Made by a program: the position numbers and the translations under genes
Shown: positions 1 to 64,000 of the stretch, piece after piece
How the letters are laid out: each line of letters begins with the position of its first letter
Numbering within the stretch: position 1 is the first letter of the stretch
Origin: Strigamia acuminata
Taxonomy: Eukaryota; Arthropoda; Chilopoda; Geophilomorpha; Linotaeniidae
DNA length: 64,000 nt
Direction of reading: 5' to 3'
Assembly: GCA_949358305.1 (NCBI GenBank)
Contig: OX442314.1
Coordinates: forward strand, 56,553,369-56,617,368
Notes under the pieces: generated by a model
The model's input: the letters and a program-made list of their open reading frames with translations, nothing else
Database searches by the model: none
Told to the model about the DNA's origin: nothing

Positions 1-182
1 GTGTGTGCACGGATGAAAACACATACGTACGAAACGCTTGGAAAAAAATTTTAAACTCAACACCAACAAGTTTGGTCCAGTGTGATGATATTCTGGTGGA
101 TTTATTTGAAAATGAGAATGTCAACATATCTGCATTATGGGATATTGATTTCCCTGTATTAAATAAAACGGAATTTATTTCG
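1..182 (+). CDS. DEG/ENaC channel, domain A exon after TM1 (partial)
   Basis: The frame is open from the window edge to a GTAAGA donor at 183, ending in phase 0. It encodes about 60 residues of extracellular sequence with one Cys (VQCDDILVDLFE) and ends FPVLNKTEFIS. It resembles the end of the fusion exon at 4074-4890 in spacing (Cys, then ILVDLF/ILSLLD, then an aromatic-acidic tail), which places it just after TM1 of a DEG/ENaC domain. The start of the exon and TM1 lie outside the window. The family assignment rests on the neighbouring exons; this exon alone would not identify it. Confidence 0.55.
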
Positions 183-243
183 GTAAGAAAATCTTGATTT
201 ATTTTGACAACTGAGCTGTAAAACACTACCAGACTTCTTACAG

Positions 244-319
244 AAATCTACGGACAAACCAAATATTCAAATAAGCAAAGAATTGTCCACATATGGAACC
301 TGCGCTGTGATAACGGTTG
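244..319 (+). CDS. DEG/ENaC domain A, exon with YGTC motif
   Basis: This exon is bounded by a CTTACAG acceptor and a GTAAGT donor, with phase 0 in and phase 1 out. It encodes about 25 residues ending STYGTCAVITV, which matches the family's short Tyr-Gly-x-Cys (YGxCYTF-like) extracellular motif. The paralogous domain-B exon at 4949-5009 has the same phases and the matching TPRGICTHYLI. Joined to the preceding exon in phase it gives an uninterrupted frame. The boundaries are inferred by eye from splice consensus and from the A/B comparison. Confidence 0.6.
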
Positions 320-383
320 GTAAGTAATGATCAACCATTAACTGCAATAGACTTCTACTATGGAGTCATTTGTTGTTTTCTAG

Positions 384-466
384 AAAATATTACGGGTTTT
401 AATTTATATGGCAAATTGAAAATGTGGTTCAATCGACCAGAATTTTGTCCCCCAGGCATACTTTAC
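384..466 (+). CDS. DEG/ENaC domain A, extracellular exon 3
   Basis: A TTTTCTAG acceptor and a GTAAAT donor bound this 83-nt exon, phase 1 in and phase 0 out. It encodes ENITGFNLYGKLKMWFNR and then a Cys-containing stretch ending PGILY. The domain-B exon at 6690-6775 has the same phases and a similar layout (aromatic-rich segment, then a Cys near the end). The sequence similarity is weak. The call depends on position, phase and the parallel exon. Confidence 0.5.
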
Positions 467-529
467 GTAAATATGTTAACTACAATGACAAAAGCAAATT
501 TCAAACATTAAAATTTATTAAAATTATAG

Positions 530-616
530 GTGTCAAGCCCAATTCCAGGTAGATCTGTTTTATCAGTCAGTGAAAGTTCAAATGAAGCAAAAAGAAAGAA
601 ATTTAGTTTACAAGAG
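530..616 (+). CDS. DEG/ENaC domain A, possible exon 4
   Basis: A possible 87-nt exon between an ATTATAG acceptor and a GTATTT donor, phase 0 on both sides. It encodes 29 hydrophilic residues starting VSSPIPGRSVLSVSES. Its position and phase match domain-B exon 4 (6841-6945), but the residues do not align convincingly. It could be a chance open stretch in an intron. Confidence 0.3.
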
Positions 617-2328
617 GTATTTACCATCACCATCTCATTAATTCCCCTACCATCTCTCCCAAGATGGTACATTAAATACATTTTATGAGTACAGTATGAT
701 ATTTGTTAAAAGAAATGACCAAAAAAAGTAAAAATGTAGGAAAAATAGTCAAAATGTTGAAGAAAAAAAACAGATTTTAGATCCTGACAAGCAATGTTAC
801 ATCCCCTCTCCCATCCAGACAACTTAATGGGAACCGTCCTATGTCCGGTCTACAGAGTACAGTCATGAACTAAGGATAGCATGTTCAGAGTGTTTTGTCA
901 CCAATGGCGCGACATAATCTATACAGTATAGCCACACTGTACTTTAGAATCCTACCTCAGCTCCAACCTGTTATCCCAGGCGTGAACACGAGTGGTAACA
1001 GCTTGTTCAGCAACCCATTCGCCGACCTCCATTGGCACCTACGCATCCTGAACCACGGTGTCAGTTGATGCGTTGTCCAGGACAACCTTGGGCTAGAGGT
1101 CGGGTTGCAGTTGAGAGGTGATCCGTTGCAACTTAGAAGCGCCCTTGGCTTCCGCTATGGCTTTCTTCTTTGCCGCTTTCGATCGTGCCCTCCTCGCGTG
1201 CTTACGAATGCGAAGTTGCACTCTCTGGGATTCAAAGTCAGCCTCCAACTGACTGGCGAGAAGATGCGTATCCCACCAGTCGGCCACGGAGGTGTTGAAC
1301 TTCGCCTCCTCAGCTTCGCCCCACTTACTAGAGTGTGGATTCGTTCGTTGTCATTTCGGGGCGGGCTGAGACAGCCCAGCCTCTGAACTGGAACGCGTTG
1401 GTGACACGCAGCCAGTTGGTTGACTCGCTCGCTCGCTGATGGTCCGGGCTGTGGGTTGTTTAAGTCCGCAGTTTGGAGCACCTACCGAAAACGTAACTGG
1501 CTAAAGCCAGCGTGCACCAGATGTCGCTTGCGAGTCTCCCAACTTTGGGTGGTCATCCACGTTACTTCAGGGCGGATGCGATCCCGATCACCGCCTGCCC
1601 TTGCTTGGTATCGCTCAAACCAATGTTGTAGGGGAAAGGCTGCTGCGATCCGGGTTTTATCACACTAAATTCTAGTAATATAGCGTGAAACCGCAGGTGA
1701 ATGCTATAAAAAGACTTATATCGCGGCCGAAAATTATCTAGGGTTAATTTTATAAAGAATAAAAGACACAGTTTTATTAATTCAAATGCACACTTTTTAT
1801 TTATCAACTATACAATAAAAAACACTATTAAAATACGAGAATATTGAGAATCAAAGCGACAAGTTGCAAAATAATGAGTGAAAGAACAATGGTAAGTCTC
1901 GTAACGACTGTTACGAGACAAAAACGTCAAAATGGCGCTTTACAACTCAAAGTTGTTAGGAAGACGGTTGCCTTCCTCGTAACTCACAAACGATGGTCCT
2001 TGGACGATGGGTCTCGTGAGCTATTCTGCTCGACGTACGACGGCTCTATGGCGGTGGTTCACGCGGGCAGGCGTCCGGCTGGCGTTCGATGGCGGTGGCA
2101 AGTGTTCACGCACTTGCGACGGCGATGGTTCACGTCGGTCGGGAACTTCTCTCTTCGATGCGGGAATCAACGGCGGTTGATCCACGCAAATAGCTGGCTT
2201 TGTGCGTTGGTGCACAAAGATAGCAAGGTGAAACTAAAATTACTCACGGTCCTTTGTCAATACTTTTCCTGGAGAATAAGCAGTGATGTTGAGGTTTGTG
2301 ATGTTAGTTTTAGAGTCCCGATTGAAGC
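617..2328. other. Intron-like stretch with GC-richer old insert
   Basis: There is no supported channel exon here. Bases about 960-1660 are GC-richer than the surroundings. On the minus strand, 1093-1287 encodes a basic, Ala-rich helix (QLRIRKHARRARSKAAKKKA) that could be a worn gag-type coiled coil, but no catalytic motif accompanies it. Bases 1840-2300 hold only short open frames. The domain-A counterpart of exon B5 is not visible and may have been lost to insertions here. Confidence 0.35.
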
Positions 2329-2330
2329 TA

Positions 2331-2722
2331 CCGTCTTCCCTCGAATATAACGTCATGACGTTGTATTCAAGTTTTTTCGAAAATTGCCGTTTTCGAAAGT
2401 TTATGCTTTTTCTCGAATATAACGTCAGTTCGAATACAACGTCACTTCGAATACAACGTCACTTCGAATACAACGTCATGACGTTATGTTCGAGTGCATT
2501 GACGGGTGCGATGCCGGGAAGTGTTGCGGGGTACGCTTTTTACAGGCGCGATGCCGGAAAAACGAATTTGATACGTATTAAAACGAATTGGATACAAATT
2601 TTGTAATTGAAATTTTCAATCAAATTTATTTTGCCAAAATTACATGATACTTTCTGATTTTTCAGAAGTTGCAAGAAAAAACTTGAATACAACGTCATGA
2701 CGTTATATTCGAGGGAAGACGG
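2331..2722. mobile_element. MITE with ~40-bp TIRs and TA target duplication
   Basis: A 392-bp element bounded by TA (2329-2330 and 2723-2724). The left end starts CCGTCTTCCCTCGAATATAA and the right end is its inverted complement (…TTATATTCGAGGGAAGACGG). The near-perfect inverted repeat extends about 40-45 bp, including the self-palindromic AACGTCATGACGTT. No transposase is present, so it is non-autonomous. TA duplication and TIR length suggest the Tc1/mariner/pogo superfamily, but that placement is an inference. Confidence 0.75.
2412..2479. repeat. 17-bp tandem repeat inside the MITE
   Basis: Four consecutive 17-bp units of the form TCGAATACAACGTCACT. They are the same motif that makes up the TIR core, so the array probably arose from TIR sequence. 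Confidence 0.75.
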
Positions 2723-2724
2723 TA

Positions 2725-3879
2725 GGGCGCGAGCCTGGCACGCTTCAATATTGCGCAGATAATCTGCGCAATTAGCTGAAACTGGTGCAACAAAGGATTA
2801 TTGCACCATAACAGTTAATTATCGTTTTCACCCCGGCCAACCTGGGGTGATATGTGTCTAGAGAGGATTTCTCCCCTCGGTCACATGATCTGAATTGGCA
2901 TGTGCCAAGCCAAATTAATTAGGAAATAATTAATATTTTTCTCCTAAGTGGTGAAACAGTTTGAGATCACCACAAATCGGTGTGAACCAGCCGGTGTCCT
3001 AGACACTTGGGACATGGGATTTCCCGTGTGGTTGGCAGAACCAGTCACCGAGGACCCATGCAGATAGGGCAGGTGCCCCACCATCTCTCCCCACCATCGA
3101 AAAAGTCGTCGCTTCCACTAGATGATTTCTGAATAACAAAAACAGTAAAAGAAAATTAATCAAACAATACTAAGAAAAAAAACAAAAGAAAACAACAACA
3201 GAAATAAGGAGAAGAGGAATATATTGACACCAAGATGTGACCGCTTGGCCACTCACGGGGACCTGCATCACGCCACCCACCACCCAGTGGCCCTAAAATC
3301 ATTCCTATTTGCAAGATGAACTGACCCAGTATAGGGAAGGAGGGAGCTGAATGGTGTAGTCAGAAGAGAGAGTGTCACCGACCATGACAGAGAGAAGAGC
3401 GATGGGTCTCAACCAAGACAGACTTGCGAAGACAATCCTAAAGCCAGTAAGGACAATCCTGCTATGTGCTGATCTTGCTCTCCTCACCATTCACCACTGT
3501 GATGCTCAGTACTATGGCAATGAGCCTGCTACAGCCTCCATGAGCGACTGCATGCCCTGTGTGTGACGGATCAGTTGCTGGTGTAGCGTTCTTTCACGGC
3601 AATGCGACACTTGGGTAAGTGGGAGAATCCGACTCCTAGATCAATGATTAAAGACCAACAACCCAACAATCTGGAGTCCTTATTATATTTACGTGAGTAT
3701 GTGTCCCAAATCAGGGTAACCAGTCCCCAGATTGCCTTGCGGTCATGCCACACATCAAATCAAACAACAAACCACAAATCAAAAGGAAAAAACACACGTA
3801 TCCATTTAATCCTTGGTTCATGGTACAGTGTATAGGATATATTGCAAATCTTTATTATTTTTTACTTATGTAATTATAG
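2725..3879. other. Non-coding stretch with consecutive palindromes
   Basis: No gene is supported. Bases 2750-2772 form a perfect 11-bp-arm palindrome (ATTGCGCAGAT / ATCTGCGCAAT). It is followed by GGTGCAA/TTGCACC at 2784-2807 and a CACCCC..GGGGTG hairpin near 2830-2852. Further G/C-rich inverted pairs continue to about 3060. The rest (3060-3879) has short open frames without recognisable domains. It could be an old structured element, such as a SINE or an LTR fragment. The last bases are the intron leading to the exon at 3880. Confidence 0.4.
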
Positions 3880-3983
3880 TTTATATTCCTGAATACATCA
3901 TCTAATCCATGCATTGACAAAAAGGATTTTATCAAATGTCACGAGAAATGTCTTCAAGATTTTTACAGTCAACAACCTTGCAG
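3880..3983 (+). CDS. DEG/ENaC domain A, cysteine-rich exon
   Basis: A TTATAG acceptor and a GTGAGG donor bound a 104-nt exon, phase 0 in and phase 2 out. It encodes NPCIDKKDFIKCHEKCLQDF followed by YSQQPCR, the Cys-x3-Cys type pattern of the DEG/ENaC extracellular cysteine-rich region. The domain-B exon at 9081-9187 has the same phases and the same cysteine layout (CIPPNDFYQCKKQCY … TCR). The phase-2 end (TGC AG) joins in frame to the A at 4074, giving CRLPF, exactly as B6 joins B7 to give CRLPY. Confidence 0.75.
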
Positions 3984-4073
3984 GTGAGGGATCATTTTAC
4001 ACACAGGAATAACCATTTAAAATGAATTTGTGAACAAACACAATACCAATACAATTAAATATTGTTTATTCAG

Positions 4074-4890
4074 ATTGCCATTTATGAGTGGAAAGACGGG
4101 CGACACATGCAATACGTCCATTACATTTAAGGTTTACAATAGCATTCGTAATAAACTAAGGAAAATAAACTCAGAATTAAAGTGCTTGTGCAACAGAATG
4201 TGCAATCAAATAGAAGAGCAGATAAAAGTCTACACATCTACTCCATCAGATGCCCCGTTGACCGAATTCGAAAACGAAGCAGTATCAACTGTTATTGAAG
4301 TCATCAGAGAAAGATTTGCTTATGGATTTGTCAATCTACTCATTGATGCAGCCGGAAACATTAGCCTTTACCTCGGCATGTCGATACTTTCAGTTTTGGA
4401 TTTGATCACATTAATCATTAATTATCGAAAACATAATGCAAAGTCACGGAACAATAGTAGAATTTACCTCAAAGTATGGCATTATCTGCACAAAACAAAA
4501 AGCCATTTCTCATCCCTACTGAAAGAAAACGAGCCAATACCTCGCAGCCGTATTCAAAACATACTGGAAAAGGTTGTTTATCTCGGCTGCACCTCTCTGT
4601 TTCTGGTCATGATCTATTTCAAATTGATGACTTATATGGCATATCCCATACGAGTGAACATTGAAGTCGCAGATGAACCAAATGTAACCTTTCCAAACAT
4701 AACAGCTTGTGTAATGACGAATCCGACAACCATTGAATTGGAGAAGATGTATGCTGATGAAAATAATCTGAGTCAGAGTGATTGTCCCATTCACATCTTG
4801 AGTCTACTAGATCTAAAAGGAGAAAACCTCACAATAGAAGAACTGTGGGAGCAATCTTCCTCTGCGGAAATTCTAATCCCCTTTGATTTC
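4074..4890 (+). CDS. DEG/ENaC fusion exon: domain A TM2 to domain B TM1
   Basis: One open 817-nt exon (TTATTCAG acceptor, phase 2 in; GTAAGT donor at 4891, phase 0 out). In order it encodes: the last extracellular cysteines of domain A (CLCNRMC); the pore/TM2 segment AAGNISLYLGMSILSV, with a G-x-S selectivity-filter position (GMS) and a Leu/Ile-rich helix; a basic linker of about 50 residues (RKHNAKSRNNSRIYLKVWHY…); a second hydrophobic helix, VYLGCTSLFLVMIYFKLM, which is TM1; and then VTFPNITACVMTNP, matching the FPxVTxCN motif that follows TM1 in this family. Normal DEG/ENaC subunits have two TM helices, intracellular ends and assemble as trimers. Here a second subunit begins in the same reading frame about 50 residues after the first ends. 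The linker lacks the usual His-Gly gating motif of the N terminus. Expression has not been shown. Confidence 0.8.
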
Positions 4891-4948
4891 GTAAGTAGGA
4901 TAATGCAACTTACCAGATAATCATCTTATAAATGTTACCTTTTGGCAG

Positions 4949-5009
4949 GTACCGTTTTCAGACGCTGAAATAAATACCCCAAGAGGAATATGTACACATT
5001 ACTTAATTG
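4949..5009 (+). CDS. DEG/ENaC domain B, RGIC exon
   Basis: A TTTGGCAG acceptor and a GTGTGT donor, phase 0 in and phase 1 out, 61 nt. It encodes about 20 residues including TPRGICTHYLI, the equivalent of domain A's STYGTCAVITV. It continues in frame from the fusion exon and joins in phase 1 to the exon at 6690, giving LIDEAPYN. Confidence 0.7.
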
Positions 5010-5229
5010 GTGTGTCTTTAAATTCATGCTCTATTAAATAATTGTCAAAATTACTTATTATCCACCTTCTCACAGTGTTGGAAGCAAACTTGTTGTTACA
5101 ATCAACATCTCAATACAAATAATTTATTGTATCGAGAGTTGAAGACAAAATGATTTCGACATTTTTCGATCTGTACAATTTAATTCAGTTCCCTTCGACT
5201 TCTTTTGTTTTAAATATTATTTTACATTA

Positions 5230-6169
5230 CCGTATTTTGCAGACCATAAGACGCACACTGAAAAGTCAACCAAAAGTTGGGTGCTTCTTATGGTGCGAAG
5301 TGTGTCTTATAATCCAAAGTTATGGCAAATCTGTGGAATGGAATCCCATAAAATTAATTCGGGCAATAGTGTGTGTTTGGATGGACGCCACGTGGTCAGG
5401 GGAGGGCCACGAGGCACTGGACGCAACACACACGATGATTCAATCCACGAAATAAAAGAAAGACACAAGTTAAGGTTTTGGTTATTGCTTTATTTGTTTG
5501 TCTAGGGGTACAAAATGGTGTCTTCAAGGTGTATTTCCATGTATAATGGCGGTGTAGCCGCCATTCCTGATTTGACCGTGTGTCACAACAATCGTGAGAT
5601 CGCAATACCACACGAGGTCGGTGAAATGCAGTTTGTGCCGCGTCGTCGCAATGTTCTTTTGGAACATGCAACGAACACGGCGCGTTGGACGCTCAGGTCC
5701 CGATAGACGACAGTGTGGCTGTCCCGATCGTTTTGGTATGTTTTGCCATCAGGCACGGGAAGAAGGTCGGGAAGCGACCGTTCACCATGCTGATGCAGAT
5801 TCAACTCTACTGGCCACTGCGGGGCCCGACACTTCAGGAAGGGGCACTTAAGGTTCCCAATTGGCGGAGCCAATGACCAGCAGCTCCACCTGGTACGGGG
5901 GACCGCGCCAGGTTGGGCACGAGAAACACACGAGGTGCGCGAGAGCTGTGGAAGCGCCGTGTGTTGAAGGTAAGTGACACAGACTGTGTGGGCAGCTGGT
6001 CACAATAGTAATAATAATAAAAGAAAATAATAATAAAAAATTAAATTTTAAAATTTTAAAATCTTTTGGTCCTATGCATCTTATCATTCAAAAAGTTTTT
6101 TTCTAAGATTTAACTGATAAATTTGGAGTACATCTTATGGTCTAACACATTTTATCGTCCGCAAATTAT
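5230..6169. mobile_element. Old DNA transposon remnant in B2-B3 intron
   Basis: The left end (TTTTGCAGACCATAAGACGC) and the inverted complement of the right end (ATTTGCGGACGATAAAATGT) match at roughly three quarters of positions. Inner copies of ACCATAAGA-type motifs occur near both ends. The ends are GC-poor and the interior (5360-5960) is GC-rich, with only broken frames. No transposase is recognisable. The right part, from 5590 on, is also present in the duplicated copy (22099-22678), where the left end is missing. The superfamily is not assigned. Confidence 0.45.
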
Positions 6170-6174
6170 ATTAA

Positions 6175-6608
6175 CCCTTCCAACCCGAAAGAATTGGTTT
6201 CCCATCTCTCCCTAAGATGGGCATTATATGACCCAGATTCTGCGCATGCGCAAAATCCGGGTCTTAAAGATTTCCGAAGGAATTTGGCCAACACGTGTGT
6301 TTTTGACAACAACAAAGATGGCCGCCGCGACACCTGGTGGCAATGGTTGACATTAGCGGAGCCTGCTGATGATCATGATTTATGTCCTTTGGACTCCTAA
6401 GATGGGTCTTTTTTGACCCAGTTAAACTTTGAGTTCAAATTATAGAAAAACTTAAAAAATTAAAAAAGTTTCAACTGTGGTATAGTGTCTAGTGATGTTT
6501 CAAAGGAATAGTCAGCAAAAATCAGAGAGAAAAAAAAATTATTTCTTATAAAAATAATGATTTTTTTAAAACAGGGTCACAAAATGACCCATCTCAGGGT
6601 TGGAAGGG
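6175..6608. mobile_element. piggyBac-type MITE (TTAA duplication)
   Basis: A 434-bp element flanked by TTAA at 6171-6174 and 6609-6612. Its ends are perfect 12-bp inverted repeats, CCCTTCCAACCC and GGGTTGGAAGGG. TTAA duplication and CCC..GGG ends are hallmarks of the piggyBac superfamily. The duplicated copy at 22679-22682 has a single TTAA and no insert, so it is an empty site. Sub-terminal GATGGG/TGACCC motifs recur inside, and a GACCCAGATT…AATCCGGGTC hairpin centres on GCGCATGCGC at about 6241-6246. There is no ORF of note, so it is non-autonomous. Confidence 0.88.
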
Positions 6609-6689
6609 TTAATGCCAATTAACTAATTGAATGATGGATTTAACTGAAAATGAGTGAAAATCAATTTAATCAAGACACTTTTTTTCTAG

Positions 6690-6775
6690 ATGAAGCTCCT
6701 TACAACGGCCAAGCCACAATGCTTTTGAAATTTTATGAGGCTCCTACATTGATGTTATGTGACAAATACTACGAG
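6690..6775 (+). CDS. DEG/ENaC domain B, extracellular exon 3
   Basis: A TTTTCTAG acceptor and a GTATAA donor, 86 nt, phase 1 in and phase 0 out. It encodes EAPYNGQATMLLKFYEAP, then LMLCDKYYE. Position and phases match domain-A exon 3. The duplicate at 22760-22845 keeps the frame with one visible change (Gly to Asp), which supports it being a real exon. Confidence 0.6.
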
Positions 6776-6840
6776 GTATAAAAAGCACATCAATCAGACA
6801 TTTAATTTCATATGTTAATTGATTGTCATGTATCACAAAG

Positions 6841-6945
6841 TTTTTCATAACAACAAGAGAAGACCAAGATTTGGATTTGACTTCAAATGGATTATTATCG
6901 TTCGGAGGTGGCATCTCAGCAGGTGTTGGGTATCGCATGATAAAG
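6841..6945 (+). CDS. DEG/ENaC domain B, exon 4 (GISAGVGYRMIK)
   Basis: A CACAAAG acceptor and a GTGAGA donor, 105 nt, phase 0 on both sides. It encodes REDQDLDLTSNGLLSFGGGI followed by SAGVGYRMIK. This fits the DEG/ENaC palm/finger stretch where an acidic segment precedes a Gly-rich turn and a beta strand. It is kept open in the duplicate (22911-23015), with Gly to Arg near the end. Confidence 0.6.
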
Positions 6946-7034
6946 GTGAGAAAACTTGAACTTGCCTTACTTTAGTCGAACACATCCATTGGTTCTAAAC
7001 TCAAAAGGCCATTTACCCGACTGTTTTTATACAG

Positions 7035-7205
7035 TGTTCCAAGCGAGTAGTTTTTATGGGTCGAAATGGGTCGCAAAGAAAACTTCTGTTTTTGAACATA
7101 GAGATTGAGAAAATCACGAGGATAAATGTCAGAAGACTAGATCCTCAACTTATGAAGGAGTATGGTTCCGAAAACTTGTTCAGTGGGAAAGATTGTTTAC
7201 CCTAA
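7035..7205 (+). CDS. DEG/ENaC domain B, exon 5, ends in a stop
   Basis: A TTTATACAG acceptor is followed by 56 codons: a basic start (CSKRVVFMGRNGSQRKLLFL), then ITRINVRRLDPQLMKEYGSE and KDCLP, then TAA at 7203. The ending resembles the family's strand leading to PYGxxC before the cysteine-rich region. No convincing phase-0 donor precedes the stop, although the next exon (9081) needs phase 0. The same stop is present in the duplicate (23273-23275). Either the donor is non-canonical, the acceptor phase differs, or the gene was already damaged before duplication. Confidence 0.5.
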   Translation, partial: CSKRVVFMGRNGSQRKLLFLNIEIEKITRINVRRLDPQLMKEYGSENLFSGKDCLP

Positions 7206-9080
7206 TTAAAGAATACATTATTAATCTTACTTTTATATTATAAATAAATAAAGGTTCAAATTAAACAACATTAGACAACAATAAGAGCGCGGGTTTAGCA
7301 TTTGGCCTAAGTAGCTACAAATTGGTAGTTCATATCTCTGAATGTTCGCAACTTGTGTGTCGCATTAGCTTAGCTTCGCCGCTCAATGCTTTGAGCTTTA
7401 ACTTGATTAGGCATCGATTGAGGTTGAGTTTGGGTTCGAGTGGCCGTACGTGTTATAAGTACGTGTTAGCACTCATTTCTTGCCCGACTTCAATAGCGAG
7501 GTGGTCGCGACGTGTTGGGATAATACTCGGCTCTCACACTTCTATGTGTTGTTTCTGGTTACGGGCATAGTCAAGCTTGGCTTGGTCTTACCGACGCGCC
7601 GGGATAATACGCATTTTTGTGTGGAATTCGAGTTGTTTCTGATTCCAGTGACTACTGAGCAATTCTGTCCCCCATTTTTACGGCTCGGGAGGACTCGGCA
7701 AAATTAATTTGTGTTTTTGTCAGTATCTGGAGTGTGTGCCACCTATATCCAGGTGCACATTCACGGCTGGGCAGGTACTCACGAACCAGGCTCCCAGAGA
7801 TTACTGTATCGCGGCATCTTTCAAACGCGTCCAACTAACTCCTTGGAAACGCGACTCGTTACAGGGTTAGATTTTATTTGTCATGTTGGTTTGGCTTCAG
7901 CTCCCCAACTTTAGAATGTAGTTGAAGCAATTAAACAATTAGTGTTTGCTCCAATCGGAGCACCTGTGTACATATTTAATGCCATGTAGAAATCTTGTAG
8001 AAATCTTATGTAGAAATCTTGTGTGGACACTTGTTCTAGTTTCCTACAAATATAAGAACAAAATAGCGACTCTTCTACAACTTGACGTCACAACTCTAAG
8101 TCCCCCCACCATTCTGTCACGTGGCTGATCTTAGAAATATCCAAAATAAAAGAAGGATGCCAATCCAACTTTTAAGGATACTTTCGACAGTACAATAAAG
8201 TACTTTTAAATGCATGAAAAAATTTATACAATACTTGTACATCAAAAGATAGAGAATGAAACAAGCTTTCTTTTAAAATGGTTCGTGAAATACAAGCATA
8301 AATGCGTTTCGGTTGCTTCAGTTAGAGTGGAAACAAGATTGTGACCTTTGTTTTGGCCCCAAAATCATCTACTTTGAATGCAGAAAAAAAGTATCATTAT
8401 CTACAAGTGGAAAAGCAAACCCCTACCTTTCAGTGGACAACATTTTGCCAGACATAAACAATCTCACTAGTTGTGCTTTGTAGAGGTGCATTATTTACTC
8501 CGAGTAAAAAAAGTCACTGATTTCTACAAAATTAATCTCTAAGTGTGAATGGTCTTAAAATAGATCGTTCACACTTGTCGAAATTAGACTTTCTAAAAAT
8601 CACAACTTCTACAAAAGTGGTTCAAGTGTAAACGAGGCATTAGACAAAATAAAACTTCAACCTTAGTGAATATACAATTCTCCTGGTGGACACTTGCTTA
8701 GTCGTTTCTTCAACTTGCATTTTAACTTTGTACAAAGCCAGAGACTTTTAGGACCGTGATTAACTACGATGCTCTTCATAAAAAGAATTTCAATCACATT
8801 TTTCCAGGGACAACAACTCTTGACTATATTGTAAAACATAACTTGTTGGGTCAAAAGAAATTTTTTTTTCTCGAAAATTTTTTGTTGACATAAAAAAAAC
8901 ATTGAGTCATATGGAATAGCCTAGGCCCCAAAAAATGTGCCCACTCCACACTCAACAAAGTCCAGTCGCAGTAGTACGAGCTTTGTTGGCTGAACTAAGA
9001 TTGATTGATTGAATCCTGGTGACTGTGTAATTATTACAAAAATATAAAACTGACAAATATTTTTTTAAATTTATTAATAG
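7206..9080. other. Intron B5-B6 with possible old insert
   Basis: No gene is recognised. The 10-mer CATTAGACAA occurs near 7270 and again near 8637, as a direct repeat around a 1.36-kb block, in both copies of the duplication, so it could be an old target duplication. The block's right end reads CCTCGTTTACACTTGAACC on the minus strand, but no matching left TIR is visible. A GATAATAC-type repeat lies within 7510-7610. Bases 8150-9080 are AT-rich intron. Confidence 0.3.
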
Positions 9081-9187
9081 TTTGACCGCATAAATACACC
9101 AATACGAAAATGTATACCACCAAATGATTTCTATCAGTGCAAAAAGCAATGTTACCGCAAAAAACTGAATGGAAAATTAACATGCCG
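9081..9187 (+). CDS. DEG/ENaC domain B, cysteine-rich exon
   Basis: A TTAATAG acceptor and a GTACGT donor, 107 nt, phase 0 in and phase 2 out. It encodes FDRINTPIRKCIPPNDFYQC followed by KKQCYRKKLNGKLTCR, aligning directly with the domain-A exon at 3880-3983 (NTSSNPCIDKKDFIKCHEKC … PCR). The duplicate at 25152-25258 keeps the frame (one Asp to Asn, one silent change). It is a strong family marker because cysteine spacing, phases and the following RLPY are all shared. Confidence 0.75.
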
Positions 9188-9486
9188 GTACGTTTGTATT
9201 AGTATACAGCATATGCACCCATTCATTAAAATATCAAAATAACTAAACCACACATCACAAAAAATATTTATTCACTTCTTTCACACAAATTCTATTTATT
9301 GTTTTGGCCACAAATTATTCGCTCCTCATCTTTGACTCATTTTACCCCCAAGAAGGACTTAAAGTCCTCCAAATAAAAATATTGTTCTCCCCTAATACTA
9401 ATTTTCCCGAATAAAAGGTTTCACACCCTAACATTTTCCCCCCATATATTGCCAAAATACCCCAATTTTTATTTTTAGTTTTATTG

Positions 9487-10436
9487 GGGCAATAATAAAA
9501 CGCCCCCCTGAAAGTCTGCAATCCCCCGCAAAAAAATACGAACTGCCCCCCTCTTTTAGATCCCCCCAAAAATATCTACTTTTCCCCCCTTAAAGTTACG
9601 CCACCCCCCATTTTCTCGAAACCCCCAAAACAAGGCGTTTTCTCCTCGGTACATCGCATTCACGTTTTTGCGGTAACGTTTGTGCGACGTAAGTGTCTGT
9701 TTGCATATATATACCACCTTCATATTCATATTCTTTCATATTACTTCAGCAATGGCGAATCAGATTCAGAGGAACCTTGAAAGCGCCGGAAGTTTGGATT
9801 GAAATGGGTCAAACAGAAACCCCTACGCTAAACCTAAAACAGATCACGGAGGCTTACAACTGGAAGCGCTCGATGCCAGTAATTAAAGTGAGGATTGAAG
9901 AAGACACTAAGCGGTATTTCGTTGCTCCTGGTCTTAAAAAGACATTGCGCGAAAATGACATAGACAAGTACCTCCGACAGGTTGACCTTAAAAATTGGCG
10001 CCACTTTGATACCTACATACTGTCGAAGAACAGTTTATGGCTTGTTACCATAGAACATGACGACTGGGAGAAAGGGACTTGTACGTGTCCAATTTTTTTT
10101 AAGACCTACATGTGTAAACACATTTTAGGTATAGCAATTGGTGAGAAGCTATACTCTGTTCCACTTGAGGCAAAAAATGTTCCTCTAGGAGAAAAAAGGA
10201 AACGTGGCAGGCCATCTAAGGCTAAAAAGGCTCTATTTGTGCAATAACTGCAACTTCTTGGGGGATAATTGATTGATTTCAGATTATTGTGTTTGGGGGG
10301 AAATTTGATTTTTTGGGGGCCCAAAAGTGTATTTTGGGGACTAAGCGGATTTAACTTAGTAGTTTAATTTGGGGGGCCAAGCAAATATCTTCGGGGGCCG
10401 AACCGGTTAATTCAGGGGGGCCATTAATAGCAATCC
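9487..10436 (+). mobile_element. Short MULE with C-rich/G-rich ends, 9-bp TSD
   Basis: A 950-bp insert bounded by the 9-bp direct repeat GTTTTATTG (9478-9486 and 10437-10445). The duplicated copy has a single GTTTTATTG at 25549-25557 and no insert, so this is an insertion after the duplication. A 9-bp duplication is typical of MULE/MuDR transposons. The ends are imperfect inverted repeats rich in runs of C (left) and G (right): both terminate in GG..TAA..CCCCCC. The element carries a SWIM-domain ORF but no MULE catalytic core, so it is an internally deleted derivative. Confidence 0.75.
9804..10247 (+). CDS. SWIM zinc finger and AT-hook tail of MULE transposase
   Basis: About 147 codons from ATG 9804; the same frame is open upstream to 9693 but without ATG. 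The C-terminal half has a SWIM zinc finger, CTCPIFFKTYMCKHILGIAI (C-x-C…C-x-H), which in MULE transposases follows the catalytic domain. A basic AT-hook-like segment, KRKRGRPSKAKKA, comes next. The DDE core is missing, in line with a deleted transposon copy. An ATG at about 9752 begins a different, short frame, and a GTAAGT…TTACTTCAG pair upstream hints at an intron. It is unlikely to be a functional transposase; DNA binding is possible. Confidence 0.55.
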   Translation: MGQTETPTLNLKQITEAYNWKRSMPVIKVRIEEDTKRYFVAPGLKKTLRENDIDKYLRQVDLKNWRHFDTYILSKNSLWLVTIEHDDWEKGTCTCPIFFKTYMCKHILGIAIGEKLYSVPLEAKNVPLGEKRKRGRPSKAKKALFVQ

Positions 10437-10437
10437 G

Positions 10438-10832
10438 TTTTATTGTGATTACAATTCTTGCTTAGTATTCGAACTGGCGTTGTCGATGGTGTTTCTGACC
10501 AAAGTGTACAGTTTTTGCCTCTGATGGTAAGAATCATATCTTTCAAACTTGGGGCATGTGCAAGTTCCAGTCAACGTTTTCAATCTTGTCAAGCCACAAA
10601 TGAGTTTTTGAATAGATATGACTCGGGTATCCAATGCCTGACCAAAAATCATTTGTGGCATATCAAGATTGAGAACAATGACTGAACCATGAAACACGCA
10701 AATGCCCAGTGTTTGCAAAGATGCACTGTATATTTGCAAGCTATTGTTGTCATACAACCAAAGGCAACAACTGTACCCACCGATCAGAAACATCATCAAA
10801 AGTTATAAAAGCATTCTGTGTTTACAATAAAA
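10438..10832. mobile_element. Possible small DNA element in both copies
   Basis: The left end TTTTATTGTGATTACA and the inverted complement of the right end (TTTTATTGTAAACACA) match over about 16 bp. The minus strand holds an open frame (10449-10799) with GTCTCPKF-type cysteines but no known domain. The second copy has the same block, split by the Gypsy insertion at 25977/39883. Weak evidence. Confidence 0.3.
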
Positions 10833-11138
10833 ATAAAAATAAAAATTGGGGTACATTTGGCGATAATTAGGATAAATAAACATTATTAGAGAACTATAGT
10901 TTTCTTAAGAGTTTTTTGAGTTGGAAGATTTTAAGTCATTCTTGGGTGGAGAATGAGTCAGAGATAATGGGTAAATAAATCGAGTCCTATTGTTTTAGAT
11001 TGATACTTTCAGATTGTGATTAACAGAGCACACACATTTCACTTTGAAATTAACTGCACGCTAATCAAAATACCAAAGACAGATTTGTAAAACGCAAAAA
11101 CCACTAGATCATAGCTAACAAAATTTTTCTCTCCACAG

Positions 11139-11508
11139 ATTACCGTACATAGACCAACTGCAATATCCCATGTGCAATACTTCTCAATCGGCAAAAACGA
11201 CTGATTCTATCTACAAAAAGACTTTTCTTGACACAAATGTTAAAAATGAATGTCAATGTCACATTCCCTGCAAAGAATCTAAGTACTCTAGCTTGGCACT
11301 ACACATAGGTCACAAAAGTCTTCTGACCGCTATAATTTACCATTATTTCGAAACAAACAAAATTCAAATTTTTATTGATCGGCTTGAATATGACATTATC
11401 TCGTTCGTTTGCGACATCGGAAATATTTTAAGTTTATCGCTAGGTCTGTCAATATTGAGTGTGGCACGAAAAATGGAAATACTCATTTTTGAACATCACC
11501 GACAATAA
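11139..11508 (+). CDS. DEG/ENaC domain B, last exon with TM2
   Basis: A CTCCACAG acceptor, phase 2 in, open to TAA at 11506-11508. It encodes RLPYIDQLQYPMCNTS, then the family signature NECQCHIPCKESKYSS (C-x-C-x3-C…Y), then a helix-forming stretch, and FVCDIGNILSLSLGLSILSV. That last stretch is the pre-TM2/TM2 with a G-x-S filter position (GLS). The protein ends after ARKMEILIFEHHRQ, a very short tail, so the distal half of TM2 and the cytoplasmic C terminus are reduced. It joins exactly in phase to the exon at 9081-9187. A near-identical copy lies at 40336-40648. Confidence 0.75.
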
Positions 11509-11756
11509 TATCATTCGGCTAGGTTTTAAACATCGAAAAAAAATAAAAGCATTACTTCACAAATTTACCTAAATTTTCGCAATATTATTCATTTGTACAC
11601 AAATACTTGGTAGGAATTACTAAAATTAGATCCAAAATCCAATAGTGATGCAACCTAATTCATGCAATTCTAACAAAAATCACGAGCAATTTTCTAGTAA
11701 TTTCTGTAATTAATTGAAATTGAGTGGTCAAACGAAATTCCCGCACAAATCTCACT

Positions 11757-13101
11757 ACAATTTATTCATACACAATTTATTCTTGCAGAATTTATTCATT
11801 CATAATGACAATTTATTCGTGCACAATAACAATGTATTTGTGCGCAATGACAATTTATAATTCATTCATGCACAATGAGAATTTACAATTTATTCGTGCG
11901 CAATGACAAATTATTCGTTCACAATGACAATTTACAATTTATTCGTGCACAATGACAATTTACAATTTATTCGTGCACAATGACAATTTATTCGTGCACA
12001 ATAACAATGTATTCGTGCGCAATGACAATTTATTCGTGCACAATTTATAATTTATTCGTGCACAATGAGAATTTACAATTTATTCGTGCACAATGAGAAT
12101 TTACAATTTATTCGTGCGCAATGACAATTTATTCGTGCGCAATGACAATTTATTCGTGCACAATGACAATTTACAATTTATTCGTGCAAAATGACAATTT
12201 ACAAATTATTCGTGCACAATAACAATGTATTCGTGCACAATGACAATTTACAATTTATTCGTGCACAATGACAATATACAATTTATTCGTGCACAATGAC
12301 AATTTACAATTTATTCGTGCACAATGACAATTTACAATTTATTCGTGCACAATGACAATTTACAATTTATTCGTGCACAATGACAATTTACAATTTATTC
12401 GTGCACAATAACAATGTATTCGTGCACAATAACAATGTATTCGTGCACAATAACAATTTATTCGTGCACAATAACAATGTATTCGTGCACAATAACAATT
12501 TACAATTTATTCGTGCACAATAACAATTTACAATTTATTCGTGCACAACGGCAATTTACAATTTATTCGTGCACAATGACAATTTACAATTTATTCGTGC
12601 ACAACGGCAATTTACAATTTATTCGTGCACAATGACAATTTACAATTTATTCGTGCACAATGACAATTTACAATTTATTCGTGCACAATGACAATTTACA
12701 ATTTATTCGTGCACAATGACAATTTACAATTTATTCGTGCACAATGACAATTTACAATTTATTCGTGCACAATGACAATTTACAATTTATTCGTGCACAA
12801 TGACAATTTACAATTTATTCGTGCACAATGACAATTTACAATTTATTCGTGCACAATAACAATGTATTCGTGCACAATAACAATGTATTCGTGCACAATA
12901 ACAATGTATTCGTGCACAATAACAATGTATTCGTGCACAATAACAATGTATTCGTGCACAATAACAATGTATTCGTGCACAATAACAATGTATTCGTGCA
13001 CAATAACAATGTATTCGTGCACAATAACAATTTATTCGTGCACAATAACAATGTATTCGTGTACAATAACAATTTACAATTTATTCGTGCACAATAACAA
13101 T
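11757..13101. repeat. GTGCAC minisatellite, 21/28-bp units (left part)
   Basis: Tandem units built on TTATTCGTGCACAAT. Two lengths dominate: 21 bp (AACAATGTATTCGTGCACAAT) and 28 bp, which carries an extra 7-bp ACAATTT. The first 150 bp are degenerate, the middle is mostly 28-mers, and the last 250 bp are a homogeneous 21-mer block. Because 21 and 28 are multiples of 7 and 21 is a multiple of 3, long false ORFs appear. The array is interrupted at 13101 by an LTR element and resumes at 20882. Confidence 0.92.
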
Positions 13102-13934
13102 TGTCACGTCTGGATTCTCAAGTTGGTGTTGAATCATGGTTGACTAAATAATTTGCGCAGTTGTTAAGTTCGCGCAAATGGGTCGCAGGCTCGCGAGATC
13201 GTTCATAATAATGCCGCCGCGCAATATGGACGGTTGGCGGTAAAACGGTCTCAACTCGCTGTTGTTACAACTATATATTTTAACGACAGGTTACTTTACT
13301 TACAGTTGATGTTGTTTGTAAGAATAAACGTGCACTGGGTCAAACTTTAACATGGGTGAAGAATGATCGCCAGGCATGGTAAAATATAGGAAAGGCATTA
13401 AGTTTGCGCAATAGGACTAGTTTAGGATGAATGCGGTGTTTAGGCGCAAAAAGAGAGAGAGGTTTGACATTCTCATTCCACTGAACCAGGTGTTGGCAGT
13501 TCAGATGGAAGAGGAGAAGTGTCGTTATTGTGGTCAGCAAAGCTATAAGTAGCCTCTGATCAGGTGATCAGTGGGCCAAACTATTAGTGTGAATAATTAT
13601 TTCTAAGAGGAGGAGGAAAGTAGAATTAAATGTGATTGTTGGAAATAAATGAGATGCGCAAGGAACTCCATGCGCATATATTGTTAAGATGAGTCAGCAC
13701 AAATGAGTCATTTAGGTTAAATAATATAGGAAATAATATAAAATGTTGGAAGAGTCTAACTAATCAGTAAAAGAGAGGGGCAAGGTAAAAGAAACATGAT
13801 GCGCAAAGAATTATTTGCGCCCATTCAAAATATAACATCTTAAAACACTAAAAATGAAAAGACAGAGGGAAAAAGGTAGGGATAATATAAATTAAGACAA
13901 ATTATAATGGGGTGTGAAAACCATGCCCGTGACA
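13102..13934 (-). repeat. 3' LTR of the minus-strand element
   Basis: An 833-bp LTR with TG..CA ends (plus strand TGTCACGTCT … CCCGTGACA). Its last 232 bp recur at 20652-20881 with only a 2-bp deletion and few other differences. Confidence 0.75.
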
Positions 13935-16900
13935 TCCCCCACCCTTTAAACTTTAATTACTTTGTTTGTAATTAAGGCAAAAAGAGAAAGAGAATATACA
14001 CTCAAATAATACAATAAAATAATCAAAGATAAACATGCAACCAACTTAAATTACAGGTTCAACTCAAAAAATATCAAAAGCAATTCAATAATTTTCGACA
14101 AGTGACAAAGACATGACATGGACGATACGGGAGGACATGCACTTAAAGAGTTATGGGTCGGACATCACATGGACAGACTAAAAGGGACTCAAATCAATGA
14201 TATTTTCATAAAATAAACAATAATTAAAGGCATACCAAACCTAGAACATCAAATCATCAGAAATAACTATAAGTGAAATTATAATGAATGAATTCTCGAC
14301 CCGAGAATGGAAATGAAAAAATCGTACTTGATGCTTTAGGTTAATGGCTATCACACTGAAAATCAGGATAAATGATAAAATTAAACAAAAATAAATTCAT
14401 GCACTTCAAAATAAAAGTCTTAATTGTTCGCTAACAGTCTTTTTGAAGCACAAAATCATAATAAATAAAATTAAACACTTCACAACGTTGAATTATCACT
14501 GTGATGAAAATTATTTGCGCAAAAAACACTCACTGTTTCTAGCCGTTTGTAGAATATTAGCACATATAAACACAAAGTTATTTGTTGAACACAAAATTTA
14601 CGGATTTGAATTTGCCGTCCATCGTTGAGTGATAACCGACGTGATTTTAGCTATCCTCAAATGGTTTCTAGATGGGCCGGGTTCCGTAAATGCTTCAAGG
14701 TATTGGAGGCAATGTTGACCACTATTTTCTGGGCCTTCTCACATGTGGTGGCCCCCCAAAGATTGATTTCAATTACAGTGGTCGAAAATCATCTCACCAT
14801 ACCTTTGAAAGATCAAATCCAGGAATAGTTCCGTTTCGGTGGGTGGTATGCGCAAATCGGCATAGGCCAATGAGCGAAACAATTGCTTCTGCATATTGTT
14901 TGACATACCAAATTACACGCACACTCGGGTGCTCTACATGAAATTGCAAATAATTCCAGATGCTGGCAAAGGCTGGGCATCAGCTCGAGTGTGGCGGTCG
15001 ATTGGAAAGTCATCCCAACCGTGTGGTCCTTGAAAGACACTAACAGCTGGGGCAAACGTTGCATTGTAGGAAGCGGTGCTCTACATTTCTTTGTTGTTGT
15101 TGGGCAGCTTCCTTTGCAGCGAGTTTGACAGCTTGTTTATCAGCAAACTGTCGGTATTCTGTCAATTGTACTTTCTCAGCTGCGTCCATGACGTCTTACG
15201 GTTGCTGTCGCTCTTCATTCTTCAGGCGCGTGAAATTGCGCAAGTTATATACTCGATAATCTGCTGAGAGATCTTGCAATGAAGAGTCCAAACCAAATAC
15301 CCCATGGCTCTGTTGTTGTTGTTGAAAACACTACAGGTGGCTGAGATAGGGCGCAATGGGATTTGCGCGAATGTAATAAGTCCAGGCGTCAATTTCGGAA
15401 TGCTCACTGTGGGGTTGTTAGAACACGGTGGTGTTTCAACAACTCTTGAAACCTATAGATGAATTCAAGTTATTAATTACACTTGGTACCGGTTTAATTG
15501 GTATTGAAGCCGTTGGGAACACAAGATGATCATTGGAGATAACACTCGTTTTTGTCACTTATGATGGGGCCACTGGATCCTTCAACGACTCCGGCATTTG
15601 TGCACTTGACGATGGTCCTTTGGTCATTAGGCAACGGGTGGACTGGTTTTTAATCTCGATCTCGATTTGCTGCACATCCGTGATTTCCGCAGATAGTAGA
15701 CTTAATTGCGCAACCATTTTTCCAAGCGTTGTCTTTCCAGGCACCTCAATTTAAGTCACAGGTGGTCCTGAATGATACTGTTCATTGGCGGTGTCCTTGG
15801 TCTGGTTACAAGCAAAGGCGGCATTGGGGAATTGTTTGTATGTTCATTCCCAATCCGATCATTTGGATTGATGGCTGCCAAGTTGGTTTCAGTATGAATG
15901 CGCCTATTTACTTAACAACACAGTTGTACAAGTATATGAATAATAAATTCAATCACGCATACACTTGTCACTTGCAATGAACAAGACGCCGACGAAACAG
16001 AACACGCACACAACATATATAATATGTAGTTTGAAGAACAATCACACATTTCTCAGCGCGAACGCTTCGAGAAATTCTCAGAGACTAATAGTTATTATCA
16101 AAGGCACATAGTAGAAAGTCACAAACAAGTTAATATCGATATTAAATTATTATAATTTAGTAAAGAAGAGTAACCTGTACTGAGAAGATGTGGAAACTCT
16201 CAAAGAACATTCAACTGGAAGAGTTGACACATAAATTGAATGCATATGGAAATAATTATCTATAACAAAAACTAAGAACACATAAAATGATTTTAAACTA
16301 AGATGTGCAAAAGTTGTCATAAACCATTAATTATTAATTATTAATCAAAGTTGTTGCGCATTGAGTTAAAGAGTATTTAACTACACAATTTGGAGGAGGT
16401 GTTGTTTACTATGTCATTGGGTTTAGTCAGTTTAACCTGCATTTAGCAACATAAAACATAAAGACATAAAACATTAAACATAAAACATAAAACGAAAATA
16501 TTTTTTTGCGGAAATGAAAACTGCGCATAGTGCATCACATTCGGTTCTTTTTTTTTTTTTTTTTTTGTATTGACTTAATATTTGAAACAAAATACTCGGT
16601 ACGGCTTGTCAATTGCTGCAGCGTCGATGCTGGCAAAGCACAAATGGCATGGGCCCGAATCCACTGCATTTTCTGACTGTCTGTCTCTAGCAATAATAGG
16701 TTAATTTGATCATCGGGTGGTGCTAGACAGGATATTATTGACATTAAAGTGGGAATAGACATAGGCAGTAGTAGAATTCATGTTGGAATCAACAGAACTT
16801 AGCTGAGATGATGGGACAATGGCAAAAGAAATCAAAAACAAAAGTAAGAAAGATTTAGTTACTTTGGTAACATAGAAAAATAAATTAAAATCCACGACGT

Positions 16901-18181
16901 TGGATTATCGTTGCTTAGTTTTGCGCAAATAACAACACAAACACATAGAAGTACACCTAGAAGTTTTTAGGTTATTAAATAAATATTTGCCCAATTGTAA
17001 CACTTTCAACAATCCGCAACACTGAACCGGCACATAAACCGCCATATTGTTGAGCAACGAAAGTCTGTTGACACTACAACACTTGGTTGACGTTGCCGAG
17101 TCCAGTTGTCGTCGTGATTCTTCGGTGATATTTCCAATCATCCTCATAAAATATCCTTGTCCCTAATTTAATCAATGCAAAAGTCAGAGTTCTATAATTA
17201 CGCCATATTGCATCTAGATGGAATTCAGGTTCAGAAAAGCAAGCAGTCAGTCTCCGTGGGTATGCAGAGAAGCCAAAGTTGTCTTGGATCACAGTGGTTA
17301 ATGTTGTGGGAGATGGCTCAGCAGATTGAATTGAAGGACTCACTGTGGTGTTTGCGCATACATGATGAACACTGCTGTTCAAGCTGTAATGTAAAATAGT
17401 CAAAATGATGGTGGTATCTGGAATGTTCAGACCCTTAGACATCACAAGCATTAACACAGAAATAATGACGATTTCCTAGCTGTCCTTAATGTTCAGGCAT
17501 CACTGCAGACACTGGATTACTTGATGTTTACAATTTCGGATGTACATTAAAATGGTGAAGTTGAACCTTCCAGTTCAGTCTCTGTGCACCAACTTTCCTT
17601 CAAAGTAAAATAGCTGTGGTTCAATATGGTGTTGCTGTTAACCAGGATAGTGTGCGCAATTTGAATTGCGCTTTAGACAGGAAAAGATGCTCGTATGCTC
17701 GTACTGCTTGCACATACTAAAAGTTCCAGAAGTGTCAAACATGATGCATATGATCTCAGCCTACAACCATGCTCACAAACTATTTAAGTTATGAATAATT
17801 GGTAATAAACACTTGAAAAATAAACGTGAAATAATAAATAAATAATAAGAACAATAAAAAACACAGAAAATAGACAAAAATATAGGTGGGTAGCACTATT
17901 TTCCATTTTTTTTTTTTTTTTTTTTGTAAAGAACGATATTGAAAAGATTTGAAATGAAATATTAAGAAAGAAAAACAGAATGATGGAAGTATTTAAAGTG
18001 AAATTTTAGAATTGTGGCTCACTAATAATAATATTAGGGCTGACTAATTTAAGGGATCTTGAAAATTCTATTTGTTTGCAAGTCTGAAGCCATATTTGGA
18101 TGTTATCTTCATATTGGCAGACAGGGGAATTAATTAATGCTTTTTTACAAATTCTATTCATGAAAATGGGGAAAAACTAAA

Positions 18182-18397
18182 TCATATTTTCCTATGCATA
18201 TCAAAATCTTGCGCGCATATTTCAAATGATTCTAGATCTAATGATAATATTTGAATAGTTGTTATCTCACGTGACCATGGATCTGAATTCTGGGCTTTGA
18301 TGATTTCAGCGGTGCTTGGCAAGAGTTTGAAAGGTGCAGGTTCAGCTGATGAAATTTGTTCACTTCCTGTCCATTTCTTTTTTAATTTTTCTTTCAC
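18182..18397 (-). pseudogene. pol remnant between RNase H and integrase (tentative)
   Basis: The minus-strand frame encodes LLPSTAEIIKAQNSDPWSRE, like the I..AQ..DP..REI segment that lies before the integrase zinc-binding domain in Gypsy-type pol. It is short and lacks neighbouring motifs, so this is a weak family call. Confidence 0.3.
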
Positions 18398-18929
18398 TTA
18401 TCCTTTCCCCCGGTGGACAACCTTTTGATGGTGTTCTTGGCAGAAAAAGTTTGTCTTTTTGGTCTTTCCTGACCATAAGATCCTGCACAATGATCCACAT
18501 CAATTGGTGAACTCGGAAAAAAGGAATGATGAGGGATTTAATCTTTGACTTGATGTCAACTGTCCAACAGGTGTAGGAATTCCAATTCTTCTTTGTCCTG
18601 TTGATGTATGTATCATCACTGGGGGTGATGTATTCAGTTCCAGTGATTGTGAAAGTTCTTCAGACAATAAAGTAATAGGGCGCACATCCATTAAATTGGC
18701 CAGATTTATTGGTGCTACCTTGGATTTATCCCTGGCAATAGACTAATTAGGTTCAATGTTAGCAATTTTACTCACCAATTTGTCACAAATAGGAGTTTTC
18801 AAATCAATTGTCCAAGAATTGTTTGTTTGATGAGATCAGGAACAACAGTCTCTAATGACTAGTCCAAACCCATTCGCATCCCTGCAAATGGAGTCATGTC
18901 AAGGCATCATTTAACGTTCCATTCGGTTG

Positions 18930-19075
18930 CGCAATTTATAGAAAAGTTGTTTAGACATGGCACAGGTTTGAGCACGAGGATCAAGCAGTGCAACACAAGA
19001 AATGTCCGTGCACATAATCTTGATGTATGGTGCCTTGTTCTGTTGCGGATGTCTTCTCACAAATTCAATGATTGG
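18930..19075 (-). pseudogene. Retropepsin-like remnant (tentative)
   Basis: The minus strand has an open stretch encoding ALLDPRAQTCAMSKQLFYKL. This is placed like the aspartic protease motif (D-T-G-A, then an Ile/Ser-rich strand), but with DPRA instead of DTGA. The catalytic Thr-Gly is lost. The order relative to the pol linker remnant fits a minus-strand retroelement. Confidence 0.3.
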
Positions 19076-20651
19076 CTTTGATGTTAATAAATGTCAGTTG
19101 GTTTTAGATCTTGTGATGAAGAAAATTCCTTTGATGAAAACTTCACAAATCCAACATTATCCAGAGCAGTTAGTTGGTTCCTTATGAATAGAAGACTAAC
19201 ACTTTCTCTGGAAATAAGGCAATGTGAATTAAACACTTTAGGAAAAGATTTACAATTATCGGGTTCCTTAATCCTAGCACTAACAATTTCATTATTAGAC
19301 TAAGAAATAAAGTTAGATTCAAATTCAATAAACTTAGCACCGGTTACTAAGTTAAGAATAGAATCAAAGTCACTAATAGGAAAGTCAAATTCAGAAAAAG
19401 TCAAAATCAGAATTAAAAATTAAGATTAAAAATCAAAATTTAAATTTAAAATCAACAAAGTCAAATTCAGAAATGAGATTAATAACTTTATATGAGCTTG
19501 GATTTCTGCTGCATTGGTAAGAGTTTGAAATGAAGAAGAAGACAAGATGTCCGCCCTTCACGTGATCGCGCAAACAACTCCTCAACGCCATTAGTGACAT
19601 TGAATAACTTTACATCCAAGCTGAACAGTGTCAGCATACTGATTACAATGGAGAGGATTGCATATGCACCAGGGTATTCATCTTTAATAACACCATTTTC
19701 TGAAGTTTTAACCTTGCCAAGGATGTAAGCGGACTTTCACACAGACTCGGAATTTTTATGGAAGAATTTTCCAACAAGGCTTAAGCCCGCCAAATTCCTG
19801 AAACTACCCAGCTTCAGGGAAGTGGATCCCCGCATGGATTCATTAGGGAACGAGGCCACTTGACGCCATTTGAAAATGGACTCCCAACAGGAAGTACGTA
19901 TGATTGTTTCAACTCTAAACAATTTTGACTATCAAACCAGGGTACTAATTGTCACGGCGCAACAAATCCGCGCAATTATAACGCCATCGGGGAACACAAT
20001 CACAACTAAACCTGTTGACGAGTTGAAGGAGGTAAAGAAAACCAAAGCCGCCCATGTTCTCCAGATCTAGACGCCTTGCGCAACCATTGGTTGAAACTTT
20101 TAGTGTAATTATGTTACAACCGGAACCATCAACCCCGGAAGTAAACAATACATCCAACATCCGGATAAAATCCAGCCATTGGAAGTCAATGATCAGCATG
20201 GACAACCCAAGAATGGAGTAACCGGATCCAACATGCGCAAGACTCCTAGAAACCCGGGAACATGCTACATCATCACCTGATCTCTTGTTGCTCGAGCCCA
20301 AGAAGATCACTGATTAAAAGACATTTGTCAGCTGAGATTAGAAATCCCACAGTGAAGAAGGATTCTAACTCTGCAACTTTCCCAGGAATTGAACGAGTGT
20401 TCTTAGTTTAAAGTATTTTCTTCCTTTCTGCGGGATTTACTTCTAGGACTTGAACAAAGGAAGGGAGGAAGCACCCAACCAGGAATGGTGAATTTAGAGA
20501 GCTAAATCGGACCCAATGGCCTCAATCATTCGAGGGCACTGCTTAGCAACTCCGGGAAGTATGAATCGATCATTAACTTCATCATTTACTAAAAATAGTG
20601 AAGTATCAAGTGACTAATTAACATTCATTATGTATAATAATAATAATAATA

Positions 20652-20881
20652 ATGAGTCATTTAGGTTAAATAATATAGGAAATAATATAAAATGTTGGAA
20701 GTCTAACTAATCAGTAAAAGAGAGGGGCAAGGTAAAAGAAACATGATGCGCAAAGAATTATTTGCGCCCATTCAAAATATAACATCTTAAAACACTAAAA
20801 ATGAAAAGACAGAGGGAAAAAGGTAGGGATAATATAAATTAAGACAAATTATAATGGGGTGTGAAAACCATGCCCGTGACA
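20652..20881 (-). repeat. Partial 5' LTR of the minus-strand element
   Basis: Matches bases 13703-13934 apart from a 2-bp deletion. It is preceded by an (ATA)n run (about 20635-20652), where the rest of the LTR and the primer-binding site have been lost. Confidence 0.75.
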
Positions 20882-21384
20882 CAATTTACAATTTATTCGT
20901 GCACAACGGCAATTTACAATTTATTCGTGCACAATGACAATTTACAATTTATTCGTGCACAATGACAATTTACAATTTATTCGTGCACAATGACAATTTA
21001 CAATTTATTCGTGCACAATGACAATTTACAATTTATTCGTGCACAATGACAATTTACAATTTATTCGTGCACAATAACAATGTATTCGTGCACAATAACA
21101 ATGTATTCGTGCACAATAACAATGTATTCGTGCACAATAACAATGTATTCGTGCACAATAACAATGTATTCGTGCACAATAACAATGTATTCGTGCACAA
21201 TAACAATGTATTCGTGCACAATAACAATGTATTCGTGCAAATAACAATGTATTCGTGCACAATGACAAATTATATGCGCACAATTTACAATTTATTCGTG
21301 CACAATGACAATGTACAATTTATTGGTGCACAATGACAATTTATTCGTGCGCAATGACAATTTATTCGTGCGCAATGGCAAATA
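20882..21384. repeat. GTGCAC minisatellite (right part)
   Basis: Continuation of the 11757-13101 array: 28-bp units, then about nine 21-bp units, then degenerate units ending near 21384. The unit sequences and the order of types (28-mer block, then 21-mer block) repeat the layout at the end of the left part. Confidence 0.9.
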
Positions 21385-21541
21385 ATTTTTCATTAGATTT
21401 TGAATCTTTTCTATCTGTTCACAACTACTTGTAAATGTTAATTTTACGTTGTATATTTGAGTGACAAAGTAATAAAGCATCCTGAATAAAAAGTGTCAAC
21501 CTTGATTCATAATAGAAAACACATAGAACCAATAGCCGGTT

Positions 21542-22098
21542 TGTAGTGACCACTGGGGTGGGTCAAGGGAACAGTTTTTCCATGACCCACTTCCGTGTAT
21601 GGTGGGGAAGTTGAGGACACTTCTCTCTTCCTCAGTGCATTGACATTTCCTCAATGGGCAGGTGTTTGCCCTGAGGGAGGTGGGGTGGACTCTGCTCAAC
21701 CCCATTGGATGATTTCAGTCACATGTCACCCCACTTTTGTGCAGAGCAATTTGCCTCAGCACAGAGGGGCAGAACCAACACAAAAACCAAACTGAACACA
21801 CGTACAAATACAATCGTCCTACCGATCAAGCCTATGCCACAAAGACAAGAAGTGACCAGGAACTCAGGATATTTCACGTGAGTAACGTTATTTGTGTACA
21901 CCTCCGAAGTGTTAGCTATGTATAAAACTAACCAATCGCTTTGGCATCAACAGCCAAAGAAGCGTTAAAACCACTGCACTTAGACAGTTAATAGGAAAAC
22001 GGCCTCATAAGCCTAACTGCAGTAACCAAGACGAGCTTCTCGCCGCTGTGTGTATCGCCGGGAAGAAGAAGCATCTGCCGTGTGCATGGCTGTGTGCA
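21542..22098 (+). repeat. Truncated LTR related to the 47975-48970 LTR
   Basis: Begins TGTAGTGACCACTGGGGTGG and follows the order of the LTR at 47975: CTCAGTGCATTGACATTTCC, then GGGCAGAACCAACACAAAAA, GATCAAGCCTA, a CACGTGAGTAACG-type stretch, and GCCGCTGTGTGTATCGCCGG. It stops at 22098, where the duplicated channel segment starts. Only the first half of the LTR is present, with no coding region. Confidence 0.6.
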
Positions 22099-22759
22099 TC
22101 GTGAGATCGCAATACCACACGAGGTCGGTGAAATGCAGTTTGTGCCGCGTCATCGCAATGTTCTTTTGGAACATGCGACGAACACGGCGCGTTGGACGCT
22201 CAGGTCCCGATAGACGACAGTGTGGATGTGCCGATCGTTTTGGTATGTTTTGCCATCAGGCACGGGAAGAAGGTCGGGAAGCGACCGTTCACCATGCTGA
22301 TGCAGATTCAACTCTACTGGCCACTGCGGGGCCCACCACTTCAGGAAGGGGCACTTAAGGTTCCCAATTGGCGGAGCCAATGACCAGCAGCTCCACCTGG
22401 TACGGGGGACCGCGCCAGGTTGGGCACAAGAAACACACGAGGTGCGCGAGAGCTGTGGAAGCGCCGTGTGTTGAAGGTAAGTGACACAGACTGTGTGGGC
22501 AGCTGGTCACAATAGTAATAATAATAAAAGAAAATAATAATAAAAAATTAAATTTTAAAATTTTAAAATCTTTTGGTCCTATGCATCGTATCATTCAAAA
22601 AGTTTTTTTTCTAAGATTTAACTGATAAATTTGGGGTACATCTTATGGTCTAACACATTTTATCGTCCGCAAATTATATTAATGCCAATTAACTAATTGA
22701 ATGATGGATTTAACTGAAAATGAGTGAAAATCAATTTAATCAAGACACTTTTTTTCTAG

Positions 22760-23275
22760 ATGAAGCTCCTTACAACGACCAAGCCACAATGCTTTTGAAA
22801 TTTTATGAGGCTCCTACATTGATGTTATGTGACAAATACTACGAGGTATAAAAAGCACATCAATCAGACATTTAATTTCATATGTTAATTGATTGTCATG
22901 TATCACAAAGTTTTTCATAACAACAAGAGAAGACCAAGATTTGGATTTGACTTCAAATGGATTATTATCGTTCGGAGGTGGCATCTCAGCAGGTGTTAGG
23001 TATCGCATGATAAAGGTGAGAAAACTTGAACTTGCCTTACTTTAGTCGAACACATCCATTGGTTCTAAACTCAAAAGGCCATTTACCCGACTGTTTTTAT
23101 ACAGTGTTCCAAGCGAGTAGTTTTTATGGGTCAAAATGGGTCGCAAAGAAAACTTCTGTTTTTGAACATAGAGATTGAGAAAATCACAAGGATAAATGTC
23201 AGAAGACTAGATCCTCAACTTATGAAGGAGTATGGTTCCGAGAACTTGTTCAGTGGGAAAGATTGTTTACCCTAA
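22760..23275 (+). pseudogene. Copy 2 of DEG/ENaC domain-B exons 3, 4 and 5
   Basis: Exon B3' is 22760-22845, B4' is 22911-23015, and B5' is 23105-23275 including the stop. All splice signals and frames of copy 1 are kept. Changes include Gly to Asp in B3', Gly to Arg in B4', and Arg to Gln in B5' (GGTCAAAATGG). No TM1-bearing exon (the 4074-4890 equivalent) or B2 equivalent lies upstream, so this copy cannot make a whole channel domain by itself. It could only be used as extra exons of the upstream gene. Confidence 0.65.
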
Positions 23276-25151
23276 TTAACGAATACATTATTAATCTTAC
23301 TTTTATATTATAAATAAATAAAGGTTCAAATTAAACAACATTAGACAACAATAAGAGCGCGGGTTTAGCATTTGGCCTAAGTAGCTACAAATTGGTAGTT
23401 CATATCTCTGAATGTTCGCAACTTGTGTGTCGCATTAGCTTAGCTTCGCCGCTCAATGCTTTGAGCTTTAACTTGATTAGGCATCGATTGAAGTTGAGTT
23501 TGGGTTCGAGTGGCCGTACGTGTTATAAGTACGTGTTAGCACTCATTTCTTGCCCGACTTCAATAGCGAGGTGGTTGCTGACGCGTTGGGATAATACTCG
23601 GCTCTCACACTTCTATGTGTTGTTTCTGGTTACAGGCATAGTCAAGCTTGGCTTAATCTTACCGACGCGCCGGGATAATACGCATTTTTGTGTGGAATTC
23701 GAGTTGTTTCTGATTCCAGTGGCTACTGAGCAATTCCGTTCCCCCATTTTTACGGCTCGGGAGGACCCGGCAAAATTAATTTGTGTTTTTGTCAGTATCT
23801 GGAGTGTGTGCCACCTATATCCAGGTGCACATTCACGGCTGGGCAGGTACTCACGAACCAGGCTCCCAGAGATTACTGTATCGCGGCATCTTTCAAACGC
23901 GTCCAACTAACTCCTTGGAAACGCGACTCGTTACAGGGTTAGATTTTATTTGTCATGTTGGTTTGGCTTCAGCTCCCCAACTTTAGAATGCAGTTGAAGC
24001 AATTAAACAATTAGTGTTTGCTCCAATCGGAGCACCTGTGTACATATTTAATGCCATGTAGAAATCTTGTAGAAATCTTGTGTAGAAATCTTGTGTGGAC
24101 ACTTGTTCTAGTTTCCTACAAATATAAGAACAAAATAGCGACTCTTCTACAACTTGATGTCACAACTCTAAGTCCCCCCACCATTCTGTCACGTGACTGA
24201 TCTTAGAAATATCCAAAATAAAAGAAGGATGCCAATCCAACTTTTAAGGATACTTTCGACAGTACAATAAAGTACTTTTAAATGCATGAAAAAATTTATA
24301 CAATACTTGTACATCAAAAGATAGAGAATGAAACAAGCTTTCTTTTAAAATGGTTCGTGAAATACAAGCATAAATGCGTTTCGGTTGCTTCAGTTAGAGT
24401 GGAAACAAGATTGTGACCTTTGTTTTGGCCCCAAAATCATCTACTTTGAATGCAGAAAAAAAGTATCATTATCTACAAGTGGAAAAGCAAACCCCTACCT
24501 TTCAGTGGACAACATTTTGCCAGACATAAACAATCTCACTAGTTGTGCTTTGTAGAGGTGCATTATTTACTCCAAGTAAAAAAAGTCACTGATTTCTACA
24601 AAATTAATCTCTAAGTGTGAATGGTCTTAAAATAGATCGTTCACACTTGTAGAAATTAGACTTTCTAAAAATCACAACTTCTACAAAAGTGGTTCAAGTG
24701 TAAACGAGGCATTAGACAAAATAAAACTTCAACCTTAGTGAATATACAATTCTCCTGGTGGACACTTGCTTAGTCGTTTCTTCAACTTGCATTTTAACTT
24801 CGTACGAAGCCAGAGACTTTTAGGACCGTGATTAACTACGATGCTCTTCATAAAATGAATTTCAATCACATTTTTCCAGGGACAACAACTGTTGACTATA
24901 TTGTAAAACATAACTTGTTGGGTCAAAAAAAAATTTTTTTTCTCGAAAATTTGGGTTGACATAAAAAAAACATTGAGTCATATGGAATAGCCTAGGCCCC
25001 AAAAAATGTGCCCACTCCACACTCAACAAAGTCCAGTCGCAGTAGTACGAGCTTTGTTGGCTGAACTAAGATTGATTGATTGAATCCTGGTGACTGTGTA
25101 ATTATTACAAAAATATAAAACTGAAAAATAATTTGTTAAATTTATTAATAG

Positions 25152-25258
25152 TTTGACCGCATAAATACACCAATACGAAAATGTATACCACCAAATAATT
25201 TCTATCAGTGCAAAAAGCAATGTTACCGCAAAAAACTAAATGGAAAATTAACATGCCG
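25152..25258 (+). pseudogene. Copy 2 of DEG/ENaC cysteine-rich exon B6
   Basis: Same length (107 nt), acceptor, donor (GTACGT) and phases as 9081-9187, with cysteines intact. The next exon (40336) is now 15 kb away because a Gypsy/Copia nest landed in the intron. Confidence 0.65.
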
Positions 25259-25548
25259 GTACGTTTGTATTGGTATACAGTATACGCACCCATTCATTAA
25301 AATATCAAAATTCCTAAACCAAACATCAGAAAAAATATTTATTCACTTCTTTCACACAAATTCTATTTATTGTTTTGGCCACAAATTATTCGCTCCTCAT
25401 CTTTGACTCATTTTACCCCCAAGAAGGACTTAAAGTCCTCCAAATAAAAATATTGTTCTCCCCTAATATTAATTTCTCCAAATAAAAGGTTTTAAACCCT
25501 AACATTTTCCACCCATATATTGCCAAAATACCCCAATTCTTATTTTTA

Positions 25549-25760
25549 GTTTTATTGTGAATACAATTCTTGCTCACGATGTCGGTGGTTTACGAGGAGT
25601 CAGACTCTCAAGGCGCAATCGGGTGCTGGCTTTGCACAATGGGCAAAGCAAGCAGAGGTCTCAAATACACAATTTATCTTTTCAGTGGTGATATTTATTT
25701 AATACAAGCGACAAAATAAAGTGAGATCACCACAGTTTTATTGTGAATACAATCCTTGCT
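25549..25760. repeat. 26-bp direct repeat around a 160-bp insert
   Basis: GTTTTATTGTGAATACAATT followed by CTTGCT occurs at 25549-25574 and, with one change, at 25735-25760. The 160 bp between them (25575-25734) are absent from copy 1. The pattern fits a tandem duplication or a small insertion. Confidence 0.6.
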
Positions 25761-25977
25761 TAGTATTCGAACTGGCGTTGTCGATGGTGTTTCTGACCGA
25801 TGGGTACAGTTTTTGCCTCTGATGGTAAAAATCATATCTTTCAAACGTACATCTTTGCAAACTTGGGGCCTGTGCAAGTTCCAGTCAACGTTTTCAATCT
25901 TGTCAAGCCACAAATGATTTCTTGAATAGATATGACTCGGGCATCCAATGCCTGAACAAAAATTATTTGTGGCATAT

Positions 25978-26497
25978 TGTTACGAGGGTGACGATCACAC
26001 TGTGAACCAGTTGTCGCCACCTCGCTTCCGTAACTAAACGATTCGAATTAATTCTGTAAACCCTCATTAGAGTTCGCCTTAAGCGAATGATGTCATTAAT
26101 TTACCCATTAAATTGTAGTAGAATCACCCAAGTTTACTTGGCTGATAAGGAGAGCTGAATTATCAGTTCATTCCGAGCTTTCATACCGAGAGGTTGTCGG
26201 GCAGTTATTGCTGCGGCATCTTGAGGTTCTTCACCCACCAAAGTTATTCATGCTTACTAGATTTAAGATAGTTTTATAAGATTTAGTTTTAAGTTAATTC
26301 TTATTTCATTTCAGATTGTATTTATGATTTAATAAACATGTCTTCTTATATTTTTATATTGAATCAATGAGTCCTCTTTATTTCCTTCTTATTAGCAACA
26401 CAGTTTAAATGCTAGTTTAACCCAATGCAATTATAAACCCCCAGTTACAAATAAAGTATTTACGTGGTCAAACAGTAGTCAGTCTGGCCACGTAACA
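25978..26497 (+). repeat. Gypsy 5' LTR
   Basis: 520 bp, TG..CA ends. Three differences from the 3' LTR are visible (G here, A there in all three). An AATAAA lies near 26330. The primer-binding site right after it (AAGTGGTGGAGATTGCGG) was not assigned to a tRNA. Confidence 0.9.
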
Positions 26498-27155
26498 AAG
26501 TGGTGGAGATTGCGGTTCTTTCTGTTTGAAACCCATTAATTGGCTAAAAGTAGTGAAAATTAGTAAAAAGTAAAGTGAAATTGGCCAGTTATTTGCTAAA
26601 ATCAGATGATCCAGTTGAAATCCGTACAAAGTTGCATTGAAATTTGGTAAAAATTGAATAAAAATCATATAAAATAGTGAAAAGTTGCAAACTCATTTGC
26701 ATGAGTGATAAGATTGGAAGGTGACTCATTGTGAAAATTTTCTTTTTAGGTCAATTGAAGTTGAATAATTAATTAAAGTGCACTAAAAAGATTTACATTT
26801 TTGAATTTATTAAAGATATTTACCCAAGTTGAATTTATAATAAAATGAGGTTGTTTTGAAGGTTAAGAGTGGTGAATATTGAATGTTTGTTTAATGATAA
26901 AACTTATATTAATAATGATTCAATTATAGGAAATGTTTTCTTTTTGGTTTATGTTGAAGTTTATGTTGATTTTGATGATTAATTTTGATTATTTTTCAGA
27001 AAATAATAATATATTTTTTTTGTTATTGAAATTTATTTTGAATTAGTGACTAATTGTGATAATTAATTGTGCATAAGATTATTTCAGGTTAGGTAAACGA
27101 AGTGAAGTGTGTTTTGAGGTGTTTGTGTAGAGATAAATAAAGAATAAATTAAGGC

Positions 27156-28151
27156 TTGACAGTGGAGGAGTTAGTTAAGCTCACGCAAGCACAAGCGGAT
27201 AATTTACTGGACTTAAAGAATCAAGAATTAGCAAGATCAGTGGATAAGTCCAAAGTAACTGAGAGAAAGAGAAAGACAACTTCACAGTCGGAGCCTGGAG
27301 TAAAGGAGGTTGAACAACATACTTCCACATTGGATGATAAAATTGTTTTTGCAACCCCATTGAAATTTGCGCAATCAAAGTCTTTTCAATCAGTATTTGA
27401 ATTACTAACACCAGTAAAATTAAAGGAATCCACATCAAAAGGAACAGTATCTAAGATGGCGGATCCAACAACAGTTTTGACTGATCTTCTCAAGGGTATT
27501 TTGATACAAAAGCGCGAAGTTGTTTGTTATGATACAGAAAAAGGTAACATCGACCAATGGCTTGTGGCTTATGAAGCTACAATAGCATCAGATGATGAAC
27601 GAGTGAAACAATTGCCGTTAGCCCTTAAGACTGACGGACTGGCATGGTTTGTGGAACAATATAAAACGAATCCAACTTGGACTTGGAAAGAATAGAAGCC
27701 ACAAATCGAAAAGAAGTTTAGAAAAAGCCAGGAAAATGTATTGAACACTCTTCATTTTATGAGGCATACAGATGGTAAAGCCGATGCGTTTATGAAGAAA
27801 GTCTTGGCCGAATGTGCTTATGCGCGACCAGAATTACCTGAGAATTTGAAGCTTAACTATGTTTATCAAGGATTGAAGCCAAAAATGCAAAAAATGTTGA
27901 TTACTGTATTCCCGAAGACTTTGGCGGACATGGAAGAAAGAATTAAGTTGTTTGAAAGTCACAAGATAAAGGATCCAGCAGATGTTCTACTCGCAATGTT
28001 TAAAAAAGTCGTGGATGAAAAGGTGATCCCGGTAACAGCAGGTAAACTGAGTGGAACTGAGGGGACCCAACCAACCCACTCTGAGCTTTTAGCTGAAGTT
28101 GCAGATTTAAAACAGCGATTATTGGCAGCAGTCAGTGGATCTGTTGGATGA
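27156..28151 (+). pseudogene. Gypsy gag, nonsense mutation
   Basis: One frame from 27156 to TGA at 28149, interrupted by a TAG at 27693-27695. The natural start seems to be the TTG at 27156 (followed by TVEELVKLTQAQADNLLDL), possibly a mutated ATG; the first in-frame ATG is 27456. The capsid-like region includes WLVAYEATIASDDERVKQLP and, after the stop, YVYQGLKPKMQKMLITVFP, which is typical of retrotransposon gag. The stop replaces what is likely a Trp codon (TGG to TAG). Confidence 0.75.
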
Positions 28152-28488
28152 AGAGTCGATATTGATACAAAATCAGTGGTATGCGCCAATAAGGAATAGG
28201 GGACAGTATAATCAAGGAGGTAGAAGTAGAGGTGGAAGACAAGGCTTTAATCCTAATTATAATAATTATAATACTAACAGTAATAGTAATAATTCTAATA
28301 ACCGTTCATGCGGATGTTATCATCATTTCAGCTGTGAGTTTTACAATCCGCCCAGGCAACAACAACAGCAACAGGAAAGAGGTGGAAGTAACAGCTGGAA
28401 GTGGAACAAAAAGTTGAGAAGAGGTGATAATCCAGATGGAAACCCTAATCCTCAGGGACAGACGAAAGTCCAGAATTCGAAAAACTAG
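28135..28488 (+). pseudogene. Gypsy nucleocapsid-like tail, shifted frame
   Basis: In the +1 frame relative to gag. Rich in Gly, Asn, Gln and Arg (GRSRGGRQGF, an Asn run, RQQQQQQERGG), with a Cys/His cluster CGCYHHFSC that departs from the usual C-x2-C-x4-H-x4-C knuckle. It overlaps the end of gag, so a single-base indel probably separated it from the gag frame. Confidence 0.55.
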
Positions 28489-28586
28489 TTGAACAGCCAC
28501 AGAGAAATTGTTGCCACCCAAAGAAAAGGAAAAGACAAAAGAAGAACAGTAAGATAGTTATAGTTGACGTACAGGTATCAGAGTCA

Positions 28587-30275
28587 TTGTTGGAAATCCC
28601 AGTAATTGTAAAAGAAATGGAAATAAAAGCAGTAATGGACACTGGAGCCAAACGAAACCTTCTAAGTGAAGAAGTCGCAATAGCCCTTCAATTGGATTAT
28701 TCACCGAGCCCTAACATTAGGCTACGTGGGATAGGAAAGGATTTGGTAGTTCCAGTGGGTAAAACAAAGATTAACATTGCAATTGGAAAACTGACCTATA
28801 AAGTGGAAGTGTTAATAGTGTCAGGATTTCATCATCAGCTTTTATTGGGGGATCCATTCATGAGGTCAACGAGAACTGTTGTCGATTATGATTTACAAAA
28901 AATCTTTGTGGGCCGGAACAATGATAGTGGAGTAGAAGAAGCAGTTTTTCCAATAAATAAATCATTTTCGGACCAGAGTTATGTCGCCAGAGTGATGAAG
29001 AATATTTCAATTCCACCAATGCATGAATGCGTTATACCAGTTTATTTAAATACAAAATTAACCACAGAAATGTTTATGGAACCTCTAGGAAACGTAATAG
29101 ATAGGTTTGGAATTTTGTGTTGTAAAACATTAACGAATTTTGAGTATGGTAAAGGAGTTCTGCGTGTGGCTAATCCAACAAACAAATCAGTCTTCTTGAA
29201 AGAGAAATCTGCAATTGGTAAGGCGTATTACATTATTGAGATTGGGTTGTTGGATGAAAAGCAAGTGCATTGCATTGACTTCTCAGCCAAAGCGGTTGAG
29301 TTGTCAGATGAAAAGCAAGTGCATTGCTTTGACTTTGACTCCTCAATTGCTAAAGATAAGATGAACAAAAGCCAACAAGAGCAGATGAAGCAGTTACTTC
29401 AGAAGAACCAGGATAGATTTGCAGCCACAGACAAAGACTTAGGTAGAGTAACATCATTTAAACACAGAATTAATACGGGGGACCATGATCCAATACATTT
29501 GCAGCCTTATAGACGTTCAATCGCAGAAAAAGAAGTAGAGGCAGAAGAGACCAGAAAGTTGCTTGAGATGGGAGTCATTAGGGAGTCAGAAAGCCCATGG
29601 AGTGCGCCAGTACTACTCATCAAGAAAAGAGACGGTAAATGGAGGTTTTGTGTCGATTGGAGAAAGTTAAACGCGATCACAAAAAAAATGGTATACCCAC
29701 TGCCCAGGATTGATGACACCTTAGATCAACTGGCAGGGGCCCAGTATTTCTCGATGATGGATCTTATTCAAGAATATTTCCAAGTCGAGATAGATGAACA
29801 AGACCGTGAGAAAATAGCGTTTACCACTTCAAGCGGGCATTTTGAGTTCAATGTCCTCGGACAGGGGTTATGTAATAGCCCGGCCGCGTTTCAAAAATTG
29901 ATGAATAAAGTGCTTGGTAATCTTCTTGGTAAGGTCTGTATAGCCTATATTGACGACCTTATCATATTTTCAAAAACATTTGACCAACATCTTCAGGATC
30001 TCGATGCTGTCTTCAATAAACTGCGTTTGGCAAACTTGAAGGTCAAATTGAGTAAGTGTACATTTGGTACTAATACCATCAAATATTTAGACCACATTGT
30101 TGATTCTGATGGAGTGTCACCTGATCCTAGGAACTTGGAAAGTGTCGCTAAATTTCCAAAACCAACAAATTTGAAGCAGTTGAGGTTTTTTGGGTTTATG
30201 TTCGTATTATCGAAAGTTCATTCCAGGATTTGCGGACGTATCCAAGCCCTTAGCCAACTTAACTCGCAAAGATGA
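28587..30275 (+). pseudogene. Gypsy pol part 1: protease and reverse transcriptase
   Basis: Aspartic protease with VMDTGAKRNLLS at about residues 16-27. Reverse transcriptase from about residue 325: SPWSAPVLLIKKRDGKWRFC, then DWRKLNAIT, LGQGLCNSPAAFQ, and the catalytic YIDDLIIFSK. The frame breaks near 30190, just after the palm domain (LKQLR, then out-of-frame residues). The original frame downstream also carries a TGA at 30286-30288. Two substitutions at normally Gly positions (IQEYF for IQGYF; YLDHIV for YLGHIV) are G-to-A changes. A 54-nt tandem duplication with DEKQVHC in each copy lies at 29253-29345. Confidence 0.85.
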
Positions 30276-30345
30276 AGCTTTTGATTGAGGACCACCACAG
30301 GAAACAGCTTTTAAGGCCTTACGAACAGCTTTAGTCACGGTACCA

Positions 30346-31149
30346 GTGTTGGCACATCCAAATTTCGCTGAGCCATTCATTGTATCTACGGATGCAAGTG
30401 CTTATGGACTTTGTGCGATTCTGAAGCAACGTATTAACAAACAAGAACATGTGATTTGTTATGCCAGTCGATTGTTGAGTACGGCAGAACAAAATTACAC
30501 AGCTACAGAAAGAGAATGTTTAGCCATAATATTCGGCATTAACAAGTACAGACCATATCTTTACGGTAGGAAATTTACAATTGTAACAGACCATTCTGCG
30601 TTACAATGGTTGAATAAGGTGAAGAATCCCAACGGTAGATTGGCCAGGTGGAGTTTACAACTGGTAGATTATGACTATGATGTGATGCACAAGTCAGGCA
30701 AGAAGCACACGGACGCAGATGCTCTTAGCCGAATTCAAGAAGAGAGTGGTGAGGAAGAAAAAGAAATTATTCTCTTATTACTTCTCGAAAAACTCAACTT
30801 ACCTGTCGAACAGCGTAAGGACGAGAAAATTTTGGAGATCATCACCGCAATGGAGAATATTGAGCAACTTCCAAGGAACAGGAAACGTCCTTTAAAACAG
30901 TTCGTTCTTCTGGATAACATTTTGTTTAGTAAGAAAAGTTACAATTCTCTTAACATGGAAGGAAACCTTTTAGTAGTACCGCAGCATTTACGTAAGCAAG
31001 TGTTAGAAGAAATGCATGACGGGCTCGTAGGTGCTCATCTCGGCCTAAATAAGACGTGGAAAAGGATTAGAGTAAGATTCTTTTGGCCGAGGATATATAG
31101 TGACGTAAGGAATTACGTACTCTCTTGTCCACATTGCGCAGGAAGTAAG
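30346..31149 (+). pseudogene. Gypsy pol part 2: RNase H and integrase zinc-binding
   Basis: Continues pol in another frame. RNase H: FIVSTDASAYGLCAIL, TERECLAIIFGINKYRPYLY, VTDHSALQWL, DADALSR. Then the H2C2 zinc-binding module: GLVGAHLGLNKTWKRIRVRF, ending CPHCAGSK at the Copia insertion (target site GTAAG at 31145-31149). The integrase core resumes at 37110. Confidence 0.85.
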
Positions 31150-31487
31150 TGTTGGATATTGTAAACCTCTTGTATACATATTTATGTCGTCTCATCAAGC
31201 GACACTGTTGTTTACTATTGTTAATCTTAACCGATCATGTATCCTTATTTGCACTTACCTGCACGACTGGCTGCAGTACTATTTGTATCATGTTGACATT
31301 TATTACTTTGTATTTCATCCACAAGGTGGCGCTGTATACCTGTGGGTCATGTGACTGCAGAGAATAAACTCACTCCATGTTCTGATTCTCAACTGATGGC
31401 ATCCCAAGTCATTTCTCCTCACAACATGTTTTTCCAAGTCACTGCACAATTCTGCAGCTTGTATTAATAGAAAGCTGTTCCACAACA
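31150..31487 (+). repeat. Copia 5' LTR
   Basis: 338 bp, TG..CA. Same sequence as 36772-37109. AATAAA near 31364 is a likely polyadenylation signal. Confidence 0.93.
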
Positions 31488-31488
31488 A

Positions 31489-31499
31489 GGTTATGGGCC
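31489..31499 (+). promoter_or_regulatory. Copia primer-binding site (initiator tRNA-Met type)
   Basis: GGTTATGGGCC one base after the LTR. Drosophila copia uses GGTTATGGGCCCAG, complementary to the anticodon-side stretch of initiator tRNA-Met, and the first 11 bases match here. Confidence 0.65.
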
Positions 31500-32283
31500 A
31501 ATATAACGTTGGAAAAACGTTTGGAGTGATTTTGGAAGTTTTTCCATCATTTGGAGGTCAGCAGTGAAGTTTTTCCTCCAAATCCAAGATGGCGGCGCCC
31601 ATGGAGGAAAATGTCAGCTTGTGTTTGTGCCGAGAATCAACGGTTTTGGAAGCCACAACTAGACATCCAATCACACAGGAACATTAATCGGGTTCGAACA
31701 GTATTACACTATTTATTTACGAGTTTGTTTTTCCGTTTTTCGGACGATTTTTTCCCGTATTGCGAGGCGCAATACGTTTCGCCGACGTGACACCATCTTC
31801 GAGCGAGAAGACGGGGCGACGACGGTGATAAATTCCCAGCAACCACACGGGAAGTGTGAACGGGAATTTAACCAAACGAAAACGGACAAAAAGGATTCCA
31901 AAACAAAGGAAATTATTGGACAAATTGGGGTTATTTCCGGACGAAAATCGGCGTTTTCCACGTTTCTACAAGAGTGAGACGAGGACAGCATTTCTCGACA
32001 ACCACACGGGAAGTGTGAACGAGAATTCGAGACAGCGCACAACAACTGGAAATTTAATGAACAATTTGCCATATTTATCGAGAATTTTTGCATCTTTATT
32101 CGATATTATTTGATATTACTGCATTGTTAGCTTAGCGTTGTACTAGGATAAACACTAACCTAATTTAAGAGCGAACTAACATCGCAACACTGCACCCAGT
32201 TGCGATTACCAGTATTATCAGTGTTTTTGACGAAATAAGTGTGTGGATTCAGTGTTTTTCAAGTGGCGGACACTTAATTCGAG

Positions 32284-35200
32284 ATGGATACGGACAAACC
32301 AGAAAGAAAGGTTACACTGCTGAACAGGACCAACTATGACAGCTGGAAACAGCAGATCAAAGTACTTTTGATGCATCACGGATGCTGGGCGTTTGCGGAA
32401 GGGATGGAGGAGGCTTTGGCACCTGGAGCATCTTGGCGCGACCGCTCGGACTTCAAGCTACGACAAGGAAGAGCTTTCAGCTTGATTTATTATTCGATAG
32501 AGGAGCAGTATCACGAATTGCTCAGCGGGGTCGACGACGCCAAGAAGGCTTGGAACACATTGAAAGCAAACTTCGAACCAGTCTCAAGAGCGCGGATAAT
32601 TCGTTTGTTGGACGAATTTTTCAGTCTGAAATACGACCCAGCGACGGAAACAATCGGAGTCTTCGCAGCAAAGATTCGAAACGCGGCGAAGAAGCTCGCC
32701 GACGTTAAACACAAATTGGAGGACTTATACCAAGCTTTTCAGTTAATTCGGTATCTGCCAGCAGAATATCAATCGATTGTCCAGGCGATTTATCGGTGGG
32801 AGGACGCGAATTTTACTTTGGAAAAGGTGGAAGTCGAATTGGTCGCAGAAGAGGGACGTTTGGCCCAACAACGAAGGGATTCGGGTCAGGGACCAATAGT
32901 GGACGCTTTTAGCATGGGCACGAGCGCCACAAACACCAAAACCAGCGATAATTCACAGCAACAAGGGAATACTGGCCAAAATAGTCGAGGAGGATATCAA
33001 GGCGGACAAAAGGGCGGAAGATCGAATTACCGCGGCGGCAAAAACACGAGGAATTTTAGAGGAAATGCAACCGGATCACCAGGACGGGGGCCGTGTTTTC
33101 GCTGCAACAAACAAGGACATTGGGCGAAGGATTGTATAGTGCAACTCGCACCAAATAATTCGAACAACCAGTTGAACACAAATACCGCGGAAGAATTGGA
33201 CAATAACATGCTAGATGTCGGTTTCCTCACGGAATTAAGTCAGGAGGAGATGCTGCAATGCAGCACAGCCAACAACTGTTGGATTTATGACACCGGGGCC
33301 ACAGGACATTTCTGTAAGGACAGAAACCAATTCTTCAATTTCAAAGAGACAAGTGGAACAATAAGTCAAGCGGATAAAAAGACACTAATTCAAATCCAGG
33401 GCGTAGGGGATGTTTGCATAATGTGTTTGGTCGGGAGTGAGACAATTCCAATCACATTAAAGAAAGTTTACTACGCGCCAGATTTAAGACGGAATTTGTT
33501 ATCGGGGCCGTGCATCGACGAAGCCAGATGCAAAGTCGCCGTGGGTTCTGGACTTGTCAAAATTTATGATCCACAATGGAAGAGGCAATTGATGGAGGGA
33601 GTGAAGAAGGATAGGCTCTACTACATCAAGTTGAGCGACCAAAAACCCGACTTTGACAAGCTAAGACAGAAGGAGAGCAACAAAGTTAATGTTGGTGAAG
33701 GAAAGCAACAAGGATCAATTACCTCAACCAAGAAGATGTCAAATCCAGAAGAAGCAAGGCTTTGGCATGAGCGACTAGGGCACATTTACTTTCCAAGCGT
33801 GCAGGAAATGAGTAAAGGCGATGCAGTCGTTGGACTTCCTATTTTGGATGTGCCCATCACACAATGTGACGTTTGCGATTTAGCAAAGAAGAAATCTGTT
33901 TCACACAAGTCTATACCTGGGATCAGGTCGAAACAGCCACTGGAGCTCTTACACATGGATGTATGTGGAGCATTCAGCACAGCAACTCTGTCGGGAAATA
34001 GGTATTTTCTGACGATAACGGATGATTTTTCGCGTTACTCCACCGTCTACTTAATGAAGCACAAGGATGAAGTTTTCGATTTGTTCTGCAAACACGCGAA
34101 ACGTATTGAGCGACTGTTGGGGAAGTCAATTCTTGCGATCCGAACAGACAATGGAATGGAGTTCTGTTCCAACAAATTTGGACAATATTTGGAAGAACAA
34201 GGGATCGCACACGAACGCACAAACGCGTATACACCTGCCCAGAATGGAGTTTCGGAGAGACTCAATCAAACACTAGCGAATGGCATGCGAGCACTTGTAT
34301 ACGACGCGGGATTGGAACATCGATTCTGGGGTGAAGCCATCTTAACCTTCAATTACCTGAGAAACAGGATAGCCAAGTTAAAGTCAGATAAAACACCAAT
34401 GGAACTTTACTATGGTCGTAAGCCATCCTTACGCCATTTAAGAAAATTTGGAAGTTTGTGCTTTGTTCAAAAGAAAGTTCGAGACGGCAAGATAGACAAC
34501 AAAGGCATACACGGAATAATGCTCGGATATTCCAGGGTCACAAAAGGATATAGAGTTTGGCTCCCGGAATTTTCTAAAGTCATTGAAACCAACAATGTCA
34601 AGTTCGTGGAAAGCAGGCGCGGAGTTGAAGGCGTGCTGGGCCTACCGGACAAATATACGACGTATATCGACAGTTTGGACGATAATTTGGATAACAACAA
34701 TGATCGTCAATATTATTCCGATGAGGATGTGAGGCCACCGCTACCCCCGCCAGCACCAATAAAGAAGGAAGAGGAAGAGGAATTACCTCCAGTTAGACTG
34801 AAGTTCAGACAGCCAGATGATGCGTTGCGACACAACTTGCCAGCAGTGAAGCAACCAAACATTTTGCAACAACCTGGACAGGGTTTTCCAAACCCAATTC
34901 CGAACATACCAGCTCTCGTGTGGAAAAAGACCGAGAAGACAAGACCAACGGGTCAGAGGGACATTGAATATACAATCGAAGGGTATGACAAGCCAAGGTT
35001 GCGTTCCATTCCGGAAGTGAAGCGCTACTGTGTTGAGCATAACCTTCGTCTCCCGGAACATTTGTTTGACGACAAAAGAAAGAAAAAGCCCTCTGAATCG
35101 AATACGACGGCGGATAATCTTGACGTGGACTTTGATGATATAAATATCAACTTCGAAGCTAATCACCTAGAAGTCCACGTACCCGTACGTTATGAGGAAA

Positions 35201-36753
35201 TCGCGACTTTACCCGAAAGAAATGAATGGCGCCAAGCGATGAACGACGAGATTGGCACCATGCATGAGCGCGAAGTTTGGGAACTTGTTCCACCACCGCC
35301 CAACACTAAGATAGTGGGTTGCAGATGGATTTACACGACCAAACAGAACGAAGAGGGGGAGATTGCGCGTTATAAGGCGAGACTTGTCGCGCAGGGTTTC
35401 TCCCAAGTCTACGGCGAGTCGTATGAGGAGACATTCTCACCCGTGGTAGACTTTTCGATCGTGCGCTTCATGTTCACGCTGCTCGTCTGTATGCTCAAAT
35501 GGTCGTACATTCAAGCCGACGTCAAGTGTGCGTACCTTTACGCAAAGTTGCATAAGACCGTCTACATGCGACAACCAAAAGGTTTCATCATTGAAGGCAA
35601 AGAAAACTATGTCTGCAAGCTCCTTCGAGCCATATACGGACTGCACCAATCCGGAAGGGAATGGGGCATAGAACTGGAGGAAGCTTTATTGAAACTAGGA
35701 CTTGAGCACGTAAACTGGTGCAATTGCGTTTACAAATATGGCAGTGTTGCATATTTGATCGTGTACGTGGACGATATAGTCGTCTTTGGAAAACATCATG
35801 AAGATGCGATGAAGGTTCTCGACATGATCGCAACGCGGTTTGACTTAGTCATACTTGGACAAACAAAGAAGTTGTTAGGCGTCGAATTTTATTCGTACAA
35901 GCAACAAATGATTCTCCATCAAAAGTCGTACATCAACAAGGTCCTTTTGAAATTTAAGAACCATTTGGACTCTGTAAGAATTCGATCGCAACCAATGACT
36001 AAAGCTACTATTCTCACGAAGCAAGGGTGTCCAACCACGATTGACGAGTTTAAGACCATGGAAACAATTCCCTATCGAAGCCTACTTGGATGTTTGGCGT
36101 TCATTGCGTCGAGGACGAGACCCGATTTGACGTACGCCGTAAACATCCTAAGTCAATTCCAATCGAACCCAGGCTGGGATCACTGGATTGCGCTGCTAGA
36201 CCTGCTTAGCTATTTGAGAACAACGAAAAATCATGGATTAATGCTGTTCCCAAACGATCGGATTGAAGTTATCGGATATAGCGACTCCGATTACGCTAAC
36301 AACAGGGACGACCGGATCTCCGTTGGAGGAACTCTTGTGACTTTGGGAACTACGCCCATTTATTGGAGGACCTTCAAACAACGAAATGTCACATTATCAA
36401 CTATGGAGGCCGAATATGTGGCCCTTACAGAAACTGTTAAGGACTACATCTGGATCGTCCGGGTTCTACATGAAATCATCCCCGATTTGGCGGACAAATT
36501 TCCTCACCATGTTCTATGCGACAATATTTCAACGGTAGATTTCACCAAATCCTGCGTTGAAAATAGAAAGACAAAACACATAGACGTGCGATACCATTTC
36601 ATAAGAGAGCTCGTAAGAAGAGATAACCTCCATATCGTGCATGTGGGCACCAAATACAACCACGCGGACATCTTTACGAAGTCTGTTGACAAAGTTGATT
36701 TGCTGCGCTTTTGTGATCGGTTTCTGATTGATCTAAACCTCATAAGTGCTTGA
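32284..36753 (+). CDS. Copia gag-pol polyprotein
   Basis: 1489 residues from ATG 32284, a single uninterrupted frame, the usual length for Copia. Order: gag (NRTNYDSWKQQIKVLL at the start); zinc knuckle CFRCNKQGHWAKDC (about 271); aspartic protease IYDTGATGHF (about 335); GAG-pre-integrase LWHERLGH (about 493) with CDVC; integrase HMDVCGAF, IRTDNGMEFC, NGVSERLNQT (about 557-660); reverse transcriptase GCRWIYTTKQ, KARLVAQGFSQ, IQADVKCAYL, and YVDDIVVFG (about 1160); RNase H IGYSDSDYA, LSTMEAEYVAL and KTKHIDVRYHFIRE, HADIFTKS near the end. All catalytic residues visible are in place. Protease, integrase, RT and RNase H order (IN before RT) is diagnostic for Ty1/copia. Expected to act in cytoplasmic virus-like particles. 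Confidence 0.95.
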   Translation: MDTDKPERKVTLLNRTNYDSWKQQIKVLLMHHGCWAFAEGMEEALAPGASWRDRSDFKLRQGRAFSLIYYSIEEQYHELLSGVDDAKKAWNTLKANFEPVSRARIIRLLDEFFSLKYDPATETIGVFAAKIRNAAKKLADVKHKLEDLYQAFQLIRYLPAEYQSIVQAIYRWEDANFTLEKVEVELVAEEGRLAQQRRDSGQGPIVDAFSMGTSATNTKTSDNSQQQGNTGQNSRGGYQGGQKGGRSNYRGGKNTRNFRGNATGSPGRGPCFRCNKQGHWAKDCIVQLAPNNSNNQLNTNTAEELDNNMLDVGFLTELSQEEMLQCSTANNCWIYDTGATGHFCKDRNQFFNFKETSGTISQADKKTLIQIQGVGDVCIMCLVGSETIPITLKKVYYAPDLRRNLLSGPCIDEARCKVAVGSGLVKIYDPQWKRQLMEGVKKDRLYYIKLSDQKPDFDKLRQKESNKVNVGEGKQQGSITSTKKMSNPEEARLWHERLGHIYFPSVQEMSKGDAVVGLPILDVPITQCDVCDLAKKKSVSHKSIPGIRSKQPLELLHMDVCGAFSTATLSGNRYFLTITDDFSRYSTVYLMKHKDEVFDLFCKHAKRIERLLGKSILAIRTDNGMEFCSNKFGQYLEEQGIAHERTNAYTPAQNGVSERLNQTLANGMRALVYDAGLEHRFWGEAILTFNYLRNRIAKLKSDKTPMELYYGRKPSLRHLRKFGSLCFVQKKVRDGKIDNKGIHGIMLGYSRVTKGYRVWLPEFSKVIETNNVKFVESRRGVEGVLGLPDKYTTYIDSLDDNLDNNNDRQYYSDEDVRPPLPPPAPIKKEEEEELPPVRLKFRQPDDALRHNLPAVKQPNILQQPGQGFPNPIPNIPALVWKKTEKTRPTGQRDIEYTIEGYDKPRLRSIPEVKRYCVEHNLRLPEHLFDDKRKKKPSESNTTADNLDVDFDDININFEANHLEVHVPVRYEEIATLPERNEWRQAMNDEIGTMHEREVWELVPPPPNTKIVGCRWIYTTKQNEEGEIARYKARLVAQGFSQVYGESYEETFSPVVDFSIVRFMFTLLVCMLKWSYIQADVKCAYLYAKLHKTVYMRQPKGFIIEGKENYVCKLLRAIYGLHQSGREWGIELEEALLKLGLEHVNWCNCVYKYGSVAYLIVYVDDIVVFGKHHEDAMKVLDMIATRFDLVILGQTKKLLGVEFYSYKQQMILHQKSYINKVLLKFKNHLDSVRIRSQPMTKATILTKQGCPTTIDEFKTMETIPYRSLLGCLAFIASRTRPDLTYAVNILSQFQSNPGWDHWIALLDLLSYLRTTKNHGLMLFPNDRIEVIGYSDSDYANNRDDRISVGGTLVTLGTTPIYWRTFKQRNVTLSTMEAEYVALTETVKDYIWIVRVLHEIIPDLADKFPHHVLCDNISTVDFTKSCVENRKTKHIDVRYHFIRELVRRDNLHIVHVGTKYNHADIFTKSVDKVDLLRFCDRFLIDLNLISA

Positions 36754-36760
36754 TAATACG

Positions 36761-36771
36761 AGGGGGCCGAT
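36761..36771 (+). promoter_or_regulatory. Copia polypurine tract
   Basis: AGGGGGCCGAT directly before the 3' LTR, the plus-strand priming site. Confidence 0.6.
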
Positions 36772-37109
36772 TGTTGGATATTGTAAACCTCTTGTATACA
36801 TATTTATGTCGTCTCATCAAGCGACACTGTTGTTTACTATTGTTAATCTTAACCGATCATGTATCCTTATTTGCACTTACCTGCACGACTGGCTGCAGTA
36901 CTATTTGTATCATGTTGACATTTATTACTTTGTATTTCATCCACAAGGTGGCGCTGTATACCTGTGGGTCATGTGACTGCAGAGAATAAACTCACTCCAT
37001 GTTCTGATTCTCAACTGATGGCATCCCAAGTCATTTCTCCTCACAACATGTTTTTCCAAGTCACTGCACAATTCTGCAGCTTGTATTAATAGAAAGCTGT
37101 TCCACAACA
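36772..37109 (+). repeat. Copia 3' LTR
   Basis: 338 bp, matching the 5' LTR throughout by eye. Confidence 0.93.
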
Positions 37110-38401
37110 GTAAGTCAATGACCACTCCACAAAAAGGTTTAATGCAACCTTGGTCGACAATTTCAAGACCGTTCGAGAGGATTGGTATAGACACGTTAGG
37201 TAGCTTTCCAGTTTCACAAAATGGAAATAAGTTTGTTTTTGTCGTAACTGATTATATGTCGCGTGCAGTCATCGCTAGAGCGGCTCCAGCATGTACAGCG
37301 TTGGAAGCAGCGAAAACTCTTGTGTACGAGGTAATGCTCAAAGAGGGAAGTCCACGCGAAATACTCAGCGATAAGGGGATGGAATACAGGAACGAAATGA
37401 TTAATGAAGTATCAGCACTGTTTAAATCCCAGCACAAATCTACTTCCGGGTACCATCCTAGGACCAACGGATTAACGGAAAGATTTAATGCAACGTTTGC
37501 TAAAATGTTGACATGTTACACTAATAAAGATCATACAGATTGGGATGAATTTTTACCATTTGTCATTTTCTCCTATAATTCTGCAGTCCATGAAACAACT
37601 GGATATACCCCATATTATTTGTTGAAAGGTTATGAAGTTGATTTGAGTGTGGACCTGAACTTGAACCTTCCTCGAAAGGAATTCACTCTTCGCACTTCTA
37701 GATTTATGCGGGAGATGCGGAAAATTGCCAATGAAAGATTAGAATGGCAGAGTGAGAAGAGCAAGAGAAGATTTGATTTGGACAGAATTGTAGTGGAATT
37801 CGAACCGGGAGAATTAGTTTACTTGAAAACTCCAAATAGGAAAGTAGGGTTAAGCGAAAAACTCCTGCCACCATTTTCTGGACCATACGAAATAGTTAGA
37901 TGCACAGCGCCAAACGATTATGAAGTAAGGAATTCATCAGGAAAGAAATCTAGCATTGTTAATGTGGAACGTTTAAAACCATATAAGCCACGAGAGGAAA
38001 TTCCAGAAGCTATCCTGCAAGATTTGCCACCAAAGAGGGTAACATTTTCAGACCAAGTGCAAGAAAATTCGCAAAAAGACGATCAAAATGCGGAAATTGT
38101 GAAGAAAGACGAAGATTCGCGAGATAGGCCTAAATTAGAAGCAAAGGAAAGGTTTATCGATGACGACGATCAAATTTCGTTACGGGGACTGTTCGAACCA
38201 GAGCAAGTTGATTTAAAACAACAAAATCAGTTGCCAGAATCGTCGCCAGGCGAAAACAAGAAGAATCGGTCGCAGAAACCATCACCAGGTGTCGCAAGCG
38301 CCGTACTACCCAACACGCATGCGCAGCCACCTGTTGGAAGTGATTTCCGGTCACGCCGACTTAGATCGCAACCACGCCAAGATTACACTGCATTTTACTA
38401 G
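37110..38401 (+). pseudogene. Gypsy pol part 3: integrase core and C-terminal tail
   Basis: The frame continues directly from the Copia target duplication. Integrase D,D-35-E residues: GIDTLGSF, ILSDKGMEYRN, GLTERFNATFAKML. A chromodomain-free basic/acidic tail follows (PPKRVTFSDQVQENSQKDD…RSRRLRSQPRQ) to the stop at 38399. LSDKG for the usual LSDRG is again a G-to-A change. The fold appears intact, but it is cut off from the upstream pol by the nested Copia. Confidence 0.85.
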
Positions 38402-39362
38402 CTTTTCCTTGAACGAACGCAAGTTATTTGCAGTGAGCGAAGGGAATTGTTATTCTTCAGGGTGTGATTGACGAGGATTTTGTGTAGTTTCAGTGAAAGT
38501 AGGTACTTTTATTTGACGAAAGTTGATATAAACGTTGACGAGACGTGATGTGATTTTGAAGTTGTATTTTCTTGATTTTCGAGGCGAACGCAAGTTATTT
38601 GCAGTGAACCGAGAATGACTTGAATTTACTTGATGATTTGGACAATTTTGAGACAATTTTCTATGAATTTTGGATGATATGAATAAAAGCGACAGGTTGA
38701 TTGTACATGTGAATTATATTAGTCATTAATGAATTTTGCACATCGGTATATCGAAGATAGGGACAACATGCGCCATGGCCATCCCATCGATTTGCGCCAG
38801 CGTATAGTGTACGAAATTCTACACGAGAGGCTAATCCCATTCGAGAAGGAGGAAAATCAGCCTTAATCGGACATTAAGTGTTGTAAAATTTTTTTTTTGT
38901 TTGTATTATTTGTTTTTTTTTGTCAATGATGTGAGCCCAGGTGTACTGGAGCGAGCAGAGACATATTTTTCATTATTTGAATTTGATATTATTTTTCTTT
39001 CATTTAATTTTGTCATTGTTTTCATTTTCATTTATACTAAATGTAGAATATTGTATTATTTTCATTTGAGATGGTTTAGTCTTTATATAGAAAACAGGAA
39101 AAATGAACAGAAAAAAAATAGTAATATAAGTGCGAAAAAATCAAAAAAGTGTTATCTTGGAAAGTGTGTTTGTGTAATAATTGACGTATTATTTTGAATT
39201 TTGTAGTTTGAAATTGTTTCTAGTAAATATTGTTTAAAGTGTAAATTTTGTGAAAGTAAGCATGAATAACAGGGAATGAACTCATATATAAGCATGAACA
39301 ACGAGGGAGTTGGTTTAGTTAAATAACTTGTTTTTGGGGTCCAAAAAGCTAAAGGAGGGGGC
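38402..39362 (+). other. Gypsy 3' untranslated region
   Basis: 960 bp without an env-like ORF. A 23-base motif starting CGAACGCAAGTTATTTGCAG occurs twice (about 38412 and 38584). The region ends with the polypurine tract AAAGGAGGGGG at 39351-39361. Confidence 0.6.
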
Positions 39363-39882
39363 TGTTACGAGGGTGACGATCACACTGTGAACCAGTTGTC
39401 GCCACCTCGCTTCCGTAACTAAACGATTCAAATTAATTCTGTAAACCCTCATTAGAGTTCGCCTTAAGCGAATGATGTCATTAATTTACCCATTAAATTA
39501 TAGTAGAATCACCCAAGTTTACTTGGCTGATAAGGAGAGCTGAATTATCAGTTCATTCCGAGCTTTCATACCGAGAAGTTGTCGGGCAGTTATTGCTGCG
39601 GCATCTTGAGGTTCTTCACCCACCAAAGTTATTCATGCTTACTAGATTTAAGATAGTTTTATAAGATTTAGTTTTAAGTTAATTCTTATTTCATTTCAGA
39701 TTGTATTTATGATTTAATAAACATGTCTTCTTATATTTTTATATTGAATCAATGAGTCCTCTTTATTTCCTTCTTATTAGCAACACAGTTTAAATGCTAG
39801 TTTAACCCAATGCAATTATAAACCCCCAGTTACAAATAAAGTATTTACGTGGTCAAACAGTAGTCAGTCTGGCCACGTAACA
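39363..39882 (+). repeat. Gypsy 3' LTR
   Basis: 520 bp, about 3 differences from the 5' LTR, followed by the ATAT target duplication. Confidence 0.9.
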
Positions 39883-40335
39883 ATATCAAGAACAATGACT
39901 GAACCTAGGAACACGCAAATGCCCCCGCTGTATATTTGCAAGCTATTGTTATCGTACCACCAAAGGCAAAAACTGTATCCACCGATCAGAAACATCATCG
40001 AAAGCTATAAAAGCACTGTTTACAATAAAAATAAAAATAAAAATTGGGGTACATTTGGCGATAATTAGGATAAATAAACATTATTAGAGAACTATAGTTT
40101 TCTTAAGGGTTTTTTTAGTTGGAAGATTTTAAGTCATTCTTGGGTGGAAAATGAGTCAGAGATAATGGGTAAACAAATCGAGTCCTATTGTTTTAGATTG
40201 ATACTTTCAGATTGTGATTAACAGAGCACACACATTTCACTTTGAAATTAACTGCACGTTAATCAGAATACCAAAGACAGACTTGTAAAACGCAAAAACC
40301 ACTAGGTCATAGCTAACAAAATTTTTCTCTCACAG

Positions 40336-40648
40336 ATTACCGTACATAGACCAACTGCAATATCCCATGTGCAATACTTCTCAATCGGCAAAAACGACTG
40401 ATTCTATCTACAAAAAGACTTTTCTTGACACAAATGTTAAAAATGAATGTCAATGTCATATTCCCTGCAAAGAATCTAAGTACTCTAGCTTGGCACTACA
40501 GCTGAGTCACAAAAGTCTTCTGACCGTTTTAATATCCCATTATTTTGAAACAAACAAAATTCAAATTTTTATTGATCGGCTTGAATATGAAATTATCTCG
40601 TTCGTTTGCGACATCGGAAATATTTTAAGTTTATCGCTAGGTCGCTAG
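40336..40648 (+). pseudogene. Copy 2 of DEG/ENaC TM2 exon, truncated
   Basis: Homologous to 11139-11508: RLPYIDQLQYPMC and NECQCHIPCKESKYSS are kept. Identity ends at the pore (ILSLSLG, then Arg and a stop) because the duplicated segment breaks at about 40642, next to a CGCTAGGT direct repeat. The G-x-S filter and TM2 are lost, so this copy cannot form a pore. Confidence 0.75.
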
Positions 40649-41221
40649 GTCCTTGGGCAGATGAAAGTGCTGACAAAGATCTCGTTCCTGAAGATACAAT
40701 GTCAAGTGGGCAGTCCACGGGCATAGAAAAAAATAGTATAATGATTTAACTTGTCAAGAAAATGATTACCTAATGTGTTTATTGAATCAAATTAATATAT
40801 TATTTAGGTCAAGGGGTTTTCTGTGGTTTCCCCAGTTCCACCCAGTGCAAATGCAAAGGCTTTGGAAGTGTAAGTCGTTCCACAGAACGCAATTTTTTTA
40901 TCTGAAATAAAATAAATGATTTTAAAAATATATAAACATGTGAATTCTTTTTCTAGTTAGTTAAAACACGTGCATATAGTTGACAGGACATTGTTTCAGA
41001 AATGGCTGAAACGATTGTAGTTTGTTAGTCATGGTTTGTTTGTATTATTTGTATGCCAAGTTTTACAATTTGTTTGACCAGTTCTCCGGATCTTAAAAAC
41101 CTCGAAGTTTTTGTCAGATTCAAGAGGAAAGCAGACCATCCACTGAGGGCTACCATACAAGGGACCAGCAGCGTTTTTGGAGGCTACCGTACAAGGACCA
41201 CCACACTTTCCTTTCTACAAA
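40649..41221. other. Non-repeat stretch after the duplication
   Basis: No gene assigned. A short hydrophilic frame follows the breakpoint (PWADESADKDLVPEDTMSSG, about 40659-40750) and may be an exon remnant of an unrelated gene. The rest is AT-rich. Confidence 0.3.
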
Positions 41222-41644
41222 ATGTCAAATGCGTGGAATTTGATTCCAATTGACCTGGTTGAGGTTATAGACATATCCTCAGATGATGAGGCCGTCGTGG
41301 CCATTGAAGTGCCATCAGACGATGAGGCCATTGAAGTGCCGTCGAACTCAGACTCCGACGATGAGCCTATGGTTGTGACACAACCTATAAACGAGGTTCC
41401 GTTTCGAGGCTTTCCGCAAAGAGTAAATCAGCACACATTCGTTTTAAACGGATATCCTCATTTATCGTACGTGGACCTCCGCACGCTTTTGCGTGCCCGT
41501 TTTTGCGCTATTCAGGCAAGAGTGGTGCGTGCGGAGTTAGATGCGAACATCCAGCGGTTGGTAGACAATGATCCGCCGCTTGATGTACAAATGGGGGATG
41601 GACAAATAGCAAGAGACAATAAGAGATTGATAATTGTATGTTGA
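41222..41644 (+). CDS. Acidic ORF, first part; function unknown
   Basis: ATG 41222 opens about 140 codons. Acidic Ser/Asp-rich start (DISSDDEAVVAIEVPSDDEA, then a second SDDE), then a more ordered part (RVNQHTFVLNGYPHLSYVDL, ARFCAIQARVV). The SSDDE clusters resemble protein kinase CK2-type sites or SUMO-interaction-like motifs (EVIDISSDDE). It may continue after an intron into 41704-41996; the best donor (GTATGT at 41637) does not match that frame, and a weaker GTTGAA does. Not recognised as any family; it might be cargo of the neighbouring Helitron. Confidence 0.35.
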   Translation: MSNAWNLIPIDLVEVIDISSDDEAVVAIEVPSDDEAIEVPSNSDSDDEPMVVTQPINEVPFRGFPQRVNQHTFVLNGYPHLSYVDLRTLLRARFCAIQARVVRAELDANIQRLVDNDPPLDVQMGDGQIARDNKRLIIVC

Positions 41645-41703
41645 ACTTTTATCAAAATTTTTCTATTCTAAAATTTATGTTTCTTTTAACTTCTCCCATT
41701 TAG

Positions 41704-41996
41704 TGGAATCACAAATCGAAGCCGTCAAAGAGCAGCGTCGACAAGCAATGGAAGATATGGAATTAGACCAATTGGTTCTTCAAATAGTCGAAACAGTACC
41801 ATCCACGGAAGCAACAGTTAAGGAGATGGATACGAACTTCGCTAGCGAGACTGAGGTCGTATCTACGGATGGCGAGAATGACGACAGTGGCGCTATTGCT
41901 TTAATAAAACAAGAAGTTATGAGTGATGAGAAAACCAAACTCCCATCCTCTTTCGAGTTAAGTGTATCTTCCGATTTATCAATAGACCCCGGATAA
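41704..41996 (+). CDS. Acidic ORF, second part; function unknown
   Basis: After a TCTCCCATTTAG acceptor: ESQIEAVKEQRRQAMEDMEL then an acidic Ser/Thr-rich tail ending SVSSDLSIDPG. The first 20 residues favour a helix. Probably the same gene as 41222-41644, given composition and spacing. No domain seen. Confidence 0.3.
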
Positions 41997-42218
41997 TGTT
42001 TTATCAAACCATGTATTTTCAGGTGCCCACTTTGAACAAGAATAAACAGACAAGTGACACTGGAATGGTTTTTCCCTTGCATGGGTTGCAATATGACTTT
42101 TTAGTTGCCCACTTGTAATACAGGAATAAAGCACACTACGTACGCGGGATCTCATCGCCAAAGAGCTATCTCCCAAAGATGATCCAAAATCAAATAAATG
42201 ATTTTTAACTAATCCACG

Positions 42219-42557
42219 TTGCTTGGTCACTTGGCCGAAGCAATGACCTTGTTAGGTTCAATGAACACGGCAGCAACTTTGCGCCGGCGAACAGATTTCG
42301 CTGAATCCCTTGCACCAAAATATAAACAGTTCGCCAAAGGAAAGAACATCTTTCCATTCGATTTGTTCAGGCCGGACCTGACCAAACAGATAAAGGATTA
42401 CGATAAAATGAAGAAAATAACGAGCAAGGCGACTTACGATAAGTCGGAGTCGTGGAAAAACAAAGACAAAGGTTTCCGTCGTTACCAACCTTACAATAGG
42501 TACGACAACAAGCGTACAGATTTTCCAAGAAATTCCGAGTATAAAAGACAAAGCTGA
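42219..42557 (+). pseudogene. DIRS-like gag C-terminal fragment
   Basis: Open frame LGHLAEAMTLLGSMNTAATL, then RRRTDFAESLAPKYKQF and FDLFRPDLTKQIKDYDKMKK, and a basic Tyr/Arg/Asn-rich tail. The order (LLGxxN, RR, a LxPxYxxL segment, a xLFxxDLxKxIKD segment) resembles the gag-like ORF of DIRS retroelements, where the last segment usually reads LFGDDL. No tyrosine recombinase or RT is nearby, so it is only a fragment. Confidence 0.4.
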
Positions 42558-43185
42558 ACGAACATTGTTTGTTCAATTGTTGAATTTGATAATTCTAATA
42601 CCGATTCTCTTTGCAGATCAGGGAAAGAACCAACGCGGCAAACCACAGAAAAAGTAAGAATTGAAGTAAGAATTGTTCTTTGATAAATCGAAAATGCATC
42701 TATCCTTAGCGCGTTTTCAGATGTGTATTTTCCAACTAGATTGGCAGCCATTTGCAATTGCCGCTCTAAGTGCTCCCAAGAGATACAAAATTATTCATCC
42801 CACATATTTGGAATTGTGTAAAAAGTTGCAAATCTGCAACTACATTTGTAAACAAGAGCGAAAAAATTATATCGATGTGTAATAACATGCTTTGCAGTTC
42901 CATATTGAGATCAGAGTTATGCTCCCAGGTTAATTAAAATTATCATTGCCCCATAGGAGTTTTACAGACATTTTTTTTCTGATTTTTTAACTAAAATCGT
43001 TTATAGTGTTGTTGATGAACAAAAATCAATTACACAATCAGAACAAACTACAACCCATTCTGTAACCTTAGCTGAAGTAAAACTAATAAAATTGTGTATC
43101 TTTTATGTACATTTCATGTCCTGCAAGTAAAAGCAAAAATCATATTTGGTGCATGTTTAAATAAAAACTTTTACATTGATTGCAG
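42558..43185. other. No recognised gene
   Basis: AT-rich. A 69-codon frame at 42673-42882 has no known domain. The end is a good intron 3' end (TTGATTGCAG) before the next exon-like piece. Confidence 0.3.
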
Positions 43186-44045
43186 GCTTTGTGGAAGTGG
43201 TTGTGGGGAAACAACCAGAAAATTGCAAAGGCTGACCGGCCAAACCTTTACAAATTGTTTGAATCCATATTGATTTCTCGCACTGAGGAGTCATTCATGG
43301 AAAATTATTAGGCGCTATTGAATGATGAAATGTCCCAAAAATATCCACACTACATCAAACACATTCCGAAAATTTACAATAGGAAAGAGGAATGGGGAAT
43401 TGTGTTTCGGTTGGATAAAATTGTAAGAGAAATAAAGTAATAAACACAAACAATTTTGCAGAAGCTGCTTTCCGAATTATGAAGGATGTGATATTAGAAA
43501 GGACTAAGGCTTTTTCTATTGTGCAGGTATGTGACAATAATAACTTTCAAATGTATAATATATTTATGAATAATATATTTTTGATTATAGCTGGTTGATT
43601 TCATCATAAAACGAGTTGAGATGTACTATTTTGGCAGTTGCCTATGACCGTTTGCTTCTTGGTCTCGTTTCAAAACTTCTGTCTTAAAAATCTAAACAAA
43701 AGTGCAGGTAAAAGTTACTAATCAGAAATATTTATTTTCTACAATGATGTCTAATCATCATCAAATTTCTAACTAATTTATTAACTATTTAAGATTGGAA
43801 CTGAAGTGTTTTTGGTGAATAGCGAAGCCAGAGATGGAGAAAAATACACTATAAATGTTGGTCTTGGGATCTGTAGCTGTTTTTTTGGGATAAATGGATG
43901 CCAAGTCGTTTTTGTTGTTCCGCAACAGCAACAAGATAACACTCTGCGAATAAATGAGTTTTCAAATAATAAAATTGTAGAAACAATTGCTAACAATCCG
44001 CGGTATGTCGACGAGCCAGTTTTTTTCGGCGTATGTTTAGCTTAA
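43186..44045 (+). pseudogene. MULE/SWIM-type protein remnant, exon pieces
   Basis: Exon-like pieces joined by AG/GT signals. 43186-43440: LWKWLWGNNQKIAKADRPNL, then YPHYIKHIPKIYNRKEEWGI with a stop inside. 43441-43525: NTNNFAEAAFRIMKDVILER, the TNNxxEAxxRxxK signature that follows the MULE core. 43590-43650: LVDFIIKRVEMYY. 43795-44045: GEKYTINVGLGICSCFFGIN, a SWIM-type C-x-C whose final C-K-H has become C-Q-V. Stops and lost zinc ligands mark it as dead. Related to domesticated or MULE-derived SWIM proteins. Confidence 0.5.
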
Positions 44046-44139
44046 CGCGGAAAACATTTCTCGCTCGATTCGAGCATCTTTCCACTAAGGCAATGGTCCT
44101 AGATTCAATAGAGATTATATAAATACACAGTGCGCTGCC

Positions 44140-45890
44140 ATGGCGTTATCTGCAATTATTAAAGCTGAAACAATTCAACCTTCCCAATGGACTGAGAAAA
44201 TCTACAATGATGTACTTTTAGCTGGCGATAAATTGTATGCAACGATTCGCACGTCATCGCGAGATAAACGTAAAATAATTCCAAACAATGGTTTCCTGAA
44301 TGTTAAAAACTTTGACGTGATCCGCGACGACATTTCTGCTTTTGGTAATTCTTTTTCCATCCATTATGATTTTGAAAAGAACTTATACGGTGTGCTGGAT
44401 GATGGCAAAATGACACTGAACCGTGGTCAAACACTAACACAAGCTCTGAATATACTTTTTGCGAAGCACAGCTCTAGAATTCTTGACATCGAAAGAGCCG
44501 CAGGTTGCCGGCCCCTGACCTAAGGTATTCAATCCAATTCATTACTCCGGAAAACTGTATCAACAATACGCTGTTGACAGTTATTTGACTGTGGAAAACG
44601 ATCGATTGACCTTCCACACCAAAAACCAAGAAAAATTACGAGCGGAGCTGTACGTGGGTTTGCACGATTGCGTTGCCAAACACGCAGACGCCGACCCGGA
44701 GGCGCCCAAGAAGGTGGGCCAGATTGTTATTTTGCCATCTTCGTTCATCGTTCATCTCCGAGCCATGCAGCAAAGCTATCAAGACGCCATGTCCATTGTA
44801 CGAAAGTGTGGCAAGCCGGACCTGTTTATAACGTTCACATGCAATCCAAATTGGAGAGAAATCACAGAGAATTTGTACCCGGACCAAGAAACCACGGAAA
44901 GGCCAAATTTGATTTGTCGAGTTTTCCGACTTACACTCAAAGAATTTATGGACGACATTCTTAAACGTCACGTCCTTGGTGTTGTGACAGCTTACGTCAA
45001 GGTGATCGAATTCCAGAAGCGAGGTCGGAAAACAAGCTCCGCTCCGACGAAGAAATCGACGCCATGACGTGTGCCGAACTTCCCGACCCTGACAAAGACA
45101 CCACACTGTACAAGATTGTCAAAAAGAGAATGTGTCACGGGCCGTGCGGAAATCGGTTCCCAAATTCCCCGTGCATGGTAAAAAATGATAAAGGAATCAT
45201 CATTCCCGCAACCGTGGCAAGAAGCGATGTTGCAAAACGACAATGGGTACCCCAAGTACCGACGCCGCGACGACGGTCGCCATTACGAATGCATCAAAGG
45301 CAACATTAGTTCTCACGTGGACAATCGTTGGGTCGTGCCCTACAACGCGTATCTGACAAAGAAGTACAATGCGCACATCAACGTTGAGGTTTGTGCATCG
45401 ATAAAGAGCGTGAAATACCTCTTCAAATACATACACAAGGGACCCGACTCTGCCAACATAGAAATATACAAAGATGGCACCACCGTTAAGCTTGATGAGG
45501 TGAAAACCTATCTTAACGGTAGATACGTTTTTGCAGTAGAAGCCATGTGGCGACTTCTGGAATGTCCATTGCAGGCGAAATCCCACTCCGTTTATTGCTT
45601 GCCAATTCATTTACCCTACGAGCAAACCGTTTACTTCAACGAAGGCGAGGAAATAAGAGGCCTGCTCAGTGCCGAAGGAAGAAATACCATGCTTATGGCA
45701 TGGCTTAAACTTAACAAGGAAGATCCGCGAGCCCACTAGTTTTGTTACCACCAAATTTCAAATCATTTTACGTGGAACTACGAACTAAACGAATGGAAGT
45801 TCAGAAAAATAGGCGGCGAGAAAGTCATCACGCGGATGTTCACCGTGTCCATCGCCAAGCCGATATCCAAATCACCGCCGCCGTAATCAG
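44140..45890 (+). pseudogene. Helitron Rep/helicase N-terminal remnant
   Basis: Several frames in order. 44140-44520: start MALSAIIKAETIQPSQW, with ILDIERAAGCRPLT. 44585-45060: LYVGLHDCVAKHADADPEAP, SSFIVHLRAMQQSYQDAMSI, KPDLFITFTCNPNWREI, VKVIEFQKRG, the classic Helitron-like N domain. 45064-45180: CAELPDPDKDTTLYKIV, CHGPCG. 45185-45738: YPKYRRRDDG, WVVPYNAYLTKKYNAHINVE, KYLFKYIHKGPD, LNGRYVFAVEAMWRLLECPL, PYEQTVYFNEGEE. The segment after FQKRG, where the HUH nuclease motif (PHxHxx) should be, is deleted. At least two frameshifts and a stop; no helicase domain remains. Confidence 0.8.
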
Positions 45891-46099
45891 GTCACGCAGA
45901 TTTATTGGAAGATAAGAAATCGTTATCCGAATCTGTCTATGAAAGACGAAACTCGAACCTACATGGCCGGTCTTCGCGACTACGGAAAGGACTTTTACAA
46001 ATATTTAAAAAAAATTGCATAATCTTACCACGAGGCTTCCCTTGCCGGCCACCTTATGGGTCCACCGCACAACCGGCGCCGCAATTGAACCCATAATAA

Positions 46100-47974
46100 G
46101 CAATGATAATGACCCAAAATTTTATATAACCGGCAATCAACTACTGTAAAATTTATGACGTAATAAAACTTTGTTTTTAACATAATTACTATTGATTAGA
46201 GAACAGGCTTTATGCCGAAAGCGTAAAGCACCATTTAATAGAAGTAATAGGAGTATGATGAAAGTATATAAATATTACAAATTTTTTAAATTTCAATCAT
46301 CTTATTTCTTCCTTTAGTTACAGCTCTTAGTTTAAGCAAACCTGTGATTGCCGCAGCCTATGCGGAAATTTGTATTTGTATGTTGATCTTTTATAAAAAT
46401 TGATGTATTATGAAATTCATGGATCCAATTGTTGTTGAGCATGTGGTTACTACAGAGGAGTATACGAACACTTAGGTCGCTTTAATAACGCTTTAATAAC
46501 GCAAAAAGTCGTTATTGATGGGGAAGCGACACTCCCATACTCTTCCGATTAGAATAAATAAATAAATAAATGCTGCATGCAAATGAAGGAGAAGAAATGG
46601 TGGAAGTAACTGCAGTAAACGCAGAAGCTAATGTCATGGCTGCAGAAGAAATTGCAATAAATGCCAAACTAAATGCAAAAAAGAAGAAAGATAACCCACC
46701 CCGGATAAGCCCACTTCAATTTCACTGCCTGACTCTGTTTTTCCGGACGACCTCACTAAATATGGTTTGGAAGGAATCACCTATGTCCAAAAAAAAAACA
46801 TTCGTGACAATTGGGGTCACTTCTAAACCAAAGTCAGAGCAGCGGAACTGGCGGAAAAGTAAGAATTAAATTTTATTATATCGAAATAAATAAAAAAATA
46901 ATTTTATCTATATAGATTTAAACGTAGAAAGACTCCTACTACTGAAAAAGAGATACTGACAGAAATGAAGAAAAGGAATTGGATTAGGAAACAAATGCCA
47001 ACCTTAGTCATTAGTATTTGGGAGAAAATGGTGAGTAAATAAGTAATTAACCTGTTTTATAACATTTATATTTTTTTATATAATTTTTTAGACAGCTGAA
47101 AAGAATATAGAAACACGAAATACCCATGAAAATGAAGACCACATTACAAAATGCATCAAAAGCGGTCATTGGCCAGGTCTCGTGAAAGGCGTCCCTCTTG
47201 CCGGAGACCTTGTGAGTCCATCGTCGAACCGGCGCTAGCCATGAACCCGCAATTACAAGAGGGAAGGACCAGAAATTCTACCTGCGAGACCTGTCGAGAC
47301 CTCATCCCTAAGCGGACAAAAATAAGATTGTTTGTAATTCGATTCCGTATTTTCAAAATTGATTAATCTAATAAAACGTTGTTACTAACCACATCTTTGG
47401 AAAATCTTTACTTCATTTCATTTCACACAGACCGATTAACTACGGTGCACCAGACGTATTAAAAGTTTGTTATTAAATTTGGTATAGATTTTTCAGTTGA
47501 CCAATTTAGATCGTTAATAGAAGTAATGGACTTTGTTAATACACGTCGGAGCGATCTAATTCTAGGTCACATTCCCCGATTAATCAGCGATTAAATAATT
47601 TTAGTCCAACCCCTTCGACACCCATTACTAGGTATCGAAATAAAACGGCACAGCAAACTTCTCGTCAGAATCAACCGAATTTGACACCTGGAGATTTTGA
47701 TCGTTCTTTCCAACAAACGATTGCGGACGAATAATTTCGTGCGTAATCAACAACCAGGACTCACTAACCCAGGAAATCTTGGAAATTTACGTTTCTTTTT
47801 TCTTCTTTTACTTAGTGCAATTAGGAATCGAAGGAGGAAGAAGATTTAGAATATGAAGAAGGTAATAGCCCAATCCGTGGAACCTATACTTCAGCAGTTG
47901 GAGACGACGGAGGTGCCTGCGGATGGTAATAACGATCCGGCTCCAGTTGAGCAGGTGTATGCAGCGGATCACGG
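46100..47974. other. Possible broken multi-exon ORF and repeats
   Basis: Pieces at about 46570-46856, 46918-47029 and 47092-47240 can be joined through AG/GT signals into one lysine-rich reading (FKRRKTPTTEKEILTEMKKR, WIRKQMPTLVISIWEKM, then NIETRNTHENEDHITKCIKS), but the first piece contains a stop. No family recognised. A sequence beginning near 46030 (CTTGCCGGCCACCTTATGGG … AACCGGCGCC) recurs near 47199 (CTTGCCGGAGACCTTGTGAG … AACCGGCGC), each followed by AATAGAAGTAAT further on. This suggests two copies of one element end. Confidence 0.3.
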
Positions 47975-48970
47975 TGTGGTGACCCGACTGGGGTGGGGCA
48001 CGAAGAGTTTCTCTCGTGGCCTACATACGGGTAAAGAAGGGGAGTCGCACGCGCGCCTCCCTTCCCTCAGAGCATTGACATCCAGTCAATGGACGGGCGT
48101 CTGCCCTGGGGGAGTGGGGGAGATTCGTCTTCTCCACTATTGGGTGGCTTTAGTCACCTGTCACCCCCCGCTTTGTGCAAAGGAATTCGCCTTGCACTGA
48201 GCGGGCAGAACCAACACAAAAATCAACCAAGATACACGTAAAAGCCAAACGTCCTAAAACGATCAAGCCTAAGTACAAAGACTTCAGGAGTGACCTAGGA
48301 CAAGGGACTTTCAACGTGAGTACGATTGATTTGTGTTAACCTCCGCAGAGTAACCTGCGAAACAAGATTACCACACTATTTTAGCAAGCCAGCTAGAAAT
48401 AGTAAACCTACTCCAATTTAGCGAGTTGTGCAGACAAACGGTCGCACAAGCCTAAATTGCAGTAACCACGACGAGCGTTCCCGCCGCTGTGTGTATCGCC
48501 GGGAACCACCAAGCGTCCGCCGCTGTGTGATCGCCGGACACCTACAAAAAACCCTAAACCTAGACAACAGACCAGAAGTAAGACCTTTCAGGCATTCACT
48601 CGCGCCCGACCAGCGTGAGCCCGAAGGACCGAACGAGAAACGTGAGACGAGGACGCCATTCATTGCCACGCCGGCCCAAGACGACACCACGTTGCCACGC
48701 GGACGCCATCTTGGATCCACAGCGACAAAGGACGACCTCGACCAGTTTCCCGCCAACTTCACACCCCTTTCCTTTTACCTTTTTATTCCCTTACATATTT
48801 TATTCCCTTTTAACTGTATATTCCCGTATAATAAATACATTTATTATATTTACCTTTTACATTGTCTTGCCGTGTTACATTATTTGGGTAACCGCTTGAG
48901 TAAAGCGGTATTGCGAGATCAGAGAGTGACTCATACCACGTATCAGCGACAGACCGAGTTGAGCGCGACA
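47975..48970 (+). repeat. 5' LTR of second Gypsy-type element
   Basis: 996 bp from TGTGGTGACCCGACTGGGGT to GAGCGCGACA, immediately upstream of a primer-binding site. AATAAA sits near 48832. The first half matches the fragment at 21542-22098. The matching 3' LTR is not in the window, because the element is cut at 52973. Confidence 0.65.
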
Positions 48971-48972
48971 CG

Positions 48973-48990
48973 TGGGGGCCTGTCCGGGAT
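48973..48990 (+). promoter_or_regulatory. Primer-binding site, tRNA-Pro-like
   Basis: TGGGGGCCTGTCCGGGAT, two bases after the LTR. It differs from the retroviral tRNA-Pro site TGGGGGCTCGTCCGGGAT only by a swapped CT. Confidence 0.6.
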
Positions 48991-49038
48991 CGATTTAAAC
49001 GACTCGAATAGAACTTGAGATCATTTTCATACCCAAAA

Positions 49039-52000
49039 ATGGCAGACAATATCCGAGTAACGGATTCCGACTCCGACGCGAACAAGAGAGCCGGCAGTCG
49101 TAAAGGCGCCGACTATCACTTGCGATCTGGAGGTCCCTTACCCAAAGCCTCAGCGCACGAAGCGAGGCAAAAACGGCGCAAGCCTAAACCCGATCGCAGA
49201 AGCGCATCAGAGGCATCGCACCCGTCTCGTTCCGAGACGAGGCAGCGATTGGACGAGACAGAGCGGGGTGAAGAGCAATCTCACTCCAAACTGCCGCGTT
49301 CTAACCGTGACGGCGAGACGAGCGGAAACGAGGTTTTATCCCGTAACCCATCGCCTCGTCTAACGCACGACACCGAGGTGGGCAGTCCGAAAGCGGCGTC
49401 TCCGATACAAAAGACGGCCTCAAACACGACAGCTAATTCGGCACTAAACACGCCAATTACGCAAAGCCGCCCAGCTTCGGTCAGGTCCGAAGGACACAAG
49501 TCCAATGCGTCAAAAACTGAGCGTGTTCCGAGCCAGCCTTACAGCGTCTCGGCCACATTGGTTGACACGATGCAGTTGGCACAGGCAGAAGGTGTACGAT
49601 ACACTCTGCCAACGGGAAAAATAACTGTGTACGAAACATTACAAATCGTACGTGCAGCTTTAAGAGCGCACAGGTTATCCCCGGAAATCACCGTTGTTGA
49701 AGGCGCATACGCTCAACAAATGGTAGACTCCGCTCAATTCGAAGCGGATGCCGAGAATGAGGCCCGACAAGCCATCCGCGAGAGAAAGCGGAAGCTGGCG
49801 GAAAGAGAAGCGCGAGCTCTCGAGTACGGCAAATCCCAGCGCGTTCCGACTACTCCAGAAGAAGTCGAAATAGTTGATCGAGCCTTACATGCACATCGTT
49901 ATGCATTCCGTTCTCAACAAGAAGCTGAACAAGCTTTCATGACTAGGCTGCAACGAGACAAACCAAAATCCGTTCGCAAGCCAGAAGTTAGCTCGTCCGA
50001 ATTGTCCGACGAGAGCGTAGAAGGCGACCCGAAGCGCACGCCGAAGGTCAGCCCCAAACCCGAGCGAAAAAAGGAAGTGCCAGTCACTCCACGCAAACGG
50101 GAAGTCTCGACCGAACAACGCGTTCGACCTCGCATGATGGCGTTAGACGATAACACTAACAACGCTATCAACCGATTAATAAATGCGAACAACGCGCGTC
50201 GTAACGAAGAACAGACTCACACGAGCCGACAACGCGACGACCCGCGGGGTAACGACTGGCAACAGCCGGTACCCATCCTCAAAGACGACGGACCTTCGAG
50301 AAAACCTTCCGAAGACCGCACATCGTCACGAGAGGAACGTCAACGCGAAAGAGGACAGCAACAGTATCACTACGGAAACAGTGATTCGTCGTCGGATGAA
50401 CTGGAGTCGAATGCACCCAGTCATCACGATTCGGAGAGAGGTTCCGGAGAAAGACGAAGGGAAAGAGAACGCGATGAACGCAGGGAAAGGGAACGTGACG
50501 ACCGTCGTAGGGGCCGGAAAGAGTCAAACTCTTCACGGCGCAACCCGCCACGCCGCTCACCGTCTCCCGACCCCAGCTCCGACCCCTCGTCCAACGACGA
50601 CAGACGAAATGATAAGTCAAGTAATCGCCGGAAGAGATCCAACTCTCCGCGCGATAGAGAGAAACGACGTCGATCGGAAAATAGCGACCACCGACGGGAG
50701 GAGTTTCAGGACCTTCCCCGACAAAGCGCGTTTACCGATTCGACGGGTCGGCAGTATACGATGGGAGAGCTTGGAAGAGCCCTGCTTGGCTCGTTAAAAG
50801 CCGAAGGAATCGATCTGAGCAAACGAAATGATCGTAATCGTAACACTGGTGACCGCGTAAAGAAAAAATACGCTGTCTCCCGACGTGACACCATGAGTGT
50901 TACCGGGAATATTAGGTGGCAATTTTATATTCAGAACCGTTTCGACGGGTCATGGAAAGCGGGAGATCGCTTCCTTGACGAAGTAATTCGGATTAAGACT
51001 GCCACTAAAGCCACCGTAGGAGACATGCTCACCCACGGTATTGTCGAGCTAATGACAGGCTCGGCACGTGAGTGGTACCAAGGATTGAAAGGCGTCAATT
51101 GGGACGACTTTTTAATGAGATTCGACCTGCGCTACGGCGAGACACCCGAAGAGGTGAGCCGAAAGATGCGAGGTCTTCGCCAGATGCCTGGTGAAACCAT
51201 AATGGATTACGACATTCGCGCCAGATTGTTGTTCGAAAAGGCCCCGATGGAATTTCATGCCACGGGATTCAACCTTTTCTTTCTCGGCGGTTTGTCGGAA
51301 TACTCGCAACGGGTGCTACTTGAAGAAAGGGCACCGACAGGAGGCAGCTACGAAGAAATGAGCGCCTTCCTGTTCGAGAACACGATAGATATCGAGAAGA
51401 GATATTATTCCGCTTTACCAGAAGCGGAGAAAGCAGCAACCGCTAAACGTCTCAAGTTGAGTGCGGAAAGATATGGGGCGACAGACAAAATCATGCGCCC
51501 TACTGAATATCTTAGCGGTATAATGGAGCTGGCAGAAGCTAGCGTTGGTTTACAAATAAAAAATAAACTGACATCCACGCTGCCTTCCAACCCATTGGCC
51601 GCCCCTAAAAAGGCACCGACAGCGTCAGCCATGCAAGCGACACTGGAGGAGGTCAAGGAGGGGGAGGAAGCCGAACAAAATGTCGGAAAATCAGACGAAA
51701 AAGAAGAAAAAGACGATTATTCGACGGACGAAGAAATACGAAGCTATCGCGATACCTTATCAACGGGTTGCGATGAGGAAGGACCGCTAGTACATCTCAT
51801 CCATCGAGATAGAGCGGTAGAAGAATTTCGCGCCAGGTTAAAACCAAATGCCGGCCGAATTCCGAAGTATTTTCGAAAAAATTACACGCCACCGTCGAAA
51901 GTAGACCCTGAAAAAAAGAAATCGATTGAAGCCCCAAGAGACAAATCAAATATTCGTTGTTTTAAGTGTAACCAACCGGGTCACTATTCCAATGAGTGCC

Positions 52001-52119
52001 CAAGAACAGCGAAAGAAGACGCTAAGTTTGACGCGATAATGAAGCAGATGGCAGAGATTAAACTCGCCATGGCAAAAAACGAGTCAAAAAACGAGTCAGC
52101 GCAGGCGGCGAAGAAATAA
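49039..52119 (+). CDS. Large Gag polyprotein of the second Gypsy-type element
   Basis: 1026 residues from ATG 49039; the frame is open from 49015, but the earlier codon is TTG. The first 600 residues are very charged and probably disordered (an Arg/Asp/Glu-rich run near 455-540, such as RRRERERDERRERERDDR). Residues about 625-790 form a retrotransposon capsid-like domain (GSAREWYQGLKGVNWDDFLM, LRYGETPEEVSRKMRGLRQM). A zinc knuckle CFKCNQPGHYSNEC lies at about 972-985, and the tail is basic. It is about twice the length of typical Gypsy gag. The frame is intact. The slippery heptamers at 52074-52092 lie just before its stop. Confidence 0.85.
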   Translation: MADNIRVTDSDSDANKRAGSRKGADYHLRSGGPLPKASAHEARQKRRKPKPDRRSASEASHPSRSETRQRLDETERGEEQSHSKLPRSNRDGETSGNEVLSRNPSPRLTHDTEVGSPKAASPIQKTASNTTANSALNTPITQSRPASVRSEGHKSNASKTERVPSQPYSVSATLVDTMQLAQAEGVRYTLPTGKITVYETLQIVRAALRAHRLSPEITVVEGAYAQQMVDSAQFEADAENEARQAIRERKRKLAEREARALEYGKSQRVPTTPEEVEIVDRALHAHRYAFRSQQEAEQAFMTRLQRDKPKSVRKPEVSSSELSDESVEGDPKRTPKVSPKPERKKEVPVTPRKREVSTEQRVRPRMMALDDNTNNAINRLINANNARRNEEQTHTSRQRDDPRGNDWQQPVPILKDDGPSRKPSEDRTSSREERQRERGQQQYHYGNSDSSSDELESNAPSHHDSERGSGERRRERERDERRERERDDRRRGRKESNSSRRNPPRRSPSPDPSSDPSSNDDRRNDKSSNRRKRSNSPRDREKRRRSENSDHRREEFQDLPRQSAFTDSTGRQYTMGELGRALLGSLKAEGIDLSKRNDRNRNTGDRVKKKYAVSRRDTMSVTGNIRWQFYIQNRFDGSWKAGDRFLDEVIRIKTATKATVGDMLTHGIVELMTGSAREWYQGLKGVNWDDFLMRFDLRYGETPEEVSRKMRGLRQMPGETIMDYDIRARLLFEKAPMEFHATGFNLFFLGGLSEYSQRVLLEERAPTGGSYEEMSAFLFENTIDIEKRYYSALPEAEKAATAKRLKLSAERYGATDKIMRPTEYLSGIMELAEASVGLQIKNKLTSTLPSNPLAAPKKAPTASAMQATLEEVKEGEEAEQNVGKSDEKEEKDDYSTDEEIRSYRDTLSTGCDEEGPLVHLIHRDRAVEEFRARLKPNAGRIPKYFRKNYTPPSKVDPEKKKSIEAPRDKSNIRCFKCNQPGHYSNECPRTAKEDAKFDAIMKQMAEIKLAMAKNESKNESAQAAKK
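52074..52092 (+). promoter_or_regulatory. Double A-AAA-AAC slippery site for -1 frameshifting
   Basis: In the gag frame the codons read GCA AAA AAC GAG TCA AAA AAC, giving two canonical X-XXY-YYZ heptamers (52074-52080 and 52086-52092). The -1 frame is open from here through the gag stop into the protease frame at 52143, so a -1 slip would make Gag-protease. A downstream RNA structure was not tested. Confidence 0.6.
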
Positions 52120-52142
52120 CTTCTCGACCGTCTGCGCCATTC

Positions 52143-52973
52143 ATGAAGAAGAAGGGGTTTAACAAAGGGTTCGATAAACCGCCACCAGTCAAAGAAATGG
52201 GTAGTGACATAGCTAACGCCCAGATCCAAGACAGGGCCAACAACGCTTTGCAGGTAATTACCGCAAACGCTGAGGCTGAGGCGGAAGAACCAAACCTACT
52301 GCTTGAAGAATTACCTCAAGTAGTCGAAGACACAGAAGAATTTCGTGTTTTCATGTGCAACGTGGCGGTCGAATATACCAGCCGCCTATGTATGCTGCCC
52401 ATGACAATAGAACGCGAAAAAATTATGGGACTGCTAGACTCGGGAGCAGATCGCTCGTTCGTTTCCGAAGACATAGTAGCATCATTGGGTCTCACCGATA
52501 AGATAAAAGGCGTTAATAAAAATGTACGTCTAAAAACCGCCAACGGAATGGCGCGTCCAAAAGGAGTTATATTATTGACCATGGAGTGGCTCGGAGGGGT
52601 AGAACAGCACCCTTTCCTGGTCCTGCCCACGTGCGACAGAATTTTTCTGTTGGGCTTAGACCTCATGGCGTCAATGGAAATACAACCAAATCCAATAACG
52701 AAATCTTGGAATTATATCAGAAATGATAGAGAAAGACCCGCAATTGTCGTGCCACCAGCTCTTATCAAAGAAGCGGCCGACAAGACACAGTGGGAGAAAG
52801 GCCTAAAGAAATTCGTTCAAGACTACGATTTTAAAGCATTCGTAACAGAATTGCAACGGGACAATGTAGTGGAAACGCTTGTCGCCGACGCCGCTTTAGA
52901 ATTAAACGAAGCGGCAGCCCTACGAAGGGTCCTACTTAAATATGGGTACCTGTTCCAACGGCGAATCGTCTAA
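52143..52973 (+). CDS. Aspartic protease ORF, truncated pol
   Basis: 276 codons from ATG 52143, in the -1 frame relative to gag and 23 bases after its stop; it would be made mainly as a frameshift fusion. Retropepsin motif MGLLDSGADRSFVSEDIVAS at about residue 95, then a second strand with FLLGLDLMASMEI. The protein ends LLKYGYLFQRRIV at TAA 52971, where the hairpin satellite starts. The reverse transcriptase that should follow is absent, so pol is truncated. Confidence 0.75.
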   Translation: MKKKGFNKGFDKPPPVKEMGSDIANAQIQDRANNALQVITANAEAEAEEPNLLLEELPQVVEDTEEFRVFMCNVAVEYTSRLCMLPMTIEREKIMGLLDSGADRSFVSEDIVASLGLTDKIKGVNKNVRLKTANGMARPKGVILLTMEWLGGVEQHPFLVLPTCDRIFLLGLDLMASMEIQPNPITKSWNYIRNDRERPAIVVPPALIKEAADKTQWEKGLKKFVQDYDFKAFVTELQRDNVVETLVADAALELNEAAALRRVLLKYGYLFQRRIV

Positions 52974-53195
52974 GGGCGAATTTTGGAAATTCGCCTTTAG
53001 AAACCTATTTTGACGTTTCCAATGGCAAATTTTATTAAATTCGCCATTGGAAACGTTTTTTGAGTGCAGGAATGTTTTATTTCCCACATTCGCCATTGGA
53101 AAGATATTTTCTGTTTCCAAGGGCGAATGTGGGAGATTTGTTTTTAATGTAAAATTCGCCATTGGGAACGTTTTTACGCTTCCAATGGCGAATAT
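52974..53195. repeat. Degenerate hairpin units flanking the 54-bp satellite
   Basis: Inverted pairs of the same TTCGCC..TTGGAAA / TTTCCAA..GGCGAA motif with variable spacing (for example at 52976-53003 and 53040-53130). They look like divergent ancestors of the regular array. Confidence 0.7.
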
Positions 53196-54785
53196 GTGCA
53201 TGTTGAAATTCGCCATTGGAAACGCAAAAACGTGACCAATGGCGAATATGTGTGTGCTGAATTTCGCCATTGGAAACGCAAAAACGTGACCAATGGCGAA
53301 TATGTGTGTGCTGAATTTCGCCATTGGAAACGCAAAAACGTGACCAATGGCGAATATGTGTGTGCTGAATTTCGCCATTGGAAACGCAAAAACGTGACCA
53401 ATGGCGAATATGTGTGTGCTGAATTTCGCCATTGGAAACGCAAAAACGTGACCAATGGCGAATATGTGTGTGCTGAATTTCGCCATTGGAAACGCAAAAA
53501 CGTGACCAATGGCAAATATGTGTGTGCTGAATTTCGCCATTGGAAACGCAAAAACGTGACCAATGGCGAATATGTGTGTGCTGAATTTCGCCATTGGAAA
53601 CGCAAAAACGTGACCAATGGCGAATATGTGTGTGCTGAATTTCGCCATTGGAAACGCAAAAACGTGACCAATGGCAAATATGTGTGTGCTGAATTTCGCC
53701 GTTGGAAACGCAAAAACGTGACCAATGGCGAATATGTGTGTGCTGAATTTCGCCATTGGAAACGCAAAAACGTGACCAATGGCGAATATGTGTGTGCTGA
53801 ATTTCGCCATTGGAAACGCAAAAACGTGACCAATGGCGAATATGTGTGTGCTGAATTTCGCCATTGGAAACGCAAAAACGTGACCAATGGCGAATATGTG
53901 TGTGCTGAATTTCGCCATTGGAAACGCAAAAACGTGACCAATGGCAAATATGTGTGTGCTGAATTTCGCCGTTGGAAACGCAAAAACGTGACCAATGGCG
54001 AATATGTGTGTGCTGAATTTCGCCATTGGAAACGCAAAAACGTGACCAATGGCGAATATGTGTGTGCTGAATTTCGCCATTGGAAACGCAAAAACGTGAC
54101 CAATGGCGAATATGTGTGTGCTGAATTTCGCCATTGGAAACGCAAAAACGTGACCAATGGCAAATATGTGTGTGCTGAATTTCGCCGTTGGAAACGCAAA
54201 AACGTGACCAATGGCGAATATGTGTGTGCTGAATTTCGCCATTGGAAACGCAAAAACGTGACCAATGGCGAATATGTGTGTGCTGAATTTCGCCATTGGA
54301 AACGCAAAAACGTGACCAATGGCGAATATGTGTGTGCTGAATTTCGCCATTGGAAACGCAAAAACGTGACCAATGGCAAATATGTGTGTGCTGAATTTCG
54401 CCGTTGGAAACGCAAAAACGTGACCAATGGCGAATATGTGTGTGCTGAATTTCGCCATTGGAAACGCAAAAACGTGACCAATGGCGAATATGTGTGTGCT
54501 GAATTTCGCCATTGGAAACGCAAAAACGTGACCAATGGCGAATATGTGTGTGCTGAATTTCGCCATTGGAAACGCAAAAACGTGACCAATGGCAAATATG
54601 TGTGTGCTGAATTTCGCCGTTGGAAACGCAAAAACGTGACCAATGGCGAATATGTGTGTGCTGAATTTCGCCGTTGGAAACGCAAAAACGTGACCAATGG
54701 CGAATATGTGTGTGCTGAATTTCGCCGTTGGAAACGCAAAAACGTGACCAATGGCGAATATGTGTGTGCTGAATTTCGCCATTGA
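53196..54785. repeat. 54-bp hairpin satellite, 29 units
   Basis: Each unit is 11 + 16 + 11 + 16 bases: TTCGCCATTGG, a 16-base A-rich spacer, CCAATGGCGAA (the perfect inverted complement), and a 16-base TG-rich spacer. Each 11-mer can pair with either neighbour at equal distance. Variants GCCGTTGG and GGCAAAT mark a higher-order repeat of four units (216 bp), seen three times in a row (units 15-26). Since 54 is a multiple of 3, open frames of 529-616 codons run on both strands; these are artefacts. Confidence 0.95.
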
Positions 54786-54821
54786 AAAGGGTTTTGCGTT
54801 TCCAATGGCGAATTGAAATTG

Positions 54822-54850
54822 AACGAGCCGAGTGTGTATTTAAAGTGCTT
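54822..54850 (+). promoter_or_regulatory. Shared AACGAGCC..GTGTATTTAAA element, copy 1
   Basis: AACGAGCCGAGTGTGTATTT followed by AAAGTGCTT. A near copy is at 62478-62506. TATTTAAA is TATA-box-like. Both copies lie just after palindrome-rich DNA. Function unknown. Confidence 0.4.
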
Positions 54851-55093
54851 GGTTTGCTTGGTTTGTTTAAACTGGTCGACTGATTTATTTAGGAAGTTCT
54901 GCTGTTTAAATAAGACGAATTAAACAGAACGTTGAGTGGACGTGATTCCCTAAAGCAAACGAACTGTGGACGTGATGCCAGGCGAGAGGTGACCGGATGT
55001 CACAGTGCTAAAGCCAATATTGGCCTAACATTGGTAGGCTACAAGAACGTATTGCTAGCTGATCCGCAACAGTACCAATCGATTTTTACACAT

Positions 55094-55372
55094 GCCGCAT
55101 TTTCGCGATCGAATACAGCTAAACATCCGCCGTATTTGGGCGATCGAATACAGCCAAACACCCGCCGCATTTGCGCGATCGAATACAGCTAAACACCCGC
55201 CGTATTTGGGCGATCGAATACAGCCAAACACCCGCCGCATTTGCGCGATCGAATACAGCTAAACACCCGCCGTATTTGGGCGATCGAATACAGCCAAACA
55301 CCGGCCGTATTTGGGCGATCGAATGCGGCGGATGTTTGGCTGCATTCGATCGCGCAAATGCGGGCAGTGTTT
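55094..55372. repeat. 35-bp tandem repeat with inverted end
   Basis: Units of the form GTATTTGGGCGATCGAATAC + AGCCAAACACCCGCC alternate with GCATTTGCGCGATCGAATAC + AGCTAAACACCCGCC, giving a 70-bp dimer, with about six units. The last 50 bases repeat the motif in reverse complement (GGCGGATGTTTGGCTGCATT, CGATCGCGCAAATGCGGGC). Each unit contains the palindrome CGATCG. Confidence 0.85.
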
Positions 55373-55420
55373 GGTCGGTTCTCAGGTCTTTAAAAAATAA
55401 ATAATAATTTAAATAGATAA

Positions 55421-55488
55421 TCAAAAACTTGATTATCGGTTTTTAACTCGTTCAAAGTTAAAAACCAATTCTGTAATCAAGTTTTTGA
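55421..55488. repeat. Long hairpin TCAAAAACTTGATTA..
   Basis: TCAAAAACTTGATTA and GGTTTTTAACT are followed after a 7-base loop by AGTTAAAAACC and TAATCAAGTTTTTGA, with one 7-base bulge. Arms of about 26 bases. Probably a small palindromic element. Confidence 0.7.
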
Positions 55489-55772
55489 AATCGGATTTTT
55501 GTAATTTAGAATTGAATGCGCCTAATTTATTTTGATTTAACATGGTTATTATGAAGATTTTTAAAAAGTACACAATAGCTGCATTCAAAAGTCGTTTAAC
55601 ATCACAAAACATACACATCTACAACATCTTTTATCACAAATTATGGTGTATTTATAATGTATACCGGTACTTATAATTTTTTTTAAATATTTTAAATATG
55701 TGCATTTAATTATTGTAAAGTGTCATGTAAAGCTGTTTTAGCTGCATAGCATAGCACAACACCACCACCCAT

Positions 55773-56072
55773 TGTGGAAACTGGCGGTTTCCAAAGTGAA
55801 ATAATTTAGTTGAGTGTTTTGACCACCGTGGCGCAAGTGGAAAAGTTCACTTGTGACCCGGATCTATATTATTGGAATTTAAGGATTAACTTAATCCTCT
55901 TGTTTTATATATCTAAAATTTTGAATAAAAACTCACTGTCTTTTCAAATGTAACCTTGTCTACATCGTTTCTTTGAGTCTACAACAAACTTCGATCCGAA
56001 TCCGACTCCATCCGTCGTTTTAACAAGTTTTAGGAGTGTTTCATTTATACAAGTTGCTCGTGCAACGTCTCA
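55773..56072 (+). repeat. BEL/Pao 5' LTR
   Basis: TGTGGAAACT…CGTCTCA, 300 bp. AATAAA near 55922. The ends carry TGCTCGTGCAACG. Confidence 0.93.
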
Positions 56073-56090
56073 TGGTGCCGAAACCCGGGA
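56073..56090 (+). promoter_or_regulatory. BEL/Pao primer-binding site
   Basis: TGGTGCCGAAACCCGGGA directly follows the LTR. Starting with TGG, it is complementary to a tRNA 3' end (…CCA); I do not assign the tRNA. Confidence 0.75.
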
Positions 56091-56121
56091 AACATTTTTG
56101 AAAACGAACCAGAACGCGAAA

Positions 56122-59100
56122 ATGGACGATTTGGCAAGAAGTCGTGCACAAAGGGAAACACAGAGAAGGAGCGTGCGTGCGCTTTTTGCGAAATTGAAGA
56201 AAGAAATGGCCGAGGATCCCCTCAACGAGGTACGATTATTATGCATACAAGCCCAACTAATCACAAAACGTTTGAAAATCGATAAACTGGACACAATAAT
56301 CGCCGACGGGATCACCGACGTGAACGAGGTGGACCAAGACGAATTCGAAGCGGAAGAACTACAAGACGAGATGACCGCCGCCCGAATCACACTCGAAGTC
56401 GCCTTGAAAGAACTCGCGCAAATGAAACAAACACCACCACAACAACCACCGCAAGTACCACTCGTAAATATACCACCAGTTAACCCTCTTTTCGTTCCAC
56501 CTGTGCAAAACCCAAACCCAATTCAACCGCAATGTGCAGTGATGAAACTGCCGAAGCTCGAGGTCGCCAAGTTTAAAGGCACGCCGGAAACCTGGACGGG
56601 GTTCTGGTCCGATTTTGAATTGAGCGTGCACAACAATACAGCTTTACCCAAAACCGCCAAGTTTGTGTATCTGCGCTCACTCGTCGAGGGACTCGCAGCA
56701 AATGCAATTAGCGGGCTCACCGTGACGGAACTCAACTATGACACTGCAATAGAACTTTTAACTAATCGTTTTGGTCAAAAAGAACAGATTGTAGGTGCAC
56801 ACATGGCAAAACTCCTCGAGATGCAACCAGTGAAACGAGCGGAGGATATAACGGCGTTACGGAAGCTGTACGACTTTTGCGACCTCCACATCAAAAGTCT
56901 CGAGAACCTCGGCGTACCTGCGGAAACCTTTGGACCATTGTTGTGCCCAATATTAGCGCGTGCTGTACCAAACAGTATCCAGCACGATTTTGCGCGTCCA
57001 CGAGGAGATGCGCCGTGGAAAGTAAAAGAATTTCTTGATTTCTTCAGATTCGAGGTCGCGATGAGGGAGCGTACGGAAGCCGCAGACAAAACCAATAATA
57101 AAACACAAGAATCGACGGAAGCTCCGAATACCAGAAAGGAAGAAGTGAAGAAAACCAATTACAAGTCTAATAATCACAGTTCCGCTTCAGCCCTCTCCAA
57201 CATTGTCTACAAATGCACGTTTTGCGAGAAAGAAGATCACAAGAGTCCAGACTGTCCGTTGTCCGTGGAGAAACGAAAGGAAGCGTGTTTCAAGGCCCGA
57301 CGTTGTTATCGATGCTTAAAAGAGAATCATCAGGCTCGCCAATGCAACACCCGATTTAAATGCCGAAAATGTGAGCAGAAACATCACACGTATTTGTGCG
57401 ACAAAGAAGACACGAAGAAAACAGAAACAACTTTAACTTCAGCCGTACAAGAGTCTACAGCTATGGAAACCGTGATGTTCCTGCAAGTCGTCGTTCTGGA
57501 AGCCAACGGAAGCAACAAGAAAAGAAAAGTCCAGTGTTTTTTGGATGGGGGATCACAAAGAAGTTTCATCACAGAAAAACTGTCGCGCGAATTACAACTG
57601 GAAAAAACTGGAGAACAATCCCTCGCCCTCTTGACTTTCGGATCCACTGAGCCAACAATTACAAAAAGGAAAAAGGTGAAATTGAGTTTGAATAACTGTG
57701 AAAATAGAAATTGTAGTTTAGAGATCGAAGCCCTCGAATCACCTTGGATAACGCCGACCCTACATGGAAAACCAGATGAGCAGGTGATGGAAAAGTTAAG
57801 AAAATTCGATATTAAACTAACCCACGATAGCAACATTCAACGAGACGATGGAGTGTCCATTTTGATCGGCGTCGACAACTTTTGGCGCGTTACAACGGGA
57901 AAACAGCAGCGTATCGACGAAAATTTGATGGCGATCGAAACCATCTTTGGTTGGACACTGCACGGATCAGCTGGGAAGACAGAAACAACAATGTCATCTT
58001 TGGTGCGGGTAAATAAAGTGATTGTTGCCGATAATACAAACGAACTTTTAGAGAAATTTTGGAACTTGGAGTCGATTGGGATTCGTCACGAGACTATGGA
58101 ACCGGGAATCGATGAAGTGGACACGTTGAAACGCTTCAAAGACCAGATTGAGTGGGTGGATGACCATTACGAAGTGGGATTCCCGTGGAAGATCGACCGC
58201 AAAGAATTGAGCGACAATCGAGATGTCGCAAAAAAGCGTTTGTGGAGCTTAATTAACCGTTTCCGAAAAAATCCCAAATTGTATTTAGACTATAAAAAAG
58301 TGATCGACGAACAACTCGCCTCCGGAATCTTGGAAAAAGTTCCGAAGAACTCGAAACCAGACAACCCGTATTATATCCCTCATCGACCAGTAATTGACGA
58401 AACTCGAGCCACAACAAAGCTAAGGATTGTGTATGACGCGTCGTCACACGCAAAAGGATGTTTATCGCTAAACGACTGTCTGAGTAAGGGTCCGAATATG
58501 TTACCTCATCTAATAAACATTGTTTTGAAGTTCCGAACCGGCAAATACGGCGCAATCGGCGACATCGAGAAAGCCTTCCATCGAATACATCTCAAGACGG
58601 ACGAACGAGACGTCACACGACTTTATTGGATTGAGGACGGGTGGAACGGTGAAGAGTCGGTAAAACTAATTGAATTACGCCAAACTCGAGTTCCATTTGG
58701 GACAGGACCCAGTCCATTTTTACTAAATGCAACAGTAAAAGAACACGTCGACAAGTTTGAAGACCAATACCCGGACACATGCGACAAGCTGAAAGAAGAC
58801 TTGTATGTAGACGATTTTGTAACAAGTATTGACAATTCGAACAAGTTAATTCAAATTTATGATGAGAGTCGTGAGATTTTGCAAGCCGCGAACATGAAAT
58901 TAACCAAATGGAAGTCGAATGATGTGAAATTACAAGAGAAAATTATACGAGATGACCCAGATTGTGACGTGACAGTTTTTCAAAAGAAAACTAAGGTTTT
59001 GGGGGTAGTTTGGGATATTGAGTTAGATAAATTGGGATTAGACATTAGTGCATTGATTAACGAGATTAACTTGACCAAATACACCAAGAGATTTATTGTA

Positions 59101-61401
59101 AGAATTACCGCCATGATTTTTGACCCGTTGGGAATGGCAAACCCCTTTGTGATAACTGCTAAAATTATTTTTCAGGAACTTTGGAAATTAAATGTTGGGT
59201 GGGATGACGTCATTCCAGAATATGTGAAGATAAAATGGGAAAATTGGTATGTTCAGATACCCTACCTCGAAAATTTAAATTTAGAGCGCAAATTATTAAA
59301 TTGGGGAGGAAATTGTGGGAAAAGGATTCACATCTTCTGTGATGCCAGTCCGAGAGCGTATGGCGTAGTAGCCTACACTCGAGTTCTGGACGAAACAAAT
59401 ACTGTTAATGTTGATTTTATCATTTCCAAGTGTAGAGTGGCGCCTGTAAAGGAACTAACATTACCAAAGCTGGAACTGATGGGCGCGCTACTGGCAACAA
59501 GACTGATTCCAACATTGAAAGCGACTCTTGGGTGTGAAGATTTCACAATTTGGACCGATTCCAAGATAGTTTTGCACTGGATCCGCGACACCAAAAACCG
59601 ACCAGCGACATTCGTGTACAATCGTGTACGAGAAATTGTCGAAAATACATCGAGAGACGATTGGCGCCACTGCCCAGGGAAAGATAATCCAGCCGACCTG
59701 GTTACGAGGGGAGTGAACGTAAAACAGCTCACCGAAGAACCATTTTGGTTGAAAGGACCGGCGTGGCTTGCAGACAACGAATCGAGATGGCCAAATGAAG
59801 ACGTGAACGTGAATCCAATCATCGAGGACGACGAAGAAGAAGTAAAAGTGACATTAATAACAATTGCAGAACCAGACATCGATTACACTCGATTTAGCAC
59901 TTGGAAGAAATTAAAAAGAGCCACCGCTTGGACGTTTCGATTCATAACAAATCTGAAAACGAAAACTCGAAATGGTGAACCGTTAACAAACAACGAACTG
60001 AAACTAAGTGAACAATATTGGGTGAAATACTTGCAGCAAACCAACTTCGGAGATGAACTTAAACAATTAAAAAACAAAAAACTGTTGCAAAAAACCTCGC
60101 TAATATTTAAACTTGCGCCTATTCTAGATGACAACGAAATAATTCGAGCAACCCACAGATGGCAACTGGCAGACATGCCTCGAGACGTTCGAGAGCCCTG
60201 TATTCTTCCTCATTCGCACCCGATTACCAAACTAATCATACGTGGTGAACACGAGAGATTACTCCACGGTGGACTGGCCGACACACTAGCCAGTTTTCGA
60301 GAGCAGTTTTGGGTATTACGAGCGCGAAAAACCATCAAGAGTGTGATCAACAAATGCGTGCAGTGCAGGAAAGTACAGGGGCGGCTGGCTAAAGAAAAGT
60401 GGGGTTTACTGCCTGTGGATCGAATTACACCTTGTGAACCTTTTGCAATTTGTGGTATTGACTTTGCCGGACCTCTCTACACCAAGTTAGGAGCAAAAAC
60501 GTATATTGCGCTGTTCACATGTGCAGTCACGAGAGCAGTCCACCTTGAGTTAGTTTCGAGTTTGTCCACCGAACGTTTCATAGATGCAATGAAGCGTTTT
60601 ATTTGTCGGCGAGGAATCCCGAAAACGATATATTCCGATAATGCGAAAACATTTATACGAGCAGATAAGGAGTTGAATTTATTTTTAAAAAGTTTGCCAG
60701 AAGACCAATTTCAGGGATTCGTTACGGAGAAACAAATTAAATGGAAGTACATAGTTGAGACCGCACCTTGGTGGGGCGGTTTCTGGGAACGCATGGTGCG
60801 TTCCGTAAAACTTACATTGAAGAAAACGATCGGGAAAAACTCGCTTGACTACGAAGGACTTGTTACGATTTTGGCAGAAGTTGAGGCCGTTGTAAATTCG
60901 AGGCCTTTAACCTATGTGTATGATAATCCTAGTGAGCAATTACCCCTTTCCCCTTCTCATTTTTTAATAGGAAGACGAATATCATTCCTGCCAACACTAC
61001 AGAAGTATTCAACCGGCACGGGATCGAAGGAAATTGTTTTGAGAGCGTGGAAATATCGTCAGACGTTGCTGAGTCGGTTTTGGGATCGTTGGACCAAAGA
61101 ATACCTCATTGAGCTTCGACAACATCGTGGAAATACAAGTCAAACGAAATTTGATGTTGGCGACGTTGTCATCATCGAAGACCAGAACAAACCGAGAATG
61201 ACGTGGAAGCTGGGTCGCATCACCTCCGTGAAGGAAGGACGAGACGGTTTGATTCGCTCCTGTGAAATTCGGATGTCGAATGGAACTCTGCTTCGAAGAC
61301 CCATCCAGAGACTGTGCAACCTCGAAGTAGAAACCGAAGTTCCAGTCCGCCGGGACGGGGGGACTGTGGAAACTGGCGGTTTCCAAAGTGAAATAATTTA
61401 G
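56122..61401 (+). CDS. BEL/Pao gag-pol polyprotein
   Basis: About 1759 residues from ATG 56122 (the frame is open back to TTG 56098). Gag: coiled coil, Pro-rich linker, then MKLPKLEVAKFKGTPETWTG and FWSDFELSVHNN (BEL/Pao gag domain, about 140-315). Zinc knuckles CTFCEKEDH, CYRCLKENHQARQC and CRKCEQKHH (about 364-425). A17-type protease CFLDGGSQRSFITEKL (about 473). Reverse transcriptase LRIVYDASSHAKGCLSLND, GDIEKAFHRIHL, and catalytic LYVDDFVTS (about 893). RNase H IFCDASPRAYGVVAYTR, LPKLELMGALLATRLI, WTDSKIVLHWI. Integrase HERLLHGG, CVQCRKVQG, CGIDFAGPLY, YSDNAKTF, and PWWGGFWERMV with AEVEAVVNSRPL, then a C-terminal DVVIIEDQNKPRMTWKLGRI module. Order RT, RNase H, IN. No lesions seen. The stop lies 37 bases inside the 3' LTR. 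Confidence 0.95.
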   Translation: MDDLARSRAQRETQRRSVRALFAKLKKEMAEDPLNEVRLLCIQAQLITKRLKIDKLDTIIADGITDVNEVDQDEFEAEELQDEMTAARITLEVALKELAQMKQTPPQQPPQVPLVNIPPVNPLFVPPVQNPNPIQPQCAVMKLPKLEVAKFKGTPETWTGFWSDFELSVHNNTALPKTAKFVYLRSLVEGLAANAISGLTVTELNYDTAIELLTNRFGQKEQIVGAHMAKLLEMQPVKRAEDITALRKLYDFCDLHIKSLENLGVPAETFGPLLCPILARAVPNSIQHDFARPRGDAPWKVKEFLDFFRFEVAMRERTEAADKTNNKTQESTEAPNTRKEEVKKTNYKSNNHSSASALSNIVYKCTFCEKEDHKSPDCPLSVEKRKEACFKARRCYRCLKENHQARQCNTRFKCRKCEQKHHTYLCDKEDTKKTETTLTSAVQESTAMETVMFLQVVVLEANGSNKKRKVQCFLDGGSQRSFITEKLSRELQLEKTGEQSLALLTFGSTEPTITKRKKVKLSLNNCENRNCSLEIEALESPWITPTLHGKPDEQVMEKLRKFDIKLTHDSNIQRDDGVSILIGVDNFWRVTTGKQQRIDENLMAIETIFGWTLHGSAGKTETTMSSLVRVNKVIVADNTNELLEKFWNLESIGIRHETMEPGIDEVDTLKRFKDQIEWVDDHYEVGFPWKIDRKELSDNRDVAKKRLWSLINRFRKNPKLYLDYKKVIDEQLASGILEKVPKNSKPDNPYYIPHRPVIDETRATTKLRIVYDASSHAKGCLSLNDCLSKGPNMLPHLINIVLKFRTGKYGAIGDIEKAFHRIHLKTDERDVTRLYWIEDGWNGEESVKLIELRQTRVPFGTGPSPFLLNATVKEHVDKFEDQYPDTCDKLKEDLYVDDFVTSIDNSNKLIQIYDESREILQAANMKLTKWKSNDVKLQEKIIRDDPDCDVTVFQKKTKVLGVVWDIELDKLGLDISALINEINLTKYTKRFIVRITAMIFDPLGMANPFVITAKIIFQELWKLNVGWDDVIPEYVKIKWENWYVQIPYLENLNLERKLLNWGGNCGKRIHIFCDASPRAYGVVAYTRVLDETNTVNVDFIISKCRVAPVKELTLPKLELMGALLATRLIPTLKATLGCEDFTIWTDSKIVLHWIRDTKNRPATFVYNRVREIVENTSRDDWRHCPGKDNPADLVTRGVNVKQLTEEPFWLKGPAWLADNESRWPNEDVNVNPIIEDDEEEVKVTLITIAEPDIDYTRFSTWKKLKRATAWTFRFITNLKTKTRNGEPLTNNELKLSEQYWVKYLQQTNFGDELKQLKNKKLLQKTSLIFKLAPILDDNEIIRATHRWQLADMPRDVREPCILPHSHPITKLIIRGEHERLLHGGLADTLASFREQFWVLRARKTIKSVINKCVQCRKVQGRLAKEKWGLLPVDRITPCEPFAICGIDFAGPLYTKLGAKTYIALFTCAVTRAVHLELVSSLSTERFIDAMKRFICRRGIPKTIYSDNAKTFIRADKELNLFLKSLPEDQFQGFVTEKQIKWKYIVETAPWWGGFWERMVRSVKLTLKKTIGKNSLDYEGLVTILAEVEAVVNSRPLTYVYDNPSEQLPLSPSHFLIGRRISFLPTLQKYSTGTGSKEIVLRAWKYRQTLLSRFWDRWTKEYLIELRQHRGNTSQTKFDVGDVVIIEDQNKPRMTWKLGRITSVKEGRDGLIRSCEIRMSNGTLLRRPIQRLCNLEVETEVPVRRDGGTVETGGFQSEII

Positions 61402-61664
61402 TTGAGTGTTTTGACCACCGTGGCGCAAGTGGAAAAGTTCACTTGTGACCCGGATCTATATTATTGGAATTTAAGGATTAACTTAATCCTCTTGTTTTAT
61501 ATATCTAAAATTTTGAATAAAAACTCACTGTCTTTTCAAATGTAACCTTGTCTACATCGTTTCTTTGAGTCTACAACAAACTTCGATCCGAATCCGACTC
61601 CATCCGTCGTTTTAACAAGTTTTAGGAGTGTTTCATTTATACAAGTTGCTCGTGCAACGTCTCA
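61365..61664 (+). repeat. BEL/Pao 3' LTR
   Basis: 300 bp, same sequence as the 5' LTR by eye. Its first 37 bases encode the C terminus of the polyprotein. Confidence 0.93.
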
Positions 61665-61669
61665 CCCAT

Positions 61670-62303
61670 TCCAAACCGCTAAGGTTTTTACTGCCAACTT
61701 ATCACCACCAAAATAATACACTAAATCCTAAAACCGTCAATTTTTTTTCTATTTTTTTGGTAATTTTTGATGATTCTCTGTTATTTTCTGTTATTTTCGG
61801 TAATTTTTTTGTTGTTATTTGGTGTTACTTCAGGTTATTTTGATAATTTTCGGCTATTTTTTTTTTAATTTTTTAAAATTTTTGGATGCTGGTATTTTGG
61901 ATTATTTGCTGTAATTTTCTATTTTTCACATAACACACGATATTTGCTTTAACATCCACACAGATCCACATATGCCAGCATTGTAAAATTGTTTTTGCTG
62001 TTGAACAACGCTTAATTAAATCCATCGTCGTTAAAAGCATTTCCTTCGCCAATACGCCATAGCAAATAGTATGTGATCGCACATCTGAGTGTCTTTTTGC
62101 TCATCTAGCAAAATTGTTTAATTTGCATACAAATTGTAATTTAATGCGAATAAATATAATATTGAATTTTTTTTCTTAAATTAAGAGTATTTATTTATTT
62201 ATTGATTGGAACAAAACCGAATGAAATAATAAGATGTGACTGTACAAGAATGAAAAAACATTTAGCAAAGTTAAAAATGAACTAACGAACTAATAAAGCA
62301 TGA
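61670..62303. other. AT-rich stretch without recognised gene
   Basis: T-rich runs (TTATTTTCGGTTATTT-like, 61770-61870) and short open frames only. Nothing else supported. Confidence 0.4.
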
Positions 62304-62440
62304 TTGACCGTCAGCTGTTGTCATCCGACGGACGCGACAGTCTTCAGCTGACGGCCACGACATTCGACAGTTGACGGTCGACAGTCGACGTACGACGTCC
62401 GACGGCCGTCAGCCATCGACTGTCGACCGTCGCGCAGATC
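62304..62440. repeat. GTCGAC-rich palindrome cluster
   Basis: Dense nested inverted repeats: GTTGACGGTCGACAGTCGAC near 62371 pairs with the CATCGACTGTCGACCGTCG stretch near 62415, and CAGCTGACGG/CCGTCAG arms lie outside. Able to form a large cruciform. No ORF. Confidence 0.7.
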
Positions 62441-62477
62441 GAAAAGTGAACGAGGACACGGACAAATCATTTTCTCA

Positions 62478-62506
62478 AACGAGCCTAGTGTGTATTTAAA
62501 ACGCTT
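62478..62506 (+). promoter_or_regulatory. Shared AACGAGCC..GTGTATTTAAA element, copy 2
   Basis: AACGAGCCTAGTGTGTATTT followed by AAAACGCTT. Differs from 54822-54850 by a few bases, and again directly follows a palindrome-rich block. Confidence 0.4.
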
Positions 62507-62692
62507 ACAAAGTGAGTGGGAAATTTGAAGCACTTCGGAGTGTTGCGGTCAAGGAAGTTAAAGAGGCAAATAATGCACTAATTTCATGTTTTTATTCCAA
62601 TTTCGAATGAATTCTAGCAGTTTTAAATTGTTTATTGCGGTTTTAAAATATTGGAATATAATGTTTATTATGTAAAAAAAGAAAATGACATC

Positions 62693-63997
62693 TTAGAGAA
62701 AAATTCTGAGCACGCTAACCACGCGACCACGGCAGAAGGGGCAATGAGGTCTTCTACCCACACGCTGAACTCCCGCGGCATCCGTATATTCTCCACGCAT
62801 CACCCGCTCACTGCAAGGCAAGCAGCAGTGGCCATGTGCACATGGCAGAAAAATGGCATTCTTTCTGGCAGTTAGACATATTATGCAGTTCATGTCGTCT
62901 GCATCTCGTGGAGCAACTACAGGTGGTACTACATTTGCATCTCGTGGCGCAACTACAGGTGGTACTACATTTGCATCTCGCACACGGGCGCGCGTGTTTG
63001 GGCGTGGCCGAGCAACAGGCATTGGTGCGGGTACAACAATCGGTGCGGGTACAACAATCGGTGCGGGTACAACAATCGGTGCGAGCACAGGAATCGGTGC
63101 TGGCAAAATAACATTCGCACGAACCTCATTACGCCTAGCGGTGCGCTGTTGCGCCCTCGTCATGCCATCGAACCGGGGTGCGACATTCATGAGATGTGAT
63201 AACACCTCTGGGATGGTTTTCAGGTTATCTCGATACTGCGCAATTACACGGCGAATCCTGCGGTCGGTGTAGGCATACTTCAGGCGGCGATCTCGGTTGG
63301 GCAAGTTTCCCATATGGATCAAGTCGTAGTCACGGCATGCCTGATGTTCGATACGTCGGATGAAATCTAAGAAAACCCACAAATTCGGATGGCTCGTTTT
63401 GATTTGGCGATAAAGAGCAGCATGGTACGATTCCACTGCATTGTTTGTACGCCGGTGTTGTCCGTGGACCGAAATTCGCTCAACACCCACGCGCTGAATC
63501 CACGTGTCGTTTACATAGTCCAGGAACAGGAAAATCAAACGATTGTAAGCTTCTATGAGATCTGTTTCGATGAACTCTTGTCGGATGATTTCGTAACCCT
63601 CGACTATGTCATCTGGTTTCAGAAATGGTAGTGCCATTGCTTTTTTAACGATGCTTTTGATCTCAACCACAGTTCGGTATTCTCTTATCATTCGCAGACT
63701 TTGAACTTTCCTCCAGAGAGCCTGGCAATAGTGGAAGTAGCAGCCGTGGTGCCGGGCATTAGGCAGCTGTTGGTGAATGGCTGGCAGCAAGCCTGTCTCG
63801 AAGTCGGTGATAATGGTTAGGTCCTGAGCTCGCATTAAGTTAAGGCTCTTTGCATACCGTAGCAAAGTCTCGTACGCAGCCTGGGTCTTGCCTGTCATAA
63901 GCACAAACAGAACAGGCAGTGCAAATCCGTTCGTAATAGCGAATATGGTGAACAGTTGGTAATAAGGTAACGGAACAACTGTAAATGTCCCATCCAT
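62693..63997 (-). CDS. MULE transposase with C-terminal RING finger (partial)
   Basis: 434 codons visible on the minus strand; the frame reaches the window end, so the N terminus (often FLYWCH or another DNA-binding domain) is missing. MULE core: MDGTF with the first Asp (residue 2), LTIITDFETGLLPAI with the second Asp (about 64), HHGCYFHYCQALWRKV (C-x2-H, about 85), and TNNAVESYHAALYRQI with the Glu (about 190). Then a Pro/Val/Ala repeat linker (PAPIVVPAPIVVPAP, and two copies of DANVVPPVVAPR). Then a RING finger: CIICLTARKNAIFLPCAHGH, CCLPC, and CPFCRGRVVSVLRIFL (371-434), with C-x2-C-x11-C-x-H and a CPxC end plus the hydrophobic tail seen in IAP-type RINGs. The loop before CPFC is long (23 residues). 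The frame is intact. Transposase activity and E3 ubiquitin ligase activity are both inferred. AATAAA-type signals on the minus strand lie within 120 bases downstream. Confidence 0.85.
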   Translation of the reverse strand: MDGTFTVVPLPYYQLFTIFAITNGFALPVLFVLMTGKTQAAYETLLRYAKSLNLMRAQDLTIITDFETGLLPAIHQQLPNARHHGCYFHYCQALWRKVQSLRMIREYRTVVEIKSIVKKAMALPFLKPDDIVEGYEIIRQEFIETDLIEAYNRLIFLFLDYVNDTWIQRVGVERISVHGQHRRTNNAVESYHAALYRQIKTSHPNLWVFLDFIRRIEHQACRDYDLIHMGNLPNRDRRLKYAYTDRRIRRVIAQYRDNLKTIPEVLSHLMNVAPRFDGMTRAQQRTARRNEVRANVILPAPIPVLAPIVVPAPIVVPAPIVVPAPMPVARPRPNTRARVRDANVVPPVVAPRDANVVPPVVAPRDADDMNCIICLTARKNAIFLPCAHGHCCLPCSERVMRGEYTDAAGVQRVGRRPHCPFCRGRVVSVLRIFL

Positions 63998-64000
63998 CTG

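Follow-up and report, generated by a model that had tools for sequence, protein, structure and literature searches.

A centipede gene with two DEG/ENaC domains fused in one reading frame through a single exon, a candidate natural two-subunit channel chain

Introduction

The usual DEG/ENaC architecture is one domain per polypeptide, with the N- and C-termini of the subunit both located in the cytosol. Judged by sequence, the nearest solved relatives of the locus described here are two centipede channels, BRTNaC1 and PDPNaC1. PDPNaC1 is a proton-gated DEG/ENaC channel of Scolopendra antennae, which is described in PMC12714832 as a homotrimer of subunits with one domain of 421 residues, and as a working channel also without the canonical His-Gly (HG) motif. 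BRTNaC1 (Broad-range thermal receptor 1), found in the same centipede species, has one domain as well. PMC9822975 gives as the family hallmarks 11-14 conserved ectodomain cysteines, the HG motif and a Trp before TM1; because PDPNaC1, a member of the family, does without the canonical HG motif, we take the HG motif and the Trp as common rather than defining marks of DEG/ENaC proteins.

Subunits of this kind have already been joined by hand. Trimeric ASIC concatemers with 19-residue linkers function, according to PMC10329638, which indicates that end-to-end joining of such subunits is tolerated. From PMC5449180 it is also known that Na+ selectivity of ASIC1a requires Glu at position 18', close to where TM2 ends on the intracellular side, that the normal permeability profile collapses when two of the three ASIC subunits carry E18'Q, and that E18'D reduces ASIC single-channel activity.

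Here we analyse a 64,000-nucleotide stretch of the Strigamia acuminata genome (the window), in which two DEG/ENaC domains follow each other in one reading frame. As read from the DNA, this arrangement departs, at the level of the gene, from the usual architecture of the family.

Results

The central feature of the locus is an exon at 4074..4890 of the plus strand, which is at once the last exon of a first DEG/ENaC domain (domain 1) and the first exon of a second one (domain 2), with no intron between. It lies between splice sites, with TTTATTCAG directly to the left of 4074 and GTAAGTAG directly to the right of 4890, and its coding frame starts at 4075, because base 4074 completes an Arg codon that is split by the preceding intron. 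The coding frame is free of stops, against 19 and 24 in the two alternative frames, and the probability of 272 open codons arising by chance at the local composition is about 7e-9. Taken alone, the exon matches the Pfam family PF00858 (ASC) in two stretches, with 42.5 bits at a curated cut-off of 23.6 bits.

Both transmembrane segments of this exon are genuine as judged by homology. TM2 of domain 1, LLIDAAGNISLYLGMSILSVLDLITLII, occupies 4336..4419 (plus strand), is recognised also by hydropathy, and contains the GxS filter motif as GMS (4375-4383). Upstream of the linker, the exon is similar to PDPNaC1 in both the CxC...C region and TM2 (E 1.2e-6), and the matches of its TM2 part to FaNaC (E 0.004) and ASIC1 (E 0.015) are weak and cover TM2 only. 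TM1 of domain 2, VVYLGCTSLFLVMIYFKLMTYMAYPI, which is followed by VTFPNITACVMTNP, is placed at 4573..4650 (plus strand) by hydropathy and by homology to ASIC5 (9mkz/9mky): the part after the linker matches ASIC5 with E 1.3e-5 over TM1 and the VTFPNITACVMTNP segment, and FaNaC1 (8on7) weakly, with E 0.017, over the same span. ASIC5, a one-domain channel, resembles domain 2 in its cytosolic segment before TM1 and in TM1 itself, but has Trp just before TM1, where domain 2 has Glu and so lacks the Trp of the hallmark list. The structure predicted for the fused exon without relatives had a mean pLDDT of 38.9 and a pTM of 0.26 and was not used as evidence.

To this exon we chained by hand ten further ones, which gives a single 691-codon frame (3-11508) over 11 exons, with GT-AG at all ten introns. 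The exons and splice sites were picked by eye from open frames, homology and the available sites, so that the agreement of phases described below is partly by construction, the sites having been chosen with frame and homology in mind. The whole model scores 66.8 bits against PF00858, at the same cut-off. The best PDB match of domain 1 is PDPNaC1 (9jf7, E 1.4e-14), with which it has in common the cysteine segment, the CRLPFM motif and TM2; for the sequence running from 4075 through the stop codon it is BRTNaC1 (8ymr and relatives, E 2.6e-15), matched over the two final exons of domain 2, and a two-domain profile aligns BRTNaC1 from TM1 to TM2. At the filter BRTNaC1 has GIC, unlike the GMS and GLS of the two domains here.

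In the domain 1 part, all of it on the plus strand, the exon at 3..182 is an open frame that covers the extracellular region after TM1; its 5' part lies beyond the window, it ends at a donor GTAAGA in phase 0, and its counterpart in domain 2, by alignment, is the terminal part of the fused exon. It is followed, each time between AG and GT sites, by exons at 244..319 (with the STYGTCAVITV segment, ending in phase 1), 384..466 (entered in phase 1 and left in phase 0), 530..616 (phase 0) and 3880..3983, which ends in phase 2, carries the cysteine segment NTSSNPCIDKKDFIKC and was aligned to PDPNaC1 (9jf7). An end at 315 for the exon at 244..319 broke the frame, and the next GT, at 319, was taken. 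The N-terminus and TM1 of domain 1 would lie beyond the left edge of the window, which contains TM2 as the only helix of this domain; since the 5' end of the gene is also beyond the edge, the gene may contain further domains.

Domain 2 is complete, with two TM helices by homology and hydropathy. Its further exons, again on the plus strand and with AG and GT sites at the intron borders, are 4949..5009 (ending in phase 1; its acceptor is poor, -1.6 in leave-one-out scoring), 6690..6775 (ending in phase 0), the less certain 6841..6945 (phase 0; its acceptor, -1.7 in leave-one-out scoring, was picked to keep the frame), 9081..9187, which ends in phase 2, carries the cysteine segment RINTPIRKCIPPNDFYQC and was aligned to BRTNaC1, and the last exon, 11139..11508. 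The latter contains the CxC...C region, TM2 (about 11392-11490) with the filter motif GLS (11443-11451, plus strand) and, soon after TM2, the stop codon (11506-11508). Thus the initial annotation was right in placing the run from TM2 through a linker to TM1 on one uninterrupted exon, and its borders for this exon and its neighbours (3880-3983, 4074-4890, 4949-5009) were reproduced; the exons to its left and right are family members too, as it had claimed. Its wider statement, that two DEG/ENaC domains are fused in one frame, is borne out by homology, by splice sites in phase and by the common intron pattern, with domain 1 being represented by its part within the window.

One further open reading frame, 7035-7205 (CSKRVVFMG...CLP and a stop), lies after a possible acceptor in an intron of domain 2, and in the partial downstream copy described below it is open, with one residue changed. 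It was rejected as an internal domain 2 exon, as it ends in a stop and the two-domain profile without it already aligns to solved channels from TM1 to TM2; from its sequence it could be an alternative last exon.

The two domains are homologous to each other, with 22% identity (63 of 289 alignment columns) and a BLASTP E of 7e-12. All five introns that can be compared stand at equal places, within two alignment columns, and in identical phases (0, 1, 0, 0, 2). Eleven cysteine columns are common to both domains, whose aligned parts contain 12 and 14 Cys when the TM segments are counted and with domain 1 incomplete. The matching intron positions and phases make the halves look like tandem duplicates joined through the last exon of one and the first exon of the other, and the simplest history that the sequence suggests is a tandem duplication followed by the loss of the stop, of the intergenic DNA and of the start between the copies. 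The fusion at the genomic level is close to certain.

The protein database searched, a collection perhaps poor in animals, whose silence would then carry little weight, yielded no relatives, neither for the joined model (0 of 6745 candidates), nor for the two-domain profile (0 of 5536), nor for the fused exon (0 of 648), and a scan of IMG/VR with the fused exon gave 10 stretches that fit the pattern, none of which was confirmed. A natural two-domain DEG/ENaC protein was likewise absent from the literature matches listed, taken by their titles and the beginnings of abstracts, a negative of weak weight, as several of the searches were noisy and listed a minor share of their matches, and subscription journals lay mostly outside the scope. 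Protein databases include predicted proteins with two ASC domains, which are often blamed on merged gene models.

The surroundings of the gene are rich in mobile elements. Exon-by-exon comparison, together with self-comparison of the window and translation, revealed at 22679..40643 (plus strand) that the 3' part of domain 2 has been copied recently, with its 5' side truncated, in the segments 22679-25557 (98.2% identity), 25735-25977 (88.5%) and 39878-40643 (92.9%); the copy of the exon 6690..6775, for instance, is found at 22760-22845 (98.8%). Copied exons are 96.4-99.0% and copied introns 90.6-100% identical to the original, and the copied frame meets an in-frame stop at the filter. Because of this stop, and with exons about as diverged as introns, we judge the copy to be probably a pseudogene fragment outside the gene. 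It is split by an LTR element (25978-39883) with 521-base repeats, 99.4% identical, at 25978-26498 and 39363-39883. This LTR element, with a pol that we take to be of Gypsy type, is itself split by a Copia-type element flanked by two fully identical (100%) 338-base repeats (31150-31487 and 36772-37109), and by their sequences the two appear as nested recent insertions.

A Pfam scan of eight further frames revealed the kinds of domains that characterise Gypsy (a label of ours), Copia, Pao, Helitron and MULE elements. Among the elements of the window there is a Pao/BEL frame at 55954-61398, with 1815 codons from stop to stop, which looks young by its sequence and has identical 300-base repeats at 55773-56072 and 61365-61664. 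A tandem array at 53182-54788, made of 29.8 copies of a 54-base unit with 98% matches, is open in one plus-strand frame and in three minus-strand frames. On the minus strand, 62696-64000 encodes a MULE transposase domain and then a RING-type zinc finger, in a frame that is cut at the right edge.

Discussion

From our analysis it would be logical to suggest that one DEG/ENaC gene was duplicated in tandem and that the copies were fused, the last exon of the first and the first exon of the second becoming a single exon, and that a single spanning transcript would be translated into one chain that supplies two of the three subunits of a trimeric channel. For this reading as a whole we consider the chances evenly balanced. 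That one translated chain is made is rather likely; that the two domains form a working linked pair is close to an even matter.

The strongest competing explanation, which we regard as rather improbable, is that the fused gene, transcribed or not, is by now non-functional, a decaying pseudogene in a transposon-rich stretch. The many transposon frames around the gene are in line with it, as is the downstream partial copy of domain 2 with its stop at the filter. Decay may also be read from domain 2 itself. With 18' counted from the GxS motif (Gly as 10', the numbering used in PMC5449180), this position is Asp in domain 1 (4399-4401, plus strand) and Arg in domain 2 (11467-11469, plus strand), whereas both PDPNaC1 and BRTNaC1 have Glu, and the linker sequence before domain 2 contains no HG motif. 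However, PDPNaC1 works without the canonical one (PMC12714832), and the 691 codons run through 11 exons without a stop or a frameshift, all introns being GT-AG, provided that our choice of sites is right. Against decay speak also the cysteine columns, since their conservation at so low an identity between the domains suggests that selection acted for a long time, whether the fusion came later or earlier.

The second competing explanation, somewhat less probable still, concerns the linker: two tandem one-domain genes may overlap at this exon, their transcripts ending in the linker or being spliced into it, in which case the continuous frame would be incidental. The linker, for which the initial annotation had estimated about 50 residues, measures 51 residues, or 153 bases (4420..4572, plus strand), from TM2 of domain 1 to TM1 of domain 2. 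Of so short a stretch openness says little by itself, as 55 codons are open by chance in 2% of cases by composition and in 5% in sampled DNA of the window, and 45 codons in 9%. Its codon composition is not coding-like either: the 51 codons score -0.11, the mean of the null set is -0.09, and among its 753 overlapping stretches of open non-coding DNA 66% do at least as well; the alternative frames 1 and 2 of the linker, with stops dropped, give 0.04 and -0.01, no worse than the coding frame, the model having been trained on the other exons of the same gene, whose amino-acid make-up differs from that of the linker. There are, moreover, two acceptor-like sites in the linker, at 4475 (score 4.0) and 4526 (3.4), which stand near the 90th percentile of 476 intronic AGs (3.6) and outscore the modelled acceptors at 4949 and 6841 in leave-one-out scoring; domain 2 may accordingly have a separate 5' exon, and alternative or separate transcripts may be made.

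Several features of the exon weigh against two overlapping genes. The initial annotation had pointed to a stop or a poly(A) site inside the exon as the mark of two separate proteins. No stop was found anywhere in the exon after TM2 of domain 1, and the linker contains neither AATAAA nor ATTAAA, while three poly(A)-like hexamers do occur earlier in the exon, at 4150-4176, within the ectodomain of domain 1. Position 4378 belongs to the domain 1 filter and 4609 to TM1 of domain 2, and no ATG between the two is in frame. Lacking a stop, an in-frame ATG and a poly(A) signal in the linker, separate genes would need extra splicing inside it, and donor-like sites in 4395-4600 reach 2.3 at most, less than every one of the ten modelled donors (4.2-9.7, leave-one-out), in a space of just those 153 bases between the two helices. 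The case for a fused gene rests on the whole structure and not on the linker by itself.

An assembly error that brought together two exons which are apart in the real genome is very improbable, for although near-identical duplicates of the kind that can confuse assemblies are present in the region, the duplicated DNA begins at 5591, downstream of the fused exon, no second copy of which was found in the window, the exon protein matched just one other place in the window (E up to 1), namely the duplicate of the final domain 2 exon at 40337 (E 0.022), and the reading frame is preserved across the joint.

We propose, returning to the fused gene, that its product would be one membrane protein with four transmembrane helices, in the order TM1, ectodomain, TM2, linker, TM1, ectodomain and TM2, with both termini and the linker on the cytosolic side. 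With 12 K/R and 3 D/E (and no Met), the linker is basic, as a cytosolic segment should be, and we infer that it is cytosolic. The ASIC5 match begins within it (PRSRIQNILEK versus NRSKIRRVLWL), so that the linker seems to end in what was once the N-terminus of domain 2 in the cytosol. With cytosolic termini and a basic linker, the topology allows two subunits in one chain. Most likely the chain would give a trimeric channel two subunits that sit side by side, and an extended chain of 51 residues could, as we infer, easily bridge them.

The engineered ASIC concatemers of PMC10329638 and PMC5449180 join a cytosolic C-terminus to a cytosolic N-terminus, as the gene here would. They are hand-built from three subunits, and the present gene joins two domains; their Gly-Ser-Ala-rich linkers of 19 residues were added, in PMC10329638, to the subunits' own cytosolic ends, while here there are 51 residues in all from TM2 to TM1. 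As the engineered linkers extend native ends, the concatemers are no proof that 51 residues between TM2 and TM1 suffice.

As a linked pair of domains can occupy no more than two of the three positions of a trimer, the third has to come from elsewhere, and the stoichiometry would be only partly fixed, less than the initial annotation had proposed; a one-domain subunit may sit in the third place, or else a domain from a second such chain. With Asp in domain 1 and Arg in domain 2 at 18', an asymmetric channel with weak Na+ selectivity would be expected, or domain 2 may serve as a regulatory subunit. We put forward more tentatively, and consider doubtful, the stronger idea of a constitutive natural concatemer, in which one chain would always set domain 1 beside domain 2. 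The trimer would then be asymmetric by necessity, with D and R mixed in the ring of the intracellular pore filter, and its function would be set by the third subunit or domain from outside.

If one chain is indeed made, a trimeric family would have taken the step of domain duplication, as the four-domain sodium and calcium channels did, and the question is raised of how a two-domain chain builds a channel with three-fold symmetry. It would also provide, if true, a test by nature of what a fixed order of subunits does in this family, whose order and stoichiometry have been studied with hand-made concatemers. Even if the product is not one chain, the locus would still be a clear example of how genes duplicated in tandem can merge via their terminal exons.
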